Source: a virus | Virus record (IMG/VR): IMGVR_UViG_3300025789_000028 | Coordinates: 1-64,000 of that record | Direction: 5' to 3' (one strand) | Length of the DNA: 64,000 nt | In this document: positions 1 to 64,000 of the stretch, piece by piece | Numbering within the stretch: the first letter of the stretch is position 1 | Layout: the number at the start of each line of letters is the position of its first letter | The notes under the pieces: generated by a model | The model's input: the letters and a program-made list of their open reading frames with translations, nothing else | What the model was told of the DNA's origin: nothing | The model's database searches: none | Position numbers and translations under genes: made by a program

Positions 1-2
1 AT

Positions 3-119
3 TGGTATGCCGCAATGTGTAGAAAATTTGGTAAAGAAAAAGTGGATGAATGTTATTCTGCTGAAGATTGTTTACAAGATTGGATAGTTGTTCATTGGGC
101 TTGGGAAAGTAAAGAATGA
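3..119 (+). CDS. 3' end of an unknown protein, truncated by the window edge
   Basis: An open frame runs in from the left edge and stops at a TGA overlapping the next start codon (ATGA). The 38 visible residues include several Trp and Cys and end in WESKE. No family is recognisable. The start lies outside the window. The overlap suggests translational coupling to the next gene. Confidence 0.6.
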   Translation, partial: WYAAMCRKFGKEKVDECYSAEDCLQDWIVVHWAWESKE

Positions 120-385
120 ACGAACGATTAAAACAACTTGCTATCGAGTCTAAATTGATTGCTCCAGAATATAATGGTTTTGACCATACACGCTTGTCAA
201 TATCACAACAAAGGTTCGCCGAGTTGATTGTAGGGGAATGTATCAACCGTGAAGAATTGCTGGGTGCTATTGCTCGTGGTTGGTGTAGTGAAAAGAACAG
301 TCATAAAGAAATGGATTCAGATTTGGCTCTTGCTATTTTTGATGAAGTTGAACAACATATTCGGCAACAGTTTGGAATCAAATGA
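116..385 (+). CDS. Small protein of the repeated MNER(I/L)..FAELIV..HFG family, copy 1
   Basis: This 89-residue protein starts MNERLKQLA, carries a central FAELIVGEC block and ends in QQFGIK. The same framework recurs at 625, 12497, 12682 and 13118, so it is one of five paralogues here. The middle segment varies in length and sequence while both ends are conserved. I recall similar small ORFs repeated in environmental phage genomes, but know of no function. It overlaps the neighbours on both sides by ATGA. Confidence 0.8.
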   Translation: MNERLKQLAIESKLIAPEYNGFDHTRLSISQQRFAELIVGECINREELLGAIARGWCSEKNSHKEMDSDLALAIFDEVEQHIRQQFGIK

Positions 386-621
386 GAGTAGAGTTTCATC
401 AAGGTGTGCCCGAAGGCTGTACCGAATGGTTAAACAAACATGTGGGCAAGGGTAATATAACTGGCTTTGTTGATGATGACGATTATGCTTGGTTCTACGA
501 GAGAATAGAACAGGTAATACCAAGTACTGATCCTTCTATGGATTCTAATGTTCGATGTATACCCACTATCACAGTCAAAGATCCAAAGTTGGCTATGTTA
601 TTTGTGTTACGATGGAGTTGA
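382..621 (+). CDS. Unknown 79-residue protein
   Basis: The gene is coupled to the preceding family member through an ATGA overlap. The protein is mixed alpha/beta in composition with an acidic DDDDYAWFYERIEQV stretch near the middle. No known motif is seen. It sits between two copies of the MNER family, so it belongs to the same small-gene operon. Confidence 0.65.
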   Translation: MRVEFHQGVPEGCTEWLNKHVGKGNITGFVDDDDYAWFYERIEQVIPSTDPSMDSNVRCIPTITVKDPKLAMLFVLRWS

Positions 622-624
622 AGA

Positions 625-849
625 ATGAACGAACGAATTAAGGAACTTGCTGTTGAGGCTGAATTTTCTGAAAAAGACCTACACATTCAAGGTGATAATT
701 TTCAAAAGTTTGCCGAGTTGATTGTCAAGGAATGTGCTCAAGCGTTTGAAGCAGAAGTAGATACTTGGAAAGAAATGGTGCCATATCAAGGCAGTATGAA
801 ACGCAAGGGCACACAAGCGATTAAACAACATTTCGGAGTTGGAGAATGA
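625..849 (+). CDS. Small protein of the MNER(I/L)..FAELIV..HFG family, copy 2
   Basis: 74 residues: MNERIKELAVEAEF at the start, KFAELIVKECAQAF in the centre and KQHFGVGE at the end. It is closest in layout to the copy at 13118. It starts three bases after the previous stop and overlaps the next gene by ATGA. Function unknown. Confidence 0.8.
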   Translation: MNERIKELAVEAEFSEKDLHIQGDNFQKFAELIVKECAQAFEAEVDTWKEMVPYQGSMKRKGTQAIKQHFGVGE

Positions 850-1082
850 ACAAAGATATTACACTTACTGGATTGACTGCAAAGCAAGTAATTTTGTTAA
901 ATGAAATGTGGTCTAAGGACACACAAGAAGAGTTTGATGAATGGAAAGAGTCATTGTCTTTGGCTAGTCTTAAACAAGTACTGTTACTAACCGAGTTGGT
1001 CAACTTAGAAATTCTTGACCAACAAGTAACAGATTATTCAGTGGCTAAAAAACTAATTGAGGATATAAATGCAAGAAAGTAA
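846..1082 (+). CDS. Unknown 78-residue helical protein
   Basis: The sequence is rich in Leu, Glu and Lys and looks all-helical. It has no Cys and no recognisable motif. It starts by ATGA overlap and its 3' end overlaps the next gene by 14 bases, as expected for a tightly packed phage operon. Confidence 0.65.
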   Translation: MNKDITLTGLTAKQVILLNEMWSKDTQEEFDEWKESLSLASLKQVLLLTELVNLEILDQQVTDYSVAKKLIEDINARK

Positions 1083-1374
1083 ATTATTGTGCAAAGATTG
1101 TAATCACAGTCTTGTACCTTTGAGTGATAGGATTGCAAACACATTGTTTTTTACTCCTATTCCTAGGCATAGTTACAAATGCAAACTGTCATATAAAGAA
1201 AAATTAATCGAATATGATCCTGTACTTGGGGCTAAAAAGGTAGAGGCTCATTACGAAACATGTGGTGTATATAGGATACGAGAAAGTGACTGTGGACCTG
1301 AAGGCATTCACTGGACACCAAAGCATAAGAAAGATTTATTCTTAGCAATTACAAGAGGAAAAATTAATGAGTGA
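1069..1374 (+). CDS. Unknown 101-residue protein with possible zinc-binding cysteines
   Basis: The N-terminus has a CKDC pair at about residues 8-11, followed by single Cys residues near 38, 65 and 75. That could form a zinc knuckle, though the spacing matches no family I know. The gene overlaps both neighbours. No catalytic motif is visible. Confidence 0.65.
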   Translation: MQESKLLCKDCNHSLVPLSDRIANTLFFTPIPRHSYKCKLSYKEKLIEYDPVLGAKKVEAHYETCGVYRIRESDCGPEGIHWTPKHKKDLFLAITRGKINE

Positions 1375-1822
1375 ACTAATAGCAAAGCCGGTGGTAAAGA
1401 ATCAGTTTTGGATCGTTACTGATGGCGAAAAGAAAGTTGGAAATGTAACTGCAAACAATCAGGGATATGGTGTGCAACTCAATGGCACATTTATTCAGTT
1501 TGATAACACAGATCAGATTAAAAAATCTACCAAGATCAAATTTCAACCTATTAAGTCAAACAACACTAAGGCTGAAATGCCTTATCCAGAGTATCCTACA
1601 ACATCTAAAGTATATAACTCGGTGTTTGATATTAAGCGTGGTTTACATCTATACACGAAGACTAAAAAGAGTAAATGCAATCATGTTGCAGGATGGTTTG
1701 TTATTGATCAAAACGGTGTCAAGCAAACAGTTTTTTGCCCTAAATACATTTTTATTCAACGATATGAGTATAAAGGTCCCTATAAAACTGAATCCGAAGC
1801 AAAAAGTGAGATAAATATCTAG
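1367..1822 (+). CDS. Unknown 151-residue basic protein
   Basis: The protein is Lys-rich and probably beta-rich. It contains FWIVTDGEKKVGNVTANN near the N-terminus, then a motif-free C-terminal half with a few Cys. It overlaps the preceding stop by 8 bases. No homologue is recognised. Confidence 0.65.
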   Translation: MSELIAKPVVKNQFWIVTDGEKKVGNVTANNQGYGVQLNGTFIQFDNTDQIKKSTKIKFQPIKSNNTKAEMPYPEYPTTSKVYNSVFDIKRGLHLYTKTKKSKCNHVAGWFVIDQNGVKQTVFCPKYIFIQRYEYKGPYKTESEAKSEINI

Positions 1823-1827
1823 ATATT

Positions 1828-2037
1828 ATGATTCATATAAAGCGTTTTGTGGACAAAGTATCACTTATTGAAGCAAGGCAAGCAAAGGATGTTGTTTTGC
1901 CAATAAGTGAGGCTAGAGGTCTACGGGACGAAATTGCTAGTATGTTAGCAGATTTAAATTCGTTGAACAAAACAGATAAAGAAAATAAAACAAACGAGAT
2001 TATTGAGGTACAGATTAAAGGCGGATCTTTCAAATGA
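1828..2037 (+). CDS. Unknown 69-residue protein, likely helical
   Basis: The frame starts five bases after the previous stop and ends in an ATGA overlap with the next gene. The middle (EARGLRDEIASMLADLNSLN) reads like an amphipathic helix, so dimerisation is possible. Nothing in the sequence assigns a function. Confidence 0.6.
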   Translation: MIHIKRFVDKVSLIEARQAKDVVLPISEARGLRDEIASMLADLNSLNKTDKENKTNEIIEVQIKGGSFK

Positions 2038-2339
2038 GTAGAACACAACCAAAAGTATTATTAGAGTATGTAGAAAAGAATACATACAAGTGCGACCAGA
2101 TTGTAGAAGCATCTGGCATTTGGGCTGTATTCTATGAGGGCCAGCCAATTAATCTAAAGTCTTCACATTACCTACACAACGATGCTGCTCCTAAATATAA
2201 AAAGACTAGTTTTAGTAATCCAGGTCATGCTAGAAACCTATGTCGTAAGTTGAATGCACAATTCAAATCAGACAAATTTACAGTAGTCTTTATGAATTCG
2301 GGACGCACAGTTTATCCCGATGACTTATCACAAAACTAA
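2034..2339 (+). CDS. Unknown 101-residue protein
   Basis: Translation probably restarts at the ATGA overlap with the upstream gene. The protein has VEASGIWAVFYEGQPINLKS followed by a basic helix near RNLCRKLNAQFKSDKFTVVF. No known family is seen. Its 3' end overlaps the next gene by 20 bases. Confidence 0.6.
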   Translation: MSRTQPKVLLEYVEKNTYKCDQIVEASGIWAVFYEGQPINLKSSHYLHNDAAPKYKKTSFSNPGHARNLCRKLNAQFKSDKFTVVFMNSGRTVYPDDLSQN

Positions 2340-2727
2340 GTACGAAATAACTAACGCTATAATAAAAGAATTACCACATTCTCAATGGCATGAAATGCCC
2401 TTGGATGATGTGGTTTTCCGTTGGTGGGTCACTGGCAGAGGTGGAGAAGGATTGCGTTTATCTGATGAGGGTATGAATGCATTTTTGCAATCTAATATTG
2501 AATACTATGAATTTCCAATTGGTACTCTGTGGAATAAAAAGGATAAGTTTTTAAGACCTGAATTGATCACACATGAACTATCTAAGAAAATTAAGTGCCC
2601 GTTTTATTTGGGTGTAAATAAAAGTGGGGACAACAAAGGCCCCTACGTTAAACTATTTGACAGTAAAATAGCAATGGTTGTAACATTATATGGTAACTTA
2701 AAAGAGTACTTAGATTCCGTAAGATAG
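2320..2727 (+). CDS. Unknown 135-residue protein
   Basis: It starts inside the end of the previous gene. A Trp/Arg-rich segment near residues 25-45 (VVFRWWVTGRGGEGLRLSDEG) is the most distinctive part. The protein appears globular, with no signal peptide or membrane segment. It is the last gene before an SD-led small basic ORF. Confidence 0.65.
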   Translation: MTYHKTKYEITNAIIKELPHSQWHEMPLDDVVFRWWVTGRGGEGLRLSDEGMNAFLQSNIEYYEFPIGTLWNKKDKFLRPELITHELSKKIKCPFYLGVNKSGDNKGPYVKLFDSKIAMVVTLYGNLKEYLDSVR

Positions 2728-2736
2728 GAGAATATC

Positions 2737-2898
2737 ATGGACAAAAAAGAAAACAAACCAAACCCAATGGCAGAAATTTTAGCAAAGAAAAAAGCTAAAC
2801 AAGTATTTCAAGTTAAACAAGCAGGTGGAAAACCCGTACCCAAATCAGGTAAAGGTTTTGGTGGTGCAATGATTCGCAGAACTGGGCGAGGTGGTTGA
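2737..2898 (+). CDS. Small basic protein, 53 residues
   Basis: An AGGAG Shine-Dalgarno lies 6-7 bases before ATG. The protein is MDKKENKPNPMAEILAKKKA onward, ending in a Gly/Arg-rich tail (GGAMIRRTGRGG). High Lys/Arg content and lack of hydrophobic core suggest a nucleic-acid- or protein-binding peptide; this is inference. It is the last gene before the conserved 36-base element at 2906. Confidence 0.6.
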   Translation: MDKKENKPNPMAEILAKKKAKQVFQVKQAGGKPVPKSGKGFGGAMIRRTGRGG

Positions 2899-2905
2899 AA
2901 TTCTT

Positions 2906-2941
2906 GTCAACAGGAATACAGTCTGAGGCGTTGTATATATA
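2906..2941 (+). promoter_or_regulatory. Conserved 36-base element, copy A
   Basis: The element reads GTCAACAGGAAT, four variable bases, TCTGAGGCGTT, then a TATATA-like end. A second copy lies at 63775-63810 on the minus strand with the same spacing. Each copy ends shortly upstream of a small gene with its own Shine-Dalgarno. A phage-specific promoter with a -10-like TATATA and an activator box is the simplest reading (inference). Confidence 0.55.
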
Positions 2942-2960
2942 ACAGAACTTAATTTCTGTT
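2941..2960 (+). promoter_or_regulatory. Stem-loop in the leader of the 2981 gene
   Basis: AACAGAA and TTCTGTT pair perfectly (7 bp) around a 6-base loop. The hairpin lies directly after the conserved element and about 20 bases before the start codon. It could sit at the 5' end of the mRNA. Confidence 0.4.
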
Positions 2961-2980
2961 ATAACTTAAAGGAAACTGAT

Positions 2981-3172
2981 ATGAAAACTCTAGCAACATT
3001 GATCGCAACATTGGTAACTGTAACTGCATTTGCCGCAGAAACTGTACCCGCTCCTGCTCCAGCACAACAAGAAATGAAATTGGCTAAGAAGGTGGATCAC
3101 ACCAAAAGCCAGCCTGCTAAAAGCAAGGCCCCTAGCAAAGATACCAAGAAAGCCGAAGCTACTAAGAAGTAA
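2981..3172 (+). CDS. Small exported Lys/Ala/Pro-rich protein
   Basis: 63 residues. The N-terminus MKTLATLIATLVTVTAFAAE is a clear Sec signal peptide with a likely AFA|AE cleavage site. The mature part is short, Ala/Pro-rich at first and then strongly basic (K-rich, ending KKAEATKK). An AAGGA Shine-Dalgarno supports the start. A role in the periplasm or envelope is implied, but no family is recognised. Confidence 0.7.
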   Translation: MKTLATLIATLVTVTAFAAETVPAPAPAQQEMKLAKKVDHTKSQPAKSKAPSKDTKKAEATKK

Positions 3173-3182
3173 TCCATTAAGG

Positions 3183-3371
3183 TTATCATTACTTAACAAT
3201 GGTGATGAAACTGGTTTTGAATATGATGACGAAGCCATTATAGTAAGACGAGAAAAAATCACCGTTGTTAAAGATAACATTGATGAAATTGAAGTAAGTG
3301 AACATGCTAAATTTAGATTGTTTTTAGCAAGAACACTGGCAATGAAAAAGTATCAGGAGAAATGGGCTTAA
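3183..3371 (+). pseudogene. Open frame without a start codon; possible frameshifted small gene
   Basis: An in-frame stretch reads LSLLNNGDETGFEYDDEAI onward and ends LAMKKYQEKWA at TAA 3369-3371. It looks like real protein, yet no ATG, GTG or TTG lies in frame after the preceding stop. In the neighbouring frame the bases just upstream encode SIKVIIT followed by TAA, which would make a natural beta-strand before NNGDETGF. Either one base has been lost or gained, or a +1 shift occurs at ACT TAA C. No function is assignable. Confidence 0.4.
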
Positions 3372-3387
3372 TGCCCATTTTTCTTTT
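3360..3387 (+). terminator. Rho-independent terminator
   Basis: AAATGGGC and GCCCATTT form an 8-bp stem around the loop TTAAT, followed by a T-rich run. The loop contains the stop codon of the preceding frame. Confidence 0.75.
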
Positions 3388-3397
3388 GTCTATGCAA

Positions 3398-3426
3398 TTG
3401 ACATGGACTAAATATTAATGTAGAAT
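3398..3426 (+). promoter_or_regulatory. Sigma70-type promoter for the phasin-like gene
   Basis: TTGACA and TAGAAT are separated by 17 bases, just after the terminator and about 37 bases before the next start. Confidence 0.65.
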
Positions 3427-3463
3427 AGTTCTACACACAACATATACACACAGAGGAAAAATT

Positions 3464-3736
3464 ATGTTTAACACTTTCGCACATACCGGCGTAGACGCCA
3501 TTCAAACCGCTAAGAAACAAATCGTTGAAACTCTTAGTCCAAACGAGCAAGTAAAAAAAATCGCAACAGATTTTGTTGATGCTCAAACCCAATATACTAA
3601 ATCTGCTATCGATGCTGGATTCAAAGCAATGACAAGCATTGGTGAGTTGGTAACAGACCGTACACCATATGTTAAGTTGATGGAACAAATTCAATCATTT
3701 TTCCCAACAGCAAGTTCAACTAAAAAAGCCAAGTAA
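3464..3736 (+). CDS. Phasin-like small helical protein
   Basis: 90 residues, all-helical in appearance, with a central FVDAQTQYTKSAIDAGFKAM segment and a basic tail (TKKAK). Phasins coat polyhydroxyalkanoate granules and share this amphipathic-helix pattern with Ala/Thr/Phe spacing. Similarity is judged by eye only. An AGGAA Shine-Dalgarno and its own promoter support expression. If correct, the phage would act on host carbon-storage granules. A generic coiled-coil protein is the alternative. Confidence 0.5.
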   Translation: MFNTFAHTGVDAIQTAKKQIVETLSPNEQVKKIATDFVDAQTQYTKSAIDAGFKAMTSIGELVTDRTPYVKLMEQIQSFFPTASSTKKAK

Positions 3737-3738
3737 TC

Positions 3739-3927
3739 ATGTCTAGTATAGTAGCTACCATACTTACAATTGCAGGGTTCGGTACATTTTTTGGTTTGAT
3801 TGCCATGTTTACTGATAAGCGTGAATCAAAACTTGAAAGATATATCAATAGTCGTAATCCAATCAACAATGTTGATGTGGATACATTCACAAGAGAATTT
3901 GAACTAAAGCACAGCCGTTTGCCATGA
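3739..3927 (+). CDS. Small single-pass membrane protein
   Basis: 62 residues. Positions about 3-24 (SIVATILTIAGFGTFFGLIA) are a membrane segment, followed by a charged soluble tail. It lies two bases after the phasin-like gene and overlaps the GNAT gene by ATGA, so the three are probably co-transcribed. No family recognised. Confidence 0.65.
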   Translation: MSSIVATILTIAGFGTFFGLIAMFTDKRESKLERYINSRNPINNVDVDTFTREFELKHSRLP

Positions 3928-4511
3928 TGCAAGTCCACCACACCAATATATACAAGATTGGTGATTATAGTCGTCATTTGAAGGCACTAGAACCTGAGGA
4001 TAAACTCTCACGTTTTGGTTACCCTGCAAATGACCACTCTATTGATCAACTTATACTTAATATGTGCTATCATCCCAAAGACCATGAACTATGGTATGCA
4101 CGTGATGATGGTGAGCGTGTGGGATGGGGACACATGGCAAGAAATAGTGATGATTCTTGGGAACTGGCAGTGTCAGTTAACAAAGACTATCAACGTCAAG
4201 GCATCGGTAACAAATTAATTAGTGAAATGCTTGCATGGGCCAAGTTTCATAAAATCAATGAAGTGTATATGCATTGCATTGAGGATAACAAAGTTATCCA
4301 ACATTTGGCTGGCAAGAATGAACTTAAAACAAGAAGTCGAGGAGATGGTGAGCGTACTGCATCTATTGAAGTACCAGAACCTAGTTTCTTTGAAGTCAAT
4401 ACACAGTTGCTAAAAGAACAAAACGAGATATTAAACCAAATCAACATTTTGCGTAAGAAATTAACCAAACTATGGTTAAATCCAATACATCAATATGTTG
4501 ACAATGATTAA
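3924..4511 (+). CDS. GNAT-family N-acetyltransferase
   Basis: GNAT enzymes transfer acetyl groups from acetyl-CoA. The core motif A is visible at about residues 84-100 (VSVNKDYQRQGIGNKLISEM), where QRQGIG is the pyrophosphate-binding loop. The N-terminal 60 residues hold a YARDDGERVGWGHM strand pair typical of the fold. A C-terminal extension of about 60 residues, partly coiled-coil (LLKEQNEILNQINILRKKL), is unusual for the family. The substrate cannot be predicted. Translation is coupled to the small membrane protein. Confidence 0.75.
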   Translation: MMQVHHTNIYKIGDYSRHLKALEPEDKLSRFGYPANDHSIDQLILNMCYHPKDHELWYARDDGERVGWGHMARNSDDSWELAVSVNKDYQRQGIGNKLISEMLAWAKFHKINEVYMHCIEDNKVIQHLAGKNELKTRSRGDGERTASIEVPEPSFFEVNTQLLKEQNEILNQINILRKKLTKLWLNPIHQYVDND

Positions 4512-4544
4512 AAAACATAATACAATACACACAGGAGAACACAC

Positions 4545-4811
4545 ATGACATTTGAAACACCTAAACTACCCGAAGTAAAATTCAATAAAAACGGCTACGA
4601 AATTCGTAGTGATGTACTTGCAATGGCAAAAGACATTGTTATGCAAGAGTATCAAGTAAAATTTGCAGGATGGGAATTGACTGCCAAAAAAGACGAAAAG
4701 ACAGGGCAACTTGTTAATTCAATAGCAGTTCCAGAGTTTCCGGGACTAGACAAGATCCTAGAAACAGCAGAAAAAATGTATGGTTTTGTGAATCAAAGCA
4801 CTAAAAAATAA
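4545..4811 (+). CDS. Conserved-looking phage protein of unknown function
   Basis: 88 residues with a good AGGAG Shine-Dalgarno. The N-terminal half holds NGYEIRSDVLAMAKDIVMQE, which resembles small proteins I recall from T4-like phages, without a known role. No transmembrane segment. It lies alone between the GNAT gene and a strong promoter. Confidence 0.6.
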   Translation: MTFETPKLPEVKFNKNGYEIRSDVLAMAKDIVMQEYQVKFAGWELTAKKDEKTGQLVNSIAVPEFPGLDKILETAEKMYGFVNQSTKK

Positions 4812-4814
4812 CAC

Positions 4815-4843
4815 TTGACAATAAATCCATAGTGTGTGATAAT
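4815..4843 (+). promoter_or_regulatory. Early-type promoter for the lipoprotein gene
   Basis: TTGACA, a 17-base spacer beginning ATAAAT, then GATAAT. It belongs to the recurrent early promoter family, but its -10 is buried in the inverted repeat 4823-4866. Confidence 0.65.
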
Positions 4844-4866
4844 AATAACATCACAACTATGGATTT
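4823..4866 (+). repeat. Long inverted repeat overlapping the -10 region and leader
   Basis: The left arm 4823-4840 and right arm 4850-4866 pair over 17 bp with a single one-base bulge around the loop AATAATAAC. The left arm covers the spacer and part of the -10. The right arm ends three bases before the ATG at 4870. This could be an operator for a dimeric repressor or a cruciform. Confidence 0.7.
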
Positions 4867-4869
4867 GCC

Positions 4870-6246
4870 ATGCGTACACTACTTTCATTAATTCTTGTTT
4901 CATTCTTAGTTGCCTGCGGTGGAGGGGGAGGTTCGTCTCCTGTCAATCCCACCCCAACTCCCACTCCGGTCCCAACTTGCACAGTTGACTACACGGCAAC
5001 GTATCCAAGTTCATATTTGGGTACTCACACAATGCCCACAGCAAGTGGTGTACTTCCCAGCATTTGGCAAAAGGGTATTGGCTTCAAAGACTATAGCCCA
5101 TATTGGATTTACGGTAATGCATTGAATAAAACGGCAATACACAATTGCACTGCCGATCAATATGCGCAGTTAATGTATACCCAAGCATTGGATAAACTTC
5201 AACAAGACGGTGTTACATTTACGTGGCTTTATAATTCCGGTCCTTGGGATGATGCTAGTGCATCTAATCTAACTATTAGTCCTGCTAATTATAATATTCC
5301 CGAATACATGGTTCAGTTTGTTGTAACTGAGGCAAAGAAACGAAATATTGACATTTATTATATTTGGCAACTTTGGCCCAATGACGTAAATGGTAACACA
5401 GTTGCCGCCTTAGAAAGTGCTCCTGATAATGCAACCATCACACGTATTATGCATGGTTGGGATACTCAAGCAATTGAAATGGCTAAATTTGCACAGACCT
5501 CAGGCATCAAGGGTATGATGGTTGATTGGAATGCATATGGGCTTAGTAATTTGGCTGATCCTATTATTCATGAGACATATGTAACCAATTTAAGTGCAAC
5601 TATTGACCATGTAAAGGCAAATTTTTCTGGTAAATTGTTTTATAGTCAAGGTGGTCGACCATGGAGTGATCCACGAATCGTAGACAAAGTTGATGCTATT
5701 GTTTTTAGTTTCATGAGTCCACACATGAATCAAGCTGACAATGCAAATCTGTCACCAGAACTTATTCAAAATTACATGAATATTCAACTAAATAATTTTT
5801 ATAGTTCATATCATTGTTTGGGTGCTAATACTGGTTCAATTACATGTGGTCCCAACGGTCCTTCAACCAAGCAAGTACCTATGTTATTTGACCTTGCAGT
5901 TCAATCTAACAGTTTGTATTGGTTAGAAGGCTGGCATGAGGATGGGTTCTGTGATTCTGTTGGTCCCAATGTCGTTACTAGTTTGTTGAGTGCAGATTCA
6001 ACACCACAAACATGTGTTGCATTGAATTGGTCTCCTGATTTTTCTAGTCAAGCAATTGGTGTTGAAGGCATTATGAGAACAATTTCTCAACAAACATTGT
6101 TTACTGTATATGGAGTTGGTCTGAGTTGCAGTTATTGGTTGAGTGACACACTTGTTCCAAGTGCACAGGGTTTTTCAGATTTAAGTGAAAGTATTCGTGG
6201 CAAGCCTGCAGAAGGTATTATTAAACATTGGTTTACAGGAAATTGA
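4870..6246 (+). CDS. Lipoprotein with a TIM-barrel, glycosidase-like ectodomain
   Basis: 458 residues. The N-terminus is a signal peptide with lipobox LVAC (Cys16), followed by a Gly/Ser/Pro/Thr linker. A predicted lipid anchor would tether the protein to a host membrane. The ectodomain has alternating strands and helices such as FTWLYNSGPW, IDIYYIWQLW, KGMMVDWNAYG and FYSQGGRPWSDP, a pattern seen in alpha/beta-barrel glycoside hydrolases. I cannot place it in a family or name catalytic acids. Its dedicated promoter sits in a striking inverted repeat. A role in surface-glycan remodelling or superinfection exclusion is inference. Confidence 0.65.
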   Translation: MRTLLSLILVSFLVACGGGGGSSPVNPTPTPTPVPTCTVDYTATYPSSYLGTHTMPTASGVLPSIWQKGIGFKDYSPYWIYGNALNKTAIHNCTADQYAQLMYTQALDKLQQDGVTFTWLYNSGPWDDASASNLTISPANYNIPEYMVQFVVTEAKKRNIDIYYIWQLWPNDVNGNTVAALESAPDNATITRIMHGWDTQAIEMAKFAQTSGIKGMMVDWNAYGLSNLADPIIHETYVTNLSATIDHVKANFSGKLFYSQGGRPWSDPRIVDKVDAIVFSFMSPHMNQADNANLSPELIQNYMNIQLNNFYSSYHCLGANTGSITCGPNGPSTKQVPMLFDLAVQSNSLYWLEGWHEDGFCDSVGPNVVTSLLSADSTPQTCVALNWSPDFSSQAIGVEGIMRTISQQTLFTVYGVGLSCSYWLSDTLVPSAQGFSDLSESIRGKPAEGIIKHWFTGN

Positions 6247-6247
6247 T

Positions 6248-6448
6248 ATGCGTAAAGGTGAAATGATTTTAATTAAAAGTGAGTCGGGTAAAGGTATTGA
6301 TTGCCCAATCATTGACGTAGAAGGCGATAAGATTTGGGTTAGATTCCCAACATCACAGGTAATAGAAATGACCTACAATTCTAAATCTAAAGTTTACGTA
6401 GGTAAATTAGCTAGGATCGAGTTTACGGCAAAACCAAATGACAGTTAA
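6248..6448 (+). CDS. Small beta-rich protein, 66 residues
   Basis: The chosen ATG directly follows the lipoprotein stop; an upstream in-frame start would overlap it by 62 bases. The sequence MRKGEMILIKSESGKGIDCP with later DKIWVRFPTSQVIEM looks like a small SH3- or Tudor-like barrel. No functional motif is visible. Confidence 0.6.
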   Translation: MRKGEMILIKSESGKGIDCPIIDVEGDKIWVRFPTSQVIEMTYNSKSKVYVGKLARIEFTAKPNDS

Positions 6449-6461
6449 ATAGGAGAAAGGA

Positions 6462-6611
6462 ATGTATTTTTTTAGAAGTGAGGTACTAGAGTTAGCACGT
6501 GAAGGATATAACCCATATAGCATTGCATGTATGTTAAGTATGCCAATTGATGATGTTTTCAAAATTCTCAATGAAGAATTTTCTGATGAAGACTATGAGG
6601 AGTTAGCATGA
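6462..6611 (+). CDS. Small helix-turn-helix-like protein, 49 residues
   Basis: An AGGAG-like Shine-Dalgarno precedes the ATG. The segment LELAREGYNPYSIACMLSMP followed by IDDVFKIL fits a helix-turn-helix (Gly/Asn turn between two helices). A similar 41-residue protein is at 63634. DNA binding is plausible but untested. The end overlaps the next start by ATGA. Confidence 0.55.
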   Translation: MYFFRSEVLELAREGYNPYSIACMLSMPIDDVFKILNEEFSDEDYEELA

Positions 6612-6823
6612 AAGTTGAAAGTTCTTTTTACAATTTGCAATTACAGCAACAAATATTGCATTGCAATAAAGTTTTTCAGGAACGTCTAGTAAATGACAGA
6701 GAAGGTGCTCAACGAGTTTTCCAAGATCAACAAGTTGAACAAATTCAATATGAGACTAGAATGCATTATAGTAGCGACAGTATCAAAGGCACCAAAGGCA
6801 CCAAAGTGGATGTAACAGTATGA
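6608..6823 (+). CDS. Unknown Gln-rich 71-residue protein
   Basis: Gln and Asn are abundant (LQLQQQILHC, DQQVEQIQYE), consistent with a coiled coil. A short KGTKGTK repeat lies near the C-terminus. It is coupled by ATGA to both neighbours. No family known. Confidence 0.6.
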   Translation: MKVESSFYNLQLQQQILHCNKVFQERLVNDREGAQRVFQDQQVEQIQYETRMHYSSDSIKGTKGTKVDVTV

Positions 6824-6996
6824 ACAACAATGAACTAAATACACTTATTACTCAAATTAATAATGCAGTTGAACGTATTAGCAATAATGCTACGCCTGAG
6901 GAAATTAGTAAAACGCTTAAGACAGTAGCGGCATTATGTACCCATCAGGCCAAAAAAGTTGATCGATATATCGAAGATACAAAGGAAGAAGATTAA
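6820..6996 (+). CDS. Unknown 58-residue helical protein
   Basis: MNNNELNTLITQINNAVERI onward, ending in an acidic tail. It is wholly helical in appearance. It starts at the ATGA of the previous gene, and the next gene begins at the base after its stop. Confidence 0.6.
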   Translation: MNNNELNTLITQINNAVERISNNATPEEISKTLKTVAALCTHQAKKVDRYIEDTKEED

Positions 6997-7581
6997 ATGG
7001 CAGCAATTTATAACATTTTAGCACGATCAGGGTCTAATGGGGAATTAATTCAAAAATTATTTTGGGAGTTTGGATTAAGTTGTGAATATAACATTCAACC
7101 AAATATTCCTAAAATTAAAAATGCGGTGGTAGTTACATATGGATATGATTTATTACCATATGTTATGACTAGTCATTTACTTGAAGTCGTAGGTGATGCA
7201 TATGCAGAAGGTAATAAAGAAGTATGGGACCAATTTAAAGAGCATTATAGTGGATCGGGTATATATGATAATCCAAACGATATCACACCAGAACATTGGG
7301 CTGAACATGTTAAAAATAGCATGAATTTTATAATTAGTAATTTTAATCTATTCAACGGTAATGCTGACAGCGTATTAGAATTAATAGAGGGTTACACTGG
7401 TCCCAAATATAATATTAAATTAGAAGATATATTAAATAATCCAGAATCCGTGTTAAAACAAATATCTGAGATTACTGATGAACCAATTCCAGACGGCGTA
7501 TTGGATTATTACAAAAAAGAACTGGAAACCCAACAACTTAGACTTGCTCCCTATCTAGAGGCCTATCAAAAAATTAGTTGA
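6997..7581 (+). CDS. Unknown 194-residue protein
   Basis: Mixed alpha/beta protein with AVVVTYGYDLLPYVMTSHLL near residues 43-65 and an acidic helical C-terminus. No catalytic signature is recognised. Its last codons overlap the -35 of the promoter at 7578, so transcription of the next gene is independent. Confidence 0.65.
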   Translation: MAAIYNILARSGSNGELIQKLFWEFGLSCEYNIQPNIPKIKNAVVVTYGYDLLPYVMTSHLLEVVGDAYAEGNKEVWDQFKEHYSGSGIYDNPNDITPEHWAEHVKNSMNFIISNFNLFNGNADSVLELIEGYTGPKYNIKLEDILNNPESVLKQISEITDEPIPDGVLDYYKKELETQQLRLAPYLEAYQKIS

Positions 7582-7606
7582 CAATAAATGGGTTTGGCGA
7601 TATACT
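7578..7606 (+). promoter_or_regulatory. Early-type promoter
   Basis: TTGACA, 17-base spacer beginning ATAAATGGGTTTGG, TATACT. The conserved downstream tract ATTGATTGATTAAAGGAG leads into the Shine-Dalgarno. Confidence 0.8.
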
Positions 7607-7636
7607 ACATGTATTGATTGATTAAAGGAGCGATAC

Positions 7637-7969
7637 ATGTTGACAGAAATTGAAACAAATCACAAACCCGCAGGTCAATTTGCTTGGTTCGCCGAGCGTG
7701 ATGCACGATTGCGTAGTGCAGTCAATAGTTCTCTTTACACCAATGAACAAAAAGTTCGTGCCGAACGTGTTAAGTTGGGTCTTGAATTGGTGTACAATGC
7801 TGAAAAAGTGTATGTTGAGTTTCGCAAAAAGTTCATTAGCGTTAAAGTCAACAAGCCCGTATTGAAGGACCGCAAGGGTCTTGCATTGTTAGAAATGACA
7901 TATAAAAACGAGGGTTTTGTGAAGTGCAAGACTTCACAGGGCTTTACATATCGGTTGTTCATGGCTTGA
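7637..7969 (+). CDS. Unknown basic 110-residue protein
   Basis: AAAGGAG precedes the ATG by 7 bases. The protein is Arg/Lys-rich, with FAWFAERDARLRSAV and EKVYVEFRKKFISVKVNKP segments. Charge suggests nucleic-acid contact, but no domain is recognised. Its own early promoter and short size mark it as an early host-takeover candidate. The stop overlaps the next -35 box. Confidence 0.65.
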   Translation: MLTEIETNHKPAGQFAWFAERDARLRSAVNSSLYTNEQKVRAERVKLGLELVYNAEKVYVEFRKKFISVKVNKPVLKDRKGLALLEMTYKNEGFVKCKTSQGFTYRLFMA

Positions 7970-7994
7970 CAATAAATGGGTTTGGGTATATAAT
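7966..7994 (+). promoter_or_regulatory. Early-type promoter
   Basis: TTGACA, 17-base spacer with TTTGGGTA before a consensus TATAAT. The -35 contains the stop codon of the upstream gene. Confidence 0.8.
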
Positions 7995-8022
7995 AGAATC
8001 TTAATCAGTTGAAAGGTATATT

Positions 8023-8232
8023 ATGTACGACATTGACAAATTTGTGAACACTAACAAAGCGAATGTAAGTTATGATGAAGAATCTGATGAGGTCCAGTGT
8101 GCTACTGAGTTTGAGAAACTAGTAAAGTTTGATGAAATCGATTCTAGCGCATACCCAGTGCTTGTTTATAAAATGAATGATAAAGTGGTAGCTTGGTACG
8201 ACATTGAAATGTTTATGGGCTATGCTCAATAA
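8023..8232 (+). CDS. Small acidic protein, 69 residues
   Basis: Strongly acidic (YDEESDEVQCATEFEKLVKF) with a hydrophobic C-terminus (WYDIEMFMGYAQ). It has its own early promoter and a weak GAAAGG Shine-Dalgarno. Acidic early peptides of phages often bind host enzymes or mimic DNA; for this one that is inference. Confidence 0.65.
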   Translation: MYDIDKFVNTNKANVSYDEESDEVQCATEFEKLVKFDEIDSSAYPVLVYKMNDKVVAWYDIEMFMGYAQ

Positions 8233-8233
8233 G

Positions 8234-8262
8234 TTGACAATAAATCGTTTTGGGCATATAAT
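8234..8262 (+). promoter_or_regulatory. Early-type promoter
   Basis: TTGACA, 17-base spacer with TTTTGGGCA, consensus TATAAT and the conserved ACTTGTATTGATTGATTAAA leader. Confidence 0.85.
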
Positions 8263-8291
8263 ACTTGTATTGATTGATTAAAGGAACAGAA

Positions 8292-8522
8292 ATGTTAAAC
8301 ATCAAAGCAGGCGATACGATTATGTACACTAGCGCAGCCGGCACACGCCCAGCAGTAGTAAACAGTATTACTATTGGTGCTACTGCAAAACCCAATCATT
8401 CTATTGCATGGTTGAATATTACTGTTCCCGCTGATATCAAACTTGGTCGCAGGTTTGATTCTAGTGTTAGCATCCCGGCTGATCCCAATTCACTGAAAAT
8501 GTTCAAGGTTACCAAAATTTGA
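8292..8522 (+). CDS. Small beta-rich protein, 76 residues
   Basis: The ATG at 8292 is chosen because AAAGGA lies 7-8 bases upstream; an in-frame ATG at 8274 precedes that Shine-Dalgarno. The protein MLNIKAGDTIMYTSAAGTRP onward looks like a small beta barrel. No family recognised. The stop codon lies in the next -35. Confidence 0.7.
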   Translation: MLNIKAGDTIMYTSAAGTRPAVVNSITIGATAKPNHSIAWLNITVPADIKLGRRFDSSVSIPADPNSLKMFKVTKI

Positions 8523-8547
8523 CAATAAATCATTTTGGGTATATAAT
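8519..8547 (+). promoter_or_regulatory. Early-type promoter
   Basis: TTGACA, 17-base spacer with TTTTGGGTA, TATAAT, and the conserved leader ending in AAAGGA. Confidence 0.85.
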
Positions 8548-8577
8548 ACTTGTATTGATTGATTAAAGGACTACAAA

Positions 8578-8799
8578 ATGGCTTTCGAAAAAATCGTTCT
8601 CGACAAAGTTGCTAAGGTACTCAAAGATGACAATCGTGCCGCATTTATCTGTGGTACTCTTTTTGTTGAATGTTCGGAAGTTGAGGCACGCAAGGTGTTT
8701 CACAAACTGAGCAAAGACTATGGTCTTGGTAAGGTTCAAGTCAGTGGCCCTATCAATGGTCCTGTAATGCCCGAGTTTGCATACGATTTTGTTGCTTAA
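8578..8799 (+). CDS. Unknown 73-residue alpha/beta protein
   Basis: MAFEKIVLDKVAKVLKDDNR leads into an AAFICGTLFVECSEVEARKV strand-helix unit; the size suggests a ferredoxin-like fold. No catalytic residues stand out. It is expressed from its own early promoter, and a GGAG-led gene follows 12 bases later. Confidence 0.65.
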   Translation: MAFEKIVLDKVAKVLKDDNRAAFICGTLFVECSEVEARKVFHKLSKDYGLGKVQVSGPINGPVMPEFAYDFVA

Positions 8800-8811
8800 G
8801 GAGTATTTGTA

Positions 8812-9585
8812 ATGGCTGGATTTGTTGATGTTAGTGGTATGACATATGAACAGGTTCGCCGCATGGGTCATGCTGACGATTGTGACGAACCTAAAACTTT
8901 CAACCGTAACCCTTACGCATATCGTAAGCCTGTAAAAAAGACGAATACGGTTGTTACCAGCTACAACGCTACTGATGTTTGGGCCGCGGCAGTAGCCAGT
9001 CAACGTATCAATGGTAGTTATGTTAAACTAAGTGTTATTTCTGAATCCGATCCTGATCTGACTAAAAAGTCTAATCGTATGCTTGTACAGGAACTGTTGT
9101 CTGATGCTTCACGTATCACCGATGAGGATCGTGAACAAGGTCTTAAGGTTCGTAGTTTCTTTCAAGGCTATACTTTTAAGGTACTTAAGGGTACCCGGTT
9201 GAGTGAATTTGACAACACAGCAATGTTACTTGCAAACAAGGAAACAATTGATAGTGCATACGATATTGCAGTTATCGCAAGTTTGCCATCAGTATATGAG
9301 CGTGGCATTGTACGCCAAACAGTAGAACAACGTGTTGCGTTTGCTACTGGTGGATTCATTGGCAATGTAAATGATAAGGTATCTACTGCAATTGAAGTAC
9401 TCAAGTCTGTATACTCAATGAAGTGGAACACACATTACATTACTGGTATTAATAGTGATGATCAGGTTGTGTTTTTTGCGTACAAGGAAGAACTGCCTGT
9501 AGGTAAGATGTTTGATATTTACTGTACTGTTAAAGCACATCGTGACAACAGCACCCAACTCAATCGTGTAAAGGTGATTGTATGA
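8812..9585 (+). CDS. Unknown 257-residue protein, possible OB-fold C-terminus
   Basis: The first 50 residues are basic and polar. The last 40 (PVGKMFDIYCTVKAHRDNST followed by QLNRVKV) resemble the closing strands of an OB-like domain seen in some phage DNA-binding proteins; this is a weak visual match. No signal peptide. It shares the transcript of the 8578 gene (GGAG Shine-Dalgarno) and overlaps the next small membrane peptide by ATGA. Confidence 0.6.
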   Translation: MAGFVDVSGMTYEQVRRMGHADDCDEPKTFNRNPYAYRKPVKKTNTVVTSYNATDVWAAAVASQRINGSYVKLSVISESDPDLTKKSNRMLVQELLSDASRITDEDREQGLKVRSFFQGYTFKVLKGTRLSEFDNTAMLLANKETIDSAYDIAVIASLPSVYERGIVRQTVEQRVAFATGGFIGNVNDKVSTAIEVLKSVYSMKWNTHYITGINSDDQVVFFAYKEELPVGKMFDIYCTVKAHRDNSTQLNRVKVIV

Positions 9586-9707
9586 ATTTTTTAACCGGTG
9601 TTATTGTAGGTATTATTGTTGCTACAGTAGGCTTTGGTGGCATCGCTAAAATAGCCGACAAAGGTGTGGACAAACTCAAAGAAGTTACTATTGAACAAAC
9701 ACGGTAA
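9582..9707 (+). CDS. Small membrane peptide, 41 residues
   Basis: MNFLTGVIVGIIVATVGFGG is one transmembrane helix with glycine spacing, followed by a charged tail (DKGVDKLKEVTIEQTR). It is translated by ATGA coupling. Such peptides are common early phage products. Confidence 0.6.
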   Translation: MNFLTGVIVGIIVATVGFGGIAKIADKGVDKLKEVTIEQTR

Positions 9708-9719
9708 TAGGATTATATA

Positions 9720-10079
9720 ATGGCAGGCTATAACGCAGTATTAGAATTTCGTAGGCTTGAAAAAGCCATAGACGACCTTGGCTTTATGCTTTGCGCACCT
9801 AAACATGGAAGTTGGGGGTCAGAGGACACCGGTGATAGAGTTGCAATCAAACCTAAGGATACAGACAGCTTACCTATTTACAGCCGTGATGCAGAAGTGT
9901 TTACAGGTACATTGGAACAACTACAAACATGGATTCGTGGTGTAGCCTGGGCCCGTGAATATGACATGATGCTAAAGTTGAGTGACGATAGAAAGCGACA
10001 ACGTAAAGAGCAGGATGCACGTAATCAGCAATTAGTCAGGATTCTAAAGAACGAAAAAGCGGAATATAAGGGTAATTAG
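9720..10079 (+). CDS. Unknown 119-residue protein with charged C-terminal helix
   Basis: The N-terminal half is globular (LEFRRLEKAIDDLGFMLCAP). The C-terminal third is a long charged helix (LSDDRKRQRKEQDARNQQLV), likely coiled coil. The last 44 bases overlap the minus-strand gene tail to tail. Confidence 0.65.
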   Translation: MAGYNAVLEFRRLEKAIDDLGFMLCAPKHGSWGSEDTGDRVAIKPKDTDSLPIYSRDAEVFTGTLEQLQTWIRGVAWAREYDMMLKLSDDRKRQRKEQDARNQQLVRILKNEKAEYKGN

Positions 10080-10917
10080 GATTTGTTTCATACAATGCTA
10101 AGTCAACATAATATGGATCAAGATTAAATTCATTTACCAATCTGTTATAGATGGTGTCTAAATGTGTTTTATCTAGGTAATGTCTTTTTGATATTACTAA
10201 TGATCCATATACTTTCGGATCAGCATCTTGTAATACATCAATGCAGGTGTCTAAATATTCTCTACGTATGGGTTCCATTCTTTTATAGAAAAATTCATAG
10301 GCAACAAATTCACTAGGCAGTCTATGTTTTACACTTGCTGTCTCTAGGAATATCTCCTCAACATTTACTGATGCTAATAACTGACGCACAGTTTCGGTAT
10401 CTAAAATAAAAGGGGTCGTAGGATATCTACACACCTTAGGAATAGGCAAATTTGTTTTGTTATGAAATATTTCAGCAAATTGTTTCCAAGTGTCCATGTC
10501 TGGATTAGACCAATTGCGATATATCATCATTGGTTCAAAGTTTAAAAAATTGTATATTGATCTAGTTTGTACTAAAAGATTTTTGCTATCAAATATAGTG
10601 TATTTGGGTGTATATATAACTTGAGAAACATATAGTTTTATGATTTGCTGTCTGAGCCAGCCGTTGTCTTTTACAAACTCTACACCATCCAATAGTGTAG
10701 GGAATACATATGGATGTGTTTCTTTGGTCATTAATACCAATTTATGTTTAACATAAATTTTTTGTAAATCAGATTTCCATTTGTTTATATCATGCTTTGT
10801 GGATTCTATGACAACAATATGTTGCACTGGCTCATCCAAATATTTTTCAAAACTATGTGCTTGTAGGTATAATTGATATCTATCTCTATCACAGGTAACG
10901 GTTACGATTGTTTCCAT
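10036..10917 (-). CDS. Probable DUF6492-like glycosyltransferase
   Basis: 293 residues from ATG at 10917. This start is preferred over an upstream in-frame one because METIVTVTCDRDRYQLYLQA is a clean Rossmann-like first strand, and an ATAAATA motif lies four bases upstream. The layout (VTCDRD, then HIVVIEST, YTPKYTIFDSKN and a His/Glu-rich C-terminus) resembles DUF6492 proteins, annotated as GT-A-like glycosyltransferases. The assignment is tentative. It is an isolated minus-strand gene, antisense to its neighbours. Confidence 0.5.
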   Translation of the reverse strand: METIVTVTCDRDRYQLYLQAHSFEKYLDEPVQHIVVIESTKHDINKWKSDLQKIYVKHKLVLMTKETHPYVFPTLLDGVEFVKDNGWLRQQIIKLYVSQVIYTPKYTIFDSKNLLVQTRSIYNFLNFEPMMIYRNWSNPDMDTWKQFAEIFHNKTNLPIPKVCRYPTTPFILDTETVRQLLASVNVEEIFLETASVKHRLPSEFVAYEFFYKRMEPIRREYLDTCIDVLQDADPKVYGSLVISKRHYLDKTHLDTIYNRLVNEFNLDPYYVDLALYETNPNYPYIPLFRSLES

Positions 10918-10921
10918 CACA

Positions 10922-10928
10922 TATTTAT
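10922..10928 (-). promoter_or_regulatory. Late-type ATAAATA motif
   Basis: ATAAATA on the minus strand, 4 bases before the ATG at 10917. A start at the usual late-promoter distance would give an mRNA with almost no leader. Confidence 0.5.
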
Positions 10929-10940
10929 TAGACAAAAGGC

Positions 10941-10969
10941 TTGACTTTAAATAGATTTTGTTGTATACT
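10941..10969 (+). promoter_or_regulatory. Sigma70-type promoter for DNA ligase
   Basis: TTGACT and TATACT are separated by 17 bases. AGGAG at 10988-10992 follows, supporting the ATG at 11000. Confidence 0.7.
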
Positions 10970-10999
10970 GTTATTAATACGGTTAATAGGAGTTGATGA

Positions 11000-12346
11000 A
11001 TGAGTGCAAGTTGGATTAATAAACTAAACGAAAGTGACAGTCGCCTACACAAGGAAGATGTTATTCGTCAGGCGCTTGAGGCAAGTGTCCTTGGTAGTAG
11101 TAATTCTATTAACTTCCTTTCATTTGTGAAGGCATGTTACAATCCTTATCTAACATTTGGGGTGCGTCAAATTCCTGACACCATTGGCATCATCGATGCT
11201 GAGAATCCTTGGGAAGACTTCAATGAACTTATGATTCAACTGGGACAACGTAGGTTGTCAGGTCATGCCGCACGTGATGCAATTGATGAATTAAGCCAGC
11301 GTTTTGATAGTAATGAATGGAACACATTCTTAGCTCCAGTACTGCGCCGTGACTTACGTGCAGGTGTTAGTGAAAAAACTATTAACAAAATCTGCAAAGG
11401 TACTGACTATGAGATTCCAGTGTTCGGTTGCCAACTAGCAACCAATAGCGAAGGTCGTCCTGAAATGAAAGGTGTCAAACGTCTTGAGCCTAAACTAGAC
11501 GGTGTTCGTGCATTGTTTGTTGTTATCCCTAGCGACTTTGGTGTCACTACTATTTGCTATAGCCGTAATGGTAAAGTGTTTGAAAACTTTAGTCACATTG
11601 AAGAACAAATTCAATCTGCATATACAAAGATTTGCCGTTCGGCATCACGTGTTGATCAAGGTCGTAGTCTTGTTGATGGCTTTGTATTTGATGGTGAAGT
11701 AATTGGCAATACATTTCAAGAACTTATGCGTCAGGCTCGCCGTAAAGAAAATGCACAAGCAGAGGATAGCGTGTTCAATGTGTTTGATGTTATCCCGTTG
11801 GCTGACTTCCGTCGAGGTTATTGGAATGCACAATTACATAAGCGTATTAATATCCTTGAATCTATTCGAGGTATTATTGATGAATTGCCTAATGTTGAAT
11901 TGCTACCGCACTTGATGGTTGACTTGGATACATCAGAAGGCAAAGACCAACTTGATCGTTATGCTAAAGATCAGGTTAACGCAGGCTTTGAAGGTATCAT
12001 GATTAAAAACGTTGATGCACCTTACGAGTGCAAACGCAGTACATCATGGATGAAGTTTAAGCCTGTTTATGACTATGACCTGACCGTAATCGGTGTTGAA
12101 GAAGGTACCGGTAAGAATCAAGGTCGCATGGGCGCTTTAGTGTGCGAGGGCATTGATGACGGTAAGCATATCACAGTCAATGTTGGTAGTGGTTATACGG
12201 ATGTAGAACGACAATCATACTGGGATGACAAGGAAAGTGTTATTGGTCAGACTGCGGTGGTGATGGCTGACGCTGTTACTCAGAATCAAGACGGGTCATA
12301 TAGCCTACGATTCCCTAGATTCAAGACTTTCCGTGACGATAAGTGA
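11000..12346 (+). CDS. ATP-dependent DNA ligase
   Basis: Seals nicks in duplex DNA through an enzyme-AMP intermediate, in phage replication and repair. 448 residues. Motif I is EPKLDGVR with the AMP-accepting Lys165; motif III is FVFDGEVI (about 228-235); motif IV is EGIMIK (331-336); motif V is WMKFKP (350-355). An OB-type domain follows. The N-terminal 150 residues match the helical region of T4-type ligases. An alternative ATG at 10996 gives only a 7-codon frame, so 11000 is used. Confidence 0.93.
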   Translation: MSASWINKLNESDSRLHKEDVIRQALEASVLGSSNSINFLSFVKACYNPYLTFGVRQIPDTIGIIDAENPWEDFNELMIQLGQRRLSGHAARDAIDELSQRFDSNEWNTFLAPVLRRDLRAGVSEKTINKICKGTDYEIPVFGCQLATNSEGRPEMKGVKRLEPKLDGVRALFVVIPSDFGVTTICYSRNGKVFENFSHIEEQIQSAYTKICRSASRVDQGRSLVDGFVFDGEVIGNTFQELMRQARRKENAQAEDSVFNVFDVIPLADFRRGYWNAQLHKRINILESIRGIIDELPNVELLPHLMVDLDTSEGKDQLDRYAKDQVNAGFEGIMIKNVDAPYECKRSTSWMKFKPVYDYDLTVIGVEEGTGKNQGRMGALVCEGIDDGKHITVNVGSGYTDVERQSYWDDKESVIGQTAVVMADAVTQNQDGSYSLRFPRFKTFRDDK

Positions 12347-12418
12347 TTTACAGTTATCAAAGTGCCAACGAACCATCGCTGATTTGCCACCAGTAGCATT
12401 ACAATGTGGACATGACAC
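12305..12418 (-). pseudogene. Remnant zinc-finger module, antisense to the ligase end
   Basis: A 37-codon minus-strand frame from GTG encodes VSCPHCNATGGKSAMVRWHF followed by DNCKSL. The pattern CPHC..GG..AM.RWHFDNC is a known zinc-finger module of phage homing endonucleases. Only the module survives, running into the 3' end of the ligase gene antisense. It is best explained as a relic of a decayed mobile endonuclease. No promoter or Shine-Dalgarno is seen. Confidence 0.55.
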
Positions 12419-12437
12419 AATTATTTATGCCAAATAC

Positions 12438-12466
12438 TTGACAATAAATAAATTTGGTGCTATACT
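12438..12466 (+). promoter_or_regulatory. Early-type promoter for the MNER-family cluster
   Basis: TTGACA, 17-base spacer ATAAATAAATTTGGTGC, TATACT, then an AGGAG Shine-Dalgarno before 12497. Confidence 0.8.
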
Positions 12467-12496
12467 ATAGTCATAGTAACAAAACAGGAGTTCAAC

Positions 12497-12685
12497 ATGA
12501 ACGAACGAATCGCAAAACTATATGACCAAGCAACCATTTTAGAAGGCAATGGCGACTACGTGGCAGGTGAGTTGGATCCTGTAAAGTTCGCCGAATTGAT
12601 TGTTCGGGAATGTATTGATACTGCCTTTCATAAAGGTCATCCCGATTTAGAATTTTTGTTGAAACATTTCGGAGTTACAGAATGA
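12497..12685 (+). CDS. Small protein of the MNER(I/L)..FAELIV..HFG family, copy 3
   Basis: 62 residues: MNERIAKLYDQATI, then KFAELIVRECIDTAF, ending KHFGVTE. It is the first gene after an early promoter, so this cluster is probably expressed early. It overlaps the next copy by ATGA. Confidence 0.8.
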   Translation: MNERIAKLYDQATILEGNGDYVAGELDPVKFAELIVRECIDTAFHKGHPDLEFLLKHFGVTE

Positions 12686-12909
12686 ACAAACGAATTGTGA
12701 GACTTATTGACCAAATGGATCAATCGGGTATTCCATATCAGGCTGGCGATAACTTAATGACGATCACAGACAGATACTTGGAAAAGTTCGCCGAGTTGAT
12801 TGTTAGGGAAATGTTAGATATTTTTGATAAACGTGCCGAACCAGGTACAGGTTTTTATGAACCGCAAGAACCTGCTGAGATGATTCGACAACATTTTGGA
12901 GTTGAATGA
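12682..12909 (+). CDS. Small protein of the same family, copy 4
   Basis: 75 residues: MNKRIVRLIDQMDQ, then KFAELIVREMLDIFD, ending RQHFGVE. The usual MNER start is MNKR here and the Cys after REC is replaced by Met, so it is a diverged tandem copy. Confidence 0.8.
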   Translation: MNKRIVRLIDQMDQSGIPYQAGDNLMTITDRYLEKFAELIVREMLDIFDKRAEPGTGFYEPQEPAEMIRQHFGVE

Positions 12910-13121
12910 TGACCAATCAAGAACTTGTTGATACACTGAACACAGCCAGTGAAAGTGCTGGTGGCAATATTGCCCTGTCCATGCTTTTGAAAATTGCCGC
13001 AGACCGTATTCTAGAATTGGATGACCGATGTGATGAATTGGCCGCAGACAAAGGTACTTATTTTAGGTTATATGAAGCATTGTGTATTAAAGTTGAATCA
13101 GACAAGAGGGCAAAAGAATGA
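12906..13121 (+). CDS. Unknown 71-residue helical protein
   Basis: Two adjacent ATGs (12906, 12909) are possible starts. The protein is acidic and helical (LLKIAADRILELDDRCDELA), likely a short coiled coil. It lies between two MNER-family genes but is not a member. Confidence 0.65.
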   Translation: MMTNQELVDTLNTASESAGGNIALSMLLKIAADRILELDDRCDELAADKGTYFRLYEALCIKVESDKRAKE

Positions 13122-13330
13122 ACGAACGAATTAAAGAACTTGCTGAACAGGCTGGTGGAGAATTTTATGAAGGATTTGCTGGAGGTACGAACTTTGTCAA
13201 ATTTGCAGAAGATGATTTTGAAAAGTTCGCCGGGTTGCTTGTTAGGGAATGTGCCGTAATGACTCGCAATCTATCAGCACACGGCGAACTTGCTGAAAAG
13301 GCAGTTAAAGAACATTTCGGAGTTAAATAA
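13118..13330 (+). CDS. Small protein of the MNER(I/L)..FAELIV..HFG family, copy 5
   Basis: 70 residues: MNERIKELAEQAGGEFYEGF, then KFAGLLVRECAVMTR, ending KEHFGVK. It is the last gene before tRNA-Phe. The FAEL block is FAGL here, showing divergence among copies. Confidence 0.8.
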   Translation: MNERIKELAEQAGGEFYEGFAGGTNFVKFAEDDFEKFAGLLVRECAVMTRNLSAHGELAEKAVKEHFGVK

Positions 13331-13335
13331 ATTAT

Positions 13336-13408
13336 ACCCCGGTAGCTCAGATGGTAGAGCAGAGGATTGAAAATCCTTGTGTCGGTGGTTCAACTCCATC
13401 CCGGGTGA
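13336..13408 (+). tRNA. tRNA-Phe (GAA)
   Basis: A cloverleaf can be drawn: D-stem GCTC/GAGC, anticodon loop TTGAAAA, T-stem GGTGG/CCATC with loop TTCAACT. The acceptor pairs well at positions 3-7, but the first two pairs mismatch (A-G and C-T), which is odd. CC rather than full CCA follows. It is the only plus-strand tRNA here. Confidence 0.8.
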
Positions 13409-13427
13409 CCTTTAATAAAGATAAATG

Positions 13428-13529
13428 ATGAGCAATGACCGATTTTTTTATGGATGTATACTAGCATTATTTTTGGTGATGGCTGGTCATCCTATACTGG
13501 CATTTCTCCTATTTCTTTGCGTACTATAA
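13428..13529 (+). CDS. Small hydrophobic peptide, 33 residues
   Basis: MSNDRFFYGCILALFLVMAG followed by HPILAFLLFLCVL is almost entirely membrane-like. There is no clear Shine-Dalgarno, and the frame lies between tRNA-Phe and the next promoter, so expression is uncertain. Confidence 0.4.
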   Translation: MSNDRFFYGCILALFLVMAGHPILAFLLFLCVL

Positions 13530-13545
13530 TATTTTATAGTATAAT
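13517..13545 (+). promoter_or_regulatory. Promoter with a palindromic spacer
   Basis: TTGCGT, 17-base spacer, TATAAT. Positions 13523-13540 form a perfect inverted repeat, ACTATAA and TTATAGT around TATT, nearly filling the spacer. This may be a repressor or activator site. Confidence 0.55.
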
Positions 13546-13564
13546 ATAATTTTAAGGAACAGTT

Positions 13565-14242
13565 ATGGTAACTTTGGTTAAACACGAATGGCATCAAGTA
13601 GATAGCCAGTTTGCTTATGAACTTGATATGGATACTCTTGCGCAGATTTATCCTGACATGAAGAAACGTGAACTCAAGGCGTTGATGAAACAAATTGAAA
13701 AGGGTGAATACGATATTGATGATTTGCTTAATGATGCATACGACAATGATGTAGAAATTGAATGGGAACGTCAGTATGATGATTGGTGGACTGATCGTAA
13801 GGGTGGATATGATGTTACATATGAATTAGGTAATGAAGATAGTTGGCATAATGAATCTCCTCCAACTGAACCAACACACAAATGTACAAAGTGTAAGTGG
13901 ATTGGTCAACGATATCAAACAATTACACAACATTTACGTGAAGATGGCACAGTAATTGAAGATTACTATTCCTCTGAAGAAATTTCAACTAGTACAAAAG
14001 ATGTTTGCCCTATGTGTGATAGTGAACTCAAATTGACTGAAGAGGGTATCAAGGAAGAACAAGAACGACTAGAACGTGAAGCACAATGGGCTAAATGGGA
14101 AGCAGACAATCTTGAAGTTAATGACGATAACGAACAAGAAGTTGTCGATGCCATTGCAGAACTAGAAACTGCATTTGCAGAACTTGACAAAGCCATTGAA
14201 ATAGAAAAGAAAGTCAAGAAAGTTAAAAAGACTAAAAAATGA
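13565..14242 (+). CDS. Zinc-ribbon protein with charged C-terminal coiled coil
   Basis: 225 residues. The N-terminal 95 residues are acidic with many Trp/Asp (YDDWWTDRKGGYD). A CTKCKW..(about 40 residues)..CPMC pair forms a four-Cys zinc ribbon in the middle. The C-terminus is a long Glu-rich coiled coil ending in a Lys tail (KKVKKVKKTKK). AAGGA precedes the start. Function unknown. It overlaps the next gene by ATGA and probably co-expresses with the proteostasis block. Confidence 0.7.
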   Translation: MVTLVKHEWHQVDSQFAYELDMDTLAQIYPDMKKRELKALMKQIEKGEYDIDDLLNDAYDNDVEIEWERQYDDWWTDRKGGYDVTYELGNEDSWHNESPPTEPTHKCTKCKWIGQRYQTITQHLREDGTVIEDYYSSEEISTSTKDVCPMCDSELKLTEEGIKEEQERLEREAQWAKWEADNLEVNDDNEQEVVDAIAELETAFAELDKAIEIEKKVKKVKKTKK

Positions 14243-14508
14243 CAGATGATGAAGAAATGAACTTACTGATCCAGCGTGACAAAGAATATGTTGCTGGTGA
14301 AAGTGCAAAGTATTTAGGTAAAAAATACACGTTTCCTGATGGGAACTATATTGAAGTAATTCAAATCAAAAGTCGTGGCCCTGGACAAAACTATATCACG
14401 TACCACATCAAGCAAGGCCCTGGCATTGATAGAAAATTGATTATACCTTTATCAGAGTTTGGTGGAACGTATGGACATTTGTTTCAGGGAAACGCGGAGA
14501 AAAAGTAA
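14239..14508 (+). CDS. Unknown 89-residue protein
   Basis: Starts at the ATGA overlap. Composition suggests a small beta barrel (KKYTFPDGNYIEVIQIKSRG). No motif recognised. It ends just before the membrane-protein gene. Confidence 0.65.
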   Translation: MTDDEEMNLLIQRDKEYVAGESAKYLGKKYTFPDGNYIEVIQIKSRGPGQNYITYHIKQGPGIDRKLIIPLSEFGGTYGHLFQGNAEKK

Positions 14509-14514
14509 TAAATA
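14508..14514 (+). promoter_or_regulatory. Late-type ATAAATA motif
   Basis: ATAAATA begins at the stop codon of the preceding gene and ends 4 bases before ATG 14519. No Shine-Dalgarno is present. Confidence 0.45.
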
Positions 14515-14518
14515 TAAC

Positions 14519-16165
14519 ATGTCCACTCTAAAAAAGATATTCAGTTTATCAACACTTACACTAGCAGTAGCACTTACATTAAGTGTTATTGCCGCCTGGT
14601 ATAGTATCCAAGGCTTGGTAGCAATTTTCGCCGCGGCGGTTGTTCCCATTATGATCATGGGAGGCTCATTGGAGTTTGCCAAAGTTGTGACTACATTGTG
14701 GCTGCATACCTATTGGAATCGTGCATCAATATTACTACGATTATATCTAGTGCCTGCGGTCGTGTTTTTAGCACTACTAACAAGCATGGGTATCTTTGGA
14801 TTTTTAAGTAAAGCACATAGTGATCAAAGTTTAGTTAGTGGTGATGTCGCTGCCAAACTTGCAATCTACGATGAAAAGATTAAAACTGAAAAAGATAATA
14901 TTGAAACTGCACGTAAAGCCTTGCAACAAATGGATGCACAGGTTGATGCTAGATTAAGTCGTAGTGACGATGATAAGGGCGCCGAACGTGCGGTTGCCAT
15001 TCGTAAGCAACAAGCAAAAGAACGTGCAGACTTACAGAAAACTATCAGCGATTCACAAAATAAGATTTCACAAATAAATGAAGAACGTGCTCCGGTTGCG
15101 GCTGAAAATCGTAAGGTCGAGGCTGAAGTAGGTCCTATCAAATACATTGCCGCATTAATCTATGGTGATAATCCAGACAGTAGTTTACTTGAACGTGCTG
15201 TGCGTTGGGTTATTATATTGATTGTGTTTGTATTTGACCCACTAGCACTTACCCTTGTGTTGGCAAGTACATCAAGTTATGAATGGATGAATGAAGAAGA
15301 AACAAAGGTTGAAGAACCTAAAGTTGAAACTGACCCAGAACTTGAAGAGTTTGAAAAAGCATTTGATGAGGGTTTTGAGGATGAACCCACAGTAGAAGAA
15401 ATAGTGGAAGAAGTAGAAGACGAACCTATTCTTTGCTATAAGTGTAATACACCATTACTTAACGCTCCGGGTATAGGACCATTCTGTCCTAACAAGTCAT
15501 GTGACGTTATCGATGGTCCTTTTATGGAGGAAGAAAATGTTACAGATGTACAAACAACTATTGTTGAACCAAATGGAGTGGTGGGAGAAGAATTACCAGA
15601 ACAAGATACTACCCATGCAGACGAACCTAATGTGGACGATGTTCACAGAGTGGAGCCAATTGAAAACGAAATTACAGAAGTAATTACTACTGATGCAGAA
15701 ATTACAATTGATCAAGTTGAGCCAATTAAAGAATTGCCCCCACAGCCTGAAATTAGAACTGAAGGTGTTACACTAGAAGAAGTACACGAAGGTTATGTGC
15801 AGTTTGAAGGTAAGTCAATTACCAAACATGCATTACAAGAAATGCGTCCTGATTTATTCAGATTGTCATTGACTGATGGACATCCTGTAAGCACAAACTT
15901 TGGAACACAATTCCCTAAGTTTGCTGAAAAAGGAAGTATCTTTGTACGTGTAGATGTTTTACCTAATCGTGTTTACAAGTTTGATGGTAGTAGATGGATA
16001 GAGACAAATAAAGATCAAAGTGATTCATACCTATATGATGAACACTACATACAACATTTAATTCATAAAATTGACACTGGTGAATACGATATTGAATTGC
16101 TTTCTGAAAAAGAAAAAGCACAAATCGAATCATATTTGAGCGAACAAAATTCGCAAGATAAGTAA
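14519..16165 (+). CDS. Multi-pass membrane protein with coiled coil and acidic cytoplasmic tail
   Basis: 548 residues from ATG 14519; an upstream in-frame start would bury the gene in its neighbour. Three membrane segments lie in the first 105 residues (LAVALTLSVIAAWYSIQG, LVAIFAAAVVPIMIMGG, LYLVPAVVFLALLTSMGIFG). A coiled coil of about 110 residues follows, then a fourth segment (WVIILIVFVFDPLALTLVLA). The rest is acidic, contains a CYKC..CPNKSC four-Cys cluster and ends with a globular part. The topology resembles a family I recall from T4-like phages; its role is unknown. It directly precedes ClpX. Confidence 0.7.
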   Translation: MSTLKKIFSLSTLTLAVALTLSVIAAWYSIQGLVAIFAAAVVPIMIMGGSLEFAKVVTTLWLHTYWNRASILLRLYLVPAVVFLALLTSMGIFGFLSKAHSDQSLVSGDVAAKLAIYDEKIKTEKDNIETARKALQQMDAQVDARLSRSDDDKGAERAVAIRKQQAKERADLQKTISDSQNKISQINEERAPVAAENRKVEAEVGPIKYIAALIYGDNPDSSLLERAVRWVIILIVFVFDPLALTLVLASTSSYEWMNEEETKVEEPKVETDPELEEFEKAFDEGFEDEPTVEEIVEEVEDEPILCYKCNTPLLNAPGIGPFCPNKSCDVIDGPFMEEENVTDVQTTIVEPNGVVGEELPEQDTTHADEPNVDDVHRVEPIENEITEVITTDAEITIDQVEPIKELPPQPEIRTEGVTLEEVHEGYVQFEGKSITKHALQEMRPDLFRLSLTDGHPVSTNFGTQFPKFAEKGSIFVRVDVLPNRVYKFDGSRWIETNKDQSDSYLYDEHYIQHLIHKIDTGEYDIELLSEKEKAQIESYLSEQNSQDK

Positions 16166-16169
16166 TAGT

Positions 16170-17369
16170 ATGGCAGAAAAGAAATTAACTCATTGCTCTT
16201 TTTGTGGCAATCATAAAGACCAGGTTTCAAAATTAATTGTCGGAGATGATGTTGCTATTTGTAGCGCATGTATCGACTTGTGCAACAATCTTATTGTTGA
16301 CGAGAAAACCGCAGATGAACCTAAAAAGATTGAATCAAATGATTTTGACGCATACACTATTAAAGATCATTTAGATAGTCTTGTTATTGGACAAGACAAT
16401 GCTAAAATGGTATTAAGCGTTGCTATTGCTAATCACTATAAGCGTATCAATTATCCTCCCAAAGATTTAGAAATTCAAAAAGGTAATGTGTTACTGGTTG
16501 GTCCTACTGGTAGTGGTAAAACATTACTTGCACGTAGCGTTGCCAAATATCTTAACGTTCCTTTTGTAGTTGCTGATGCAACCAGCTTAACAGAAGCAGG
16601 TTATGTTGGTGAAGACGTTGAAAGTATGATTAGCATGTTGCTTGCTATGGCTGACGGTGATGTTAAACTAGCAGAACGTGGCATTATCTTTATTGACGAA
16701 GTTGACAAGATCAGCCGTAAAAGCGAAAGCGCAAGTATCACACGTGACGTAAGCGGCGAAGGTGTTCAACAAGCATTGCTTAAACTAGTAGAAGGTACAA
16801 AGTGTCGTGTAACTGCTAATGGCAAACGCAAGAATCCACAAGGTGATATGATTGAAGTTGATACTAAAAACATACTATTCATTGCCGGTGGCGCATTTGT
16901 TGGATTAAATGAAATCATTAAAAATAGAGTACAAGGTAGTGGCATGGGTTTTGGTGCAACTATCAAACCTAAAGATCAAGCAGTAGATTTATCAAAATCT
17001 ACTCCTGATGACTTGGTTAAATTTGGTATGATTCCTGAATTCATTGGTCGCTTTACTACTACCATTGCACTAGAAGAATTGTCATTAGAACAATTAGTAT
17101 CTGTATTAACCAATGTTAAAAACAGTTTCATTGACCAATACAAATACTTGTTTAGTATTGATAACATTGAATTGTCATTTACTGATGATGCCATCAAACA
17201 ACTTGCTCAAAATTGTATTGATTTAAAGACAGGTGCACGTGGTCTACAAACAGAATTAGAAAAAGTATTGATGCCGCATATGTTCCATATTCACAAATAC
17301 AAGAAAAATAATATCACCGAGATAAATATTACTACAAATTTGGTAAAGGAACCCAAGGCAGGTATATGA
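16170..17369 (+). CDS. clpX: ClpX, AAA+ unfoldase of the Clp protease
   Basis: Unfolds tagged proteins and feeds them to ClpP. 399 residues, near the usual length. The N-terminal zinc domain has C9, C12, C31, C34. Walker A is GPTGSGKT (111-118), Walker B IIFIDE (172-177), and the pore loop GYVG (144-147). Two functional loops differ from E. coli: the ClpP-docking IGF tripeptide is MGF (259-261), and the RKH substrate loop is RKN (220-222). The final ATGA overlaps the bS21 gene. A phage ClpP lies at 22733, so a dedicated phage pair is likely. The RKN change may alter recognition of ssrA-type tags (inference). Confidence 0.95.
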   Translation: MAEKKLTHCSFCGNHKDQVSKLIVGDDVAICSACIDLCNNLIVDEKTADEPKKIESNDFDAYTIKDHLDSLVIGQDNAKMVLSVAIANHYKRINYPPKDLEIQKGNVLLVGPTGSGKTLLARSVAKYLNVPFVVADATSLTEAGYVGEDVESMISMLLAMADGDVKLAERGIIFIDEVDKISRKSESASITRDVSGEGVQQALLKLVEGTKCRVTANGKRKNPQGDMIEVDTKNILFIAGGAFVGLNEIIKNRVQGSGMGFGATIKPKDQAVDLSKSTPDDLVKFGMIPEFIGRFTTTIALEELSLEQLVSVLTNVKNSFIDQYKYLFSIDNIELSFTDDAIKQLAQNCIDLKTGARGLQTELEKVLMPHMFHIHKYKKNNITEINITTNLVKEPKAGI

Positions 17370-17587
17370 AATCATTCGGTAGAAAAGTATTAGTACAAGA
17401 CGGTAATTTTGAAAAAGCACTACGCAAACTAAAGAAAAAAGTTACAGAGTCTAATTTGCTTCAAGAAGTGCGTGACCGTGAAGCATACGTTAAACCAACC
17501 ACAAAAAGAAAAATCGCAAAGAGCCAAGCCAAGAGCCGTTGGCGCAAACATATTCGTTCACAAGAACTTCCACCCAAACTATTTTGA
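17366..17587 (+). CDS. rpsU: Ribosomal protein bS21
   Basis: bS21 sits on the small subunit near the anti-Shine-Dalgarno end of 16S rRNA and takes part in initiation. 73 residues, matching the family: FEKALRKLKKKVTESNLLQE, then VRDREAYVKPTTKRKIAKSQ, and a basic C-terminal tail ending PKLF. The hallmark RDREAYVKPTTKRK is equivalent to the bacterial RRREFYEKPT block. It is translationally coupled to ClpX by ATGA. bS21 genes are known in some large aquatic phages, where they may replace the host copy on ribosomes. Confidence 0.92.
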   Translation: MKSFGRKVLVQDGNFEKALRKLKKKVTESNLLQEVRDREAYVKPTTKRKIAKSQAKSRWRKHIRSQELPPKLF

Positions 17588-17618
17588 CCAAAATAGTTTA
17601 TTTTTTTGCGTAATAGTG

Positions 17619-17624
17619 TATAAT
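17619..17624 (+). promoter_or_regulatory. Promoter -10 of the hsp20 gene
   Basis: TATAAT is followed by AAATA. No good -35 sits 17 bases upstream, only a T tract and TTTGCGTA, which also precedes the promoter at 13540. The overlapping TATAATAAATA could also serve late transcription. Confidence 0.5.
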
Positions 17625-17632
17625 AAATAATG

Positions 17633-17660
17633 TTGTAGATGCCGATAGTCGGGTCTACAA
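17633..17660 (+). promoter_or_regulatory. Stem-loop at the 5' end of the hsp20 leader
   Basis: TTGTAGA (17633-17639) pairs with TCTACAA (17654-17660), and the stem continues with CCGA/TCGG around a TAG loop with one bulged G. It would start within 1-3 bases of the predicted transcription start. The Shine-Dalgarno (AGGAG near 17680) lies outside it. Confidence 0.55.
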
Positions 17661-17689
17661 TAGTCATATTTGCTTATAGGAGAAATAAA

Positions 17690-18145
17690 ATGACAAACAC
17701 ACTAACCCTTCGCTCCCTTGACATTCCGTCAATTCACAAATTTGCAGTTGGTTTCGACAACATGTTTGACGAAATAATGCGAACATCTCAAGCTAACACA
17801 AATTATCCCCCATACAATATCGTTAAACACGATGAAGACAACTTCAGCATTGAACTTGCTGTGGCTGGCTTTGATGAGGGTGAAATTGACGTTCAATTGA
17901 ATAACAATCAATTGGTAATTAATGGTCAAAAGGCTGTGGAATTAACAGAAGACGGTGACGTTAAATCTGTTGAATATCTACACCGCGGGATTAGTTCACG
18001 TGATTTCTCTCGCACGTTCACACTTGCGGATCATGTAGAAGTAGTAACTGCAACGGTTGCTAATGGTATCTTACGTATTGACCTTGAACGCAAAATTCCT
18101 GAGGAAAAGAAACCCAAGAAGATTGCAATCAATTACAATAAATAA
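17690..18145 (+). CDS. Small heat-shock protein, IbpA-like Hsp20
   Basis: Holds unfolded proteins in a refoldable state. 151 residues from the ATG after AGGAGAAATAAA. The N-terminus (FAVGFDNMFDEIM) and YPPYNIV match IbpA/IbpB. The alpha-crystallin domain spans about 40-130 (FSIELAVAGFDEGEIDVQLN and NGILRIDLERKIPEEKKPKK). The GILRIDLER block includes the usual conserved strand. Hsp20 genes are known in T4-like phages. Its place beside ClpX, bS21 and ClpS suggests a shared proteostasis programme. Confidence 0.92.
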   Translation: MTNTLTLRSLDIPSIHKFAVGFDNMFDEIMRTSQANTNYPPYNIVKHDEDNFSIELAVAGFDEGEIDVQLNNNQLVINGQKAVELTEDGDVKSVEYLHRGISSRDFSRTFTLADHVEVVTATVANGILRIDLERKIPEEKKPKKIAINYNK

Positions 18146-18160
18146 TATAATGTAAGAACA

Positions 18161-18190
18161 GTTCGCGGTGTACTACCGCGAACTTATAAC
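18161..18190 (+). terminator. Strong stem-loop after hsp20
   Basis: GTTCGCGGT and ACCGCGAAC pair over 9 bp around GTACT. The following tract is only weakly T-rich (TTATAACTCT), so it may be a partial terminator or an mRNA-stabilising processing hairpin. Confidence 0.55.
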
Positions 18191-18207
18191 TCTAGGAAAT
18201 ATTTAAC

Positions 18208-18522
18208 ATGGCAAACGCAAGCCCAGAAGTTCGTAATCTTATTAAACCTAACTTGGCTCTAAAAGAACCTCCATTGTTTAGAATCATCTACCTTAATGAT
18301 GAACATACAAGCATGGAATTTGTAATTCATACACTAGTTGAATATTTTAATTACAATTCTGATACAGCAAGTCAAATTACTGTTGATATCCATGAAAAGG
18401 GTAGTGCTATTGTTGCTGTTTTGCCCTTTGAAATTGCAGAACAAAAAGGCATCGAAGTTACATTAGATGCTAGGGCACAAGGTTATCCACTACAAGTTAA
18501 AGTGGAAGCAGAATCAAACTGA
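18208..18522 (+). CDS. clpS: ClpS-like N-degron adaptor
   Basis: ClpS delivers proteins with destabilising N-terminal residues to ClpA-ClpP. 104 residues. The core LFRIIYLNDEHTSMEFVIHT aligns with the bacterial NDDYTPMEFV region, with Asn-Asp kept and the second Asp replaced by Glu. The helix after it and VDIHEKGSAIVAVLPFEIAE keep the His and the VA(E) surface of the pocket. The N-terminal extension is short. ClpS normally works with ClpA, which is absent here, so host ClpA may be redirected (inference). Confidence 0.88.
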   Translation: MANASPEVRNLIKPNLALKEPPLFRIIYLNDEHTSMEFVIHTLVEYFNYNSDTASQITVDIHEKGSAIVAVLPFEIAEQKGIEVTLDARAQGYPLQVKVEAESN

Positions 18523-19209
18523 TATATTGATTCGTTTAGCCCAATAGGGGCTTTTATGTAGGTAGGGATTGTTTACATACCCTACATTATTTAAAGTAGT
18601 ATCAACTGATTTTTCATAACTACCAAATACCCAATACTTAATTTTCTTTTCAGTATCATGCTTTAAAGTTTTTTGTAAGGGTATTTGGTTTTTAGTTATT
18701 TCAGGCTTTTCCCCGAAGTATAATTTTTCATCAGGGACTGCGTTAGTGACAACTATAATTTGTTTTACATCTAAATGTCGTTGTAATTTTTCAACGGATT
18801 TATTTAGATAAGTCAAGTCATCAAATCGTGCCGCAGTATAAACCATATCTTGTAATGTATTGGTATCACTATTGTTCCAACCATTGGCTCCAACAATAGC
18901 AACACCATCTACGATTACCACACTATGATGCATCATGTGAACAGTAGGCAAGTGTTTGAGTAAACTCATCAAATGTTCTGTTCTTCCTGGTAAGTCAACT
19001 GTATTAGAATATTCAGATGTTCCTGGCACATAAAAAACACCTTGATAGAATCTACCAAGGTGTGCTAATGTTTGTACTGTAGTGCGAATATCGCTACTAA
19101 CGTTACCTGCTACCAAACAGTATAAACTTGTGCTTTTGCCTTCCCAGTTAAAATTATCCTCAGGGGATAGATTTAAATCGCTGATAACATCAAAGCCAAT
19201 GTCTTGCAT
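18514..19209 (-). CDS. Degenerate calcineurin-like phosphoesterase fold (pseudoenzyme)
   Basis: 231 residues follow the metallophosphoesterase plan, with metal-binding positions replaced. The expected SDLH is VISDLNLS, GD is VAGNVSSD, GNHE is VPGTSEYSN, the HHAP position is VVTNAVPDE, and GHTH is VFGSYEKSVD. Scaffold elements remain, including VVIVDGVAIVGANGW, which parallels DVTFIGATLW in the intact relative at 25855. It is probably non-catalytic. It overlaps the ClpS gene tail to tail by 9 bases and shares one base with the upstream membrane-protein gene. Confidence 0.65.
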   Translation of the reverse strand: MQDIGFDVISDLNLSPEDNFNWEGKSTSLYCLVAGNVSSDIRTTVQTLAHLGRFYQGVFYVPGTSEYSNTVDLPGRTEHLMSLLKHLPTVHMMHHSVVIVDGVAIVGANGWNNSDTNTLQDMVYTAARFDDLTYLNKSVEKLQRHLDVKQIIVVTNAVPDEKLYFGEKPEITKNQIPLQKTLKHDTEKKIKYWVFGSYEKSVDTTLNNVGYVNNPYLHKSPYWAKRINISV

Positions 19210-19583
19210 TATTTTGCAATAGTCATCTTTGGCTTGCGTGGTGCACGTGGTTTCTTTTCAGCAGGAGTGATTGCTGGAGTAGCTGCCTTTTTTGCTCTAG
19301 GAGCACGTGGCTTTTTCTCTTCAACTACCTCTGCTTTTGGTTTTCTTGGGGTGCGAACAGCCTTAGGTTTAATTGCAGGTGCAACTTCTGGTTCAGGTTC
19401 TGCTTGTTCCAATTTAACTAAGGGCAACTCAACTTCACTAGCGATAGGTGTTTCAACCTTATAAGGTGCTTGTGCATCTGATTCTGTTTCTGCCTTAGCC
19501 TTTTTAGCTTTGCTATCATTGTAAAAATATACACCGGCTGCAATAATAACTACGGTTACGGCAATAATTGTAAAAAACTCCAT
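19209..19583 (-). CDS. Membrane-anchored protein with Lys/Pro/Arg repeats
   Basis: 124 residues. One N-terminal membrane helix (FFTIIAVTVVIIAAGVYFY) is followed by a Lys/Ala/Pro/Glu-rich tail with PRKPK, KKPRAPRAKKA and KKPRAPRKPK repeats. These resemble histone H1-like or AT-hook-like DNA-binding tails, so membrane tethering of nucleic acid is possible (inference). AGGAG precedes the start and a TATAAATA motif lies upstream. Confidence 0.65.
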   Translation of the reverse strand: MEFFTIIAVTVVIIAAGVYFYNDSKAKKAKAETESDAQAPYKVETPIASEVELPLVKLEQAEPEPEVAPAIKPKAVRTPRKPKAEVVEEKKPRAPRAKKAATPAITPAEKKPRAPRKPKMTIAK

Positions 19584-19602
19584 TTTTTATCTCCTAAAAA
19601 TA

Positions 19603-19610
19603 TATTTATA
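19603..19610 (-). promoter_or_regulatory. Late-type TATAAATA promoter
   Basis: A perfect T4-type late motif on the minus strand, with a leader carrying AGGAG before ATG 19583. Confidence 0.6.
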
Positions 19611-19621
19611 TCCAAAAGTAA

Positions 19622-19651
19622 TTGACACAATAATTTAATAACCTATATACT
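19622..19651 (+). promoter_or_regulatory. Sigma70-type promoter for SprT
   Basis: TTGACA, 18-base spacer, TATACT, followed by AAGGAAGGG before the start at 19676. Confidence 0.6.
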
Positions 19652-19675
19652 AAATACACTAAGGAAGGGCTATTT

Positions 19676-20170
19676 ATGAGTTCCAAAAAGATCCTAGCAT
19701 ACATGAGCGAAGAATTACCCACAATTCCTGCTCAAAAACGTTTAGTATATAGAACAGACGAAAAAGAAATTCGAAAACTGTTTAAGGTATTAAATGCGAC
19801 TATATTCAATGGAGAACTTCCCACTCCTAGATTTAGGATCATTAAGCGAACAACTGATTACTGGGGTCAATGCGAAGCAGATGACTTTAATCCAAATCCC
19901 AACACTAAAAGATCAAACTGTATCATACATTTGTCAAACAAATGGTATTGCAAACAATGGTTGATTGACTCCTTAGCCCACGAGATGTGTCACCAATATC
20001 AATGGGATGTTCTTAGTAAAGAACGTGCTAAACAAGGGTTACCACCTATCATGAGTCATGGTCCTAGTTTTTATATATTCAGAGATAAATTAAGAGAGCA
20101 TGGAATCCCACTTAAAAGATATCATAGAATACACAAATGGTGGAAACATCAAAATCTCTTTAAGTGCTAA
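19676..20170 (+). CDS. SprT-like zinc metalloprotease
   Basis: 164 residues. The signature is SLAHEMCHQYQWD, an HExxH metal site with catalytic Glu, plus a later SHGPSFYIFRDKL supplying the third His. The N-terminal helix-strand (IRKLFKVLNATIFNGELPTP) is typical of SprT/Spartan proteins. Eukaryotic Spartan degrades DNA-protein crosslinks. The bacterial and phage relatives are less understood. No C-terminal zinc ribbon is seen. Confidence 0.85.
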   Translation: MSSKKILAYMSEELPTIPAQKRLVYRTDEKEIRKLFKVLNATIFNGELPTPRFRIIKRTTDYWGQCEADDFNPNPNTKRSNCIIHLSNKWYCKQWLIDSLAHEMCHQYQWDVLSKERAKQGLPPIMSHGPSFYIFRDKLREHGIPLKRYHRIHKWWKHQNLFKC

Positions 20171-20175
20171 AATGC

Positions 20176-20182
20176 ATAAATA
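20176..20182 (+). promoter_or_regulatory. Late-type ATAAATA motif
   Basis: ATAAATA, 6 bases before ATG 20189, with no Shine-Dalgarno. Confidence 0.55.
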
Positions 20183-20188
20183 CATACT

Positions 20189-21742
20189 ATGCGAGACCTC
20201 ATTAACCAAATCAACTTCTTATTAGAAGACCGTACACTTAGCGCCGGTGTAATTAAAAAATATCCTGAACGTTTTGATAAATTTATCCAAATGATTCGTG
20301 ACGGTGTTCCTTTCTATAATACAGATCAAGAACAAGTCATTGCGGATCCAAGCGAAGCAGACAGATTCCAAGACATGTTTGACAACGATATGTTTAAAGG
20401 TTCATTGTCAATGAAATTAGATGACGGAAGCCTGATTCCATTAAGCAAGTTATTAAAGACTAGCGATTTGGGTGGCCAAGCAAGTACAGGCGAAGAAGGT
20501 GAAGAGACAGGTAAGGAAGCAGCATTATTGAAACCAAGTCAAATTGGCATCTGTGACCGTGACATTCCTGCTAGTGAATTAGGTGATGAAATTATTAACA
20601 ATCAAGTATTGCAATCAACTGATTATGGTCGTGTTGTAATCGCTATGGCTGAAGAAATTGTTGGTGGGGCAAATCCAGTTATCCCCAAAGAAGTTCCTAC
20701 AAAGATTAAAGACAGTATCATTGACTATGCCGGTGAATATTTAGGTGTATTAGCATTGGTATCAGGTACATCACGTTTCCCTAGACAGAAGGGCTTTACT
20801 GAATGGCTTGGTGCTGATGTTAGTGACTTAACATTAAACTTCCCACTAAAAGCAAATACTCCACTTGCTGATAGTTTTGCGACAATCGGTAATCAAAAAA
20901 CTCAACACAAAGTACATATCTCAAGTAAAGGTAAAGGGGGTGGTGCTCCACCTAGTATAAGTAGTTTGGTTGTTCCGCAAGAAATTCGTGACAACCCTGC
21001 ATATGAAGCTGTTGTTGCTTTTATTGATTTGTGCAATGCAGAAGGTGGGGGAAGATACAATTTACCTTCTCCCAAAACAGTATCACAGGTATTTCAAGCA
21101 ATGAACTTATTATATCAATATGCACCAGAGTCAATACCAGAAAAGTTCAATGAATTTTTACCATGGCCAAGTGATGTTGTTAACCAAGTAACAACTAGCA
21201 TGGATGCATTTAAAAAGAAAAAGAATGTTCCACTTCCAGAATATCAATCATTGTGGAGTGATATTAACTTTAAGAAACCAAGTAGCGACGGTGGCAAATT
21301 AACACATGCTGTTAAGTTAGCAGTTATGCAAGCAGTTAACGAAGGTAGTGCATTGCCTGAATTCCAAAACGTTGTTTTAGCTGTATTGGATATGAACTTT
21401 GTTCAACAATATGCTGACTTTGACCCTAAGAGTAGAGTTATGAGTTTTGCTACACAATGGCCTGCTAAACTAGACGGTAACATCACACTTGAAAGTAAGA
21501 GTGGTGCAACTGATCCTACTAAAGGTGGATTTAGTTTCAAACTAAGTCCTGTTGCACCTAAAACTGTTTTGGCTGAACCAAATGAGTTGGGTGTTCAAGA
21601 ACCAGATTCAATTAGTGTTGGCAAAAAAGACTTTGCTAAAAACGCACAAAAGATTGCAACTGGACATCGTGACACTCCAAAACACGGTCTAGGTGCTGGT
21701 TCTAAAATGGGTGATGTAGGAAGAAAATTGCGCAAAGTTTAA
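20189..21742 (+). CDS. 517-residue probable virion protein with a capsid-targeting-like N-terminus
   Basis: The first residues MRDLINQINFLLEDR resemble a T4 capsid-targeting peptide, with LLE|D at the expected prohead-protease site. The body has VHISSKGKGGGAPPSISSL near residue 245 and a basic C-terminus (GAGSKMGDVGRKLRKV). No enzyme family is recognised. A late-type motif lies just upstream and no Shine-Dalgarno is seen. Packaging into the head is inferred from the leader peptide. Confidence 0.6.
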   Translation: MRDLINQINFLLEDRTLSAGVIKKYPERFDKFIQMIRDGVPFYNTDQEQVIADPSEADRFQDMFDNDMFKGSLSMKLDDGSLIPLSKLLKTSDLGGQASTGEEGEETGKEAALLKPSQIGICDRDIPASELGDEIINNQVLQSTDYGRVVIAMAEEIVGGANPVIPKEVPTKIKDSIIDYAGEYLGVLALVSGTSRFPRQKGFTEWLGADVSDLTLNFPLKANTPLADSFATIGNQKTQHKVHISSKGKGGGAPPSISSLVVPQEIRDNPAYEAVVAFIDLCNAEGGGRYNLPSPKTVSQVFQAMNLLYQYAPESIPEKFNEFLPWPSDVVNQVTTSMDAFKKKKNVPLPEYQSLWSDINFKKPSSDGGKLTHAVKLAVMQAVNEGSALPEFQNVVLAVLDMNFVQQYADFDPKSRVMSFATQWPAKLDGNITLESKSGATDPTKGGFSFKLSPVAPKTVLAEPNELGVQEPDSISVGKKDFAKNAQKIATGHRDTPKHGLGAGSKMGDVGRKLRKV

Positions 21743-21760
21743 GCATAGATATATATTTCT

Positions 21761-22669
21761 ATGTATAGTGAACTGCACATTGAATACTCTGATCCCACAT
21801 CCCTTTTAGATCCCCTAACCGTTCGTTACAAACTATACGATTATCCCATTGTGCAGAAATGGGCCTCACGATTAGCTGAGGCATTAGCCAAACAATACAA
21901 CATTGACGACCCAAAAAGATTCGTGGGGTTTAGTGATTACACCACAGATAAAACTAATGCCGTAAATGCTATTAACAAGTGCTGTGAAATCATAGATAAG
22001 TATAGCCCTGGATTTGTTAATAGAAGAATAGATGCAAATAATATCGATCAAGATACATTAAACTATCTACACAACATCTTTGAAACATATCACGGTACAT
22101 TAAACACACCTCATCAATTTTTTACTGATGCGCCTGATGAAGTCAAATATGCATTGGCTCAACTTAACATAGAAGTACACCGTTGTGAATCATTTGTTGA
22201 AGGTAATAGAAAACCATTGCCCAGACATACTGTAACTTATTTTGCAATGGAAAAATCTCAAGAATACACTTACGCCATAGAAGACTACCAATACTTTAAT
22301 GACATGATTGAGTTTGGAACTGTGTATTTGTTGTATACTGAGATTGGGAAAACATTGCAGGATATGGCAATAGACAATGACCAACACATGCAACCAACAG
22401 CATACAAACCTTATAGACATTACAGTGCCGATTTTGTAGTTAGATTTTATAATACATCACATGAAACTTGGATTAATAATCGTAAAAAATATAAAAAGTA
22501 TTATGATACTAACTCTATTTACTTTTTGAATCACGGGTATGATTACAGTCATCCATACAATCGTCCCGGTGATATCCCATTAGCAAAAATTATTCCAAAC
22601 CCACAAATACCAAACATAGTTGATATGATTGCCAAACGACAACATGTAAGTTCGGTGAAATTAGTTTAA
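21761..22669 (+). CDS. Unknown 302-residue protein, probably late
   Basis: Tyr- and Asp-rich alpha/beta protein beginning MYSELHIEYSDPTSLLDPLT, with many aromatic residues in the C-terminal half (WINNRKKYKKYYDTNSIYFL). No motif recognised. It follows the 517-residue gene by 18 bases, so the two probably work together. No Shine-Dalgarno is evident. Confidence 0.65.
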   Translation: MYSELHIEYSDPTSLLDPLTVRYKLYDYPIVQKWASRLAEALAKQYNIDDPKRFVGFSDYTTDKTNAVNAINKCCEIIDKYSPGFVNRRIDANNIDQDTLNYLHNIFETYHGTLNTPHQFFTDAPDEVKYALAQLNIEVHRCESFVEGNRKPLPRHTVTYFAMEKSQEYTYAIEDYQYFNDMIEFGTVYLLYTEIGKTLQDMAIDNDQHMQPTAYKPYRHYSADFVVRFYNTSHETWINNRKKYKKYYDTNSIYFLNHGYDYSHPYNRPGDIPLAKIIPNPQIPNIVDMIAKRQHVSSVKLV

Positions 22670-22678
22670 CCATATCTG

Positions 22679-22707
22679 TTGTATTTTTTATACATTTAGT
22701 GTATCAT
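22679..22707 (+). promoter_or_regulatory. Promoter for clpP
   Basis: TTGTAT, 17-base spacer, TATCAT, then AAAGGA before ATG 22733. Confidence 0.6.
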
Positions 22708-22732
22708 TAGTTTTTACATAAAAGGATTTTAT

Positions 22733-23329
22733 ATGAGCCTAGTTCCAATGGTACTTGAACAAACTTCCCGCGGTGAGCGTAGTTATGATATCTATAGCCG
22801 ATTATTGCGTGACCGTGTTATTTTGCTTGAAGGTGAAGTACATGACCAAATGGCAAACTTGATTGCCGCACAATTATTGTATCTTGAATCAGAAGATCCA
22901 GAAAAGGACATCAGTCTTTACATTAACAGTCCCGGCGGTAGTGTAACTGCTGGTATGGCTATCTATGATACCATGCAATTTATTCGCCCCGATGTTCAAA
23001 CAATCGTTATGGGTCAAGCATGTAGTATGGGTAGTTTACTTGCTCAAGCAGGTGCAAAGGGTAAGCGTATGATTCTTCCCAATGCACGACACATGATTCA
23101 TCAACCTTCAGGTGGTGCACGTGGTCAGGCAACTGATATGTTGATTCAAGTCAACGAAATCATTGAAATGAAAAAAAACCTCACACAAATTTATGTTAAA
23201 CATAATAGTGCAGGCAAGACTTTTGAACAGTTGGCCGCAGATATGGAACGTGACTTTTTCATGAGTGCAGAGGATGCAGTAATGTATGGGTTGGCAGACA
23301 AAGTGTTAGACAAGCGTCCTACTACTTGA
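22733..23329 (+). CDS. clpP: ClpP, serine protease subunit of the Clp complex
   Basis: Forms the tetradecameric proteolytic barrel that degrades proteins unfolded by ClpX or ClpA. 198 residues. Catalytic Ser98 lies in [10 protein letters not shown], His123 in MIHQPSGG and Asp near 170 in [15 protein letters not shown] replaces the usual AASMG. There is little or no propeptide: the protein begins at [20 protein letters not shown], close to the mature bacterial start. It is separated from clpX by 5.4 kb and has its own promoter, so the ClpX:ClpP ratio may be set separately. Confidence 0.95.
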
Positions 23330-23354
23330 CATTTAATCCAATACTTGATATAAT
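23326..23354 (+). promoter_or_regulatory. Early-type promoter
   Basis: TTGACA (overlapping the clpP stop), 17-base spacer, TATAAT, and a TAAAGGAA Shine-Dalgarno downstream. Confidence 0.8.
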
Positions 23355-23383
23355 ACAAGTTCTTAAACAGTAAAGGAATCATT

Positions 23384-23482
23384 ATGGAATGTACTCATTG
23401 CCGCAAGTGGCACTTTCAAGGTATTTTGAATTGCCCAACTGCACCCAAAACTCTTGCCCCATTGCCCCTTAAGCAATCTTGA
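23384..23482 (+). CDS. Small Cys-rich peptide, 32 residues
   Basis: MECTHCRKWHFQGILNCPTA followed by a Pro/Leu-rich tail. A CxxC pair and a third Cys with a nearby His could bind zinc. Early promoter and Shine-Dalgarno support expression. No family known. Confidence 0.6.
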   Translation: MECTHCRKWHFQGILNCPTAPKTLAPLPLKQS

Positions 23483-23495
23483 TTAGGAAATAATA

Positions 23496-23714
23496 ATGGA
23501 AAAAATTCTTGTAATCGTTGGTGCAATTGTATTGGGTCTTGCAGGACTTGTACTACTTAGTTTTTTACTGAGTTGGCCAGTCTATATGCTATGGAACGGT
23601 TGTTTGGTTGGTGCTGTTGATGGTGTACATCAAATTGACTGGATGACTGCTTGGGGTATCAATATTTTGTTTGGCATTTTGTTTAAAACTACAGTATCAA
23701 AAGAATCAAAGTAA
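23496..23714 (+). CDS. Small membrane protein, 72 residues
   Basis: Two or three hydrophobic stretches: ILVIVGAIVLGLAGLVLLSF, WPVYMLWNGCLVGAV and WGINILFGILFK. The WPVYMLWN..W...GI.ILFGILFK plan is one I recall from many phages without a known function. GGAAA precedes the ATG. The next gene starts at the base after its stop. Confidence 0.7.
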   Translation: MEKILVIVGAIVLGLAGLVLLSFLLSWPVYMLWNGCLVGAVDGVHQIDWMTAWGINILFGILFKTTVSKESK

Positions 23715-24023
23715 ATGGATCGAGTTGTTCGAGGTAAAAATGTTGCAGTAGTTATTAGTCCAGAGTACGGTGCAGGCTGGTACTCTTGGAGTAATGATAT
23801 TACTATGCTATTTGATCCGGGCCTAGTTGGATTGGTTGAAGAGGGTGATGAAGGAAAAATTCATACCTATGTCAGTCTTAAATGGGCCGGAGAATACCTC
23901 GAAGGTTCCGAACGAGGACTAGAAGTATGGTGGGTTCCCCTAGGCAAAAAGTTTCGTATACATGATTACGATGGTGCCGAAACTATAGAAATGATGGATC
24001 AAATCGATTGGATAACTGCTTGA
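23715..24023 (+). CDS. Unknown conserved phage protein, 102 residues
   Basis: MDRVVRGKNVAVVISPEYGA then GWYSWSND; later strands around VWWVPLGKKFRIHDYDGAE. Small beta-rich protein. Similar short proteins occur in environmental phages as far as I recall. A strong terminator follows. Confidence 0.65.
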   Translation: MDRVVRGKNVAVVISPEYGAGWYSWSNDITMLFDPGLVGLVEEGDEGKIHTYVSLKWAGEYLEGSERGLEVWWVPLGKKFRIHDYDGAETIEMMDQIDWITA

Positions 24024-24030
24024 AGTTTTA

Positions 24031-24060
24031 AAGTGTTGTATTTTTACAACACTTTTTTTT
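24031..24060 (+). terminator. Rho-independent terminator
   Basis: AAGTGTTGTA and TACAACACTT form a perfect 10-bp stem with a TTTT loop, followed by eight consecutive T including the last stem bases. Confidence 0.85.
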
Positions 24061-24071
24061 GGATAAAAAAT

Positions 24072-24100
24072 TTGACAATAAATGGGCGATCTGATATACT
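24072..24100 (+). promoter_or_regulatory. Early-type promoter
   Basis: TTGACA, 17-base spacer starting ATAAATGGGCG, TATACT. Confidence 0.8.
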
Positions 24101-24129
24101 ATGGGTAAGTTAAAGAAAAGGAGTCCAAA

Positions 24130-24276
24130 ATGAAAGTAAAAGAATTGATAGAGTTGTTGTCCAAGTATGATGGAAACTTGGAATTGATGATGGAACAAAA
24201 CGGTGGAGAATACGAATCCGATTTAGAATTCATGGTGGTCGACCAAATAGACGGAAAAGTTTGGTTGTTAGACTAA
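24130..24276 (+). CDS. Small acidic protein, 48 residues
   Basis: MKVKELIELLSKYDGNLELM onward. AGGAG lies 6-7 bases upstream. The LIELLSKYDGNLELMME pattern occurs in many short phage proteins. Acidic and mixed alpha/beta; function unknown. Confidence 0.65.
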   Translation: MKVKELIELLSKYDGNLELMMEQNGGEYESDLEFMVVDQIDGKVWLLD

Positions 24277-24280
24277 AAGG

Positions 24281-24309
24281 TTGACAATAAATCGTTTTGG
24301 GTGTACAAT
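24281..24309 (+). promoter_or_regulatory. Early-type promoter
   Basis: TTGACA, 17-base spacer with TTTTGGG, TACAAT and the conserved ACTTGTATTGA leader. Confidence 0.8.
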
Positions 24310-24342
24310 ACTTGTATTGAATGATTAATTAAAGGAGTCGAT

Positions 24343-24585
24343 ATGGTTATCAAGCGTTTCAAACAGAACCAAAAGTTTCGTATTTGCATTGGTTCTACTG
24401 TTTCATTCTATGCTACTGCCAAGCAAATCCGTGCAGGGGTAGGTGACTTTTCTACTTGTAATGCGGCTACGCAAAAAGCCCTTGAGGTATTGGAAGTATA
24501 TCGTTCCGGTGACGGTGTTGAAATGTGTTCAACTGGTCTCGGTGGTACTTGGGAAGGCCTGCAAGTTCAACTCAACATGGCATAA
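24343..24585 (+). CDS. Unknown 80-residue protein
   Basis: MVIKRFKQNQKFRICIGSTV then SFYATAKQIR; a Cys/Thr-rich middle. Own early promoter and AAAGGAG Shine-Dalgarno. No homologue recognised. It ends six bases before the next -35. Confidence 0.65.
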   Translation: MVIKRFKQNQKFRICIGSTVSFYATAKQIRAGVGDFSTCNAATQKALEVLEVYRSGDGVEMCSTGLGGTWEGLQVQLNMA

Positions 24586-24590
24586 AAAGG

Positions 24591-24619
24591 TTGACAATAA
24601 ATCGGTTTGGGTATATAAT
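24591..24619 (+). promoter_or_regulatory. Early-type promoter
   Basis: TTGACA, 17-base spacer with GTTTGGGTA, TATAAT. Confidence 0.85.
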
Positions 24620-24653
24620 ATATCTTATCAACAGTTAATTAAAGGACTAAAAA

Positions 24654-25121
24654 ATGGCAACACGTTCTACAATCGCAATCGAATTCGCTGACGGTACTGT
24701 TCAACAAGTTTACTGTCACTGGGATGGTTACTTGGAAAACAACGGTCGTATCCTGCAAGAATCTTACATGGATCCTTTCAAGGTTCGTGAGTTGATCGAT
24801 TTGGGCGATATTTCAGGTTTGCGTGAAGAAATCGGTGTCAAACATCCCTTTAGTTCTTATGAGATTGAAGGTCTGTCTTATGATGAATATAAGGCTAATT
24901 ACGGTAACATGACTACATTCTACGGTCGTGATCGTGGTGAAGATGGTGTAAGTGCCCGTAAGTTTGCTGATTTTGCAGACTACAAAGACAATCACAGTTA
25001 TGAAGAATTTGAATACATTCTCCGTCAAGTTGATGGTAAGGCAGTTTGGTTTGTCAATGATCACGGTGATGGTTATGTTGAATTGACAAAGGCATTGGAA
25101 CAGGTAAAGGAAGCTGCCTAA
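24654..25121 (+). CDS. Conserved phage protein ([11 protein letters not shown] family), 155 residues
   Basis: Begins [20 protein letters not shown] then [18 protein letters not shown], a block I recall as conserved in many phage and plasmid proteins of unknown function. The C-terminus is alpha/beta ([20 protein letters not shown]). Expressed from a strong early promoter; the next gene begins one base after its stop. Confidence 0.75.
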
Positions 25122-25122
25122 T

Positions 25123-25449
25123 ATGATCGCCTTGCAAGAAGTTACAGTTTGGGAAGATAGTATTTCCTGCAATCACACATACCTTATGGATGGTGAAAGT
25201 GCTGTTGCATATATCAAGCAGGGCGATACTGAGCCTTTTTACTTTAAACGTCCCTTGCGTATTGACAAACGTGGTCGCAAGTTTGTGACACTTAAAGTAA
25301 ACCCATTCAAAATAAAAATTGTAAGTAGTTTGATTGAAGTTATTGGTAGCAAGGGTGACAAATACTATGTTGACCCTGATGCTAAAACTTGCACATGTTC
25401 AGGATTCACATACCGCGGTACTTGCAAACATTTAACAAAGGTGTTATAA
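25123..25449 (+). CDS. SWIM zinc-finger protein
   Basis: 108 residues. The C-terminal [15 protein letters not shown] fits the SWIM pattern CxC..C.H, a zinc-binding fold used for DNA or protein contacts. The N-terminal 75 residues are beta-rich with no enzyme motif. It follows the MATRS gene on the same early transcript. The -10 of the next promoter overlaps its end. Confidence 0.75.
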
Positions 25450-25450
25450 T
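25422..25450 (+). promoter_or_regulatory. Promoter inside the SWIM gene
   Basis: TTGCAA, 17-base spacer, TATAAT. Transcription would begin about at the ATG 25457, giving a leaderless mRNA. Confidence 0.5.
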
Positions 25451-25456
25451 ACTACT

Positions 25457-25852
25457 ATGACAATGCATTTACATCATCCTGCTCTTAGTCTTTCTGGCAA
25501 AAAGAAAGGCAAAGTTAAATTCCGTAATGCTGATGAGGCACGTAAGGCACGTGAACTTGATGCCAGTTGGAAAGAATTGCAAAAGCGTTGGGATGTAGAG
25601 GCAGAAGATAAAAAGCGTAAACGTGCATTAAGTGCAGAGCCATTAAAGTATTCATTGGCAACCCCTGTTGGTCGTACTAACACACATCATATTCCCAGTC
25701 GAGGCGACACTGGTGGTATTGCTAGTCTTGCTCCAGCTAAGGTGTACACAGGTACTAAGGTCAAGGGTATTGGTACTATGCACAAAAGTAATGCTGTGCC
25801 TATCTTTAGTGATGAAGAGGCACATGATATCGCAACCATGCGTAGAGGATAA
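25457..25852 (+). CDS. Unknown basic phage protein, 131 residues
   Basis: ATG 25457 or 25463 may be the start; the predicted transcript begins at about the first. The N-terminal half is a Lys/Arg-rich helix (FRNADEARKARELDASWKEL). The C-terminal half has HHIPSRGDTGGIASLAPAKV and KSNAVPIFSDEEAHDIATMR. This layout occurs in other phages as far as I recall. No known activity. Confidence 0.65.
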   Translation: MTMHLHHPALSLSGKKKGKVKFRNADEARKARELDASWKELQKRWDVEAEDKKRKRALSAEPLKYSLATPVGRTNTHHIPSRGDTGGIASLAPAKVYTGTKVKGIGTMHKSNAVPIFSDEEAHDIATMRRG

Positions 25853-25854
25853 TA

Positions 25855-26697
25855 ATGAAGGTAGCATTAGCAAGTGACTTACACTTAGAGTTTGAGGATA
25901 TTAATTTAAAGAACACAGAAAATGCTGAGGTTCTATTGTTGTCCGGCGACATTTTAGTTGCTCAGGATCTACATGATCATCCTGAACTGAATCCTATGGA
26001 TCCAGTTAATATTATTAACTTGGGTCGTAGGCAGGCTACTGCCCTTCGTTTCCGTGACTTTCTCAAGCGTTGCAGTTTTCAATTTCCTCATGTTATCTAC
26101 ATTGCAGGCAATCATGAGTTTTATCATGGCAAGTGGAAAGCATCATTGCAATACTTACGTGACGAATGTGCTAAATTCAATAATGTTTACTTCCTTGAAA
26201 AAGATGTAAAAGTAATTGATGATGTTACCTTTATCGGTGCAACATTGTGGACTGATTGCAACAAAGGTGATCCATTGACACTTCATGCACTAGCCGATAT
26301 GATGAATGATTACAAAATCATTCGTAATGACGAGCATGGATATACTAAGTTGCGTCCTGCGCACACAATGTATCGTCATCAACAAACACTTAGTTATCTT
26401 AAAGCGTTAATGCCTGATATGAAGGATAAAAAGGTTGTGTTTGTAGGGCACCATGCACCAACAAAACAAAGCACACATCCTAAATACGTAAATGATTATT
26501 TGATGAACGGTGGTTATAGTAGTGATTTAAGTGAATTCATACTAGATAATCCACAAATCAGATTATGGACTCATGGTCATACCCATGATCCTTTTGATTA
26601 CATGGTTGGTGAAACCCGTGTGGTATGTAATCCTCGTGGTTATGCTGGTTGGGATGAACACGCTGATGTGTTTGAATTAAAGTTTTTGGACATCTAA
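25855..26697 (+). CDS. Metallophosphoesterase, intact active site
   Basis: 280 residues. All calcineurin-like motifs are present: ALASDLHL, LLSGDIL, IAGNHEFYHG, VGHHAPT and WTHGHTHDP. They bind two metal ions and cleave phosphoester bonds; the substrate is not evident. It is the intact relative of the degenerate proteins at 18514 and 56344. Gene spacing suggests the same transcript as the 131-residue protein. Confidence 0.85.
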   Translation: MKVALASDLHLEFEDINLKNTENAEVLLLSGDILVAQDLHDHPELNPMDPVNIINLGRRQATALRFRDFLKRCSFQFPHVIYIAGNHEFYHGKWKASLQYLRDECAKFNNVYFLEKDVKVIDDVTFIGATLWTDCNKGDPLTLHALADMMNDYKIIRNDEHGYTKLRPAHTMYRHQQTLSYLKALMPDMKDKKVVFVGHHAPTKQSTHPKYVNDYLMNGGYSSDLSEFILDNPQIRLWTHGHTHDPFDYMVGETRVVCNPRGYAGWDEHADVFELKFLDI

Positions 26698-26720
26698 GTT
26701 AATCTAGGTAGCCAATATAT

Positions 26721-26749
26721 TTGTATTCAAACTCAACTTGTAATATAAT
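26721..26749 (+). promoter_or_regulatory. Promoter for the winged-helix gene
   Basis: TTGTAT, 17-base spacer, TATAAT. An imperfect hairpin (CGTT..GAG with CTCAACG) follows in the leader. Confidence 0.6.
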
Positions 26750-26795
26750 GTTTATACGTTGTGAGAGATACTCAACGAACATTAAAGGAAATTTT

Positions 26796-27053
26796 ATGAT
26801 GACAACTAAAACTGATCGCCTCTTAGAGGCACTACAACAAGGTGAGCAACTCACCGCAAAGCAAATTGCCGCACGTTTCGGCATTGCTAATCCAACTGCA
26901 ACTATTAGCAACATTCGTTTTGCTGGCTACGCAGTTTATGCTAACGAGCATACTGATACTAAGGGTCGTGTTACCACTAAGTATCGTTTGGGCAAGCCTA
27001 GCCGCGCAATCGTTGCCGCAGGCTATCGTGCAATGTCAATTGGTCTAGTTTAA
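26796..27053 (+). CDS. Winged-helix DNA-binding protein
   Basis: 85 residues from the ATG after AAAGGAAATTTT; ATG 26799 is equally possible. LLEALQQGEQLTAKQIAARF followed by GIANPTATISNIRFAG is a helix-turn-helix, and YAVYANEHTDTKGRVTTKYR forms the wing. It is probably a transcription regulator. It has its own promoter and terminator, so it is a single-gene unit. Confidence 0.75.
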   Translation: MMTTKTDRLLEALQQGEQLTAKQIAARFGIANPTATISNIRFAGYAVYANEHTDTKGRVTTKYRLGKPSRAIVAAGYRAMSIGLV

Positions 27054-27063
27054 GACTATAGGT

Positions 27064-27096
27064 TTGCGGATCCTTAAAATCCGCAATTTTGAATTT
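27064..27096 (+). terminator. Rho-independent terminator
   Basis: TTGCGGAT and ATCCGCAA pair over 8 bp around CCTTAAA, followed by TTTTGAATTTT. Confidence 0.8.
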
Positions 27097-27113
27097 TCTA
27101 CGAAAGGTACAGT

Positions 27114-27632
27114 ATGGGTTTGTTACACAATTTAATGAATAAATTAGGTAGATACCGACTGATTCCTGATCGTAGAACCGGTGCTGACTACATGCATCGG
27201 TATTACCTTTTCTTAAAGGATCGTAAATGGTTCCCATTTAATGTCACTCTACATAAGATTGTACGTAGTGATGATCCTATCTTTCACGACCACCCGTGGC
27301 CTTATATGACGGTTATTTTAAAGGGCGGTTACTATGAGCATACATTAGTATGCAATAGCAAAGGAGAAAAGATTGGAGAATTCAAAGAGTGGAAGGGTCC
27401 CGGAAGTATTATCATGCGTGGTGCGGGTGAGTTTCATTGGCTAGAATTAGATGATGAACAACCTGTCACTACACTATTTTTTATGGGTCCACAACAACGT
27501 GAGTGGGGTTTCTTAACTGAAACTAAAACTGGTAAAAGTCGTTGGGTCAAGCATAATCATTATCTTGAACACTGGAAACCATATCACGAAAAGAATGTAG
27601 CTCCTAAGATGGCAAATAGGAAAGTAAAATGA
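27114..27632 (+). CDS. Cupin-fold protein
   Basis: 172 residues. The two cupin motifs are visible: DDPIFHDHPWPYMTVILKGG (HxH with downstream Gly) and GPGSIIMRGAGEFHWLEL (late His). TTLFFMGPQQREWGF completes the barrel. These His residues could bind a metal. The substrate is unknown. Similar proteins are frequent in large phages. GAAAGG precedes the start. Confidence 0.75.
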   Translation: MGLLHNLMNKLGRYRLIPDRRTGADYMHRYYLFLKDRKWFPFNVTLHKIVRSDDPIFHDHPWPYMTVILKGGYYEHTLVCNSKGEKIGEFKEWKGPGSIIMRGAGEFHWLELDDEQPVTTLFFMGPQQREWGFLTETKTGKSRWVKHNHYLEHWKPYHEKNVAPKMANRKVK

Positions 27633-27656
27633 TCAACAACATGCCAAAACAATAAA

Positions 27657-27959
27657 ATGGTACATCAGATAGTCAATAATATTAGTCCTGAAACTATTGA
27701 AACACTAGTCATTCTACAAGAAGAATGTGCTGAGGTTATCGTAGAAATCAGTAAAGTCTTTAGATTTGGTCCTGACCAAATGATGGAAGGCAGTAATGAA
27801 ACTAATATGCAACGTTTAGAAAAAGAACTTGGTGATGTGTTAGCAATGTTAAAGTTGTTAACCGAACAAGAAGTCGGAGTAACTATGGAAGGCATGCAAA
27901 CAGGTGCTGAAAATAAGTTAGAAAAGTTGAAACGTTTTAGCAATATCAGGGTTAAATAA
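27657..27959 (+). CDS. MazG-like nucleotide pyrophosphohydrolase
   Basis: 100 residues. LQEECAEVIVEISKVFRFG supplies the ExxE magnesium site and EKELGDVLAMLKLL the second acidic pair (E..D), as in all-alpha NTP pyrophosphatases. MazG enzymes hydrolyse (d)NTPs and may influence (p)ppGpp. MazG is frequent in T4-like phages of aquatic bacteria. No clear Shine-Dalgarno is seen. Confidence 0.85.
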   Translation: MVHQIVNNISPETIETLVILQEECAEVIVEISKVFRFGPDQMMEGSNETNMQRLEKELGDVLAMLKLLTEQEVGVTMEGMQTGAENKLEKLKRFSNIRVK

Positions 27960-27963
27960 TTAT

Positions 27964-28338
27964 ATGGAATTGTATCTAGATTTATTCATTATGTTTTGTT
28001 TTGGCTTTTATATAGGTCAAAAAGTCTTTATCTACCAATTGCGTAACACTCTTAAACAAGAGGCTGCTAAATTGGGCATCGATTTAGAACAAGAAACCAC
28101 TGAAGAAGAATTAGAATCGTTGCCTCCCCGTTGCGTAATTGAAAAGCACGGTGATCAACTATATCTATACGACAAAGACACAAACGATTTTTATTGCCAA
28201 GCACGTAATCTAGAATCATTAGCAGAAGCATTATATAACAACCGCAAGATCGACCTTGCTCATGTGGTTAACAATAACGATAAGATGTGGTTTGTTAAAG
28301 GTAAGATTAGTCAATCGGTAGTAATCAATGAAGGTTAA
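27964..28338 (+). CDS. Membrane-anchored unknown protein, 124 residues
   Basis: MELYLDLFIMFCFGFYIGQK is a membrane helix at the N-terminus. The remaining soluble part is acidic and then beta-rich (CVIEKHGDQLYLYDKDTNDF). The 3' end overlaps the next gene by 11 bases. No family known. Confidence 0.65.
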   Translation: MELYLDLFIMFCFGFYIGQKVFIYQLRNTLKQEAAKLGIDLEQETTEEELESLPPRCVIEKHGDQLYLYDKDTNDFYCQARNLESLAEALYNNRKIDLAHVVNNNDKMWFVKGKISQSVVINEG

Positions 28339-28864
28339 TTTAGGCAAATTCCCTAAAACACAAGGGGCAAGAAAAATTGATATTGAGATTGAAAGTCATG
28401 ACACATGGAGTCTTGACCACAGTTTAGCATACATTATTCTTCCTGCACTTATTCAATTAAAAGAAACTAAACATGGAATCCCCGGCGAGTTTGCTGACGT
28501 AGGTGGAGAAGATTGGACTGACCAACAACCTCTTGACTTTTATAAAGAATCATATGCAGAAGCATTTGAAGAAGGATGTAAGCGTTGGGATGAAGTGTTA
28601 GATAAAATGATCTGGAGCTTTCAACAACTTGCATTGGAAGACTATGATCAACTTTATCATCATGGCAAGGTTGAACTTGATTGGGAAAAAACTGATAAAA
28701 CATTTCCTAATCCCGTAACAGGAGTTGATGAAGCTACGTATAGAATGGTAGATAAGAATCCCGATGAACATTGGTATGATAGTGTGGGTCATAAATTACA
28801 TGAAGAACGCATCCAAGAAGGCATTGATTTGTTTGCAAAATATTACCGCAGTCTTTGGGATTGA
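28328..28864 (+). CDS. Conserved phage protein of unknown function, 178 residues
   Basis: The core IEIESHDTWSLDHSLAYIIL then PALIQLKETKHGIPGEFADV is a pattern I recall in many phage hypothetical proteins. Later RWDEVLDKMIWSFQQLA is also typical. Largely helical and acidic. No activity is known. Confidence 0.75.
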   Translation: MKVNLGKFPKTQGARKIDIEIESHDTWSLDHSLAYIILPALIQLKETKHGIPGEFADVGGEDWTDQQPLDFYKESYAEAFEEGCKRWDEVLDKMIWSFQQLALEDYDQLYHHGKVELDWEKTDKTFPNPVTGVDEATYRMVDKNPDEHWYDSVGHKLHEERIQEGIDLFAKYYRSLWD

Positions 28865-28865
28865 T

Positions 28866-29138
28866 ATGTTTAATACCATTGCTAAACAATTAGAATTACA
28901 GTCATTGGGTAAACATACTATTGATCAATCTGTTTCTACAGAAGAGTACGACCAATTTTGCAAAGAATACATCTTTGATATGCTTAAAGACAACGAAGAA
29001 ACGTTTGGTGAAGCGTTTTGTAAAAGATTTAATATACATAATTATGTACTAAGTACATTGCAAAGCAGAGAATCCGCAGATAAACACATAAAGAAATTTT
29101 ATATAAATGACACACGTAGTAACAGAAAATTGCATTAA
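28866..29138 (+). CDS. Unknown 90-residue helical protein
   Basis: Start chosen at ATG 28866, one base after the previous stop; an earlier in-frame ATG would overlap that gene by 101 bases. The protein [20 protein letters not shown] onward is acidic-helical with a basic end ([10 protein letters not shown]). Its last 32 bases overlap the ferredoxin gene. Confidence 0.6.
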
Positions 29139-29433
29139 ATGTAAGCACACTGATTGTGTTAAGGTTTGCCCTGTAGATTGTTTCTACGAGGGCCCCAACT
29201 TTTTAGCAATCAATCCAGACGAATGTATTGACTGTGGGGTGTGTATTCCCGAATGCCCCATTGATGCTATTGTAGTAGATAATGACAAGACTGTACCTAA
29301 TCTACAGTTTTGGATTGACTTGAATGGTGAATTAGCAAGTAAGTGGCCCAATATCACTAAGCAAAAGCCTCCATTGCCCGATGCGGCTGAGTGGAAAAAC
29401 AAGCCAAACAAAATTGATTTGCTAGAACGATGA
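29107..29433 (+). CDS. 7Fe ferredoxin, FdxA type
   Basis: Low-potential electron carrier with [3Fe-4S] and [4Fe-4S] clusters. 108 residues. Cys 9, 12, 17, 21, 25 and 40, 43, 46, 50 follow the spacing of Azotobacter ferredoxin I, shifted by one. The C-terminal region ([20 protein letters not shown]) is also characteristic of this type. Phage ferredoxins known to me are mostly plant-type 2Fe-2S, so this class is unusual. It lies between a small unknown gene and dCMP deaminase, coupled by overlaps. The redox partner is unknown. Confidence 0.9.
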
Positions 29434-29918
29434 AACAAAAGTTTATTGACTACTTCATGAAGGTCGCAACTTTAACTAGTAATCTTAGTTATGCAAAGCG
29501 ACTTCAAGTAGGTGCTGTTATTGTTAAGGGTGATAAAATCTTGGCAACGGGCTACAATGGTATGCCTACTGGTTGGGAAAACAATTGCGAAGATACTCAA
29601 ACTACTTTTGATGAACGTGATACTTATAATTCCACAGACTGGAAGTATGATGAGATAAAGAAACAATACTATAGGTTAAAGACTAAACCAGAAGTATTGC
29701 ACGCCGAAAGTAACGCAATCGCTAAAGTGTCCAGGTCTACTGAAAGTAGCGAAGGAGCCACACTATTTTGCACTCATGCACCTTGTAGAGACTGTGCCAA
29801 ACTGATTTATCAAGCAGGCATATCCAAAGTCTATTACAAAGAAAAATACAGGGACGACAGAGGTCTAAACTTTTTGCGTTTAGGTGAGGTCGAAGTAATT
29901 GAGTACGACAAGTTATAA
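29430..29918 (+). CDS. dCMP deaminase
   Basis: Converts dCMP to dUMP for thymidylate synthesis. 162 residues. The zinc site is HAE (91-93, Glu as proton shuttle) with PCRDC (Cys119, Cys122). [20 protein letters not shown] is the conserved substrate region. A middle insertion of about 30 residues is typical of phage forms. ATGA overlap with the ferredoxin gene. Confidence 0.92.
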
Positions 29919-30096
29919 TACTTCAATTGAAATTCCTTGGGGGCACTTGCGTGAAATCATTGACTGGTGCGAAACCAATTGTGAATTAGATTGGCATTTT
30001 CAAGTAATCAATGCTGCAGGAACAACCCCGGGTAGATATTCTTTTATGTTTGATTCGGAAAAAGATTATGTTAATTTTTTGATTTGGAAGAAATAA
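29899..30096 (+). CDS. Unknown 65-residue protein
   Basis: [20 protein letters not shown] then IDWCETNCELDWHFQV; aromatic-rich and probably a small alpha/beta fold. It overlaps the deaminase by 20 bases. No family known. Confidence 0.6.
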   Translation: MSTTSYNTSIEIPWGHLREIIDWCETNCELDWHFQVINAAGTTPGRYSFMFDSEKDYVNFLIWKK

Positions 30097-30363
30097 ATGA
30101 AAACATTCATGTTTAAAAGAGAGTCAGACGACTTCAAGGATATATTGAATGACAAGAATGTTAAAAAGTACATAAAGACTAAGATATCTTTTTACCAACA
30201 TCTTATTATTCAAGTAGAAGAAAAAGATGTTACTAAGGTTGAAGCATATATCTTGTTAATGTACGGGGACGAGTTGCAAAACTTTAACAAACTCATCCCT
30301 GATCGTAGTCCAGTAATGTACAAAGATTACTGGCCTAATAAGCCTAAAAAGATTGTGCATTAA
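30097..30363 (+). CDS. Unknown basic 88-residue protein
   Basis: Starts at the base after the previous stop. Lys-rich, with KKYIKTKISFYQHLIIQVEE and a C-terminal DYWPNKPKKIVH. It overlaps the convergent minus-strand gene by four bases. Confidence 0.6.
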   Translation: MKTFMFKRESDDFKDILNDKNVKKYIKTKISFYQHLIIQVEEKDVTKVEAYILLMYGDELQNFNKLIPDRSPVMYKDYWPNKPKKIVH

Positions 30364-30950
30364 AACCAGAGGAACAATCCTTGGCTTGCTAGTAATACGC
30401 CAATAGCCGCAACTACAAAACTACCCCAGAACATACTCATGCTAACTGCCAAGATACTAGCAGACAATATTACAATGCTTAATTGGAATGCTGTGCTTGC
30501 ATAACTAATCCATGGGCTACGAGTTTTGGCATCATTACGTGCATCTTCTAATTTATGAGCCTTAGCCAATAATTCTTTTTTACCTTCACCAGTTGCAGGA
30601 TCGCTTTCATAACGTTGAATCTTTGCTTGCAACTTTTCAATCTTTGCTGTATCTTTACGTAGAACTGCATCATCCAAACTTTGTTCTGCTAGTGTTTGCT
30701 TGATTGATTTTGCTTGATAGAAACTATAAGTGTCGCTGGCTTGAATAGTATTAGTCAATACAGTACCGCTTAATTTACCAGCATACCATGAATTTAGTGC
30801 AAGCAACAATGCAAATACGTTAATTACCATACCAGCTTTGTCTTTAATCTTTGCTTCACGTTCACTACGACTGCCCGGTGCAGGTTTAGGTGCGCTAGGG
30901 TCTTTAGGTTGTTTTGTAATTAAGTTTAGTACTGAGTCTAATAACGCCAT
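30360..30950 (-). CDS. DUF4337-like membrane protein
   Basis: 196 residues with three membrane segments: VINVFALLLALNSWYAGKL near 42-60, then ASTAFQLSIVILSASILAVS and FWGSFVVAAIGVLLASQGLF at the C-terminus. Between them, ASDTYSFYQAKSIKQTLAEQ and a coiled coil match the DUF4337 plan. Function unknown. AGGAG precedes the start, and a late-type ATAAATA lies upstream on the same strand. Confidence 0.75.
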   Translation of the reverse strand: MALLDSVLNLITKQPKDPSAPKPAPGSRSEREAKIKDKAGMVINVFALLLALNSWYAGKLSGTVLTNTIQASDTYSFYQAKSIKQTLAEQSLDDAVLRKDTAKIEKLQAKIQRYESDPATGEGKKELLAKAHKLEDARNDAKTRSPWISYASTAFQLSIVILSASILAVSMSMFWGSFVVAAIGVLLASQGLFLWF

Positions 30951-30979
30951 GATGTTCTCCTAATATTGTTGTTATTTTG

Positions 30980-30986
30980 TATTTAT
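30980..30986 (-). promoter_or_regulatory. Late-type ATAAATA motif
   Basis: Minus-strand ATAAATA about 30 bases before the DUF4337 start, leaving room for the AGGAG Shine-Dalgarno. Confidence 0.5.
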
Positions 30987-30988
30987 GC

Positions 30989-31017
30989 TTGACACCGTCA
31001 TTAACATCTGCTATAAT
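30989..31017 (+). promoter_or_regulatory. Sigma70-type promoter for the HAD nucleotidase
   Basis: TTGACA, 17-base spacer, TATAAT, directly followed by the late-type motif at 31019. The gene may be transcribed in two phases. Confidence 0.6.
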
Positions 31018-31018
31018 G

Positions 31019-31025
31019 ATAAATA
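31019..31025 (+). promoter_or_regulatory. Late-type ATAAATA motif
   Basis: ATAAATA, 6 bases before ATG 31032, no Shine-Dalgarno. Confidence 0.55.
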
Positions 31026-31031
31026 TAAACT

Positions 31032-31586
31032 ATGAAGATAACTGAAGTATTAATGGAAGAAACTACCAACAAAAAGCCACACTTGTACCTAGACATGGAT
31101 GGTGTGCAAGCCGATTTTTTTGGGCGTTGGGCTGAGATTGAGGGTGTGCCTCATTACTCACATATCAATGACCACGAAGCAGCCATTGGTAGACTTGCCA
31201 AAGCAGGGCCCGAAAAAGTATATGACTTCTTTAAAAACTTAGAACCACTACAAGGTGGACTAAAAATCATTAGCTGGTTGCATCAACATCATATTCCTTT
31301 TACTGTGTTAAGCGCACCATTAAGAATGGAAGGTGCAGCAAGCATCAAGGGCAAACGTGAATGGTTGGACAAATACAATCCGGGCACTAGTGGAAATGCA
31401 ATTTTTACATCAGCCAAATACAAATATGCTACTGACAAAGACGGAAACCCCAATGTGTTAGTAGACGATTACGGCAAATATCTTAATGCCTGGCGTGATC
31501 ATGGTGGTATTGCTATCAAGCATGAAGATGGTAATACCGAACATACTATCCGTGAATTAGAAAAGATTTACCTAAAAGATAAATAA
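31032..31586 (+). CDS. HAD-family 5'-nucleotidase-like enzyme with capsid-targeting-like leader
   Basis: 184 residues. LYLDMDGVQADFFGRW is HAD motif I with the nucleophile Asp and the Dx Asp. TVLSAP is motif II, KYKYA supplies motif III Lys, and VLVDDYGKYLNAW is motif IV. It resembles bacterial 5'(3')-deoxyribonucleotidases. The leader MKITEVLMEE looks like a T4 capsid-targeting peptide cleaved after LME. If so, the enzyme would be delivered in the virion (inference). Confidence 0.75.
   Translation: MKITEVLMEETTNKKPHLYLDMDGVQADFFGRWAEIEGVPHYSHINDHEAAIGRLAKAGPEKVYDFFKNLEPLQGGLKIISWLHQHHIPFTVLSAPLRMEGAASIKGKREWLDKYNPGTSGNAIFTSAKYKYATDKDGNPNVLVDDYGKYLNAWRDHGGIAIKHEDGNTEHTIRELEKIYLKDK
31579..31585 (+). 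promoter_or_regulatory. Late-type ATAAATA motif
   Basis: ATAAATA overlapping the preceding stop codon and 5 bases before ATG 31591. Confidence 0.5.
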
Positions 31587-31590
31587 TAGT

Positions 31591-32037
31591 ATGAGTAATA
31601 TACAACAATTAATGGAAAGTTTGGATCGTCTTAGTGACGAAGCCACATTGGCTATTCAACTACACGACAGTTTTGATATTGAACTGGGCGAACATTTTGT
31701 TATTGAAACAGGTGTTGTAGGATTTACTGATGACGGTATCATCTTAGAATCTGACGATGATATGCTAGAATACTTGTCATTGCATGACATGCTCACAGAA
31801 GCAGAATATCAGGGACGCAAAGTTCCATTAGGCAAGCCTATGCAAGGCGATGTCAAAAAGAGCAAAGTATATGTGCGCAAGCCAAATGGCAAAGTAGTCA
31901 AAGTTAACTTTGGCGACAAGAACATGCGTATCAAAAAGAACAGTCCGGGCCATCGTAAATCATTTCGTGCCCGTCATCACTGTGAAAATCCCGGGCCACG
32001 TTGGAAGGCACGTTATTGGTCATGCCGCGCTTGGTGA
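31591..32037 (+). CDS. Prohead-associated-like protein with two candidate protease sites
   Basis: 148 residues. The leader MSNIQQLMES has an LME|S site. An acidic stretch follows, with a second candidate, LTE|A, at about residue 71. The C-terminal 75 residues (VYVRKPNGKVVKVNFGDKNM then SPGHRKSFRARHHCENPGPR and KARYWSCRAW) form a motif I recall at the ends of head-associated proteins in T4-like phages. Its Cys/His residues may bind metal. A role in prohead core or maturation is likely. Confidence 0.7.
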   Translation: MSNIQQLMESLDRLSDEATLAIQLHDSFDIELGEHFVIETGVVGFTDDGIILESDDDMLEYLSLHDMLTEAEYQGRKVPLGKPMQGDVKKSKVYVRKPNGKVVKVNFGDKNMRIKKNSPGHRKSFRARHHCENPGPRWKARYWSCRAW

Positions 32038-32090
32038 TCAGTTTACCCGTTATCATTGACCTTAGTCACCACACTCTATAAAATATAAGC

Positions 32091-32273
32091 ATGGCAACTA
32101 AACCAGGTCAAGATCAAACACGCTACGAAGTTATTACCCAAGAAGATAATGAATCGGGGGATATGATTATCCCTCTTCCCATGGTCCTATTAGAACAATT
32201 AGGCTGGAAAGAAGGCGATAACTTAGAGATCGGTTTTGACAAAGACGGCCAAATTTTCTTAAAAAAGGGATAA
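32091..32273 (+). CDS. AbrB/SpoVT-like small protein
   Basis: 60 residues. MIIPLPMVLLEQLGWKEGDN followed by LEIGFDKDGQIFLKK matches the swapped-hairpin AbrB domain used by antitoxins and transition regulators. The same module starts the 152-residue protein at 52436. It lies among late genes, so it may be structural rather than regulatory. Confidence 0.65.
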   Translation: MATKPGQDQTRYEVITQEDNESGDMIIPLPMVLLEQLGWKEGDNLEIGFDKDGQIFLKKG

Positions 32274-32277
32274 CAAA

Positions 32278-32880
32278 ATGAACGACAACGATACAATTAC
32301 AATTACCTCGGCCTTATCAGCGGATGACCTATATGGATCAACAGGCGCTATGGGTGCTACTGTTAGTGTGACAGATCACTGGGGTTATGGTAACTTAACA
32401 AGTCTTACTCCTGCAAGTATTCCTCCCCTTACTACACAATCAATTGCAAGTTTGTCTACTACATTAGGAAATGTGTCCAATGTTACCGGTGGGTTAACTG
32501 CTAGTACAACTGTAACCGGGGCATCACCCTATTATTATGGTAATTTGTCTAACGTAGGTCAATCAGGACAAGTTCTTACGACAAATGGTACTGGTAACTA
32601 TGGTTGGAACTATGCTAATGTAACATTAAACCCAAACACATACTTAAACGGACATTCACTAAAGGTAGCTGGCAATGCTGACTTTGATGGTGATGTAACT
32701 GTCAAGGGTAAAAGTTTAATGCAGACATTAGAAAAGATTGAACAAAAATTAGCAATCTTTAAACAGAATCCTGAACTTGAAGAAAAGTGGGATGAATTGC
32801 GTGAACTTGCAGAAAAATACAAGGCACTAGAAAAAGACATCATTGAAAAGGAAAAGATGTGGGATATACTAAAGAAATGA
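32278..32880 (+). CDS. Virion-type protein with beta-rich N-half and helical C-half
   Basis: 200 residues. The first 130 are Ser/Thr/Gly/Asn-rich, as in fibre and decoration proteins. The C-terminal part (LKVAGNADFDGDVTVKGKSL then MQTLEKIEQKLAIFKQNPEL) ends in a charged coiled coil (ALEKDIIEKEKMWDILKK). This tail resembles a module repeated in T4-like phage structural proteins. A head or neck location is plausible. Confidence 0.65.
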   Translation: MNDNDTITITSALSADDLYGSTGAMGATVSVTDHWGYGNLTSLTPASIPPLTTQSIASLSTTLGNVSNVTGGLTASTTVTGASPYYYGNLSNVGQSGQVLTTNGTGNYGWNYANVTLNPNTYLNGHSLKVAGNADFDGDVTVKGKSLMQTLEKIEQKLAIFKQNPELEEKWDELRELAEKYKALEKDIIEKEKMWDILKK

Positions 32881-32896
32881 TTGAGCAATAAGTTAT

Positions 32897-33112
32897 ATGG
32901 CTAAAGAAACAGGTATTAAAATAGAAGGGCAGGTAGTTGACGTTCAAAGGAACGCCGTCTTTACTGTGAAACTAGATACAGGGCATACTGTGATAGGACA
33001 TGTTTCTGGCAAAATGCGTCAGCACGAAATTCGCATATTGTTAGGCGACAAAGTAGAAATGGAAATGAGTCCTTACGACATGAGTAAGGGCAGAATCGTA
33101 AGAAGAAAATAA
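32897..33112 (+). CDS. infA: Translation initiation factor IF-1
   Basis: IF-1 binds the A site of the 30S subunit and stabilises the initiation complex. 71 residues, one less than E. coli, OB fold. [20 protein letters not shown], then [20 protein letters not shown] and [20 protein letters not shown] are collinear with bacterial InfA; the HVSGKMR..IRIL and [10 protein letters not shown] blocks are nearly identical to the family consensus. It starts 16 bases after the virion gene and ends one base into the next gene, so it is late-transcribed. Together with bS21 and the initiator-like tRNA it points to control of initiation. Confidence 0.92.
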
Positions 33113-33762
33113 TGGAATTAATTAAACCATTTGGTCCTGAAATAGGACATACTCAAATTAGTGACGAAGACAACAATACTCTACTAGAGATAATTGAAAA
33201 AAATAAAGATGACCCGACGAAAAGGACCACCAATCTAGTATCAGGGTACATTGATTGGGTATTCACAATTAGAGATTCACTACCCCCTAAATTTGTAAAC
33301 ACTATTGCAAAATTAGTCGCAGAATATGCTAATAATGCTACATCATTGTATTCGCCGGATATACGAATAAATTCTCAAGAATTAACTTGTGTCTCCGCTT
33401 GGTGCAACATACAAGAATCAAGTGAATTTCACCTCATACATACTCATCCCATTAATGATTTAGTTTGTGTTATATACCCCAAAGTAGATATCCCTCACAA
33501 AAAATCAATATATGATGAGGCTCTTGGGTCTGATGTTCTTAAGCCTGGCAGCATTGTGTTTCAACACGGTGCGACAGTAAACAATTTTGGTTCTAGTATG
33601 CATACTGTTTTTCCTAAAACAAAGGATGTTTACATATTCCCTTCTGACATGCCACATTATACTATTCCGGTATGGGATGAAAATTATTCTAGACTTTCTG
33701 TGAGTTTTAATTTTGTATTCAATGACCTATTTTATCAAAGAAGAAAACTTCACGGGTATTGA
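33112..33762 (+). CDS. 2OG-Fe(II) oxygenase-like protein
   Basis: 216 residues. AWCNIQESSEFHLIHTHPIN provides a strand with HLIHTH near the expected HxD/HxH position. YIFPSDMPHYTIPVWDENYS followed by RLSVSFNF gives the distal His and the Arg that binds 2-oxoglutarate. The layout matches the putative 2OG-Fe(II) oxygenase group (2OG-FeII_Oxy_5) seen near phage tail genes. The substrate may be a virion protein or nucleic acid. Confidence 0.7.
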   Translation: MELIKPFGPEIGHTQISDEDNNTLLEIIEKNKDDPTKRTTNLVSGYIDWVFTIRDSLPPKFVNTIAKLVAEYANNATSLYSPDIRINSQELTCVSAWCNIQESSEFHLIHTHPINDLVCVIYPKVDIPHKKSIYDEALGSDVLKPGSIVFQHGATVNNFGSSMHTVFPKTKDVYIFPSDMPHYTIPVWDENYSRLSVSFNFVFNDLFYQRRKLHGY

Positions 33763-34388
33763 TAATGCAATTTGTTGATGGCTTAATGGGCAACGATCCT
33801 GACACGGGTCTATATAATTCTAATGGACATAGATGCAAAGAGTTGTCAGAATTAAACCTACAAAATTATATATTGTTTGTAGGTGATAACGCTAATCTTG
33901 CACTAGACTTACCCATTGAAAAAACATATCCATATCTGATAGCAAATGAACTAAAATCTGACTATTACAATCTCAGCGTATTCAATGGTGGCATGGACAG
34001 TATACGATATAACTTAGTATCTTGGTATTTTAAGTTTAAACAACGACCCAAAGCAATTATTGCAGGATGTGAATTTTTAAATTCAATAATAGTTAGTGAT
34101 ACTGATAACACCTATTTTAAATCAGCAGACTACAATGATGATGCAATCCAAGAACTATCTCATAACGGAAATATATGTGGATTTTTTAACGGAAGAAACG
34201 AACTAGCAAACAATATCTTTTATCACTTGATATACACACCGATTTATCAAATTAGGTTTAAAGAAAAACTACCAATTTTTACCTCTGAAAAAGTTATTGA
34301 TATTAAATGTGAATTTAATGATCAAGTTGGCATAGCAACATCTATTTCAAACGAAATAAAAAAACGTTCAACACAAGCAAGACCATAA
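33759..34388 (+). CDS. SGNH-hydrolase-like paralogue lacking catalytic residues
   Basis: 209 residues, collinear with the next gene: GHRCKELSELNLQNYILFVG then EKTYPYLIANELKSDYYNLS. Where the neighbour has GCSHTEG (catalytic Ser), this protein has GDNANLA. The C-terminal D..H block is also missing, and the protein is about 40 residues shorter. It therefore looks like a non-catalytic duplicate. ATGA overlap upstream and a 1-base overlap downstream suggest co-translation with the active partner. Confidence 0.65.
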   Translation: MIMQFVDGLMGNDPDTGLYNSNGHRCKELSELNLQNYILFVGDNANLALDLPIEKTYPYLIANELKSDYYNLSVFNGGMDSIRYNLVSWYFKFKQRPKAIIAGCEFLNSIIVSDTDNTYFKSADYNDDAIQELSHNGNICGFFNGRNELANNIFYHLIYTPIYQIRFKEKLPIFTSEKVIDIKCEFNDQVGIATSISNEIKKRSTQARP

Positions 34389-35131
34389 TGCAATTTAATA
34401 AAAATTTTATAGGTAATCCTTGGCCCAATAAAATTATGAATTTTTTGTGGGGTACTGATAGTCAAGAACTGTATTTAAAAAATGCAGAGACTCAACCAAC
34501 CGACTGGTATTACAGGGATCGTGAACTTATATATTCTTATAATGAATATGGACATCGAAGTAAAAACATAAGTGATATAGATTTAGACAATTACATATTA
34601 TTTACCGGATGTAGTCATACCGAAGGTGTAGGTTTAGAATTAGAAAAAACTTACCCCTATCAAGTGGCACAAAAGTTAGGGTGCGATTATTATAATCTTG
34701 GATTAGGTGGCACTGGCATAGATGTAGTTGAGCATAATTTAATACAATGGTTTTTAACTGTGCAAAAGAAACCTAAACACTTGTTTATTCAATGGCCTGA
34801 TCATAGTAGATTTATATCTCAAAATAACAATCCTAGATATACCAATCTAGTAGAAGAAGGAACTTGGGCCAAACCTAATAGTGAAACTTTTAGATTTATC
34901 GTCGGTGCTGAGGAATCTGGATTTAATTTTGCTAGAAAAGAATTATACAAACGTCTTATATTAGAAATAGCTAACTGCCCTGTAACAACAGTGGGGGCAT
35001 CATCCAACATGCCATATGATTCGTCTAGTATCTACTTATTTCAAAAAGATTTAGCCAGAGACTTATCACATTTTGGTAATATATCTCATCGTGCATTAGC
35101 AGATGATATTTTGAGTTCTATTATTGTATAA
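34388..35131 (+). CDS. SGNH/GDSL-like hydrolase
   Basis: 247 residues. Block I is YILFTGCSHTEGVGLELEKT with Ser in the nucleophile position. Block II Gly is in GLGGTGIDVVEHNL, and block V DLSHFGNISH supplies Asp and His. Block III Asn is less clear. SGNH enzymes de-esterify sugars or lipids, so a role on glycans is plausible. It forms a tandem pair with the degenerate paralogue. Confidence 0.65.
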   Translation: MQFNKNFIGNPWPNKIMNFLWGTDSQELYLKNAETQPTDWYYRDRELIYSYNEYGHRSKNISDIDLDNYILFTGCSHTEGVGLELEKTYPYQVAQKLGCDYYNLGLGGTGIDVVEHNLIQWFLTVQKKPKHLFIQWPDHSRFISQNNNPRYTNLVEEGTWAKPNSETFRFIVGAEESGFNFARKELYKRLILEIANCPVTTVGASSNMPYDSSSIYLFQKDLARDLSHFGNISHRALADDILSSIIV

Positions 35132-35134
35132 ATA
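35128..35134 (+). promoter_or_regulatory. Late-type TATAAATA motif
   Basis: TATAAATA (T at 35127) ends 4 bases before ATG 35139. No Shine-Dalgarno. Confidence 0.6.
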
Positions 35135-35138
35135 CAAT

Positions 35139-35693
35139 ATGCGTGATATTATTACATTACTTGAGGAAAAAGCTAAGCCTCAAGACATAGAAATCATCCC
35201 ACTCAATTTCACACCCAATGAAGTTGAACCCATAATGGGCAAGGATACCCTTGAATTGCACTATGACAAACTTGCTAAGGGCTACGCAAAACGATTTAAC
35301 GACAAAGAGGGTGATCCTACATTCAACTATGCAGGAGCATTTTTACATAACATGTGGTTCCCACAGTTCCGTGAAGTTCGTACTAATAATAAACCAAACG
35401 GCCCTATGTTAGGTTTTATCAACAAACATTTCAAGAGTTACGACCAATTCAAAAATGAGTTTGAAACTCTAGCAATGACAATTCAAGGCTCAGGTTGGGT
35501 CTATCTAGCATATGATGGTAAACTAAAAACTATCAAAAACCATGAAGTACGTGATGACATACTATTGCTTGTAGACTGGTGGGAACATGCCTGGATATTA
35601 GACTACGGCAGTGATAAGAAAAAGTATCTAAAAGAACTTTGGAAGATTATTAATTGGAACGTTATTAACACACGATGGGGTAAAAGTTTATGA
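35139..35693 (+). CDS. Fe/Mn superoxide dismutase with capsid-targeting-like leader
   Basis: Converts superoxide to oxygen and peroxide. 184 residues from ATG 35139, preferred over an ATG 15 bases upstream because of the late motif between them. Metal ligands are His41 (LELHYDKLAKGY), His70 (GAFLHNMWF), Asp146 and His150 (VDWWEHAWILDY). The C-terminal YLKELWKIINWNVINTRW is also typical. The N-terminal MRDIITLLEE precedes the enzyme domain and fits a capsid-targeting peptide cleaved after LLE. Packaging in the virion is inference. Phage SODs are uncommon. Confidence 0.88.
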   Translation: MRDIITLLEEKAKPQDIEIIPLNFTPNEVEPIMGKDTLELHYDKLAKGYAKRFNDKEGDPTFNYAGAFLHNMWFPQFREVRTNNKPNGPMLGFINKHFKSYDQFKNEFETLAMTIQGSGWVYLAYDGKLKTIKNHEVRDDILLLVDWWEHAWILDYGSDKKKYLKELWKIINWNVINTRWGKSL

Positions 35694-36013
35694 TTACAGT
35701 AACCGAATCAGCACAAGAAAAAATTAAACAAGTTTTGTCAGAGGAAGGCCCTACAGCCAAACTACGAATGTTCATTCAAGGTGGCGGATGCGCTGGCTTT
35801 AGTTATGGATTTGCAATTGAAGACGATCAAAACGATGATGATTTTGTAGTTCCTGCAGGCCCGTCAACTATTTTAATAGATGCAATGTCTATTGAATATC
35901 TAAGAGGTGCAACCGTAGACTTTAAAGATGACCTAGAAGGTTCACGTTTCGCAATTGTTAATCCTCAGGCGACAAGCACATGCGGATGTGGCTCAAGTTT
36001 CTCAGCTGGATAA
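35690..36013 (+). CDS. A-type iron-sulfur carrier, ErpA/IscA-like
   Basis: Delivers Fe-S clusters to target proteins. 107 residues. Ligand Cys34 is in GGGCAGFSYGF, and Cys98 and Cys100 in STCGCGSSF. VDFKDDLEGSRFAIVNPQAT matches the ErpA subgroup closely. The ATGA overlap with SOD couples the two. A possible client in this window is the 7Fe ferredoxin at 29107. HesB/ErpA genes occur in some marine phages. Confidence 0.9.
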   Translation: MITVTESAQEKIKQVLSEEGPTAKLRMFIQGGGCAGFSYGFAIEDDQNDDDFVVPAGPSTILIDAMSIEYLRGATVDFKDDLEGSRFAIVNPQATSTCGCGSSFSAG

Positions 36014-36381
36014 TACTTGTATTGGCATTTAATAGTGCCTATGCTCAGTCACGTTCTTGGACTGATGAAGAAATATTATGGGGCGCGGCTGCAGGTTCTG
36101 CTCTAGTAATTGATTATAGCCAAACAACATGGGCTGCAAAACATAATTGGGGTCCAACTGCGCAACACCATAATGGTATTCATGAAAATAACTTTTTATT
36201 AGGAAAAAGTCCGTCAACTGCCAAAGTTAATAATTATTTTGCAACAGTTACTCCATTATTATTCTTTGCGGCAGACCGTTGTCCAGAGTATCGTAAGCCA
36301 ATTTTAATAGCAATAACTGTGCTAGAAAGCGTAGTTATTGTTAACAACAACATAAATGTGGGAATGCAATTTAGTTTCTGA
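35980..36381 (+). CDS. Exported or membrane protein, 133 residues
   Basis: ATG 35980 (or 35986) lies inside the end of the ErpA gene. MRMWLKFLSWIILVLAFNSA with YAQ|S is a signal peptide. The rest has ENNFLLGKSPSTAKVNNYFA and a second hydrophobic stretch near LIAITVLESVVIVNNNINVG. A similar envelope protein occurs in other phages as I recall, without a role. It might contribute to lysis or envelope modification. Confidence 0.65.
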   Translation: MRMWLKFLSWIILVLAFNSAYAQSRSWTDEEILWGAAAGSALVIDYSQTTWAAKHNWGPTAQHHNGIHENNFLLGKSPSTAKVNNYFATVTPLLFFAADRCPEYRKPILIAITVLESVVIVNNNINVGMQFSF

Positions 36382-36384
36382 CTG

Positions 36385-36391
36385 ATAAATA
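36385..36391 (+). promoter_or_regulatory. Late-type ATAAATA promoter
   Basis: ATAAATA, 17 bases before ATG 36409, with AAGGG between. Confidence 0.6.
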
Positions 36392-36408
36392 CAGTATAAG
36401 GGCTAAAA

Positions 36409-37515
36409 ATGAGCATACCAAATCAACAGAACATTAATATTGGGCTTCCAAACGAATCTATCGGAAGCGATTCATTATTCACGGCATTTACAAAAACACA
36501 AGACAACTTCAGTCAGTTATTTTCTTGTGCTAGTCCATACGTATCATTCATAGGTAACACCGGCATCAATACCAGTGCTAATGTTAGCAACGGATCAATT
36601 ACTATTACTAACACCGGTGTCACAGAATTAGTTGCTGGTACAGGGGTTACATTGTCAGGAAACACCGGGGTCGTTACTATTTCTAGTAGCGGTGGTGGTA
36701 ATGGCGGCGGCGGAACCGTAACAAGCATAGCTGTAATTCCAGTGTCAAACACACGACTAACTGTGTCAGGAAGTCCTATCGTATCAGAAGGCAATATATA
36801 TGTAGATTTAGCGACAAGCAATGTTAGTGCTGGTACATATACAAATCCAACAGTTACAGTAGATGCATATGGAAGAATCACTAGTGCTTCAAACAACACA
36901 GTATCAGGTACTGTTACGAGCATTGGATTGACTCCTGGACCGGGCATACAAATCAACGGTGGACCAATCACAAGCAATGGTAACATTACTGTTACTAACA
37001 CAGGTGTTACAAGATTAAATCAAGGTCCTGGTATTGCATTGTCAGGTGGCAACGGTAACGTTACTATTAGTGCAACTACATTAGGTGGAACAGTAACAGG
37101 TGTAAGCGTAGCAAGTAACGCATTAGTGGTTACAGGAAGTCCAGTAACTACATCAGGTACTATCACAGTTGATTTGCCAGCAAATGTTCCTGTGACAGGA
37201 CAACTATTACTAAGTGGTAGTGATAATTTAGGTAACGGTGCTGCCGCAAACTTAAATGTAACAGCAAGTTATTTCTCAACATCAGGTGGTCCTTATACAG
37301 CAACATTAGCCGCAGGTACAACAGGACAAATCAAAACATTTATGTGTGCAAGTCATGCGTTGGGATATGACATGGTAATCACAGTTACTAACGCAGGATG
37401 GAAATCAAGCGGTACCGGAACAATCACATTTACTGCTACAGGACAAGGATGCACTCTTCAATATATTAATAGTAAGTGGTTCTGTATTGGCAACAACGGC
37501 ACAACATTCGCATAA
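36409..37515 (+). CDS. Fibre-like structural protein, 368 residues
   Basis: N-terminus INIGLPNESIGSDSLFTAFT then KTQDNFSQLF is a module I recall in T4-like phage structural proteins. The middle is repeats of about 50 residues with TGVTLSGNTGVVTISS and GTVTSIGLTPGPGIQINGGP, typical of trimeric beta fibres. The C-terminal 100 residues are a separate domain (FMCASHALGYDMVITVTNAG). It is the first gene of the fibre block. Confidence 0.75.
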   Translation: MSIPNQQNINIGLPNESIGSDSLFTAFTKTQDNFSQLFSCASPYVSFIGNTGINTSANVSNGSITITNTGVTELVAGTGVTLSGNTGVVTISSSGGGNGGGGTVTSIAVIPVSNTRLTVSGSPIVSEGNIYVDLATSNVSAGTYTNPTVTVDAYGRITSASNNTVSGTVTSIGLTPGPGIQINGGPITSNGNITVTNTGVTRLNQGPGIALSGGNGNVTISATTLGGTVTGVSVASNALVVTGSPVTTSGTITVDLPANVPVTGQLLLSGSDNLGNGAAANLNVTASYFSTSGGPYTATLAAGTTGQIKTFMCASHALGYDMVITVTNAGWKSSGTGTITFTATGQGCTLQYINSKWFCIGNNGTTFA

Positions 37516-37539
37516 TAAGAATAATAGGAATTATAGACC

Positions 37540-38088
37540 ATGGCAAATATTGGAAACATAGACAGTATTAAAATCACACAGTTAACGAGTATAGGAGCTA
37601 ATATTGCTGCCAATACACTAATCCCTGTGGTTAACATGGCTAACTTGAGCAATCCTATTACTCAGAAAAGCACATTACAAAATGCTGCCAATTATATATT
37701 AAACAATGCAGGTACTGCTACATTTCCCCCTGCATTGCAATCAAATCTTGCACTATCTGTTGCAAACGCTGCACAACCAAACATTACTAGTGTAGGTACA
37801 TTACAATCATTAACTGTTGCAGGTAATACAGTATTACCTGATGTTAGTTTAGTAAAAATTCAAGGTGGCAACAACGGACAGTTCTTACAGACAAACGGCA
37901 ATGGCGTATTAGATTGGGCTATTCCACCTAGTGGTAATGTTACTAACTATCCAGGTGGTGCCAATACTCAGATACAATTTAACACTAGTGGCACATTTGC
38001 AGGTAGTGATGCATTTACGTTTGACGGTAATAATGTTGCTATCACAGGTGCTAATTTTATAGCCAATCCAGGTGCATATATATTATAA
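37540..38088 (+). CDS. N-terminal part of a giant fibre protein, ended by an in-frame TAA
   Basis: 182 residues: MANIGNIDSIKITQLTSIGA onward, a fibre-type N-terminus, ending PGAYIL-stop. The stop (38086-38088) is in the same frame as the next ORF. The repeat unit at about 38640-38720 has GAA where this copy has TAA (PGAYILEVYGANAFMGS versus PGAYIL*VYGDSAYMGS). One GAA-to-TAA change therefore splits a single ORF of about 1,470 codons. Confidence 0.75.
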   Translation: MANIGNIDSIKITQLTSIGANIAANTLIPVVNMANLSNPITQKSTLQNAANYILNNAGTATFPPALQSNLALSVANAAQPNITSVGTLQSLTVAGNTVLPDVSLVKIQGGNNGQFLQTNGNGVLDWAIPPSGNVTNYPGGANTQIQFNTSGTFAGSDAFTFDGNNVAITGANFIANPGAYIL

Positions 38089-38109
38089 GTATACGGTGAC
38101 AGTGCATAC

Positions 38110-41100
38110 ATGGGTTCACTAACAGACGGTGGTGTTTTAGTACAAACTGCTAACACAACTATTAATACTGATAACACAACAATTGGTTCTAGTAATGTAT
38201 GGAATTTCAATAGTACTACAGGCAATTTAACATTACCAGGTAACACATTTGCAGTTAACTATGCCAATGGTGATCAAGTATCATTAGGTGGCACTTCAAA
38301 CACTATTCAAGAGGGCCCGTCACTAGCATACATTGATGGCGTTGGTGGTAATTTTGTTGTTAGTATTAGCGACTCTGATTCAGTATGGACATTTGGTGTA
38401 GGTGGTGACATTACATTCCCTGGCGGAGGTGTTCAACATGGTGCATACGGTGGTCCTGACTTCCCATCAGTAACTGGTAACAGTAGCAAATACTTATATA
38501 CTGACGGCACTCAACTACTTTGGGAAACTGTGTCAGGCGGCAATGGTTCACCTGGTGGCAACACAACAGAGATTCAATACAACAGTAATGGTGCATTTGC
38601 AGGCAGTGATGCATTTACTTTTGATGGTGGTAATATTACAATCACCGGTGCAAACTTTGTAGCCAATCCTGGTGCATACATATTAGAAGTCTATGGTGCT
38701 AATGCATTCATGGGTTCATTTACTGATGGTGGTGTTTTGGTCGAAAATGCCACTACAACAATCAATACAGGCAACACAGTTATTGGTAGTACAGGAAGTA
38801 CTTGGACATTTGATAACACCGGTAATTTAACATTGCCCGGAAATACATTTACTATTAATTATGCCAATGGTGCGCAAGCACAATTAGGTGGTTATATTGC
38901 TAACTTTATATTCCCTACACCAAGTAGTAACACAAGCACAATAGGTGTCAATGACGGTAGTGATATTGTTATTAATCCAACATATGGTGGTAGTAGCCCA
39001 GCATATATCAATGTTCCCGGTAGCATCAATGGACCAACCACTGAAGCACTTCAAATTTATAATGGCTATTCTTTAGGTAATGGTAGTGCCGCCGCAGTAT
39101 CAATTGGTGCTAGTGCAATTGATGGTATCACTATATTTGGTGATGGTAGCGTTGTAACATCAAACACATTAACTGTGCCAGCTAGTGACAATGGTAGTAT
39201 CATATTCAGCGACAACGGCACAGACAATAACGGTAGTTTAAAGGTAGACGGCGGTCTTAACATGACATTAAGTGCTAATAGCAACTTCTATGTTAAACAA
39301 GCAGGACAAGACAGACTTGCTATAACAGATGGCAATACTGATTTAATGGGAAGTACCAATGTTGTTATTCATTCAAACAAGGCAGGTACTGAATATAACT
39401 GGGTATTTAGTAATACAGGTAGTTTAGCAGTTCCTGGCAATATTACCAATGCTAATGTTATTTCTGCAAACGTAGTTAATACTGCAAATGTGAATACTGA
39501 TTTTATATATGCAAATAATGGGTTGCAATTATCAGGAGTAAGTGCAAACATATTAATGAACGGTGGTTACATCCTTGGTGCTAGTGAAATTCAAATTGGC
39601 AATACAGATGCGTTACTGCTAGGTCAAAATGCAGTATTACTTATGACTGGTAATAGTGCAAATTATGTCGAAGCCGCATTAATTAATCAAAATTCAAACT
39701 CATCAGGAGACTTTACTGTATACGCTGACAACGGCAACGCTGATGCAGGTTATGTCGATATGGGTATTACAGGATCTGCATACAATGTACCTAACACAGG
39801 ATTGACACAACCCGGTGATGGATATTTCATTGTTTCTGGCGTACCAACTTCAGGTGGTAATTTAATTATCGCAACTGCAGGTACAGGCTCAAACAATGAC
39901 ATTGTATTTGGTAACGGATATGACACCGGTAATGAAGTAATGCGTTTTGAAAACACATTGCAAACATTCCAAATTAAACCTAATACAGTTTCAAGTAATA
40001 CAACAACTGGTGCATTAACAGTAGCAGGTGGTGTAGGTATCGGTGGTGATCTAAACATAGGTGGCAACTTAACACTTCCAAACAATAGTGTTATCAATGA
40101 AACTACTATAGTAGTTAGTGGCGCCAACACAACTGCAATCACATTAACCCCGGCGACTGGATCGAATGCAGATCAAAAATTATTAGTCTATCCTACAATA
40201 TTAAGTGACAACAATCATCTACACTTAACATCAGGCAACTTATATAACACTGAGTTATATTTTGGTAATGATGACTTGTATGTGAAATTAGCAAATACAG
40301 GTAACATCATTATCAACAGTAACAATGGTAATGGAAATAGCGGTCAATGGGAATTCGGAGTTGATGCTACATATGGTTTTGGATTGTTGAAGGGAACCGG
40401 TAATGGCGGTGGTTTGTATACAGATGGAGATTTTGTAGGCGTATATGCTGAGGATCTAAATCACAATGGTATTGAGATGTTTGCAAACTCTCATACAACC
40501 ATTCAAGGTGTTAGTAATGTAGCCATCCACACAAACACCGGTACATCTCCATTACAATCTTGGATTTTTGATGACACAGGTAATCTAACATTACCGGGTA
40601 ACACGTTTGCTATCAACTATGCTAATGGACAACAAGTACCAATCAGTGGCGGTGGTGGTAGTTATGGTGATAGTAATGTTGTAACACTATTAGCAAGTTA
40701 TGGTAGCAATACTATTACTACAACAGGTAATGTTACAACCGGTAATGCTAACATCGGTGGTAATTTAATATTAGCAAGTTCATCAGTTATTACATCAGTT
40801 TCAGGCAGTAACGCTAACATAAATATTGACCCAGATGGTACCGGTGCAGTAGTTATTAATGGCAACATTGTTGCAAACGGTGTTTACGCTAATATCACCA
40901 ATCCAACTTCTGGTGGAACATTAACAATAGCATCTAACGCAGGACCAACTTCAACCACAAGAATTTATAGTAGTGCGTCAACTGTAATCTATAATAATGT
41001 CAGCGGTGTTCCTGTACAGGCATTGGCTATTACAGCGGCCGGTATCGGAACATATGCTAACATATCACCAGGCGGTAATATTGTAATGGCTGCTGGTAAA

Positions 41101-41958
41101 AATATTAGTTCTACAAACGGTAGTAACGCTAACATTAATATTGATCCAGATGGTACAGGTAATGTTAATATTGTAGGCAATGCCAATGTAAGTGCTAATA
41201 TCAGTGCTAACTACTTTATAGGTAACGGTAGTCAGTTAACAGGTGTCAATGTAAGTTTGATTGGCAATGTAACAGGTACGACTCCTAATGTAACATTAGT
41301 TGCAGGTAGTTATAACTATGTGTTTGACAATACCGGTAACTTCACATTACCTACAAACGGTGACTTAATATTCTCTGCTAATACTACATTAGGTAGTGTT
41401 GCTGGTTCAAACGGTAACATCACAATTAATCCTGATGGTACAGGTCAACTTATAGTTACAAGCACGACACCTGCTGTTTTTGGTAATACGTTGAATGTCA
41501 GCGGTAATATAACCGCTAGCGGTTCTGCAGGTGTCATTACTCCTAATCGTCCGGCGTTTAGAGTATACGGCAGTAGTGGAACAATTTGGAGCACTACAAC
41601 CAATACTAATGGTATATTAAATGCTAACAATTGGACTGTTGATTACAATCAAGGTGGATACTTAAATTCAAGTACAGGGGTTTTCACTGCGCCTGTTGCA
41701 GGATTATATCAATTAAATCTTGTTTGTCGTGTGGCAAATAATACTTCACTTAGTGCACAGGCAATCGTTATCAAAAACTATGGTTCAGGTAATGTAAATC
41801 AAGTTATGTGGGAATCGGCTAATAACCCTACTATTAATCACTTTGGTGTAAGTACAGTATCAAAACTTGCGGCTGGAGACACGCTTACACTTAAAGTAAC
41901 TGTTGGTTCACTTATTTTTGATGGTAATGACAACTGGTCAGTAGCGTACTTAGGATAA
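38110..41958 (+). CDS. C-terminal part of the giant fibre protein, with a C1q-like tip
   Basis: 1282 residues from the first ATG after the stop; no Shine-Dalgarno is present, so independent initiation is doubtful. Repeats of TWTFDNTGNLTLPGNTFTIN and ANINIDPDGTG type fill most of the length. The last 140 residues (GGYLNSSTGVFTAPVAGLYQ and later AAGDTLTLKV) resemble a C1q/TNF-like trimeric head, a common receptor-binding tip. With the upstream frame it forms one fibre. Confidence 0.75.
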   Translation: MGSLTDGGVLVQTANTTINTDNTTIGSSNVWNFNSTTGNLTLPGNTFAVNYANGDQVSLGGTSNTIQEGPSLAYIDGVGGNFVVSISDSDSVWTFGVGGDITFPGGGVQHGAYGGPDFPSVTGNSSKYLYTDGTQLLWETVSGGNGSPGGNTTEIQYNSNGAFAGSDAFTFDGGNITITGANFVANPGAYILEVYGANAFMGSFTDGGVLVENATTTINTGNTVIGSTGSTWTFDNTGNLTLPGNTFTINYANGAQAQLGGYIANFIFPTPSSNTSTIGVNDGSDIVINPTYGGSSPAYINVPGSINGPTTEALQIYNGYSLGNGSAAAVSIGASAIDGITIFGDGSVVTSNTLTVPASDNGSIIFSDNGTDNNGSLKVDGGLNMTLSANSNFYVKQAGQDRLAITDGNTDLMGSTNVVIHSNKAGTEYNWVFSNTGSLAVPGNITNANVISANVVNTANVNTDFIYANNGLQLSGVSANILMNGGYILGASEIQIGNTDALLLGQNAVLLMTGNSANYVEAALINQNSNSSGDFTVYADNGNADAGYVDMGITGSAYNVPNTGLTQPGDGYFIVSGVPTSGGNLIIATAGTGSNNDIVFGNGYDTGNEVMRFENTLQTFQIKPNTVSSNTTTGALTVAGGVGIGGDLNIGGNLTLPNNSVINETTIVVSGANTTAITLTPATGSNADQKLLVYPTILSDNNHLHLTSGNLYNTELYFGNDDLYVKLANTGNIIINSNNGNGNSGQWEFGVDATYGFGLLKGTGNGGGLYTDGDFVGVYAEDLNHNGIEMFANSHTTIQGVSNVAIHTNTGTSPLQSWIFDDTGNLTLPGNTFAINYANGQQVPISGGGGSYGDSNVVTLLASYGSNTITTTGNVTTGNANIGGNLILASSSVITSVSGSNANINIDPDGTGAVVINGNIVANGVYANITNPTSGGTLTIASNAGPTSTTRIYSSASTVIYNNVSGVPVQALAITAAGIGTYANISPGGNIVMAAGKNISSTNGSNANINIDPDGTGNVNIVGNANVSANISANYFIGNGSQLTGVNVSLIGNVTGTTPNVTLVAGSYNYVFDNTGNFTLPTNGDLIFSANTTLGSVAGSNGNITINPDGTGQLIVTSTTPAVFGNTLNVSGNITASGSAGVITPNRPAFRVYGSSGTIWSTTTNTNGILNANNWTVDYNQGGYLNSSTGVFTAPVAGLYQLNLVCRVANNTSLSAQAIVIKNYGSGNVNQVMWESANNPTINHFGVSTVSKLAAGDTLTLKVTVGSLIFDGNDNWSVAYLG

Positions 41959-41960
41959 TC

Positions 41961-42677
41961 ATGATTGTACAGGGTATCACATTAAACGGCGGAACTGTAA
42001 TTGATGCAGGTATCCCAACATCAAATAGCATGTTACTATATCTTGATGCGGGTAATTCAAGTAGTTATCCCGGCAGTGGCACAACATGGTATGACATAAG
42101 CGGTAACAATAATAATACTACAGGCACATCAAATACTGTATACAACAGTGGCAATGGTGGTTATTTTAATTTTACTGATCCAGGATATTTTACTACTGCT
42201 AGTTCAAAATACAATATAACATACACTGGTAAAAGTATGTTCATGGCCGGTAAGTTAACTGGTGCTATGGCTAATTATACATATCGCTGTTTGTTTGGAA
42301 GTAACAACGGTAATAGAAATTTTAACTTATATTTCTATTACAATGGTAGTTCATATCAATTACACTTTGCAAATGGCCCCGCCGGCGGTAGCGGTGGTAT
42401 AAGTAACAATTTAACTTATACATTTGGTAATTGGTTTACTTGCGGAGTCACAATGACTACTGGTGGCGCAATGATTTATTACTTCAACGGACAACCCGTT
42501 GGCACATCAACAGGTACATTCTATCAATACCTATCAAATACTACAGAAAATGTGGGGGCCGCTGATAACTATTGGAGTGGCCCAATTTCAATTGCTTGTA
42601 TCTATGGTTCTGTATTGACAGGACAACAGATGCTACAAGCACATAATTCAGTTAGAACAAGATATGGCTTATCATGA
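41961..42677 (+). CDS. LamG/concanavalin-like domain protein
   Basis: 238 residues, two bases after the fibre gene. LLYLDAGNSSSYPGSGTTWY then DISGNNNNTTG is the start of a LamG-like jelly roll, and GNWFTCGVTMTTGGAMIYYF then NGQPVG is its second half. Such domains bind carbohydrate in phage fibres. A tail-tip or accessory adhesin role is likely. Confidence 0.75.
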   Translation: MIVQGITLNGGTVIDAGIPTSNSMLLYLDAGNSSSYPGSGTTWYDISGNNNNTTGTSNTVYNSGNGGYFNFTDPGYFTTASSKYNITYTGKSMFMAGKLTGAMANYTYRCLFGSNNGNRNFNLYFYYNGSSYQLHFANGPAGGSGGISNNLTYTFGNWFTCGVTMTTGGAMIYYFNGQPVGTSTGTFYQYLSNTTENVGAADNYWSGPISIACIYGSVLTGQQMLQAHNSVRTRYGLS

Positions 42678-42692
42678 TAGTGGTGGGTAAGC

Positions 42693-42699
42693 ATAAATA
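42693..42699 (+). promoter_or_regulatory. Late-type ATAAATA promoter
   Basis: ATAAATA, 21 bases before ATG 42721, with AAAGGAT between. Confidence 0.6.
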
Positions 42700-42720
42700 C
42701 TATATAAAAGGATATTAATC

Positions 42721-45700
42721 ATGATTATAGGACCAGGTGTAGTAATTGGCTCAGGAGCAACAATGGGTGCAGGTAATGCAGGCCCAACCGGAAACATTAT
42801 TTTTGAGTATGCAATGGGCAATAGCGCAAGTTATAACGGCCAAGGACTTGATTTAAGTCGTAATGGATTTCTTGGTCCAGTTGGCAGTACAGTAGGCACT
42901 AATTTTATGTTCGATATTTCAGCAGATTATGCAAATGGCGCTGTTGGTAATATTGGACAATATTTTAACGGTTACGGTGGCAATAGTGGCAGCGGTAATG
43001 CTTTTATTACTCACGGCCCAATGAGTTATCTAAGTTTTGATGGCAATGCCGCTGATCAATATGTTGATAGCAACTATGTCAATGGTTATAACATTCCATC
43101 AGGTAGCAGTTACTCAATTTTTGCTGTTGTAAGATTGAAGGGTTTTACTGGTTCCGGTGGTACATTTAACGGTGGCGGTATAGTAGGTGGAGATAATATG
43201 TATTTTCAATTTGTTCCACCGGGACTCCTTGGAAATCCTTATCCAGTGTTATGTGCAAACAATACCAACACCTATCCAGCAGTTGCTGATTTTGACACAC
43301 AATATCAACTCAATACATGGTATGCTGTAGCACTTACATATGATTCTGTATCTCAAACAATGAGACTGTATGTTAACGGACAAGCAATCGGTGGTAGTGG
43401 TGTTTCAACAAGTGTTATGCCTATCAGTGGCAATGAACCATTATATTGGGGTACACTAGAAGGTCAAAATTATTTGAACGGTGACCTTGGTGTTATGACA
43501 GCATGGAACTATGCATTAAGTCCTAGCGAGATTGCTAGTTATACTACTGATTATGGATATCAATATGGTATTCAAATAGCTAAACAAGACAACGATATGC
43601 CTGCACAATCATATAGTCAATTGTTCTCAGTACCAGGTCAATATACATTCCAAGTGCCACAAGGTGTAAGTAATGTTAGTATGGTGGCAGTTGGTGCAGG
43701 TGGCGGTGGTACTTATGCTGGTTACAGCCCTCCAGGTGGTGACAGTTATGTTTATTCTCAGTGGTCTCATTTCAATGTAAACATGAACACAAATGCTGGC
43801 TATAGTGGCGCGCCATTCATTACATTTGATTGTACTACTGGTAATAATAATGCGTTATTGGGTAATGTTGCCCCAGGTTGGTTGTTTACTAGTATTGACT
43901 TAAACAATTATTATCCCAACAGAGCATTAATTGAAGGCAATGTATACGGTATTGTCTTAGCAGTAGATAGTACTGATACAGCAAACGTTGTATTGACTAT
44001 TTCTCCTAGTGTAGATTCGGTCAGTGGTAACGTTTATAATTTCTTGGGTCAAACTATTGTTGGTGCACAAGGTGCACTTGAAATAAATAATAGCCAATAT
44101 TATACTAACAACAATGGTACTCCTGGACCACGTGCTAAACCATTATGGGGTGACAGCGGAGGTAAGGGTGGTGTAGTTGATTCACTAGGTTCTTGGCCAA
44201 TCGGTGGCGCTGGGGCTGGTGGTTATGGTACGAATGATGCTGTTGTAGCATTCGATCCTACACAAACTTATGTATATGATGGCGGTGGTAACTATGGTAC
44301 TGGTGAACCAAATATTATATTAGGTCTATCTAACTATAACTTGTCAGTTGAAGCAACAGCAAACAACAGTAGTTATCCTGGTATCGCTACTGGTACATAC
44401 GATATTACATTTGGTCAAAAAGTAATGTTCAGTTTAACTGTAGATACATCTGCTAGTTCAGGCAGTCAATGCATTGGATTTGGTGGTAGTGGTGCTGAAT
44501 TACAAAGTTATGTGGGCGGTACTACAGATAGTGGTGGATTCTATAATGATGGTGGTTTTTATTCAAACGGCGCGCCAGCTTATTCAGGTTATCCAACATT
44601 TACTACAGGTGATGTAGTTGATATTGCTATTGATAACTCCAATGCATTAGGTCAATTAACATGGGTTAGAGTTAACGGCGGTGATTGGATGGGAGATCCA
44701 GTGGCTAATCCAGCAACAGGTACTAATGGTATAACAATTTCTGTGAACACAGAAGATGGATCAATTTACTTGATGACTACACAAGGAGATGCCGGTGATA
44801 TCGGTAAGTGGAGTATCAATACAAGCAATACATATTCAACTCCAAGCGGATATACATTTGTTGCTGGACTAGCTAATGCAGGATCAAATGGTGGCGGTGG
44901 TTCTAATCAAGAATTACCAACTTATACAGATGGTCAAGGTACCGGTAGTATCGGTGGTTCAGGTGGCGGAGGCGGCGGACTATATAGTGACATAGGCTCC
45001 GGTGGTGGTGGAGTAGGTGTTTATGGTGTAGGTAATCCAGGCACTCATGGTGGCTGGGTAGACAGCGACACATATGGTGGCAATAATCCTTATTCAGAGT
45101 GGCAAGCTCAAGCGGTTGGCGGTCGCGGCGGTAGTCGAATAGGCAGCTCAGGTACACAAGGCGGCATGGCAAGTGCATGGGCAGGTGGTGCAGGTGGTTG
45201 GCCAGGTGGTGGTGGCGGTAGCGCACCAAGTCTATGGGACGGTGGTAACGGTGGTGCATTAGCATACAAGAATAACGTAACTACTGATCCAGGTACACCG
45301 GGCAATGCAGGTACTGTACTACAAGTTATTGTAGGTCAAGGTGGCTGGGGCGGTGGATTTACTGGTGAAAATTATTATGGTGGTGGTAAGGGCGGTGACG
45401 GTGCAGTACGTATTGTTTGGCCCGGTGATACTAGACAATTCCCTGACACAAGCGTAGGAATAGATGCACTAGTAACTTCACTTACTATTAATCCGGGTGA
45501 TTTTGTATTTGGCGGTGGCTCACCTGCTAACTCAATCACAGTAGGTTCAGGATCGATAGGAAATAATTATGTAACTATATATTCAGCAAATGATGTTGTA
45601 GCACAAAATATTTTTGCTTTCTTTAGATCAGTTGGTGTTTATACTCAGAATTCACTGAACAGCAATAATTCATATGATCCAAATAATTTCAATGCATACA

Positions 45701-45942
45701 TCTTTGAAGTAACATGGGGCGCAGGTAGTACTGTACCAAATGGCTTAGTAAGAATGGGTTATAACGGTACCACTGGTCAACTAAATATTACTACAGTAGA
45801 TCCAACTAATACAGCATACGAAACTGCAAATCCTGCTAATCAAGATCCAGGTGGCGCAACAATACCGGGAACATTCAATTTCTCTGCAACATTTACATTA
45901 CGCACTCCTGCAATTCAATCAGGTGGATTATACTGGTGCTAA
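42721..45942 (+). CDS. Large adhesin with LamG-like and glycine-rich domains
   Basis: 1073 residues. A LamG-like domain occupies about 20-290 (YLSFDGNAADQYVDSNYVNG, WYAVALTYDSVSQTMRLYVN). A glycine-rich part follows (SMVAVGAGGGGTYAG) and wraps a possible SPRY-like insert (ITFGQKVMFSLTVDTSASSG). A second Gly-rich stretch lies near 740-900 (GGSGGGGGGLYSDIGSGGGG), as in gp38-type distal adhesins. The last 130 residues form a beta domain ending in YWC, shared with the proteins at 46852 and 47497. Likely receptor binding. Confidence 0.75.
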   Translation: MIIGPGVVIGSGATMGAGNAGPTGNIIFEYAMGNSASYNGQGLDLSRNGFLGPVGSTVGTNFMFDISADYANGAVGNIGQYFNGYGGNSGSGNAFITHGPMSYLSFDGNAADQYVDSNYVNGYNIPSGSSYSIFAVVRLKGFTGSGGTFNGGGIVGGDNMYFQFVPPGLLGNPYPVLCANNTNTYPAVADFDTQYQLNTWYAVALTYDSVSQTMRLYVNGQAIGGSGVSTSVMPISGNEPLYWGTLEGQNYLNGDLGVMTAWNYALSPSEIASYTTDYGYQYGIQIAKQDNDMPAQSYSQLFSVPGQYTFQVPQGVSNVSMVAVGAGGGGTYAGYSPPGGDSYVYSQWSHFNVNMNTNAGYSGAPFITFDCTTGNNNALLGNVAPGWLFTSIDLNNYYPNRALIEGNVYGIVLAVDSTDTANVVLTISPSVDSVSGNVYNFLGQTIVGAQGALEINNSQYYTNNNGTPGPRAKPLWGDSGGKGGVVDSLGSWPIGGAGAGGYGTNDAVVAFDPTQTYVYDGGGNYGTGEPNIILGLSNYNLSVEATANNSSYPGIATGTYDITFGQKVMFSLTVDTSASSGSQCIGFGGSGAELQSYVGGTTDSGGFYNDGGFYSNGAPAYSGYPTFTTGDVVDIAIDNSNALGQLTWVRVNGGDWMGDPVANPATGTNGITISVNTEDGSIYLMTTQGDAGDIGKWSINTSNTYSTPSGYTFVAGLANAGSNGGGGSNQELPTYTDGQGTGSIGGSGGGGGGLYSDIGSGGGGVGVYGVGNPGTHGGWVDSDTYGGNNPYSEWQAQAVGGRGGSRIGSSGTQGGMASAWAGGAGGWPGGGGGSAPSLWDGGNGGALAYKNNVTTDPGTPGNAGTVLQVIVGQGGWGGGFTGENYYGGGKGGDGAVRIVWPGDTRQFPDTSVGIDALVTSLTINPGDFVFGGGSPANSITVGSGSIGNNYVTIYSANDVVAQNIFAFFRSVGVYTQNSLNSNNSYDPNNFNAYIFEVTWGAGSTVPNGLVRMGYNGTTGQLNITTVDPTNTAYETANPANQDPGGATIPGTFNFSATFTLRTPAIQSGGLYWC

Positions 45943-45965
45943 AAATTAATTATAAGGAACATACT

Positions 45966-46832
45966 ATGGCAAAGCAACCTAGCATTAACGAAACAAACGA
46001 TCCAGGAGTATCACGTATTCCTGTACAACAAAAAATTGTTAAGTCTGTTAGTAACTCATTACCTAAATATCATTGGGTAAGAGACCCTTCATATGCTCTT
46101 GCTGAACAATTTGTTCCACAATTGTCAGAAAGCAGTATTGCCGCAACTGTTGATTTACGTCAATATTGCAGTCCAATCGATGATCAAGGAAACTTAGGTA
46201 GTTGTACTGGTAATGCTATTGCAGGTGCAATTGATTTGTTAGATAGAAAAACACATAACTTGCAAACACGTGTTAGCAGATTATTCATTTACTACTATGA
46301 ACGTGTTCTTGAGAATGATGTAAATTATGATAACGGTGCATATATTAGTGACGGTATCAGAGCAACATCTACATACGGTGCACCGCAAGAAACATTATGG
46401 CCATACAACATTAATATGTTTAGAACCAGACCTAGTTCTGCCGCAATCGCTGATGCAGTAAAACGCAAAGTTACATCAAGCCAAGCGGCAGCAAATTTCA
46501 CAGCAGTACAAAGTGCATTAGCAAGTGGTTATCCTGTTATTGTAGGCTTTGATGTATATTCAAGTTTCGAAGGTGCATGGGGTAATATACCTCATGGTCA
46601 AACAGGATCAGGTATGATGCCTTATCCTAACACAAGAACAGAATCATTGTTGGGCGGACATGCTGTTTGTCTAGTGGGATATAACAACAATACAAATCGT
46701 TTTATTGCAAGAAATAGTTGGGGGACAAGTTGGGGTGACAATGGTTACTTCTATATGCCATATCAAGTGATTCAGAATTCTAGCATGAGCAGTGACTTTT
46801 GGGTTATTAAAACAGTAAATGACCCCGCATAA
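45966..46832 (+). CDS. Papain-like (C1) cysteine protease
   Basis: 288 residues from ATG 45966, which has an AAGGA Shine-Dalgarno; an in-frame ATG at 45936 overlaps the previous gene. Gln74 and Cys80 lie in IDDQGNLGSCTGNAIAGAID, His232 in LLGGHAVCLVGYN and Asn250 in RNSWGTSWGDNGYFY, so the catalytic set is complete. There is no long propeptide and no signal peptide. Its place among fibre genes suggests a virion-borne or maturation protease. Confidence 0.88.
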   Translation: MAKQPSINETNDPGVSRIPVQQKIVKSVSNSLPKYHWVRDPSYALAEQFVPQLSESSIAATVDLRQYCSPIDDQGNLGSCTGNAIAGAIDLLDRKTHNLQTRVSRLFIYYYERVLENDVNYDNGAYISDGIRATSTYGAPQETLWPYNINMFRTRPSSAAIADAVKRKVTSSQAAANFTAVQSALASGYPVIVGFDVYSSFEGAWGNIPHGQTGSGMMPYPNTRTESLLGGHAVCLVGYNNNTNRFIARNSWGTSWGDNGYFYMPYQVIQNSSMSSDFWVIKTVNDPA

Positions 46833-46835
46833 ATA
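46829..46835 (+). promoter_or_regulatory. Late-type ATAAATA promoter
   Basis: ATAAATA overlapping the protease stop and 16 bases before ATG 46852, with AAAGGAA between. Confidence 0.5.
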
Positions 46836-46851
46836 AATCAAAGGAAATACA

Positions 46852-47394
46852 ATGTCATTATCAGGAATACAAATTACAGGCGGTTCAGGTGGAATAACAA
46901 TTTCAGGTGGTGGAGTTGTTTTTGGTGACGGTGGTTCTCCTCCCCCTCCACCTCCCCCAGGAACATTAACATTTACATATGGTCAAATCATTGCAAGTCA
47001 AGACCAATCACCTGGAGCAGGTGGTAATGGTACAGGGGTTGTAATTATTAATCCGGTACCGGGGGGAAGTCCTACTCCTGGTGGTCCAGGTATTGCACTT
47101 TCAACTACGTCAAGTCAAGAAACTTATATAGCAGGATTAACCCCTGTTCCAGGATATAGCACTGGTTTTGGCACTTATAATGGTACTCCATTACAATATA
47201 CCGCAACATGGAGTGCAGGTAGTACGTACACAACAACGCCGGTAGAAGTACAATACTATCCAACTTTTGCAGGTACACCTGATGCTTGGGTAATTTATGT
47301 TTTAAATCCTAGTGCTACTGCAGGACAAGCAGGAACATTTAACTTCCCGGTTACTTTTACAGCAACACCTAATACACCAATTACATTATTCTAA
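46852..47394 (+). CDS. Fibre-associated protein with a proline run and shared C-terminal domain
   Basis: 180 residues. A Gly-rich start, then eight Pro residues in a row (about 30-37), then a beta domain: TATWSAGSTYTTTPVEVQYY and AGTFNFPVTFTATP. This domain parallels the ends of the 1073- and 167-residue proteins, although the final WC is replaced by ITLF. Probably a small tail component. Confidence 0.65.
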   Translation: MSLSGIQITGGSGGITISGGGVVFGDGGSPPPPPPPGTLTFTYGQIIASQDQSPGAGGNGTGVVIINPVPGGSPTPGGPGIALSTTSSQETYIAGLTPVPGYSTGFGTYNGTPLQYTATWSAGSTYTTTPVEVQYYPTFAGTPDAWVIYVLNPSATAGQAGTFNFPVTFTATPNTPITLF

Positions 47395-47404
47395 GGAAAT
47401 AAAC

Positions 47405-47494
47405 ATGTCACAACAAACACCACAACCAATCGGCGATAAAGATTTTTTTAAGAATCTACAAAATAGAACTCCACAACCAACACCAGGGAAATAA
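47405..47494 (+). CDS. Very small Pro/Gln-rich peptide, 29 residues
   Basis: MSQQTPQPIGDKDFFKNLQN then RTPQPTPGK, after AAGGAAATAAAC. The internal TPQP repeat and the tight fit between two structural genes support translation. It could be a linker-like virion peptide. Confidence 0.55.
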   Translation: MSQQTPQPIGDKDFFKNLQNRTPQPTPGK

Positions 47495-47496
47495 TT

Positions 47497-48000
47497 ATGT
47501 CATCAATAGGAATAACAATCGAAGGTGGGATTAACGTAGGCGGTGGAATTAATGTTGGTAGTCTACCAACAATTACTATTACTTCAAGTGATTTTACTTA
47601 CGGTGGCGGGGCTGGAGGAACTACTGAATATATAACAAATAGCGGTGGGGATTTGATTTGCCCATTCTATTATCTGAATACCCCCACTGGTTCCATAGGG
47701 ACACAAATCGTGAACTTCTTTGCCGCATGTGGATACGATATCAATACTTCATATGTGTTTCGTGCAACTTTTGCAAGTGCTACACCATTGGGAGGTAGTT
47801 TAACTACTCCATATAATTGTTTAGTTCGTGCAAGTTGGGGTAGCGGACAACTTAATTTGGTTGTAATTGACCAAAGCAATCCAAATTGGAATACTGGAAA
47901 TCCAAATCAAGGTACTCAATTACAAGGAACATTTACTTTACCATTAACACTTACGCCGTACTCTCCTACTGTAAGTATGGGTGCAATCAACTGGTGTTAA
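47497..48000 (+). CDS. Fibre-associated protein with shared C-terminal domain, 167 residues
   Basis: MSSIGITIEGGINVGGGINV, then a beta domain with FRATFASATP, CLVRASWGSGQLNLVVIDQS and LQGTFTLPLTLTP, ending INWC. It is a diverged copy of the last domain of the 1073-residue adhesin, which ends LYWC. The next gene starts at the base after its stop. Confidence 0.65.
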   Translation: MSSIGITIEGGINVGGGINVGSLPTITITSSDFTYGGGAGGTTEYITNSGGDLICPFYYLNTPTGSIGTQIVNFFAACGYDINTSYVFRATFASATPLGGSLTTPYNCLVRASWGSGQLNLVVIDQSNPNWNTGNPNQGTQLQGTFTLPLTLTPYSPTVSMGAINWC

Positions 48001-48672
48001 ATGATAATACATAGACCTGCAAGTACTAGGGGAAACCCCAGAGCAGATTTTATAAACAGTTATAGAACTTTTAGTTTCCCTAGTTACTATGATAGTCGCT
48101 ATATGAATTTTAGCGACCTTCAAACAATTAATGATGACCGTGTGCAGTATGCTTGGCAAGTGCCATGGCATGAACATAAAAATATGGAAATCTTTGGTTA
48201 TGTAGTTGAAGGTTCTAGTCATCATGTAGACAGTTTAGGTAATGATGTAGAAGTACCTGCAGGGGCAGTTCAGCGTATGAGTAGTGGACGTGGCATAAGT
48301 CACACAGAGGGTAACACAGCAGATACACCCAATCGTTATCTACAGTTATGGATTAGACCTAATGAGTTTGATACTGAACCTAGACATGATTGGCATCAAT
48401 TTACACGTGAAGATAAACTAAACAAGTTTTGCAACATCACAGAGAAGTTACCAATCAAACAAGATGCACGACTACTAGCAGGTATCTTTACAAGTGATTT
48501 TACACACAACCTGGACACTTTGCGAAAATACTATTTGTATGTAGTAACTGGTACACTATCAGTTAACAACATAGATTTGATTGAAGGTGATGGATTAAGT
48601 TTTGTTGATGAATCAGTTATCAACATAACCAATGCAACTGACTCAGAAATAATTTTGTTTGATTTACGATAA
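48001..48672 (+). CDS. Pirin-family cupin protein
   Basis: 223 residues. PWHEHKNMEIFGYVVEG carries the two His of the pirin metal site. SHHVDSLGNDVEVPAGAVQRM then SSGRGISHTEGN holds the distal His and Glu. This is the YhhW/pirin consensus, whose bacterial members can act as quercetinases or redox-sensing regulators. Pirin is unusual in phages, and its role here is unknown. It follows directly after a tail gene and overlaps the methyltransferase by one base. Confidence 0.85.
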   Translation: MIIHRPASTRGNPRADFINSYRTFSFPSYYDSRYMNFSDLQTINDDRVQYAWQVPWHEHKNMEIFGYVVEGSSHHVDSLGNDVEVPAGAVQRMSSGRGISHTEGNTADTPNRYLQLWIRPNEFDTEPRHDWHQFTREDKLNKFCNITEKLPIKQDARLLAGIFTSDFTHNLDTLRKYYLYVVTGTLSVNNIDLIEGDGLSFVDESVINITNATDSEIILFDLR

Positions 48673-49376
48673 TGAATTTTAAATACCCGTCAAATTTAAA
48701 TGCTGATGCTTTGATTGATAAAAGCAATGCATCATCGATGCAAGATTTATTTGTTGTAGCAATGTTTAACGGCAAGCATAACGGCACTTTCTTAGAAATT
48801 GGCGCAAACCATCCTGTTGTTGATAGTAACTGTTATTTGTTAGAATCAGAATTCAATTACTCGGGTACCAGCATAGACTTATATGATACATTTGAAAGAT
48901 TTACAGAACCTTTTTCTTGGAAAGAACTAAGACCTAACACTAACTTTGTGAAGTCTGATGCCAGTACATTTGATTATACATCAATACCCAACTATGTTGA
49001 TTACTTACAAATTGACTTAGATCAACCTAAAATAACCTTTGATGTACTAGAAAGAATTACTAACTCAATAACGTTCGGAGTACTGACACTTGAACACAAT
49101 CTATGGAGGGGTAACTACCTTAACCAAGTGTTACCAAAGAACAAAAATTTATGCGCCGACATTTATAATTACAAGAACAAATGTGCTAGTTTATTAAAAA
49201 AATTAGGTTACACAGTGTTGGTAAACAATGTAGGTTTTGATCAAGATGGGATTTTTCATAGTTATGAAGATTGGTATATAAATCTAAACATTGTTTCTAA
49301 AGAAATTATTGATGCTTACAAATGGATTACATGTGATCATAACGCTAAAGATTTTAAAAAAGTACTGTTTAACTAA
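48672..49376 (+). CDS. FkbM-like SAM methyltransferase
   Basis: 234 residues. GTFLEIGANHPVVDSNCYLL is motif I of FkbM-type methyltransferases (E-I-G-A), with LLESEFNYSG downstream. YVDYLQIDLDQPKITFDVL gives motif IV, and FGVLTLEHNLW the next strand. FkbM enzymes commonly methylate sugar hydroxyls, so it may modify glycans or virion-linked sugars. Overlap with pirin suggests co-translation. Confidence 0.7.
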   Translation: MNFKYPSNLNADALIDKSNASSMQDLFVVAMFNGKHNGTFLEIGANHPVVDSNCYLLESEFNYSGTSIDLYDTFERFTEPFSWKELRPNTNFVKSDASTFDYTSIPNYVDYLQIDLDQPKITFDVLERITNSITFGVLTLEHNLWRGNYLNQVLPKNKNLCADIYNYKNKCASLLKKLGYTVLVNNVGFDQDGIFHSYEDWYINLNIVSKEIIDAYKWITCDHNAKDFKKVLFN

Positions 49377-49386
49377 CGTTGCAAAC

Positions 49387-49393
49387 ATAAATA
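49387..49393 (+). promoter_or_regulatory. Late-type ATAAATA promoter
   Basis: ATAAATA, 20 bases before ATG 49414, with TAGGAA between. Confidence 0.6.
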
Positions 49394-49413
49394 TATAATA
49401 TAGGAATAAAATC

Positions 49414-49590
49414 ATGCAAACTTTTCATTTAAACACACCCGAGTCTCAGGCAGTAAGACATACATTCAAGGTAGCTGCACAAGAAAAAAGAATGGCTCTT
49501 AAAAATGCTCCTAAAGTTGCTAGACTGTCAAAGCCTGCAGGAGTAAGTAACAGTACTCCTAGAACGCCTTTTAAGGGTGCAGGCAAATAA
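49414..49590 (+). CDS. Small basic protein, 58 residues
   Basis: MQTFHLNTPESQAVRHTFKV then AAQEKRMALKNAPKVARLSK, Pro/Lys-rich end. TAGGAA Shine-Dalgarno and an upstream late motif make it a likely late product. Charge suggests DNA or capsid-interior binding. Confidence 0.6.
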   Translation: MQTFHLNTPESQAVRHTFKVAAQEKRMALKNAPKVARLSKPAGVSNSTPRTPFKGAGK

Positions 49591-49603
49591 GTAAAAACCT
49601 ACT

Positions 49604-50239
49604 GTGAGATTAAACGAATTTGACTGTACTGGTGAAAAGCCAATAACTGTTTTTTATACGGATGACTCAAACGGCGGAGGTATGACTTTTGCTCAAGACT
49701 TCATACCCACTATAAAAAGATTGTACCCGAACAGAAAATTTGGTAAAGCATTTGACTGGTGTTCTGGAGCAGGATTCATAGGTTTTTCTTTACTATCGCA
49801 CGGGCTATGTGATAGTTTATGTTTAAATGATTTGTTTAGTCCCGATATATATGCAATAAAACAAACCATTGAACACCCAAGTAATAAATTTACAGATAAT
49901 GTTTCTGTTTATTTGTTGAATGATATAGCAAATTTACCAATCAAAGAAATGTTTGATTTAGTGGTGGCAAATCCTCCTCACTATAAATCTTATATTAGTA
50001 CCGGGCATAATTGGAATAGAATAGGTACTGATTTAGATTGGAAAGCGCATAAAAGTTTTTTTAAAAGTATCAAGTCGCACCTAAATCCCAATGCAGTTAT
50101 ATTATTATTGGAAAGCATAGATGATTCTTCAATAAAAGAATTTGAACCTATGATCAATGATGCGGGATTAAGAATAGTAAATATCCATGATAGCACAGGT
50201 GGGTTGTGTTTCATTGAGATACAGGAAAGCCCCAATTAA
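49604..50239 (+). CDS. Class I SAM methyltransferase with NPPH motif
   Basis: 211 residues from a GTG start 14 bases after the previous stop. FDWCSGAGFIGFSLLSHGLC is the SAM-binding motif I. FDLVVANPPHYKSY is the NPPY-type catalytic loop with His in place of Tyr. NPPY enzymes methylate exocyclic amines of bases or glutamine side chains, so DNA, RNA or protein could be the target. No target-recognition domain is present. Confidence 0.7.
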   Translation: MRLNEFDCTGEKPITVFYTDDSNGGGMTFAQDFIPTIKRLYPNRKFGKAFDWCSGAGFIGFSLLSHGLCDSLCLNDLFSPDIYAIKQTIEHPSNKFTDNVSVYLLNDIANLPIKEMFDLVVANPPHYKSYISTGHNWNRIGTDLDWKAHKSFFKSIKSHLNPNAVILLLESIDDSSIKEFEPMINDAGLRIVNIHDSTGGLCFIEIQESPN

Positions 50240-50265
50240 GGGGCCTTACTATTTGCAACATTAAT

Positions 50266-50646
50266 TTAGAATGGTGCGGGTTCGGTAGCTTTAAGAATAT
50301 CTTCAACTGTAGTTGTTGCCTTCTTAGCACGAGCCTTGATAGCTTCCATGCTGGGCTTAGCCTTAGACTTAACTTTAACAGTACCTTTGTTTGCTTCTTT
50401 GACACGATCCTCAATAGCATCGTTAATGGTTGCTTGATCTTCGGCTGAAGCAAATTCAGCACATGTCAACATGTGTTTAAGAGCCTCGATCTTAGTCATC
50501 TCACTGGGCAATTCAATAAATTCACAACGAGTAGCCCCGCCCTTTGTGAATTGCTTAACACGTCGGACCATGTCATCAGTAAAACGAACCTTCGCATTAC
50601 CATTGTGAACAGTGATACCAACAACCTTAAACGTCTGTGCAGTCAT
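50266..50646 (-). CDS. Unknown 126-residue basic protein
   Basis: First of the minus-strand early block by map order. MTAQTFKVVGITVHNGNAKV then RFTDDMVRRVKQFTKGGATR looks like a small beta barrel followed by a Lys/Ala-rich helical tail. GGAG precedes the ATG and an early promoter lies upstream. DNA binding is possible. Confidence 0.65.
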   Translation of the reverse strand: MTAQTFKVVGITVHNGNAKVRFTDDMVRRVKQFTKGGATRCEFIELPSEMTKIEALKHMLTCAEFASAEDQATINDAIEDRVKEANKGTVKVKSKAKPSMEAIKARAKKATTTVEDILKATEPAPF

Positions 50647-50697
50647 AAAATAAAATCTCCAAGAGAGTTAAACAAATGTGCGATATTGCACGATATA

Positions 50698-50726
50698 ATG
50701 ATAACAGAAACGGAATTTATTGTCAA
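50698..50726 (-). promoter_or_regulatory. Early-type promoter
   Basis: Minus-strand TTGACA, 17-base spacer starting ATAAATTCCG, TATCAT. A GTGC/GCAC inverted repeat lies just downstream. Confidence 0.75.
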
Positions 50727-50746
50727 CCACTTCTGTTACCAAAATC

Positions 50747-50893
50747 TTAAATAAGATTAGCCGATTCGCTAATCATGCTTGAGCCGTACATAGCACGGGC
50801 CATTTGATATGCTTGATGGGGGTTGGGAGCCTGAATAGTGATTCGCATGGTACCACCGGCATCATTTCGAACAAGCATCCAATAAGTATACAT
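50747..50893 (-). CDS. Small protein, 48 residues
   Basis: MYTYWMLVRNDAGGTMRITI then QAPNPHQAYQMARAMYGSSM. GAGGAA lies 7 bases before the ATG. The AYQMARAMYG helix and preceding strand suggest a compact alpha/beta fold. A promoter is present at 50981-51009. Confidence 0.65.
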   Translation of the reverse strand: MYTYWMLVRNDAGGTMRITIQAPNPHQAYQMARAMYGSSMISESANLI

Positions 50894-50902
50894 GATATTT
50901 CC

Positions 50903-51013
50903 TCAAGCAGTCAAATAAATTACGTAGATACCAAACAGAAAAAGAATAACAAATGTCAACAATTCTAATTCTGAAATATGAGTATACACCCAAACTTTTA
51001 ATTTGTCAAGCAT
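50903..51013 (-). CDS. Possible small membrane peptide, 36 residues
   Basis: MLDKLKVWVYTHISELELLT then FVILFLFGIYVIYLTA, one membrane helix. AAGG precedes the ATG. A perfect early promoter lies inside the reading frame, so the start codon is absent from transcripts made there; expression would need read-through from upstream. Confidence 0.45.
   Translation of the reverse strand: MLDKLKVWVYTHISELELLTFVILFLFGIYVIYLTA
50981..51009 (-). promoter_or_regulatory. Early-type promoter
   Basis: Minus-strand TTGACA, 17-base spacer with GTTTGGGTG, TATACT. Confidence 0.75.
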
Positions 51014-51024
51014 TTTTTTACCTT

Positions 51025-51450
51025 TTATGCAACAATGTAGGGCTTGTTCCAAGAACCAATGTTGATGTCAACATAGTATGCGGTGTGAAAATAATCCACT
51101 TGTGCATCAGATTCATCGAACCAGTCGGCCGACTTCAATGCCTTCATAGCTTCAGTCAAGAATTCTTTAGCAACACCCGAATAATGTTCATGGAACCAGT
51201 AAGGGTTAATATCCATCGATTGATTCTTGCGAATGTATTCAATTTGATCGGCACGCAACTTGTTGCCATAAATTGTGTTCTTATCGGTTTCGATATAGTT
51301 TTCAATGAAATCAATTGCACCGCTCTTGATGTTCAATGAAATTGTAGAATGATTGCGAACACTAAGGGTACCTTTAACCTTGTACTTTGCAAGAATGGGT
51401 TTCAATGCGATTGCAATCTTAGCCTTTTTGTCTTGATTCATATAAGCCAT
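51025..51450 (-). CDS. Conserved phage protein (MAYMNQ family), 141 residues
   Basis: MAYMNQDKKAKIAIALKPIL then KVKGTLSVRNHSTISLNIKS is a pattern I recall in many phages and plasmids, function unknown. The C-terminal part is aromatic-rich (YFHTAYYVDINIGSWNKPYI). AAAAGGAG and an early promoter support expression. Confidence 0.75.
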   Translation of the reverse strand: MAYMNQDKKAKIAIALKPILAKYKVKGTLSVRNHSTISLNIKSGAIDFIENYIETDKNTIYGNKLRADQIEYIRKNQSMDINPYWFHEHYSGVAKEFLTEAMKALKSADWFDESDAQVDYFHTAYYVDINIGSWNKPYIVA

Positions 51451-51482
51451 TTGTTAACTCCTTTTAATCATTCAATACAAGT

Positions 51483-51511
51483 ATTATATCGCCAAACCGA
51501 TTTATTGTCAA
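51483..51511 (-). promoter_or_regulatory. Early-type promoter
   Basis: TTGACA, 17-base spacer with GTTTGGCGA, TATAAT, then the conserved ACTTGTATTGAATGATTAAA leader. Confidence 0.85.
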
Positions 51512-51516
51512 CCTTT

Positions 51517-51681
51517 TTACTTATTCTTTTCCGATTCTTCAGCCATTTTGCTGATGCCGAGGATCATGACAATAATACCAATAAAACTGAACAGCAAAAT
51601 TTGTGTAACGGTGAGACCTGCATTGTCACTGCCACTAGCAGTAACAAAAAGAATAAAAAATCCAACTAGAAATAACGGCAT
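51517..51681 (-). CDS. Small membrane protein, 54 residues
   Basis: Start at ATG 51681, seven bases after AAAGG; an upstream ATG precedes that Shine-Dalgarno. Two membrane helices (LFLVGFFILFVTASG, ILLFSFIGIIVMILGI) and a charged tail. Early promoter upstream. Confidence 0.65.
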   Translation of the reverse strand: MPLFLVGFFILFVTASGSDNAGLTVTQILLFSFIGIIVMILGISKMAEESEKNK

Positions 51682-51711
51682 AGTATACCTTTCAATCAAT
51701 TTATAAGATAT

Positions 51712-51740
51712 ATTATATAGCCAAATTGATTTATTGTCAA
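51712..51740 (-). promoter_or_regulatory. Early-type promoter
   Basis: TTGACA (containing the stop of the upstream gene), 17-base spacer, TATAAT. Confidence 0.85.
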
Positions 51741-51889
51741 GCCAAATCTATTGGTTTTTTGTGCTTGGGCTTGCGTTTGTAAGCAAGTTTGTTTTCAACA
51801 ATTTTGGGCTTAAAGGGGCTGTTGTTGTCAAACAACATTTTATGTGCCCTATGTTTGGGGCGTTCTATCTTAAATGATAAAGTTTTCAT
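51737..51889 (-). CDS. Small very basic protein, 50 residues
   Basis: MKTLSFKIERPKHRAHKMLF then DNNSPFKPKIVENKLAYKRK, ending PKHKKPIDLA. The KIERPKHR..LFD...PFKPK..AYKRKPKH pattern recurs in phages as I recall. AAGGG and an early promoter precede it. Likely nucleic-acid binding by charge. Confidence 0.7.
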   Translation of the reverse strand: MKTLSFKIERPKHRAHKMLFDNNSPFKPKIVENKLAYKRKPKHKKPIDLA

Positions 51890-51898
51890 AATACCCTT

Positions 51899-51927
51899 AT
51901 TGTATACCCAAATTTATTTTTTGTCAA
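51899..51927 (-). promoter_or_regulatory. Early-type promoter
   Basis: TTGACA, 17-base spacer with ATTTGGGTA, TACAAT. Confidence 0.8.
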
Positions 51928-52135
51928 CCTTTTTAAATTCTTTGTTGACGTAATATTTAATCAATTCACGTTGCATCATGGTGATCAAGTCGCCATGATC
52001 GTTGTCAATGACAAACCGTACAGGGCAATCACCCCATGACCTAGATTCATTAAAACGTGCGAACCACTGCCGATGGTCTTTGTTAGATGGATTGAACACT
52101 ACGTAGGGTCGACCATAAAGAGCAAGTTTAGACAT
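51914..52135 (-). CDS. Conserved phage protein, 73 residues
   Basis: MSKLALYGRPYVVFNPSNKD then HRQWFARFNESRSWGDCPVR and IDNDHGDLITMMQRELIKYY. The RSWG.CPVRF..D.DHGDLI pattern is one I recall as conserved in phages. Function unknown. Its 3' end overlaps the early promoter of the 50-residue protein. Confidence 0.75.
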   Translation of the reverse strand: MSKLALYGRPYVVFNPSNKDHRQWFARFNESRSWGDCPVRFVIDNDHGDLITMMQRELIKYYVNKEFKKVDKK

Positions 52136-52143
52136 ATGTATCC

Positions 52144-52449
52144 TTAAATTTTAAATGAAACGTTTTTGACAGATTTAATTGTAAAACTACGCCACTCATT
52201 CTTTTCCAAGTCAAACACACGCATACTGGTAGTACTTTCCTTGCGAGGTGTTGCATCTTCTTTTAGTTCTACTTTTGGTAGTTTGCTTTCTTCAAGTGTG
52301 CATTCCATAACACGTTCAGTACCATCCTTCTTAGTAAAGGTTACCGTTGCTGGGCCTACCTTTAACATTGACTTAAGCCATGGACCAAACTGTTCCCAAT
52401 CACTATCAGTCATGTTTGGTTTTAGTTGAGGATTTTCACTTACTTTCAT
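52144..52449 (-). CDS. WYL_2 (DUF2693-like) Sm-like protein
   Basis: 101 residues. ATG 52449 is chosen because it lies inside the end of the upstream gene. KVGPATVTFTKKDGTERVME then CTLEES and STTSMRVFDLEKNEWRSFTI fit the SH3/Sm-like barrel called WYL_2 in Pfam. Members are frequent in T4-like phages and may bind nucleic acid or ligands. The role is unknown. Confidence 0.7.
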   Translation of the reverse strand: MKVSENPQLKPNMTDSDWEQFGPWLKSMLKVGPATVTFTKKDGTERVMECTLEESKLPKVELKEDATPRKESTTSMRVFDLEKNEWRSFTIKSVKNVSFKI

Positions 52450-52894
52450 TTTGCTCACTCCATGTTGTAAAAAAGTTTTTGATTTTTGTTTCTTCATCCC
52501 ACTCACTACCATATTCATTGCGTTCATCACACAATTTCAATGCCTCTTCTTTAGACACCGTACGGTGATTGAGGATAATATCAGTTGGGCGCAAATGCTC
52601 TTGACTGAATTCTTTTGCTTGTTCCATTGTTACTGTGTCTAATGCATACTCAGTTTTACCTGCAGGCACTTCAACCATGTATGTAACTTTGAATTGACTT
52701 AGTGCTTCAACCAATACCCATTCTGTTTTTTCTTTTTTAGTCAAACTATAACTCCCATCACCGAGGTCTGTCCAAACAATATCGTCTCCTTCAGCCCATC
52801 CTGTTTCTTTTAAAAGATCATCAGGAAATTGAATGATTGCATCTCCTGTTTTAGGATCTTCCTCTACATCTAGTGTCCAAGATTTTTTACTCAT
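52436..52894 (-). CDS. AbrB-like N-terminal domain protein, 152 residues
   Basis: The first 55 residues (WTLDVEEDPKTGDAIIQFPD then DLLKETGWAEGDDIVW) are an AbrB/MazE-like hairpin, also present at 32091. The rest is a second alpha/beta domain (FKVTYMVEVPAGKTEYALDT). Such fusions occur in T4-like phages as I recall. It could be a regulator. It overlaps both neighbours. Confidence 0.65.
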   Translation of the reverse strand: MSKKSWTLDVEEDPKTGDAIIQFPDDLLKETGWAEGDDIVWTDLGDGSYSLTKKEKTEWVLVEALSQFKVTYMVEVPAGKTEYALDTVTMEQAKEFSQEHLRPTDIILNHRTVSKEEALKLCDERNEYGSEWDEETKIKNFFTTWSEQNESK

Positions 52895-53190
52895 TGTGTT
52901 AGCATCCTAAATAAACCAATGCTGTCAATAGTTACTAAAAGGCCGTAGTTAGCCAACATGCCAAACGATTTCCTGCTATAAGCGCACCAACCGTACATAG
53001 CACAACCAGTAATCCACACAGGATAAAGAATAATGAGAGGGGGATTGGGTGCAGTGGCGGCCATCGTAATACTACAGCCAACGCTGATACCCCAAGCCAA
53101 TACTTCGACAAAAAACCTAAACGGATGCGTTTTGTAATCATCTTTAATCCAGCTAAAAATTCCATATAATAAATCATTCATGTTTGTCAA
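52891..53190 (-). CDS. Conserved membrane protein, 99 residues
   Basis: IKDDYKTHPFRFFVEVLAWG then ISVGCSITMAATAPNPPLII and LYPVWITGCAMYGWCAYSRK. Three hydrophobic segments. Resembles a small membrane protein I recall from T4-like phages. ATGA overlap with the next gene and 17-base overlap with the previous one. Confidence 0.7.
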   Translation of the reverse strand: MTNMNDLLYGIFSWIKDDYKTHPFRFFVEVLAWGISVGCSITMAATAPNPPLIILYPVWITGCAMYGWCAYSRKSFGMLANYGLLVTIDSIGLFRMLTQ

Positions 53191-53680
53191 TCATTGTTTG
53201 TAGAATATCTTCTACAAGTTGGTTTACTGTGATATCACGTTTGTGAGCCTCTTTAAACAAATCCAACAATAAATCATCTTCAAGGTCTAATTCAATTTGA
53301 ACACGGTTGTCAAATGTTTTGCCGTTCATAATAGCCCTAGCCTTTTCAAAAAAATCTTGTTTAACTTCAAGGTCTACAAACTCAACATCATCATAGGCAA
53401 CACGATATTTGTGATTGCGTTCTACAGCTTCCTTTAAATATGCGTCAAAGTATTCAACATTGAACCAACGATAGGGTCTAGATTTAGAATCACCTAACTC
53501 TCTTACCCACACTTCTGCCTCATATACTGTTTGATCCAATGTGTCAAAAACAATACTACCGCTACCGTATTCAGTTTCAAATTCTAAAAAACGTGCGTGA
53601 TCACCATAGCAGTGCCATAGATAATCTGCGCCACCGGTAATCTTGTATTCAAATGCTTCAATAACTTCTTGTAGGGTCAT
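53174..53680 (-). CDS. Protein with a ribbon-helix-helix-like C-terminus, 168 residues
   Basis: ATG 53680 is chosen because GGAG lies 7-10 bases before it; the upstream ATG includes that GGAG. The N-terminal 80 residues hold KITGGADYLWHCYGDHARFL. The last 40 (VQIELDLEDDLLLDLFKEAH then KRDITVNQLVEDIL) match a ribbon-helix-helix fold, suggesting a dimeric DNA-binding regulator. It has its own promoter. Confidence 0.65.
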   Translation of the reverse strand: MTLQEVIEAFEYKITGGADYLWHCYGDHARFLEFETEYGSGSIVFDTLDQTVYEAEVWVRELGDSKSRPYRWFNVEYFDAYLKEAVERNHKYRVAYDDVEFVDLEVKQDFFEKARAIMNGKTFDNRVQIELDLEDDLLLDLFKEAHKRDITVNQLVEDILQTMIDKHE

Positions 53681-53703
53681 GCTATGCTCCAATTAATATG
53701 TAC

Positions 53704-53732
53704 AGTATACTATGGGTTTGATTTTAGCACAA
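53704..53732 (-). promoter_or_regulatory. Promoter for the RHH-like gene
   Basis: Minus-strand TTGTGC, 17-base spacer, TATACT. Confidence 0.5.
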
Positions 53733-53734
53733 TA

Positions 53735-53761
53735 GAAACGGTCACATTGTAGGACCGTTTC
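53735..53761 (-). terminator. Stem-loop at the end of the phosphoesterase gene
   Basis: GAAACGGTC and GACCGTTTC pair over 9 bp around a 9-base loop. The T-run is weak in both directions. It overlaps the last codons of the minus-strand gene. Confidence 0.55.
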
Positions 53762-54344
53762 CATTCTTAAAGCCCACAGTTCCACCTTCTGCCTCGATGC
53801 GCTTGATCACATCCTCAAATAAGATGGGCGTAAAGTCGGTTTGTTCCACGCATACGCAATGATAACGTGTGTCAATTTCATCACTATATAAGATAGAACC
53901 AGTTTTAGCATCTACACCACGTGCCTTCTTTACACGACCACTGTGTAAGTGACCATGGATGTTGACACCAAAACGCCCTAAACTTGCCTCATGTAATGGG
54001 ATATGACTTAAAATCATACCGTTCATGACATGATAGGCACGTAATTCACGGAAGTGTTCACGATATTCCTCATCACGGAAGATATCATGGTTACCGCGGA
54101 TTAAGACCTTGTCACCGTTTAATCTGTGCAAGATGCTTAATGACTTGCGGTTGATAACAACATCGCCTAAGTGATAAACTTTATCGTTAGGCCTAACTCG
54201 GTCGTTCCAACGCTTGACCATTTCTTCATCCATTTCATCTGGATCAGTCCATGGCCTAATCTTAGTGACTCCGTCACTTTCTGTGAATTTACACACTCCG
54301 GCATGACCGAAATGTGTGTCACTTGTTAAAAATACACTTGGCAT
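53742..54344 (-). CDS. Metallophosphoesterase, intact active site
   Basis: 200 residues. SDTHFGHAGV, YHLGDVV, IRGNHDIFR, LSHIPLHE and NIHGHLHSGR are the complete metal motifs. This subtype is common in phages and resembles YfcE-like phosphodiesterases. A shared transcript with the GIY-YIG gene (3-base gap) is likely. Confidence 0.85.
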   Translation of the reverse strand: MPSVFLTSDTHFGHAGVCKFTESDGVTKIRPWTDPDEMDEEMVKRWNDRVRPNDKVYHLGDVVINRKSLSILHRLNGDKVLIRGNHDIFRDEEYREHFRELRAYHVMNGMILSHIPLHEASLGRFGVNIHGHLHSGRVKKARGVDAKTGSILYSDEIDTRYHCVCVEQTDFTPILFEDVIKRIEAEGGTVGFKNGNGPTM

Positions 54345-54347
54345 ATT

Positions 54348-54689
54348 TTATCCTTTCTTGCAAAATGTGTTAAGTGCAGGCTTCAATGTGTTGATTAAAT
54401 ACGTTTCACGCTGATGAGCCTCAGCCTTACCACGTACAACTTCAACGATACTATAGGTAAACGATTCAACGCCATGCTCTCTAATAGAACGGCTCAAGCC
54501 CCAATCCTTATCCTCAGCATACGCACGTTGAATGTGCTTTTGAACTCTACGGTGTGCTGTACGACGGGCATTACCTCCGTAACTCAATACAGTTAATCCA
54601 ATGTACTCTTGACCGGTCACGATATTACGCAACAAGTAAATTACTTGATTACGATCTGACCTACGTTTACGTGTACTTTTCGAATTCAT
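54348..54689 (-). CDS. GIY-YIG endonuclease
   Basis: 113 residues. VIYLLRNIVTGQEYIGLT is the GIY-YIG core, AHRRVQKHIQRA provides Arg, and AEAHQRETYLINTLKPALN the catalytic Glu and closing helix. There is no separate DNA-binding module, so it is either a minimal homing endonuclease or a repair/restriction nuclease. The predicted promoter starts transcription at the ATG, giving a leaderless mRNA. Confidence 0.85.
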   Translation of the reverse strand: MNSKSTRKRRSDRNQVIYLLRNIVTGQEYIGLTVLSYGGNARRTAHRRVQKHIQRAYAEDKDWGLSRSIREHGVESFTYSIVEVVRGKAEAHQRETYLINTLKPALNTFCKKG

Positions 54690-54695
54690 ACATGT

Positions 54696-54724
54696 ATTAT
54701 ATGCCCAAAACCATTTAAAGTCAA
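54696..54724 (-). promoter_or_regulatory. Early-type promoter
   Basis: TTGACT, 17-base spacer with TTTTGGGCA, TATAAT ending 7 bases before ATG 54689. Confidence 0.8.
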
Positions 54725-54760
54725 CCTACTTTTGTTGTTTTTTTGCAACAATTTTCTCGC

Positions 54761-54768
54761 TATAAATA
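54761..54768 (+). promoter_or_regulatory. Late-type TATAAATA promoter
   Basis: Perfect TATAAATA, 5 bases before ATG 54774. Confidence 0.65.
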
Positions 54769-54773
54769 TCAGT

Positions 54774-55409
54774 ATGGCATCATTAACCGATTTTATCACG
54801 CATTGGGGAGAAATAGTTGAACTAGATTTTCCTAAAATGGATTTGAATAAAGTAAAAGACATACTAGACAAGCATCCAGGTTGGAAATATTATCAGCCAC
54901 ATAAACCGGGATATAATCGTTATGGATTAAGTGTTACCAGTTTAGATGGCAATTTCTCAGGGGAACCTGATTTATTTAGTTTACGTGAATATCAAAAGAT
55001 GACAGGTAAATCATATAATGAAATTGATTTTAAAAACAGAACTAACTTAGTACAGTTTATTCCTGAATTAAATGATTTTCTAGATTTTTGGGAACCCAAT
55101 TTAGGTCGTACACATTTCTTAAGATTAGATAAAGGTGGATTCTTTCCACCGCATCGTGATAATGGTGCAATAGTTAATGTACCTACATTTAGAATATTAG
55201 TACCTATATATAATTTTGGTATTAATGATATGAAATGGATTCAGGAAGAGAAAGTAATTCGGTTTGATTTAGGTGCTACTTACTTTGTTAATACTAGTAG
55301 ACTACATAGTCTATTCAGTTTTGTTGACAATTGTTTAATGCTCGTATTAAATGTAAATGTCAATGATTATATTTTAGATAAAATGGTTAAGAAAATTGTC
55401 GCACTTTAA
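54774..55409 (+). CDS. 2OG-Fe(II) oxygenase-like protein
   Basis: 211 residues from ATG 54774; an in-frame ATG further upstream lies before the late motif. GRTHFLRLDKGGFFPPHRDN gives the HxD iron ligands, VPTFRILVPIYNFG the following strand, and ATYFVNTSRLHSLFSFVDNC the distal His. The layout suits an aspartyl/asparaginyl-hydroxylase-type dioxygenase. Its end overlaps the PP-loop gene by 14 bases, suggesting joint action. Confidence 0.7.
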   Translation: MASLTDFITHWGEIVELDFPKMDLNKVKDILDKHPGWKYYQPHKPGYNRYGLSVTSLDGNFSGEPDLFSLREYQKMTGKSYNEIDFKNRTNLVQFIPELNDFLDFWEPNLGRTHFLRLDKGGFFPPHRDNGAIVNVPTFRILVPIYNFGINDMKWIQEEKVIRFDLGATYFVNTSRLHSLFSFVDNCLMLVLNVNVNDYILDKMVKKIVAL

Positions 55410-56376
55410 AGCATTTTATAATGACTGGTTAGATTGTTCAGGCTTAATCAATGGCACCGACGTAGATCATATAGTCAATCTTGATCCTGAGTTTTTTACT
55501 AACTTAAAATTTGATAATGAATCATTAAGACAATATCGCATAGATGCGGCTATTAAATGTAGTGAAACACTAGGAGATAATCCTGCATTATGTTTAAGTG
55601 GGGGCATAGATAGTCAAGCAATGGTACAAGCATGGCATGAGGCTAACTTAAAATTTACAACTGTTATAATGGTGTTCAAAGATGGATTAAACAAACAAGA
55701 TAGTGACCATGCTAAAATGTTTTGCGAAAAAAATAACTATCCTTATATAGAATTACCATTTGATATAGTAAACTTTTTATCCAGAGACAATTATTCAACC
55801 AGTGAAAAATACAAATCGATAAGTCCGCATTTCAATACACACTATCGCATGGCAGAATTATTACGTAATATGGGATATACCGGTGTCTGTTGCGGTGGAT
55901 GTACTCCTTATAATGACAAAGGCGGATATGGTTATAATTTTGAAAAGGCTTCGTTTGATTTTATAAGAATACAAGATATTTTAGGTATAGCCTTTCAGGG
56001 TAGTTTTTTAAGTTTTTACCCTGAACTATCTTGGTCAATAGCTTTTCTAACAGACCCCATTGATGCGAATACTGAATTGAATGATACATGGGAAGATTAC
56101 TTATTTTCCAATCATGAACGATATTTAAAAAAAGTAAAATCATATCAACGTGCAGGTTTTGAAATTATCCCTCAGGAAACTAAGTATACTGGTTTTGAAT
56201 TAGTTAAAAAATATTTTGAGAATTTAACGGGCGATGGATGGACATTCGAACGCAAATTTAGAGTCCCCATCGCAGCTAAATTTGATAAAAATCCTCACGT
56301 ATATAAATTTAATCTTAGTGAAAAACAATTAAAAGCAATTCAACTAAGTTATCTCAATGCATTCGGCACGAACTGA
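55396..56376 (+). CDS. PP-loop (N-type) ATP pyrophosphatase
   Basis: 326 residues from a TTG start inside the previous gene; no in-frame ATG fits. ALCLSGGIDSQAMVQAWHEA is the SGGxDS PP-loop (68-73), which adenylates a substrate carboxyl or carbonyl as in asparagine synthetase, NAD synthetase and tRNA-modifying enzymes. VCCGGCTPYNDKGGYGYNF is a Cys/Gly-rich block. No glutaminase domain is present. The substrate is unknown. It meets a minus-strand gene tail to tail. Confidence 0.75.
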   Translation: MSHFKAFYNDWLDCSGLINGTDVDHIVNLDPEFFTNLKFDNESLRQYRIDAAIKCSETLGDNPALCLSGGIDSQAMVQAWHEANLKFTTVIMVFKDGLNKQDSDHAKMFCEKNNYPYIELPFDIVNFLSRDNYSTSEKYKSISPHFNTHYRMAELLRNMGYTGVCCGGCTPYNDKGGYGYNFEKASFDFIRIQDILGIAFQGSFLSFYPELSWSIAFLTDPIDANTELNDTWEDYLFSNHERYLKKVKSYQRAGFEIIPQETKYTGFELVKKYFENLTGDGWTFERKFRVPIAAKFDKNPHVYKFNLSEKQLKAIQLSYLNAFGTN

Positions 56377-57168
56377 TTCTCCCCTTCCAGGATTAGAATA
56401 CAACCTACCACCTAAATAGTTTATATTTTTAACACGTGTGTTTGATGTTATCCAAGTACCATTATTTAAGTGAAATAAGTAGGGTGATACAGTGCAATTA
56501 ACAAATCTAGTATCATTAAAGGGATTTAAATGCGTAACTAGTATAGGACAGTGTTTTAAACTTAATTCCCAATTTTTAACCATGGCTGCTTCGTCTGAAT
56601 GTTTCTTATTTATCCAATCTTGTGTAGCCCAAACAGGTACCAAACCGTGAGACACATCGGATGTGTCATTGGGTTTTTCTTTGAATTCGTTAATGTTTTC
56701 TTTATGCACTTGTAAAGTAGACATTGGATAGTTTTGAAACCAATATGTGTCTTCCCAATCACCGGTGTATCTATGTATTTTAGGAAATCCATAAGTAGTA
56801 AACACACTAACTGTATAACCATTACGCAATTGAATCGGCATTCCGTTTGGATCGGTAGAGTGCTTCCAATGTAGATTTTTAGGCCAATTAACATCATTTT
56901 TCATTCGTAGTAAAATGTTGTCTTCTAGTTCGTTTTCATATTTGCTTATTTCAAAATAGTACATTTCTTCACCCAAATTATACACAAATTGTACGTCAGG
57001 ATGACTTTCTGCTAATGCATAAGCATACATAAAACCTCGTTTTAACCATGCTGTAGAAATGTTACCATTCAGAACTACAATATCGGCTTCAGTCGGTATT
57101 GTGTAAGGTTCATAGGGCTCATTGGGATGATAATTTGTATCACTTATAACATGTAATTTGAAGGGCAT
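56344..57168 (-). CDS. Degenerate metallophosphoesterase fold (pseudoenzyme)
   Basis: 274 residues from ATG 57168, four bases after a late motif. The fold order is kept: FKLHVISDTNYHP replaces SDxH, VVLNGNISTA replaces GD, VYNLGEEMYYF replaces GNHE, ILVTHLNPFND retains one His, and WITSNTRVKNINY replaces GHTH. Most metal ligands are lost, so catalysis is unlikely. It is a second independent case beside the protein at 18514. Confidence 0.65.
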   Translation of the reverse strand: MPFKLHVISDTNYHPNEPYEPYTIPTEADIVVLNGNISTAWLKRGFMYAYALAESHPDVQFVYNLGEEMYYFEISKYENELEDNILLRMKNDVNWPKNLHWKHSTDPNGMPIQLRNGYTVSVFTTYGFPKIHRYTGDWEDTYWFQNYPMSTLQVHKENINEFKEKPNDTSDVSHGLVPVWATQDWINKKHSDEAAMVKNWELSLKHCPILVTHLNPFNDTRFVNCTVSPYLFHLNNGTWITSNTRVKNINYLGGRLYSNPGRGESVRAECIEIT

Positions 57169-57172
57169 TTGA

Positions 57173-57180
57173 TATTTATA
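57173..57180 (-). promoter_or_regulatory. Late-type TATAAATA promoter
   Basis: Perfect TATAAATA on the minus strand, 4 bases before ATG 57168. Confidence 0.65.
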
Positions 57181-57218
57181 TACCGGATGATTCAATTTTT
57201 TAATTATTTCTGAAAAAG

Positions 57219-57225
57219 ATAAATA
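57219..57225 (+). promoter_or_regulatory. Late-type ATAAATA promoter
   Basis: ATAAATA, 25 bases before ATG 57251, with CGGAG as Shine-Dalgarno. Confidence 0.6.
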
Positions 57226-57250
57226 CTACATACAACGGAGCATTCATACC

Positions 57251-59014
57251 ATGGATATTAGAGTTAAATTTAACACACTTGACAGTCAGGCAGCATTTGC
57301 AAAAAAATGGGCGGTAGACGTTACACCGGATATGGTCGATCATTTGGACATTTCTTGGCACCTATTGCAACATGCACTTAGTGCTGAAAGTAATGTTACA
57401 GATTTTGTCCAATTAGACACTACCACCGAGCATGAATTTTTAGTATCTAGTGCTGATGGAAACTTTGGTGATTTAGCAATAAGTTCTACACCGATGAAAA
57501 ATATGGCTGGATGGTATCATGTTGTTAGTACCCAAGGTCTTGCATTAGGTAAAATTGTAAAGTCAATTGACATTACTAGTATCCCAATGACATTCTTAGA
57601 TAATGTCAGTACTATTAATAGTATTAATGTAACACCTGCTACTGTTGATCCTACTAGCAGTGCTGGTCAGTGGGCAAGAATTCGTGTTGCTAGTCAATAT
57701 CGTCCATTGCTAACTTCGTTTGCTACACATGACGTTAATTACTTGAGCAAGCCTGAACTATACATTTTAGACTCTGGTATTAATTTTGAGCACCAAGAAC
57801 TTAATTATGACGGCCTTGACAAAGTAAATTTCTACACATTACCCCAATTCAGTGGTAATTTTGCCGACGACATTGGTCACGGCACTGGTGTTGCAAGTAT
57901 GGCGGTAGGTAAGAATTTAGGTATATGTTCTTATGTTAAGTTAATGAATGTTAAAATTGGTGGCATGGTTAACGGAGAACAATATAATGCAAACTTGTTA
58001 GATGTTGGTCAAGCAATCGATGCTATCATGAATGCCATTGTAGCAGATCCTACAGTTACTAGAGTTATTAACATGTCTTGGGGTATTCCTCGTAGTGCAT
58101 GGCTAGATGCTAAAGTGCAATCATTAATAGATGCCGGTGCATTTGTTGTATGTGCGGCTGGTAACGGACATATTGACGTTGATCAAATTTCACCTGCCGG
58201 AATGAACACAGTAATGACAGTTGGTGCAATCGATCAATACGACATTCCAGCCGGTTTCAATAATATTGCACCAAGTGATTCAGGTTTAACAACCAGTATT
58301 GGTTTGGGATTAGATATTTTTGCTCCTGGTGATAACGTAATGGTTGCAGACGGCATTTCAGGTACTACAAGTTATCATGTAACATCTGGTACATCTTTCT
58401 CAGCTCCTTTAGTGTCAGGTGTTGCGTGTGTAATTGCATCAATGAATTCAAATCCATTGTTTTATTCTGACTTAGTTAAATTAATTGTTAACACTGCCAC
58501 TGAACATGCATTACTATTTGAAGATTCATCGTTCTCAGAAAATCAAAATAGACTAGTTTATTTGGCTACCGCAGATATGGCAGCATCATACAAAGAAACT
58601 AATGCTGTTAGTTATTTGGGTGTCCACGATAAAGAAGATGTTATTGTTGCTGACATTAACTCAAACTTAGACACATCACAAATTGAAAAATTAGCTCCTA
58701 CTGATCCTGTAGTTTTTTCTGTAGAAATGGCTGATGATTCTAAAGACTATGCACAATTTTTAGTTTGCGATCCTGTTACAGGTGTTATTACTATTACAAA
58801 ACCTAATCTTCAATTGCCAGAAGAAACCCGTTTAAAAATGGTAAACTTTATCGGAGTTGCAAAGAATTCATCTATTACTATGAAAACAAATATCTTGTTC
58901 TTCTTTGTTAATAATCCATTATACAAAGACACATTAGAATCTGATATTACATTGGCACTTACTGACGTTAACAGTATCAGTTTCTTCGCTACTTGGAAAC
59001 AAAGTATCAAGTAA
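57251..59014 (+). CDS. Subtilisin-like (S8) serine protease
   Basis: 587 residues. Catalytic Asp174 (YILDSGINFEHQEL), His210 (DIGHGTGVASMAVG) and Ser382 (SGTSFSAPLVSGVA) are all present, with the oxyanion Asn305 (CAAGNGHID). The first 160 residues are a non-catalytic domain (VKFNTLDSQAAFAKKWAVDV) without a signal peptide, probably a virion-anchoring part. A C-terminal region of about 150 residues is beta-rich. Late promoter and context point to a structural or maturation protease, or a virion-borne degrader of surface proteins. Confidence 0.88.
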   Translation: MDIRVKFNTLDSQAAFAKKWAVDVTPDMVDHLDISWHLLQHALSAESNVTDFVQLDTTTEHEFLVSSADGNFGDLAISSTPMKNMAGWYHVVSTQGLALGKIVKSIDITSIPMTFLDNVSTINSINVTPATVDPTSSAGQWARIRVASQYRPLLTSFATHDVNYLSKPELYILDSGINFEHQELNYDGLDKVNFYTLPQFSGNFADDIGHGTGVASMAVGKNLGICSYVKLMNVKIGGMVNGEQYNANLLDVGQAIDAIMNAIVADPTVTRVINMSWGIPRSAWLDAKVQSLIDAGAFVVCAAGNGHIDVDQISPAGMNTVMTVGAIDQYDIPAGFNNIAPSDSGLTTSIGLGLDIFAPGDNVMVADGISGTTSYHVTSGTSFSAPLVSGVACVIASMNSNPLFYSDLVKLIVNTATEHALLFEDSSFSENQNRLVYLATADMAASYKETNAVSYLGVHDKEDVIVADINSNLDTSQIEKLAPTDPVVFSVEMADDSKDYAQFLVCDPVTGVITITKPNLQLPEETRLKMVNFIGVAKNSSITMKTNILFFFVNNPLYKDTLESDITLALTDVNSISFFATWKQSIK

Positions 59015-59017
59015 TAT

Positions 59018-59782
59018 TTGATGTCATATCAATCATTAGATTTCAATGTTCCATCAAAACATTGGGGTAAGCAAACGTTAAATGGTTGGATTTACAATGA
59101 TGTGTTTGAAGACAGATTTTTTGAACAATTAAAATCTACATCCGAACACATCATACACAAAAGAAATCATTCGACCTACGCCACACATAGAACTAATTTT
59201 AATTTTGGTGGAAAAAATCATAAAATTGTTTCTCATAAACAAAACGATAGAGAACAAGAAGTAATATTTGATTTGACGTTTGAAAAAGATTGGTGGTATC
59301 AAACATCTGATACTATAAAATCTTGGGCAGATACTCAAATAATGACTACACAAAGCCCGATATTATACAAGGCTATCAAAACAATAGAAAAATATCCACC
59401 GTTCTGTGATGAGCCTAATAGTTGGATATGCTATCGTTGGCATATGAATTTTTTGGCGTATAATAAATTTCTAGCATTACATCTTGATGCAAACCACCAA
59501 TATTACAATGTATCAGTGTTTGATGCTAGAATGAGAAGCGTTACCTTTTATTTTGATGATCATATTGAAGGCAACGGTGGAGAGTTTTGGACTGATACAG
59601 GATTTGTATATAAACCAAAAAGAAACTCAGCAATCAACATCAACGGTGGACAAGTAGTACACGGAGTTACTACTAATATGAATCCAGAACCAAGACTGGC
59701 ATTTACACTACGCTTTGCACACAAAGACGATTTGTATTTACCCGGTAGCCCTGATAAGTCAATATATAAATTAGAGTTTTAA
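59018..59782 (+). CDS. 2OG-Fe(II) oxygenase, prolyl-hydroxylase-like
   Basis: 254 residues; ATG 59018 or 59021. LALHLDANHQYYNV supplies HxD, and NGGQVVHGVTTNMNPEPRLA then FTLRFA the distal His and Arg. GGEFWTDTGFVYKPKRNSAI is the intermediate strand, where prolyl hydroxylases also have a GG(E/A). It follows the subtilase by three bases. A modified virion protein is one possible substrate. Confidence 0.75.
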   Translation: MMSYQSLDFNVPSKHWGKQTLNGWIYNDVFEDRFFEQLKSTSEHIIHKRNHSTYATHRTNFNFGGKNHKIVSHKQNDREQEVIFDLTFEKDWWYQTSDTIKSWADTQIMTTQSPILYKAIKTIEKYPPFCDEPNSWICYRWHMNFLAYNKFLALHLDANHQYYNVSVFDARMRSVTFYFDDHIEGNGGEFWTDTGFVYKPKRNSAININGGQVVHGVTTNMNPEPRLAFTLRFAHKDDLYLPGSPDKSIYKLEF

Positions 59783-60229
59783 ATGAATCATAGAATTACA
59801 ACTATAGAATTTGATGAGATTTTTCCGATATGGAAACGGCTATGGCCCGATAGAACAAGTCCTATCGAGCCAAATAGTGCAATGTGTTATCTAAACGGAT
59901 ATGATATGTATAACATGAACACTAATCCTACATTTTTTGTATACATAGTTAATGATGAAATTGTAGGTGTTAACAGTGGTCACATGTGTAAAGACAATCA
60001 ATATCGTTCACGTGGATTATATGTTGATCCTAAGTTCAGAGGATTAAACATAGCAAAAAAACTATTGATTAAAACCATAGAACAAGGTAAAAAAGAGAAT
60101 GCAGTAATGTGTTGGAGTTACCCTAGAAAAGACAGTTGGATGACATACAACAGTGTAGGGTTTTATTTAGATAGCGATTTCCACCAAAGTGAGACTGGTA
60201 AAAATGCTTATTGTAGTATGAAGATATAG
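59783..60229 (+). CDS. GNAT-family N-acetyltransferase
   Basis: 148 residues. RSRGLYVDPKFRGLNIAKKL then LIKTIEQGKK is motif A, with RGLNIA as the acetyl-CoA loop. Later AVMCWSYPRKDSWMTYNSVG then FYLDSDFH is motif B. It begins at the base after the oxygenase stop. The substrate is unknown; modification of virion proteins or a host target are options. Confidence 0.8.
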   Translation: MNHRITTIEFDEIFPIWKRLWPDRTSPIEPNSAMCYLNGYDMYNMNTNPTFFVYIVNDEIVGVNSGHMCKDNQYRSRGLYVDPKFRGLNIAKKLLIKTIEQGKKENAVMCWSYPRKDSWMTYNSVGFYLDSDFHQSETGKNAYCSMKI

Positions 60230-60241
60230 TGATATAGTTGG

Positions 60242-60312
60242 AGCGGGATACCAGAATCGAACTGGTCACTAAACCTTGGCAAGGTTTCGTTTTACCGATA
60301 AACTAATCCCGC
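60242..60312 (-). tRNA. tRNA-Gly (GCC)
   Basis: Acceptor GCGGGAT/ATCCCGC, anticodon stem AAACC/GGTTT with loop TTGCCAA, T-stem ACCAG/CTGGT with loop TTCGATT. Discriminator U, CCA encoded. Confidence 0.9.
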
Positions 60313-60321
60313 ATTATTTTC

Positions 60322-60711
60322 TCAATATAGAGGTAAGCCTTGCGCTTTTCTTCCTCTACCTTTATTTGCACCGCCTAAAAATTCAGTTTGACTATGACAA
60401 TTAGGACATATCAATCTTAAATTATCAGGACTATCATTTCCCGGATCACCGTTTACATGATCTACATGAAGTACTAGCTTTTTGTTTTGCCATTCACTTA
60501 CACCGCATACTTCACATTTATAACCTCTGTCTTCTGCTAAATATCTCCTAGCAGTTGACCTTTCAATTCTTTTCAAATTACCGTTATACCATTCTTTTTT
60601 ATGTAAAAAAGATTTATGCAATCCGTTACATACATTAGAACAATATTTTCCTGTTTTATGATGAGGATTAAATTCAAAATCCTTATTACAATTTACACAA
60701 TTTGCTTTCAT
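60322..60711 (-). CDS. HNH endonuclease with zinc motifs
   Basis: 129 residues. CEVCGVSEWQNKKLVLHVDH then VNGDPGNDSPDNLRLICPNC is the HNH/beta-beta-alpha-metal core with its CxxC pairs. An N-terminal CVNCNKDF..CSNVC zinc finger probably binds DNA. It sits between tRNA genes, a common location for homing endonucleases. AAAGGAG and a palindromic late motif lie upstream. Confidence 0.88.
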   Translation of the reverse strand: MKANCVNCNKDFEFNPHHKTGKYCSNVCNGLHKSFLHKKEWYNGNLKRIERSTARRYLAEDRGYKCEVCGVSEWQNKKLVLHVDHVNGDPGNDSPDNLRLICPNCHSQTEFLGGANKGRGRKAQGLPLY

Positions 60712-60726
60712 AGTAGAGTTCTCCTT

Positions 60727-60744
60727 TAGAGTATTTATACTCTA
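60727..60744 (-). promoter_or_regulatory. Palindromic late-type promoter of the HNH gene
   Basis: The minus strand reads TAGAGTATAAATACTCTA, a perfect 8-bp inverted repeat around AA with TATAAATA inside (60732-60739). AAAGGAG follows before ATG 60711. Confidence 0.6.
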
Positions 60745-60767
60745 CCGCTAAAAACGCATAATTTTAT

Positions 60768-60950
60768 TTAGCTTCCTGTTAAGCTATATAAAATAATTGT
60801 GTTAAACGTTTCACCCTCAAGATTCAAATTAAGTGTGATTTGATCATTGTTAATTCCATACATATCAGGTTCAATAGCATATGACAATGTAAGATTGTCT
60901 TTTAAATACTGCTTAATTTGTGCTTGTAGTGTCGGGTCTAATGGATCCAT
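60768..60950 (-). CDS. Unknown acidic 60-residue protein
   Basis: MDPLDPTLQAQIKQYLKDNL then TLSYAIEPDMYGINNDQITL. GGAAA precedes the ATG. Small alpha/beta protein, possibly ligand binding; no family recognised. Flanked by the HNH gene and the initiator-like tRNA. Confidence 0.6.
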   Translation of the reverse strand: MDPLDPTLQAQIKQYLKDNLTLSYAIEPDMYGINNDQITLNLNLEGETFNTIILYSLTGS

Positions 60951-60970
60951 GATATTTCCTATGTAATTGG

Positions 60971-61041
60971 ATGCGGGTGACAGATTCGAACTGCCGATGC
61001 ACCTGGCTTATGAGACCGGTGTGGTGACCACCCTACCCGCG
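60971..61041 (-). tRNA. tRNA-Met (CAU), initiator-like
   Basis: Acceptor CGCGGGT/ACCCGCA has a C1:A72 mismatch, the hallmark of bacterial initiator tRNA. The D-stem GGTG/CACC gives a purine11:pyrimidine24 pair, also initiator-type. The anticodon loop is CTCATAA; two of the three stem G:C pairs near the loop are kept (the third is U:G). T-stem GGCAG/CTGTC with loop TTCGAAT, CCA encoded. The D-loop lacks GG and the anticodon stem needs a bulge in my fold, so the structure is irregular. Confidence 0.7.
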
Positions 61042-61049
61042 TAATTTAT

Positions 61050-61232
61050 TTATTCATCTTTGACAGTATCTTTAACTGCCCGAACGTTTTCTTTTTCTTC
61101 TACGACCTCTTCCGGTAACGGTGGAGGTACGTATCTTGGTTTAGGTTCTTTCTTTCCAAAGATAGCATCCATTCTATCATCGAATTCAGACAGAGGAATG
61201 CTCATTGGTCTTGGCCTATCACCCTTACTCAT
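61050..61232 (-). CDS. Unknown Pro/Glu-rich 60-residue protein
   Basis: MSKGDRPRPMSIPLSEFDDR then MDAIFGKKEPKPRYVPPPLP and an acidic end. Likely disordered. It starts with a one-base overlap at the stop of the parvulin gene, so the two are coupled. Confidence 0.6.
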   Translation of the reverse strand: MSKGDRPRPMSIPLSEFDDRMDAIFGKKEPKPRYVPPPLPEEVVEEKENVRAVKDTVKDE

Positions 61233-61501
61233 TATGCAGTCCTCTTGACCAAATGATAACCAAACTGTGTTTGAACCGGTCCAACAACAACACCTACCGG
61301 GTTATTGAATGCTGCCTCTTCAAAAGGTTTTACCATTTGTCCTCGACCAAATAATCCTAAATCGCCACCTTGACGACCACTTGGGCACTTGCTATGTTGA
61401 CTTGCTAATATAGCAAAATCAGCGCCGGACTTGATTTGCTCTTGTAAGTTAACTGCTTCTGCTAAAGAAGGTACTAAAATGTGACTTGCTCTTACCTGCA
61501 T
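61232..61501 (-). CDS. Parvulin-type peptidyl-prolyl cis-trans isomerase
   Basis: 89 residues, the size of E. coli PpiC. RASHILVPSLAEAVNLQEQI, SGADFAILASQHSKCPSGRQ then GGDLGLFGRGQMVKPFEEAA, and VQTQFGYHLVKR are the parvulin core, with the His pair and Cys of the active site. It catalyses proline isomerisation during folding. It adds to the phage chaperone set (Hsp20, Clp). It is a stand-alone catalytic domain without a signal peptide. Confidence 0.92.
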   Translation of the reverse strand: MQVRASHILVPSLAEAVNLQEQIKSGADFAILASQHSKCPSGRQGGDLGLFGRGQMVKPFEEAAFNNPVGVVVGPVQTQFGYHLVKRTA

Positions 61502-61510
61502 AAATTTCCT

Positions 61511-61654
61511 TTATTCTGCTTCTACGTTAGTTGTATTGCCTGCACGTCCGCCGCCTGTTTGTTGCTCTGGTTGTGCTGTTGGGCTTTTTTTGTTTTGTGT
61601 GTATAAGAAAGCGCCGATGATAATTGCTACGATTAATGCTCCAATGATAAACAT
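61511..61654 (-). CDS. Small membrane protein, 47 residues
   Basis: MFIIGALIVAIIIGAFLYTQ is one membrane helix, then a polar Gly/Gln/Thr-rich tail ending NTTNVEAE. AAAGGAG lies upstream and a late motif is at 61681. It is 9 bases before the parvulin start, so the genes are likely co-transcribed. Confidence 0.7.
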   Translation of the reverse strand: MFIIGALIVAIIIGAFLYTQNKKSPTAQPEQQTGGGRAGNTTNVEAE

Positions 61655-61680
61655 AATAATCTCCTTTGTGTTGAGACTAA

Positions 61681-61687
61681 TATTTAT
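61681..61687 (-). promoter_or_regulatory. Late-type ATAAATA promoter
   Basis: Minus-strand ATAAATA about 26 bases before ATG 61654, with AAAGGAG between. Confidence 0.55.
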
Positions 61688-61718
61688 CATAATTCTATAG
61701 CATAAAAAATATGAATGG

Positions 61719-61791
61719 TAGAAGTGGTGAGACTCGAACTCACGATAAACACCGTATGAAGGTGGCGCATTAGCCGCTATGCTACACTTCT
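61719..61791 (-). tRNA. tRNA with CAU anticodon, elongator type (Met or Ile2)
   Basis: Acceptor AGAAGTG/CACTTCT, D-stem GCAT/ATGC with GG in the loop, anticodon loop TTCATAC, T-stem GTGAG/CTCAC. Discriminator A, CCA encoded. C11:G24 marks it as an elongator. A lysidine-modified Ile tRNA or Met elongator cannot be separated by eye. Confidence 0.85.
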
Positions 61792-61800
61792 ATTGTTTGG

Positions 61801-61872
61801 TGCGACCTACTGGATTCGAACCAGTCCCGTAAGAATTATGAGTTCTCGGCACTACCTCTATGCTAAAGTCGC
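61801..61872 (-). tRNA. tRNA with CAU anticodon, elongator type (Met or Ile2)
   Basis: Acceptor GCGACTT/AGGTCGC, D-stem GCAT/GTGC, anticodon stem GAGAA/TTCTT with loop CTCATAA, T-stem ACTGG/CCAGT with loop TTCGAAT. Discriminator A, CCA encoded. Third CAU tRNA of the window. Confidence 0.87.
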
Positions 61873-61895
61873 ATAATATTTGGTGGACTGTGTAG

Positions 61896-61917
61896 AAACC
61901 TATGAATTCATAGGTTT
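61896..61917. terminator. Perfect palindrome with T-run
   Basis: AAACCTAT and ATAGGTTT flank GAATTC, so the 22 bases form a perfect palindrome. A T-run follows on the plus strand; on the minus strand the tract is weaker. It separates the tRNA pair from the gene at 61934. Confidence 0.55.
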
Positions 61918-61933
61918 TTATGTATAATACAGA

Positions 61934-62125
61934 TTAAGCGTAAGATTCTTGGCCAGCAATCTGCAAAACACAAAGTAATGTGGTAGCCTCATTAAAGATT
62001 TTAGATTGTAAACCTAAAGCCTGTTGTTCTGACGCATATTCATGCGCCTGCGCTAGTGTTTCAAATTCAGTATAATTTACTGAAAGAACATCATCGATCC
62101 AATTTTGTACTGATACTGTAAACAT
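61934..62125 (-). CDS. Unknown 63-residue protein, paralogue of the next gene
   Basis: MFTVSVQNWIDDVLSVNYTE then FETLAQAHEYASEQQALGLQ and SKIFNEATTLLCVLQI. The middle aligns with FDSRDEAVAHATEHHGRGFS and TKVYDEYYHLLYEFFV of the 62128 protein. An alpha/beta fold is likely. Function unknown. Confidence 0.65.
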   Translation of the reverse strand: MFTVSVQNWIDDVLSVNYTEFETLAQAHEYASEQQALGLQSKIFNEATTLLCVLQIAGQESYA

Positions 62126-62127
62126 GA

Positions 62128-62337
62128 TTATGCGTATGTGTTAATTTCTGCGTCAACAAAGAATTCATATAACAAGTGATAATACTCATCATATACCTTT
62201 GTACTGAACCCACGTCCGTGATGTTCTGTTGCGTGTGCAACTGCTTCATCTCTTGAATCAAATTCAAAAGCCTGTACATTCAATGCGCCATCGTCTCCGT
62301 AACTATGAATGTGTGAAATGTGTTTTCTACCGTGCAT
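62128..62337 (-). CDS. Unknown 69-residue protein, paralogue of 61934
   Basis: MHGRKHISHIHSYGDDGALN then VQAFEFDSRDEAVAHATEHH. His-rich N-terminus. Shares the F.(S/T)..(E/Q)A..HA/YA...G pattern with the downstream gene. CGGAG precedes the ATG; the two genes are two bases apart. Confidence 0.65.
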   Translation of the reverse strand: MHGRKHISHIHSYGDDGALNVQAFEFDSRDEAVAHATEHHGRGFSTKVYDEYYHLLYEFFVDAEINTYA

Positions 62338-62348
62338 GTTATTCTCCG

Positions 62349-63398
62349 TTATTTAAATCTTTTGTACCATATCTCGGCACTCTTATTAGTATATTTAGTC
62401 AAACTAAACTGATTTAGTCTAACATTGATAGCAGGAAAGTTATATGCACGATTCAATGCTTTAGTAATATCTGCGCTATCAGTAGGGTCAGAACACCCTG
62501 TTGCTAACCACGGAATTTCTGTTGTGCCAACTAAAGGGATACCCTCACTAATCAAATCTGCACCAACAATATTAAATGTTTCACTGAAATTACATTGCAT
62601 GCCTATGTCCATATCAGAACACAAATGCAAAAATTCTTCATGGGGTGCCCAATCATGTCTAATTAATCTATGCCCTGCACTATAAAGATGTGCAAAGAAG
62701 CCCTCTAGATTATGTAGTACAGGTTGACCTTTCATTTCAACACGACCTGCATTGATATGAAAATGCAATTTTTTACCTTGTTGAGTAGCAAAGTCAAGTG
62801 CGGCTACTGCTTGAACCATGTGATTCTTTAATGGTCTAACAGCACCAAAACATCCTACATCAATATGGTCCTTAGTCTTATAAATTTTTCTTGGTGGACT
62901 AAATTTCTGTGGATAGTAATTGGGTAGATAAAAGACTTTCTTCAATGTTTCACTATCACTCCAACGATTAACAGTTTGTAAGTAAGTTCTAATTTCACGC
63001 AACATTCTAGGTGCGTTTACACCAATACTAATGTTTTCAAAATGACTATAGTCACCGATCCAATTCATTGCCATGCCTTCGCCAGCCATGAAAGGCATCT
63101 CACTATGAATGCGAACAATCCACTTTACATTAGGATGTAATTTACAAAGTGATGTGAACTTACTGGGAACAACCCATAATGCTTCAATAATAACATAGTC
63201 TGGATTGTGTTTAGTAACTAGTCTGTCAATACAATTATTATCGATTGCAACTTCCATGACTGATTTAATACCAACTTTATTCAGCATTCTATTAACAAAT
63301 GATGCAGAATTGTATAGACCTGTAGTCAATCCAATTTTAGTATCTACTTTTTCACTATAATTTTCTCTGCGTTTGAGAATGAATAAAATTTTCGACAT
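62349..63398 (-). CDS. GT-B (GT4-like) glycosyltransferase
   Basis: 349 residues from ATG 63398 (MSKILFILKRRENYSEKVDT); a TTG at 63425 would add nine residues. The C-terminal Rossmann domain has VGCFGAVRPLKNHMVQAVAA and the donor-site motif CNFSETFNIVGADLISEGIP (E..7..E). The N-terminal domain includes WIVRIHSEMPFMAGEG. Members transfer sugars from nucleotide donors. The target may be DNA, virion or host surface glycan. A late motif lies upstream. Confidence 0.82.
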   Translation of the reverse strand: MSKILFILKRRENYSEKVDTKIGLTTGLYNSASFVNRMLNKVGIKSVMEVAIDNNCIDRLVTKHNPDYVIIEALWVVPSKFTSLCKLHPNVKWIVRIHSEMPFMAGEGMAMNWIGDYSHFENISIGVNAPRMLREIRTYLQTVNRWSDSETLKKVFYLPNYYPQKFSPPRKIYKTKDHIDVGCFGAVRPLKNHMVQAVAALDFATQQGKKLHFHINAGRVEMKGQPVLHNLEGFFAHLYSAGHRLIRHDWAPHEEFLHLCSDMDIGMQCNFSETFNIVGADLISEGIPLVGTTEIPWLATGCSDPTDSADITKALNRAYNFPAINVRLNQFSLTKYTNKSAEIWYKRFK

Positions 63399-63426
63399 GT
63401 ATGGTGTATTGCTTTCGTTAGTCAAA

Positions 63427-63433
63427 TATTTAT
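63427..63433 (-). promoter_or_regulatory. Late-type ATAAATA motif
   Basis: Minus-strand ATAAATA, 28 bases before ATG 63398. Confidence 0.5.
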
Positions 63434-63475
63434 CGGAATAAACTACGACTGTATATTAAGTTAATGTGACAATGG

Positions 63476-63546
63476 TACCCAGTAGAGGTAACGCTCCTCT
63501 GTCGCACGATTATCAGTCGTGTGCTCTACTTTTGAGCTAACCGGGT
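63476..63546 (-). tRNA. tRNA-Ile (GAU) with atypical T-loop
   Basis: Acceptor ACCCGGT/ACTGGGT, D-stem GCTC/GAGC, anticodon stem CACGA/TCGTG with loop CTGATAA, T-stem AGAGG/CCTCT. The T-loop is AGCGTTA in place of the near-universal TTC-containing loop. Discriminator A, CCA encoded. Confidence 0.8.
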
Positions 63547-63555
63547 AAATTTTGG

Positions 63556-63630
63556 AGGTGCGAGTCAGATTTGAACTGACGGTTTTACGGATTTGCAATC
63601 CGTTGCATTGGACCACTCTGCCACCGCACC
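63556..63630 (-). tRNA. tRNA-Cys (GCA)
   Basis: Acceptor GGTGCGG/TCGCACC, anticodon stem ACGGA/TCCGT with loop TTGCAAA, T-stem GTCAG/CTGAC with loop TTCAAAT. Discriminator U, as expected for Cys; CCA encoded. Confidence 0.9.
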
Positions 63631-63633
63631 GTG

Positions 63634-63759
63634 TTAATGATTTAGTTTTGCTATTGCGCCCAAAACACAATGAATGTCTAAATGCAGTCTATGAGCAATT
63701 TCAGTTGCGTCTAGATGCCTATCTAATAACTCTTTAACTTGCATTACGATGTATGACAT
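63634..63759 (-). CDS. Small helix-turn-helix-like protein, 41 residues
   Basis: MSYIVMQVKELLDRHLDATE then IAHRLHLDIHCVLGAIAKLN. LLDRHLDATEIAHRLHLDIH fits a helix-turn-helix. GGGAG lies upstream and the conserved 36-base element (copy B) precedes it. It resembles the 49-residue protein at 6462 in plan. Confidence 0.6.
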   Translation of the reverse strand: MSYIVMQVKELLDRHLDATEIAHRLHLDIHCVLGAIAKLNH

Positions 63760-63774
63760 AGAATCTCCCGTCTA

Positions 63775-63810
63775 TACATATATAACGCCTCAGAAGTCAT
63801 TCCTGTTGAC
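63775..63810 (-). promoter_or_regulatory. Conserved 36-base element, copy B
   Basis: Minus-strand GTCAACAGGAAT, four variable bases, TCTGAGGCGTT, then ATATATG. It matches copy A at 2906 in both blocks and in spacing, 16 bases before the small HTH gene. Confidence 0.55.
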
Positions 63811-63828
63811 ATGTTTTGGGTATCTTGG

Positions 63829-63915
63829 TGGAGAGCCAGGGAGTCGAACCCTGTGACCGTATTACTACGGTCTACGGATTAGCAATCCGCTGCATTACCA
63901 TCCTGCCCGCTCTCC
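63829..63915 (-). tRNA. tRNA-Ser (GCU)
   Basis: Acceptor GGAGAGC/GCTCTCC, anticodon stem GCGGA/TCCGT with loop TTGCTAA, long variable arm with GACCGTA/TACGGTC pairing, T-stem CAGGG/CCCTG. Class II structure, CCA encoded. Confidence 0.9.
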
Positions 63916-63925
63916 ATTATCTTGG

Positions 63926-64000
63926 AGGAAGATGTGAGATTCGAACTCACGGGACCTTTCGGACCTCTAGTTTTCAAGACTAGTGCAATCGACCACTCTG
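63926..64000 (-). tRNA. tRNA-Ser (UGA), 5' end outside the window
   Basis: Anticodon stem CTAGT/ACTAG with loop CTTGAAA (anticodon TGA), a variable arm with GGTCC..GGTCC, T-stem GTGAG/CTCAC, acceptor 3' strand ATCTTCC, CCA encoded. The first part of the gene is cut off by the window. Confidence 0.85.

Follow-up and report, generated by a model that had tools for sequence, protein, structure and literature searches.

A candidate third promoter class of uncultured phages with the core sequence of an ECF sigma factor promoter

What reads a short two-block element that recurs ahead of small genes in an uncultured phage? We analyzed a stretch of 64,000 nucleotides (here, the window) from IMG/VR record IMGVR_UViG_3300025789_000028, in which a preliminary description had noted two copies of such an element and had proposed a third promoter class with its own activator. 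Below we ask whether the element is a promoter, where transcription would start and which factor would recognize it.

RESULTS

Two copies of a two-block element differ from the early and late promoters of the phage

The 92,059-base record as a whole contains exactly two occurrences of the pattern GTCAACAGGAAT-N4-TCTGAGGCGTT-(A/G)TATAT (Table 1). Neither block carries a mismatch in either copy: the two-block part reads GTCAACAGGAATACAGTCTGAGGCGTT in copy 1 (2906-2932, plus strand) and GTCAACAGGAATGACTTCTGAGGCGTT in copy 2 (63810-63784), which lies on the minus strand, a detail absent from the preliminary description. The gap between the blocks is four bases in both copies, with different letters (ACAG and GACT). 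When up to three mismatches were allowed, the two-block pattern gave 2 matches in the window versus 0 in 100 shuffles. With exact blocks and no match in shuffled sequence, the shared element with its equal gap is confirmed as described, and so is its placement: behind each copy come TATAT, then a Shine-Dalgarno sequence and finally a small open reading frame, which encodes 63 amino acids for copy 1 and 41 for copy 2.

The early promoter family of this phage has the form TTGACAATAAAT...TATAATA (at 7577, 7965, 8233 and other positions). Neither copy of the element contains this signature or the late signature TATAAATA, in agreement with the earlier view that it belongs to neither family. The strong early promoters (TTGACAATAAAT-N-TATAATA) form a large family, located in the window at 4815-24650 (plus strand) and 51464-54732 (minus strand), and often share a further downstream block, TGTATTGATTGATTAAAGGA.

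TABLE 1 Features of the two element copies and their surroundings (window coordinates)
Feature	Position	Strand	Basis or remark
Element copy 1	2906-2941	+	
Element copy 2	63775-63810	-	
Putative -35 element GTCAAC, copy 1	2906..2911	+	Sequence; invariant in relatives, partly by construction
Putative -10 element CGTT, copy 1, 17 bp after GTCAAC	2929..2932	+	
RTATATA, AT-rich, read as putative discriminator/melting region, copy 1	2933..2939	+	
Predicted transcription start, copy 1 (A, element position 36)	2941	+	Y35/R36 signature, hairpin start
Predicted 5'-terminal stem-loop of leader, 8-bp stem and 6-nt loop	2940..2961	+	L001, z = -2.3
Shine-Dalgarno AAAGGA, copy 1	2968..2973	+	Sequence
Putative -35 element GTCAAC, copy 2	63805..63810	-	
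Putative -10 element CGTT, copy 2	63784..63787	-	
ATATATG, AT-rich stretch after putative -10, copy 2	63777..63783	-	
Predicted transcription start, copy 2	63775	-	As for copy 1
Shine-Dalgarno GGGAG, copy 2	63765..63769	-	Sequence
Copy-1 gene, 63-aa Lys/Ala-rich protein, signal-peptide-like N terminus	2981..3172	+	Orthologues behind element in relatives
Copy-2 gene, 41-aa helix-turn-helix protein MSYIVMQVKELLDRHLDATEIAHRLHLDIHCVLGAIAKLNH	63634..63759	-	
tRNA-Cys and tRNA-Ile, directly downstream of copy-2 gene	63473..63630	-	
135-aa gene, upstream, syntenic	2320..2727	+	Query for motif-independent fetch of relatives

The element is kept upstream of the same small genes in divergent phages

The full exact two-block motif gave no matches in the viral-contig or genome-contig collections, since the sequence that separates GTCAAC from GCGTT varies. 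A relaxed pattern recovered 12 viral contigs, in 11 of which the element stands directly before a relative of a window gene. These relatives reveal a core narrower than the two blocks, GTCAAC-N16-GCGTT-R-TATATA (that is, GTCAAC-N17-CGTT-RTATATA), and a scan of IMG/VR with this core matched at least 120 contigs. Among the matches listed, 71 non-redundant copies remained once near-duplicates were removed, and a recognizable small gene lies close downstream in 66 of these 71; the distance from TATATA to the ATG is 14 to 56 bases in nearly all copies listed, with one gene assigned at 146. Conservation of RTATATA equals that of the core, in part because the search pattern demanded it, and only a mild A/T preference is seen upstream of GTCAAC (71 copies listed). 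Whole records that bear the element carry one to four copies, a number compatible with a small regulon; a 525-kb record has two further copies, with ACGTT replacing GCGTT, before His-rich genes.

Relatives fetched independently of the motif gave the same association. The protein encoded at 2320-2727 retrieved 32 loci, several of them close copies of one another; a perfect element is present in all 13 loci that carry the secreted-protein gene and in none of the 19 that lack it. For relatives of the helix-turn-helix (HTH) protein, also fetched by protein sequence, GTCAAC-N17-CGTT was found in 8 of 34 distinct upstream regions, and one-base variants of the -35 hexamer with the N17 spacing kept occur upstream of the HTH gene in L310 (GACAAC) and L312 (GTAAAC). 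When gaps of 6 to 28 bases were scanned in 31 records, many but not all of which had been fetched with the motif itself, the gap was 17 in 20 of 20 matches.

The motif search that the preliminary description had suggested for the full genome and related phages thus yielded no third copy in the record and many copies in relatives. Because the record is a fragment and relatives too have only one to four copies each, the lack of a third copy does not literally count as a refutation. The proposal of a third promoter class of this phage is well supported by the comparisons: many divergent phages keep the element, always oriented alike and a short distance ahead of a recurring small set of genes, and it is distinct from the early and late classes.

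Four kinds of small gene follow the element

The genes behind the element encode secreted Lys/Ala-rich proteins, HTH proteins of 41 to 46 amino acids, secreted His-rich proteins and Cys-rich "PGKNE" proteins. The secreted Ala/Lys-rich family has the pattern MKxxATLIATxFAATAFAAEPAK...MKLAKKK, and no family was assigned to it in a family search; weak matches, among them one to the acid-shock protein Asr, are far below the cut-off and probably compositional. Structure prediction gave the HTH family a model of three helices (pLDDT 92), which aligns structurally with DNA-binding domains of the LuxR/GerE type and related ones with a TM score of about 0.85 by query length, at E-values above 0.2. On this model, DNA binding by the small HTH protein is plausible.

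The copy-2 HTH gene lies within a tRNA cluster (63473-63915: tRNA-Ser, HTH gene, tRNA-Cys, tRNA-Ile), and the two tRNA genes behind it are possibly cotranscribed with it. Larger tRNA arrays enclose the HTH gene in L208, L304 and L305.

Elsewhere, the window encodes a near-complete set for Clp proteolysis, with a ClpX-like ATPase (16170-17369), a ClpS-like adaptor recognized by eye (18208-18522), the ClpP protease (22733-23329) and an S8 subtilase (57251-59014). It also carries tandem paralogous small open reading frames (MNERI...KFAELIV) in two clusters about 12 kb apart (112-850 and 12497-13330). In a related record, L003:13897-15015 (minus strand) holds an S-adenosylmethionine-synthetase-like gene (by eye) that falls in a PHROG of unknown function.

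The core is identical to that of a mapped ECF sigma factor promoter

SigAb, an ECF sigma factor of Acinetobacter baumannii, recognizes a -35 element GTCAAC and a -10 element CGTT separated by a 17-bp spacer (Bacon et al. 2025, PMC12153292). That motif was defined by point mutagenesis, with the promoter start mapped by 5' RACE; a spacing of 17 bp is used and 16 is tolerated (PMC12153292). The phage and SigAb cores agree at each of the ten defined bases and in spacer length, and both window copies have GTCAAC followed at 17 bp by CGTT. ECF promoters are bipartite and need a near-consensus sequence, and the direct regulon of SigAb is very small (PMC12153292); the phage element fits on each of these counts.

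We therefore propose, with a probability of roughly 0.7, that the third promoter class is read by an ECF sigma factor, probably one of the host. The activator postulated in the preliminary description is not the best reading, since the blocks and spacer equal those of a mapped ECF promoter and the start predicted below fits.

Leader hairpins and Shine-Dalgarno positions suggest a start shortly after CGTT

Among the 71 copies listed, element position 35 is C or T in 90% and position 36 is A or G in 90%. A start at position 36 would put GTCAAC at -35 to -30 and CGTT at -12 to -9. In genes with long leaders, a hairpin whose first pair falls at positions 35 to 37 is found in 39 of 39 cases versus 17% of dinucleotide shuffles. 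The arms of these hairpins comprise 23 different five-base pairs, nearly all fully complementary; because the arms vary yet stay complementary, it is the pairing and not the sequence that is kept. In genes with short leaders, the distance from TATATA to the beginning of the Shine-Dalgarno sequence can be as short as 3 to 6 nt. From these positions we predict transcription to start at element position 36, about 8 to 9 nt after CGTT.

These leaders also bear on an activator-dependent sigma70 promoter in the style of T4 middle promoters, in which a phage activator would bind GTCAAC and/or GCGTT and TATATA would serve as the -10 element. TATATA is near-invariant and equals TATAAT at four of six positions, T4-type phages do replace the -35 element by an activator box (PMC2988021), and the HTH protein of the regulon could itself be the activator. 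However, sigma70 would start 7 bases past TATATA, at about position 41, which falls inside the 5' arm of the hairpin kept in all 39 long leaders and within or after the Shine-Dalgarno sequence of the short ones; such a start cuts the hairpin in the former and the Shine-Dalgarno sequence in the latter. Both sets of positions thus argue against TATATA as an ordinary sigma70 -10 element, whereas CGTT as the -10 element satisfies both.

Under the activator model, it would also be a coincidence that both blocks and their spacing are those of a mapped ECF promoter, and no MotA box, (a/t)(a/t)(a/t)TGCTTtA at 12 +/- 1 bp from the -10, is present in either copy. The MotA-box pattern matches twice in the record, both times at sites that do not precede a called gene. 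The strongest case that an activator can replace the -35 contact is made by one group of HTH-gene promoters (for example L271-L302, upstream of 1501), in which GGCTAAGGCGTTRTATATA is kept and CTAGCT replaces GTCAAC; a palindrome, AGAGCAA-N-TTGCTCT, lies just upstream. Among the records of the group covered by the search, none has an exact GTCAAC copy. This exchange of GTCAAC for a palindrome with GCGTTRTATATA kept would not be predicted for an ECF sigma factor that needs both halves of its promoter. On balance we regard the activator as unlikely. At several of these loci a tRNA-Met/Arg/Leu cluster then follows.

The same leaders speak to a function other than that of a promoter, either as a post-transcriptional element (5' untranslated region structure) or as a DNA site bound by a repressor or by a replication protein. 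One class of genes does have a hairpin after the element, and the element holds a weak inverted repeat of AACG and CGTT. The hairpin, however, begins after the element, the short-leader classes have no hairpin and leaders too short for one, and the orientation and gene distance are promoter-like. Nor is the inverted repeat preserved: variation occurs at position 7 although position 24 is fixed, and AACG/CGTT was rejected as a kept palindrome on this ground. We consider either role very improbable. LexA-, CRP- and FNR-like and palindromic operator readings were examined by eye and discarded; L005 lacks the CAG-N9-CTG that the window copies have.

Sixteen phage records have no sigma factor domain above the Pfam cut-off

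If the class is read by an ECF sigma factor, the factor could be encoded by host or phage. In 16 records from phages that carry the element or are related (this phage and 15 others, including records of 171, 168, 139 and 525 kb), no Pfam sigma70 region 2 or region 4 match exceeded the cut-off, while control genomes gave sigma-domain matches in the same search. The sigma factor is most likely the host's, because none of the 16 phage records contains an above-cut-off sigma domain.

T4 gp55-like sigma factors often escape Pfam sigma70 models. A highly diverged phage-encoded factor reading the ECF-type promoter could have escaped in the same way, and the records are fragments, so its gene may lie outside them. 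The negative domain search with positive controls weighs against a phage factor, as does a -35 hexamer equal to that of a cellular ECF sigma factor, and we hold this origin to be more doubtful still than an activator. The T7-type single-subunit polymerase model PF00940 gave no match in the 16 records, nor in the control genomes.

Searches bearing on the host returned no matches: a stricter element pattern had none in the genome-contig collection, none of 50,697 phage records contained a relative of the neighboring proteins, and no cultured relative was found by DNA in the phage collection. L004:3931-6240 (minus strand) encodes ribonucleotide reductase, whose NrdA is nearest that of Xanthomonas phage X1 at 60% identity, a match too weak to serve as a host clue.

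DISCUSSION

In the mechanism we favor, sigma region 4 would bind GTCAAC as the -35 element and region 2 would bind CGTT, after a 17-bp spacer, as the -10 element, with the AT-rich RTATATA running up to a start at position 36 (2941 on the plus strand, 63775 on the minus strand). This low-copy class would operate beside the sigma70-like early and TATAAATA late promoters. The regulon that it switches on would be very small, comprising one secreted basic protein, one small HTH protein and perhaps the tRNAs that follow the HTH gene. The sigma factor would come from the host, where envelope stress, metal stress or infection would probably release it.

There is perhaps an even chance that a large group of uncultured freshwater phages places a mini-regulon under a host ECF stress sigma factor and thereby senses the envelope or metal stress response of the host and adjusts its infection program. 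If so, the mini-regulon would consist of secreted basic, His-rich and Cys-rich proteins and a tiny HTH regulator, and its promoters would form a third class in addition to early and late ones of the T4 type. In the literature searched, we found no phage promoter class that exactly copies an ECF sigma factor promoter and recurs in dozens of lineages before the same few genes. The GTCAAC-N17-CGTT signature could also help to match an uncultured phage with hosts that have an ECF sigma factor of this specificity.

Among known systems, the closest are the SigAb promoters (PsigAb, PrelA and PsabS), which have the same -35 element, -10 element and spacer and form a very small regulon. They differ in driving cellular genes (sigAb, relA and the sRNA sabS) where the element would drive phage genes, and RTATATA is not reported in the SigAb motif (PMC12153292). 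SigAb is reported to be Acinetobacter-specific (PMC12153292), and nothing in this analysis ties the element-bearing phages to Acinetobacter; what we propose for the element is a SigAb-like specificity, not SigAb itself.

EcfG-type promoters in alphaproteobacteria have the form GGAAC-N16/17-CGTT. The SigX promoter of B. subtilis reads TGTAAC / CGWC (quoted in PMC12153292). The phage element shares with these types a -35 element containing AAC, a spacing of 16 to 17 bp and a CGTT/CGWC -10 element, but its -35 element opens with GTC rather than GG or TGT, and its setting is a phage. The neisserial sigmaE promoter, a betaproteobacterial ECF promoter, differs (GTMAGBWTT / CGTCTAAH), and by eye the element does not match the sigma54, sigma32, sigma28 or E. 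coli sigmaE consensus.

T4 middle promoters combine a MotA box, in place of the -35 element, with a sigma70 -10 element (PMC2988021). Like them, the element represents a distinct phage promoter class without a sigma70 -35; unlike them, it has no TGCTTtA box, no 12-bp spacing from box to -10 and no usable sigma70 -10 at the predicted start. Control of phage genes by a host two-component system is already known from the Pho boxes of cyanophages, which use the host PhoBR (PMC10976474). The element would likewise place phage genes under a host stress regulator, but Pho boxes are response-regulator sites, whereas the phage element would be of the alternative sigma factor promoter type.

Follow-up and report, generated by a model that had tools for sequence, protein, structure and literature searches.

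A ribosomal protein gene overlapping clpX in a phage proteostasis island: comparative evidence for translational coupling

Why would a phage start the gene of a ribosomal protein inside the stop codon of an unfoldase gene? Proteins of the bS21 family are common in aquatic phages; a bS21 gene whose start codon overlaps clpX, in a lineage of uncultured phages with natural members that lack bS21, provides for a direct comparison that bears on the role of the phage protein. We analyzed a window of 64,000 bases, which is part of a virus record of 92,059 bases (IMG/VR IMGVR_UViG_3300025789_000028), itself a fragment, in which bS21 is present in a single copy. Read directly from GGCAGGTATATGAAATCA in the window, the bS21 ATG occupies positions 17366-17368, and the ClpX TGA, positions 17367-17369. 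The features of the region are the following.

14459..16165, plus strand: predicted membrane/coiled-coil protein, function unassigned, start codon uncertain; always 5' of clpX in the group
16170..17369, plus strand: clpX, AAA+ unfoldase (Pfam, alignment with E. coli ClpX, motifs)
17355..17362, plus strand: AAGGCAGG, Shine-Dalgarno (SD)-like stretch 5' of bS21, missing in most relatives (duplex energy)
17366..17369, plus strand: ATGA stop/start overlap of clpX and bS21, kept in relatives (direct reading)
17366..17587, plus strand: rpsU-like gene for ribosomal protein bS21, 73 amino acids (PF01165, 57.3 bits against a Pfam cut-off of 27; PHROG S21)
17576..17607, plus strand: A/U-rich hairpin with a U-run behind it, which may terminate the clpX-bS21 unit (fold)
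17619..17629, plus strand: TATAATAAATA, promoter-like element with an ATAAATA core that recurs in relatives (sequence reading)
17633..17695, plus strand: candidate ROSE-type RNA thermometer in the hsp20 leader, in which the SD pairs with UUGCU (Rfam, covariation, fold)
17690..18145, plus strand: hsp20, small heat-shock protein (PF00011, 71.5 bits; PHROG 432, 150 bits)
18208..18522, plus strand: clpS, N-degron adaptor (PF02617, 83.8 bits; motif positions kept in 93 relatives)
18514..19209, minus strand: metallophosphoesterase-like, syntenic (phrog_1649, 30.9 bits; conserved position)
19676..20170, plus strand: SprT-like metallopeptidase (PF10263, 34.9 bits)
22733..23329, plus strand: clpP, serine peptidase with intact Ser-His-Asp motifs (PF00574, 272 bits; alignment with E. 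coli ClpP)

The PF01165 score places the ribosomal protein within the bS21 family, and ClpX is recognized by its C4 zinc finger (50.8 bits) and AAA_2 (113.8 bits) Pfam domains as well as by an alignment with E. coli ClpX that scores 408 bits. The median dN/dS values in this family of loci are 0.16 for bS21, 0.15 for ClpX, 0.16 for ClpS, 0.12 for ClpP and 0.25 for Hsp20, which indicates purifying selection on both bS21 and ClpX; judging by their sequences, both look functional.

Three scans of viral contigs, with the bS21 protein, a bS21 protein alignment and ClpX, respectively, yielded about 150 loci, and a script scored the overlap in 82 non-identical clpX-bS21 loci. The bS21 start lies inside the 3' end of clpX in 79 of these, so that the ATGA overlap noticed in the preliminary description is both correct and not a product of chance. 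The exact 4-base ATGA, or a TTGA variant at the same offset, is found in 64 of the 82 loci. The starts chosen at offsets of -18 to -34 are possibly wrong by some codons, but all of them are within clpX. In the 3 non-overlapping loci, which belong to a more divergent branch, the two genes are spaced by 9-15 bases. Two further bS21 loci that were missed by the script were found by hand, one overlapping (L073) and one with the genes 2 bases apart (L087).

The SD signal was assessed as the energy of the duplex with the anti-SD over the 15 bases ending 3 bases before the start codon. In most loci, bS21 has no SD (median of +0.45 kcal/mol), and in the same loci, hsp20 always has a strong one (median of -7.1); the medians for clpP and for ATG codons internal to clpX are -4.0 and -1.9, respectively. 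The separated loci carry an SD of their own before bS21 (-10.9 in L033, -7.2 in L093, -3.8 in L090, and AAGGAGG in L087). Thus, an SD is present in the loci that have lost the overlap and usually missing from those that have kept it, a pattern that argues for termination-reinitiation from clpX and provides the best evidence for this mode of bS21 translation. The translational coupling of clpX and bS21 that had been proposed from the window by itself is well supported by this comparison across relatives, and we consider it highly probable. Loci L077, L033, L087, L090 and L093 make up a divergent ClpX branch, in part of which a short spacer with an SD of its own takes the place of the overlap.

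In E. coli, ATGA overlaps lead to termination-reinitiation (PMC6728339, PMC10666635). The coupled pairs in these reports share the 4-base overlap and the co-direction with clpX-bS21, but their downstream genes usually keep an SD, whereas most of the clpX-linked bS21 genes do not. Given that, in E. coli, reinitiation dropped by 60-90% in three of five pairs and ceased in a fourth when the SD was removed (PMC6728339), SD-less coupling might yield too little bS21 for thousands of ribosomes. The clpX gene also has no SD (median of 0.3), and 4 bases separate it, in the window, from the stop codon of the membrane/coiled-coil gene, so that clpX may itself be coupled to the gene upstream. The co-direction, the overlap, and the A/U-rich hairpin with its U-run 3' of bS21 suggest that clpX and bS21 are carried on a single message. 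This hairpin, the stem of which overlaps the bS21 stop, folds at -6.2 kcal/mol (z of -4.1); a scan for consensus terminators, which needs 3 G-C pairs, listed none, this hairpin included.

An alternative is that the overlap reflects nothing but genome compaction, that is, a single insertion of bS21 by clpX that was subsequently kept, with the two proteins acting independently and their joint control being meaningless. A 4-base overlap is the commonest spacing of prokaryotic gene pairs (PMC10666635), and bS21 is dispensable in this slot: it lies behind 83 of 100 distinct ClpX genes and is missing from 17. However, the overlap persists among relatives with bS21 identities of 59-81%, the SDs are mostly gone, and the separated pairs do have an SD, which makes compaction as the sole cause unlikely, in our assessment. 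Whatever the reason for the arrangement, the combination of a kept overlap with a lost SD implies that bS21 translation would depend on clpX.

It is less probable still, and indeed improbable, that bS21 owes most of its expression to an initiation site of its own or to a promoter internal to clpX, without any real coupling. The window bS21 is an exception among the relatives in that the SD-like AAGGCAGG before it is of moderate strength (-5.6), so that de novo initiation is possible in the window, and there is a promoter-like match at 17131-17158. Most relatives, however, have no SD before bS21, and the promoter-like matches number 6, compared to 6.1 expected in shuffled sequences.

Among the 80 loci from the ClpX scan, bS21 is located directly 3' of clpX in 47 and is absent from 33. 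In the latter, the clpX stop is not part of an ATGA and is mostly followed, about 105 bases on, by the hsp20 leader. A search for PF01165 elsewhere in 12 bS21-less contigs (37-333 kb) gave no match. Thus, bS21 is an optional cassette, seen only in the slot behind clpX. On the tree of the 100 distinct ClpX sequences, at least 6 gains or losses of bS21 are needed to account for its distribution; the distances between bS21 sequences correlate with those between ClpX sequences (Mantel r of 0.68, 0 of 999 permutations), consistent with shared descent. An SD precedes a slightly smaller share of the ORFs in bS21-bearing loci (0.39) than in bS21-less ones (0.47; p of 0.02), and the clpS SD is weaker in the bS21-bearing loci (p of 5e-6), with L073 and L087 counted as bS21-less in both cases, and with the SD-use comparison comprising only 5 independent tree pairs, for which a sign test cannot reach 0.05. 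A contig of 524,565 bases contains two clpX-bS21 islands in opposite orientations, about 410 kb apart (62539-63723, plus strand, L173, and 472119-473303, minus strand, L168), which could be a real duplication or the result of a joined assembly.

The best full-length cellular matches of the phage bS21, which come from plasmid records, are those of Neisseria (49% identity) and Burkholderia (46%), over residues 11-73. The C-terminal tail of the phage protein, SQ-x-LP-x-KL-F/Y, is the tail of Burkholderia bS21 (RSQTLPKKLY), from which we tentatively consider a betaproteobacterial host likely. A close cellular ancestor of bS21 was also sought in genome contigs, in which only poor matches of partial length were detected (40-55%; Bacteroidia, Verrucomicrobia and Omnitrophota). 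Among cultured phages, bS21 reaches at most 49% identity, over partial lengths, ClpX is mostly near 50%, and the clpX-bS21 pair was seen in none.

What could such a protein do in the ribosome? According to two reports, bS21 adjoins the anti-SD end of the 16S rRNA, in line with the contact stated in the preliminary description, and phage bS21 can enter ribosomes (PMC9723584, PMC6375957), as is the case of a pelagiphage bS21 expressed in E. coli (PMC6375957). By analogy with this published entry, replacement of the host copy is plausible here, and incorporation of the phage bS21 into host ribosomes appears likely. The same work also describes ribosomes with a phage bS21 as nearly inactive in vitro (PMC6375957), which counts against the explanation that we favor below. 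A gene of possible relevance to the ribosome is located on the minus strand at 73539-74426 of the record (9539-10426 of L176) and encodes a RimK/ATP-grasp protein resembling the ribosomal protein S6 glutaminyl transferase (PHROG, 114 bits). Because bS6 is a platform neighbor of bS21, this might be a second ribosome-directed gene.

The phage bS21 proteins in the published reports come from aquatic lytic phages and evolve under purifying selection (PMC6375957, PMC9723584), and the bS21 in the window is likewise phage-borne and under purifying selection. The frequent occurrence of Hsp20 and Clp genes near bS21 in phages is already published: among 900 bS21 phages, Chen 2022 counts Hsp20 within ten genes of bS21 in 127, and two Clp proteases in 50 and 47 (PMC9723584). 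In the clades presented there, bS21 is encoded on the reverse strand among capsid and terminase genes, whereas in the window, it is co-directed with clpX, overlaps it and belongs to a proteostasis island; among the scanned neighbors of the window bS21, there was no capsid or terminase match, which sets it apart from those clades. The clpX-bS21 overlap, the optional slot and the complete ClpXP/ClpS set are not described in the literature searched, which included few subscription journals and some sources in part only.

The island has the order membrane/coiled-coil protein, clpX, bS21 (optional), dnaK (in some relatives), hsp20, clpS, metallophosphoesterase, SprT and clpP. ClpX contains the C4 zinc domain, Walker A and B, the GYVG pore loop, the Arg finger, sensor 2 and a GF (IGF-type) ClpP-docking loop; its core ATPase and pore motifs are nearly invariant in the 100 relatives, and the window protein has MGF in place of IGF and RKN in place of RKH. 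ClpP retains the SMG, MIHQP and ERD motifs and, as in the relatives, lacks the propeptide of the E. coli protein, its chain beginning directly with the mature N-terminus (MSLVPM...). ClpS keeps ND..T.MEFV, the IH pocket His and EIAEQK, which we take to be residues of the N-degron pocket and of the contact with ClpA. Given the intact motifs of ClpX, ClpP and ClpS and the conserved island, the phage seems to produce a full ClpXP along with its adaptor, and the existence of a phage ClpXP protease is, on these grounds, quite probable. Host ClpP was considered as the sole partner of the phage ClpX and rejected because the phage has its own ClpP. Components of the same protein families (ClpP, ClpX, ClpS, Hsp20 and SprT) have each been reported singly in jumbo phages (review PMC7824862), but here, unlike in those reports, ClpX, ClpP and ClpS are joined in one syntenic island with bS21. 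A single phage lineage hence carries ClpXP, the adaptor ClpS and chaperones together.

The leader between bS21 and hsp20 comprises, in this order, the A/U-rich hairpin with the U-run, TATAATAAATA and a hairpin that is scored by the Rfam model ROSE_3 (33.1 bits, E of 1.4e-5 for 161 bases). Because this score is below the gathering score of 43, we regard the leader as a ROSE-type candidate rather than an Rfam member. The fold of 17633..17695 has a z of -4.6, and RNAalifold predicts 9 pairs, 4 of which show two-sided changes, that is, covariation, in support of the first hairpin; UUGCU pairs with AGGAG, and the heat-shock gene that follows is hsp20 or dnaK. As in ROSE thermometers (RF02523 ROSE_3), there is a GAUGCCGA...UCGGGUC hairpin, pairing of UUGCU with the SD and a small heat-shock gene downstream; unlike the members of RF02523, the window-type leader is found on phage genomes, where it also precedes phage dnaK. 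The same leader was identified before hsp20 or dnaK in 135 fetched loci. Viral contigs were also scanned for the pattern without regard to the gene that follows; with an AGGAG-like SD and an ATG required downstream, 62 matches remained, and almost all of them, by eye, precede Hsp20-like or DnaK-like proteins. These patterns suggest that phages might time chaperone synthesis by temperature via a borrowed RNA switch. The literature searched, with few subscription journals, yielded no mention of a ROSE element at a phage hsp20 or dnaK gene. This leader, present on dozens of viral contigs, is a side find that may matter more than the clpX-bS21 coupling. The candidate also occurs in L004, L006, L007, L014, L168, L184 and other loci.

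Taken as a whole, a phage takeover and proteostasis island is the explanation that we consider reasonably probable. It builds on the overlap and its conservation, the lack of an SD in most relatives, the intact active-site motifs and the synteny. Ribosomes that end clpX would restart at the overlapping ATG, so that bS21 is made in step with ClpX from what we infer to be one message. The phage bS21 would then enter 30S subunits of the host, probably a betaproteobacterium, either late in the infection or all through it, and tune initiation, a role already suggested for bS21 proteins of other phages. The partner of ClpX in a phage ClpXP protease would be the ClpP that the phage encodes, and possibly host ClpP too, while ClpS, DnaK and Hsp20, encoded in neighboring transcription units, would serve protein folding and turnover during infection. 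A further step is conceivable but quite doubtful, namely a self-reinforcing switch, in which bS21 made by SD-less restart yields ribosomes biased toward starting on phage messages by restart or without an SD and, together with ClpXP/ClpS and the thermometer-controlled DnaK and Hsp20, constitutes one heritable unit of translation and proteostasis takeover.

The preliminary description also had ClpX removing a competing factor, so that the phage bS21 would replace the host copy while ClpX clears host bS21 or another competitor from ribosomes; coupling would give the joint timing, and the phage ClpX, its unfoldase motifs intact, has a partner in ClpP, but this idea is unsupported and very improbable because nothing points to such a substrate, ClpX sits with phage ClpP, ClpS and Hsp20 with or without bS21 (17 of the 100 distinct ClpX genes lack it), free exchange or new 30S assembly needs no unfoldase, and the phage's own ClpP makes a general phage ClpXP protease likelier.

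Elsewhere in the window, positions 57251-59014 encode a subtilase-family (Peptidase_S8) protein (105.6 bits), and the minus strand of 60239-64000 carries a phage tRNA cluster with 7 complete tRNAs, 3 of them with a CAT anticodon, and 1 that is cut at the window end.
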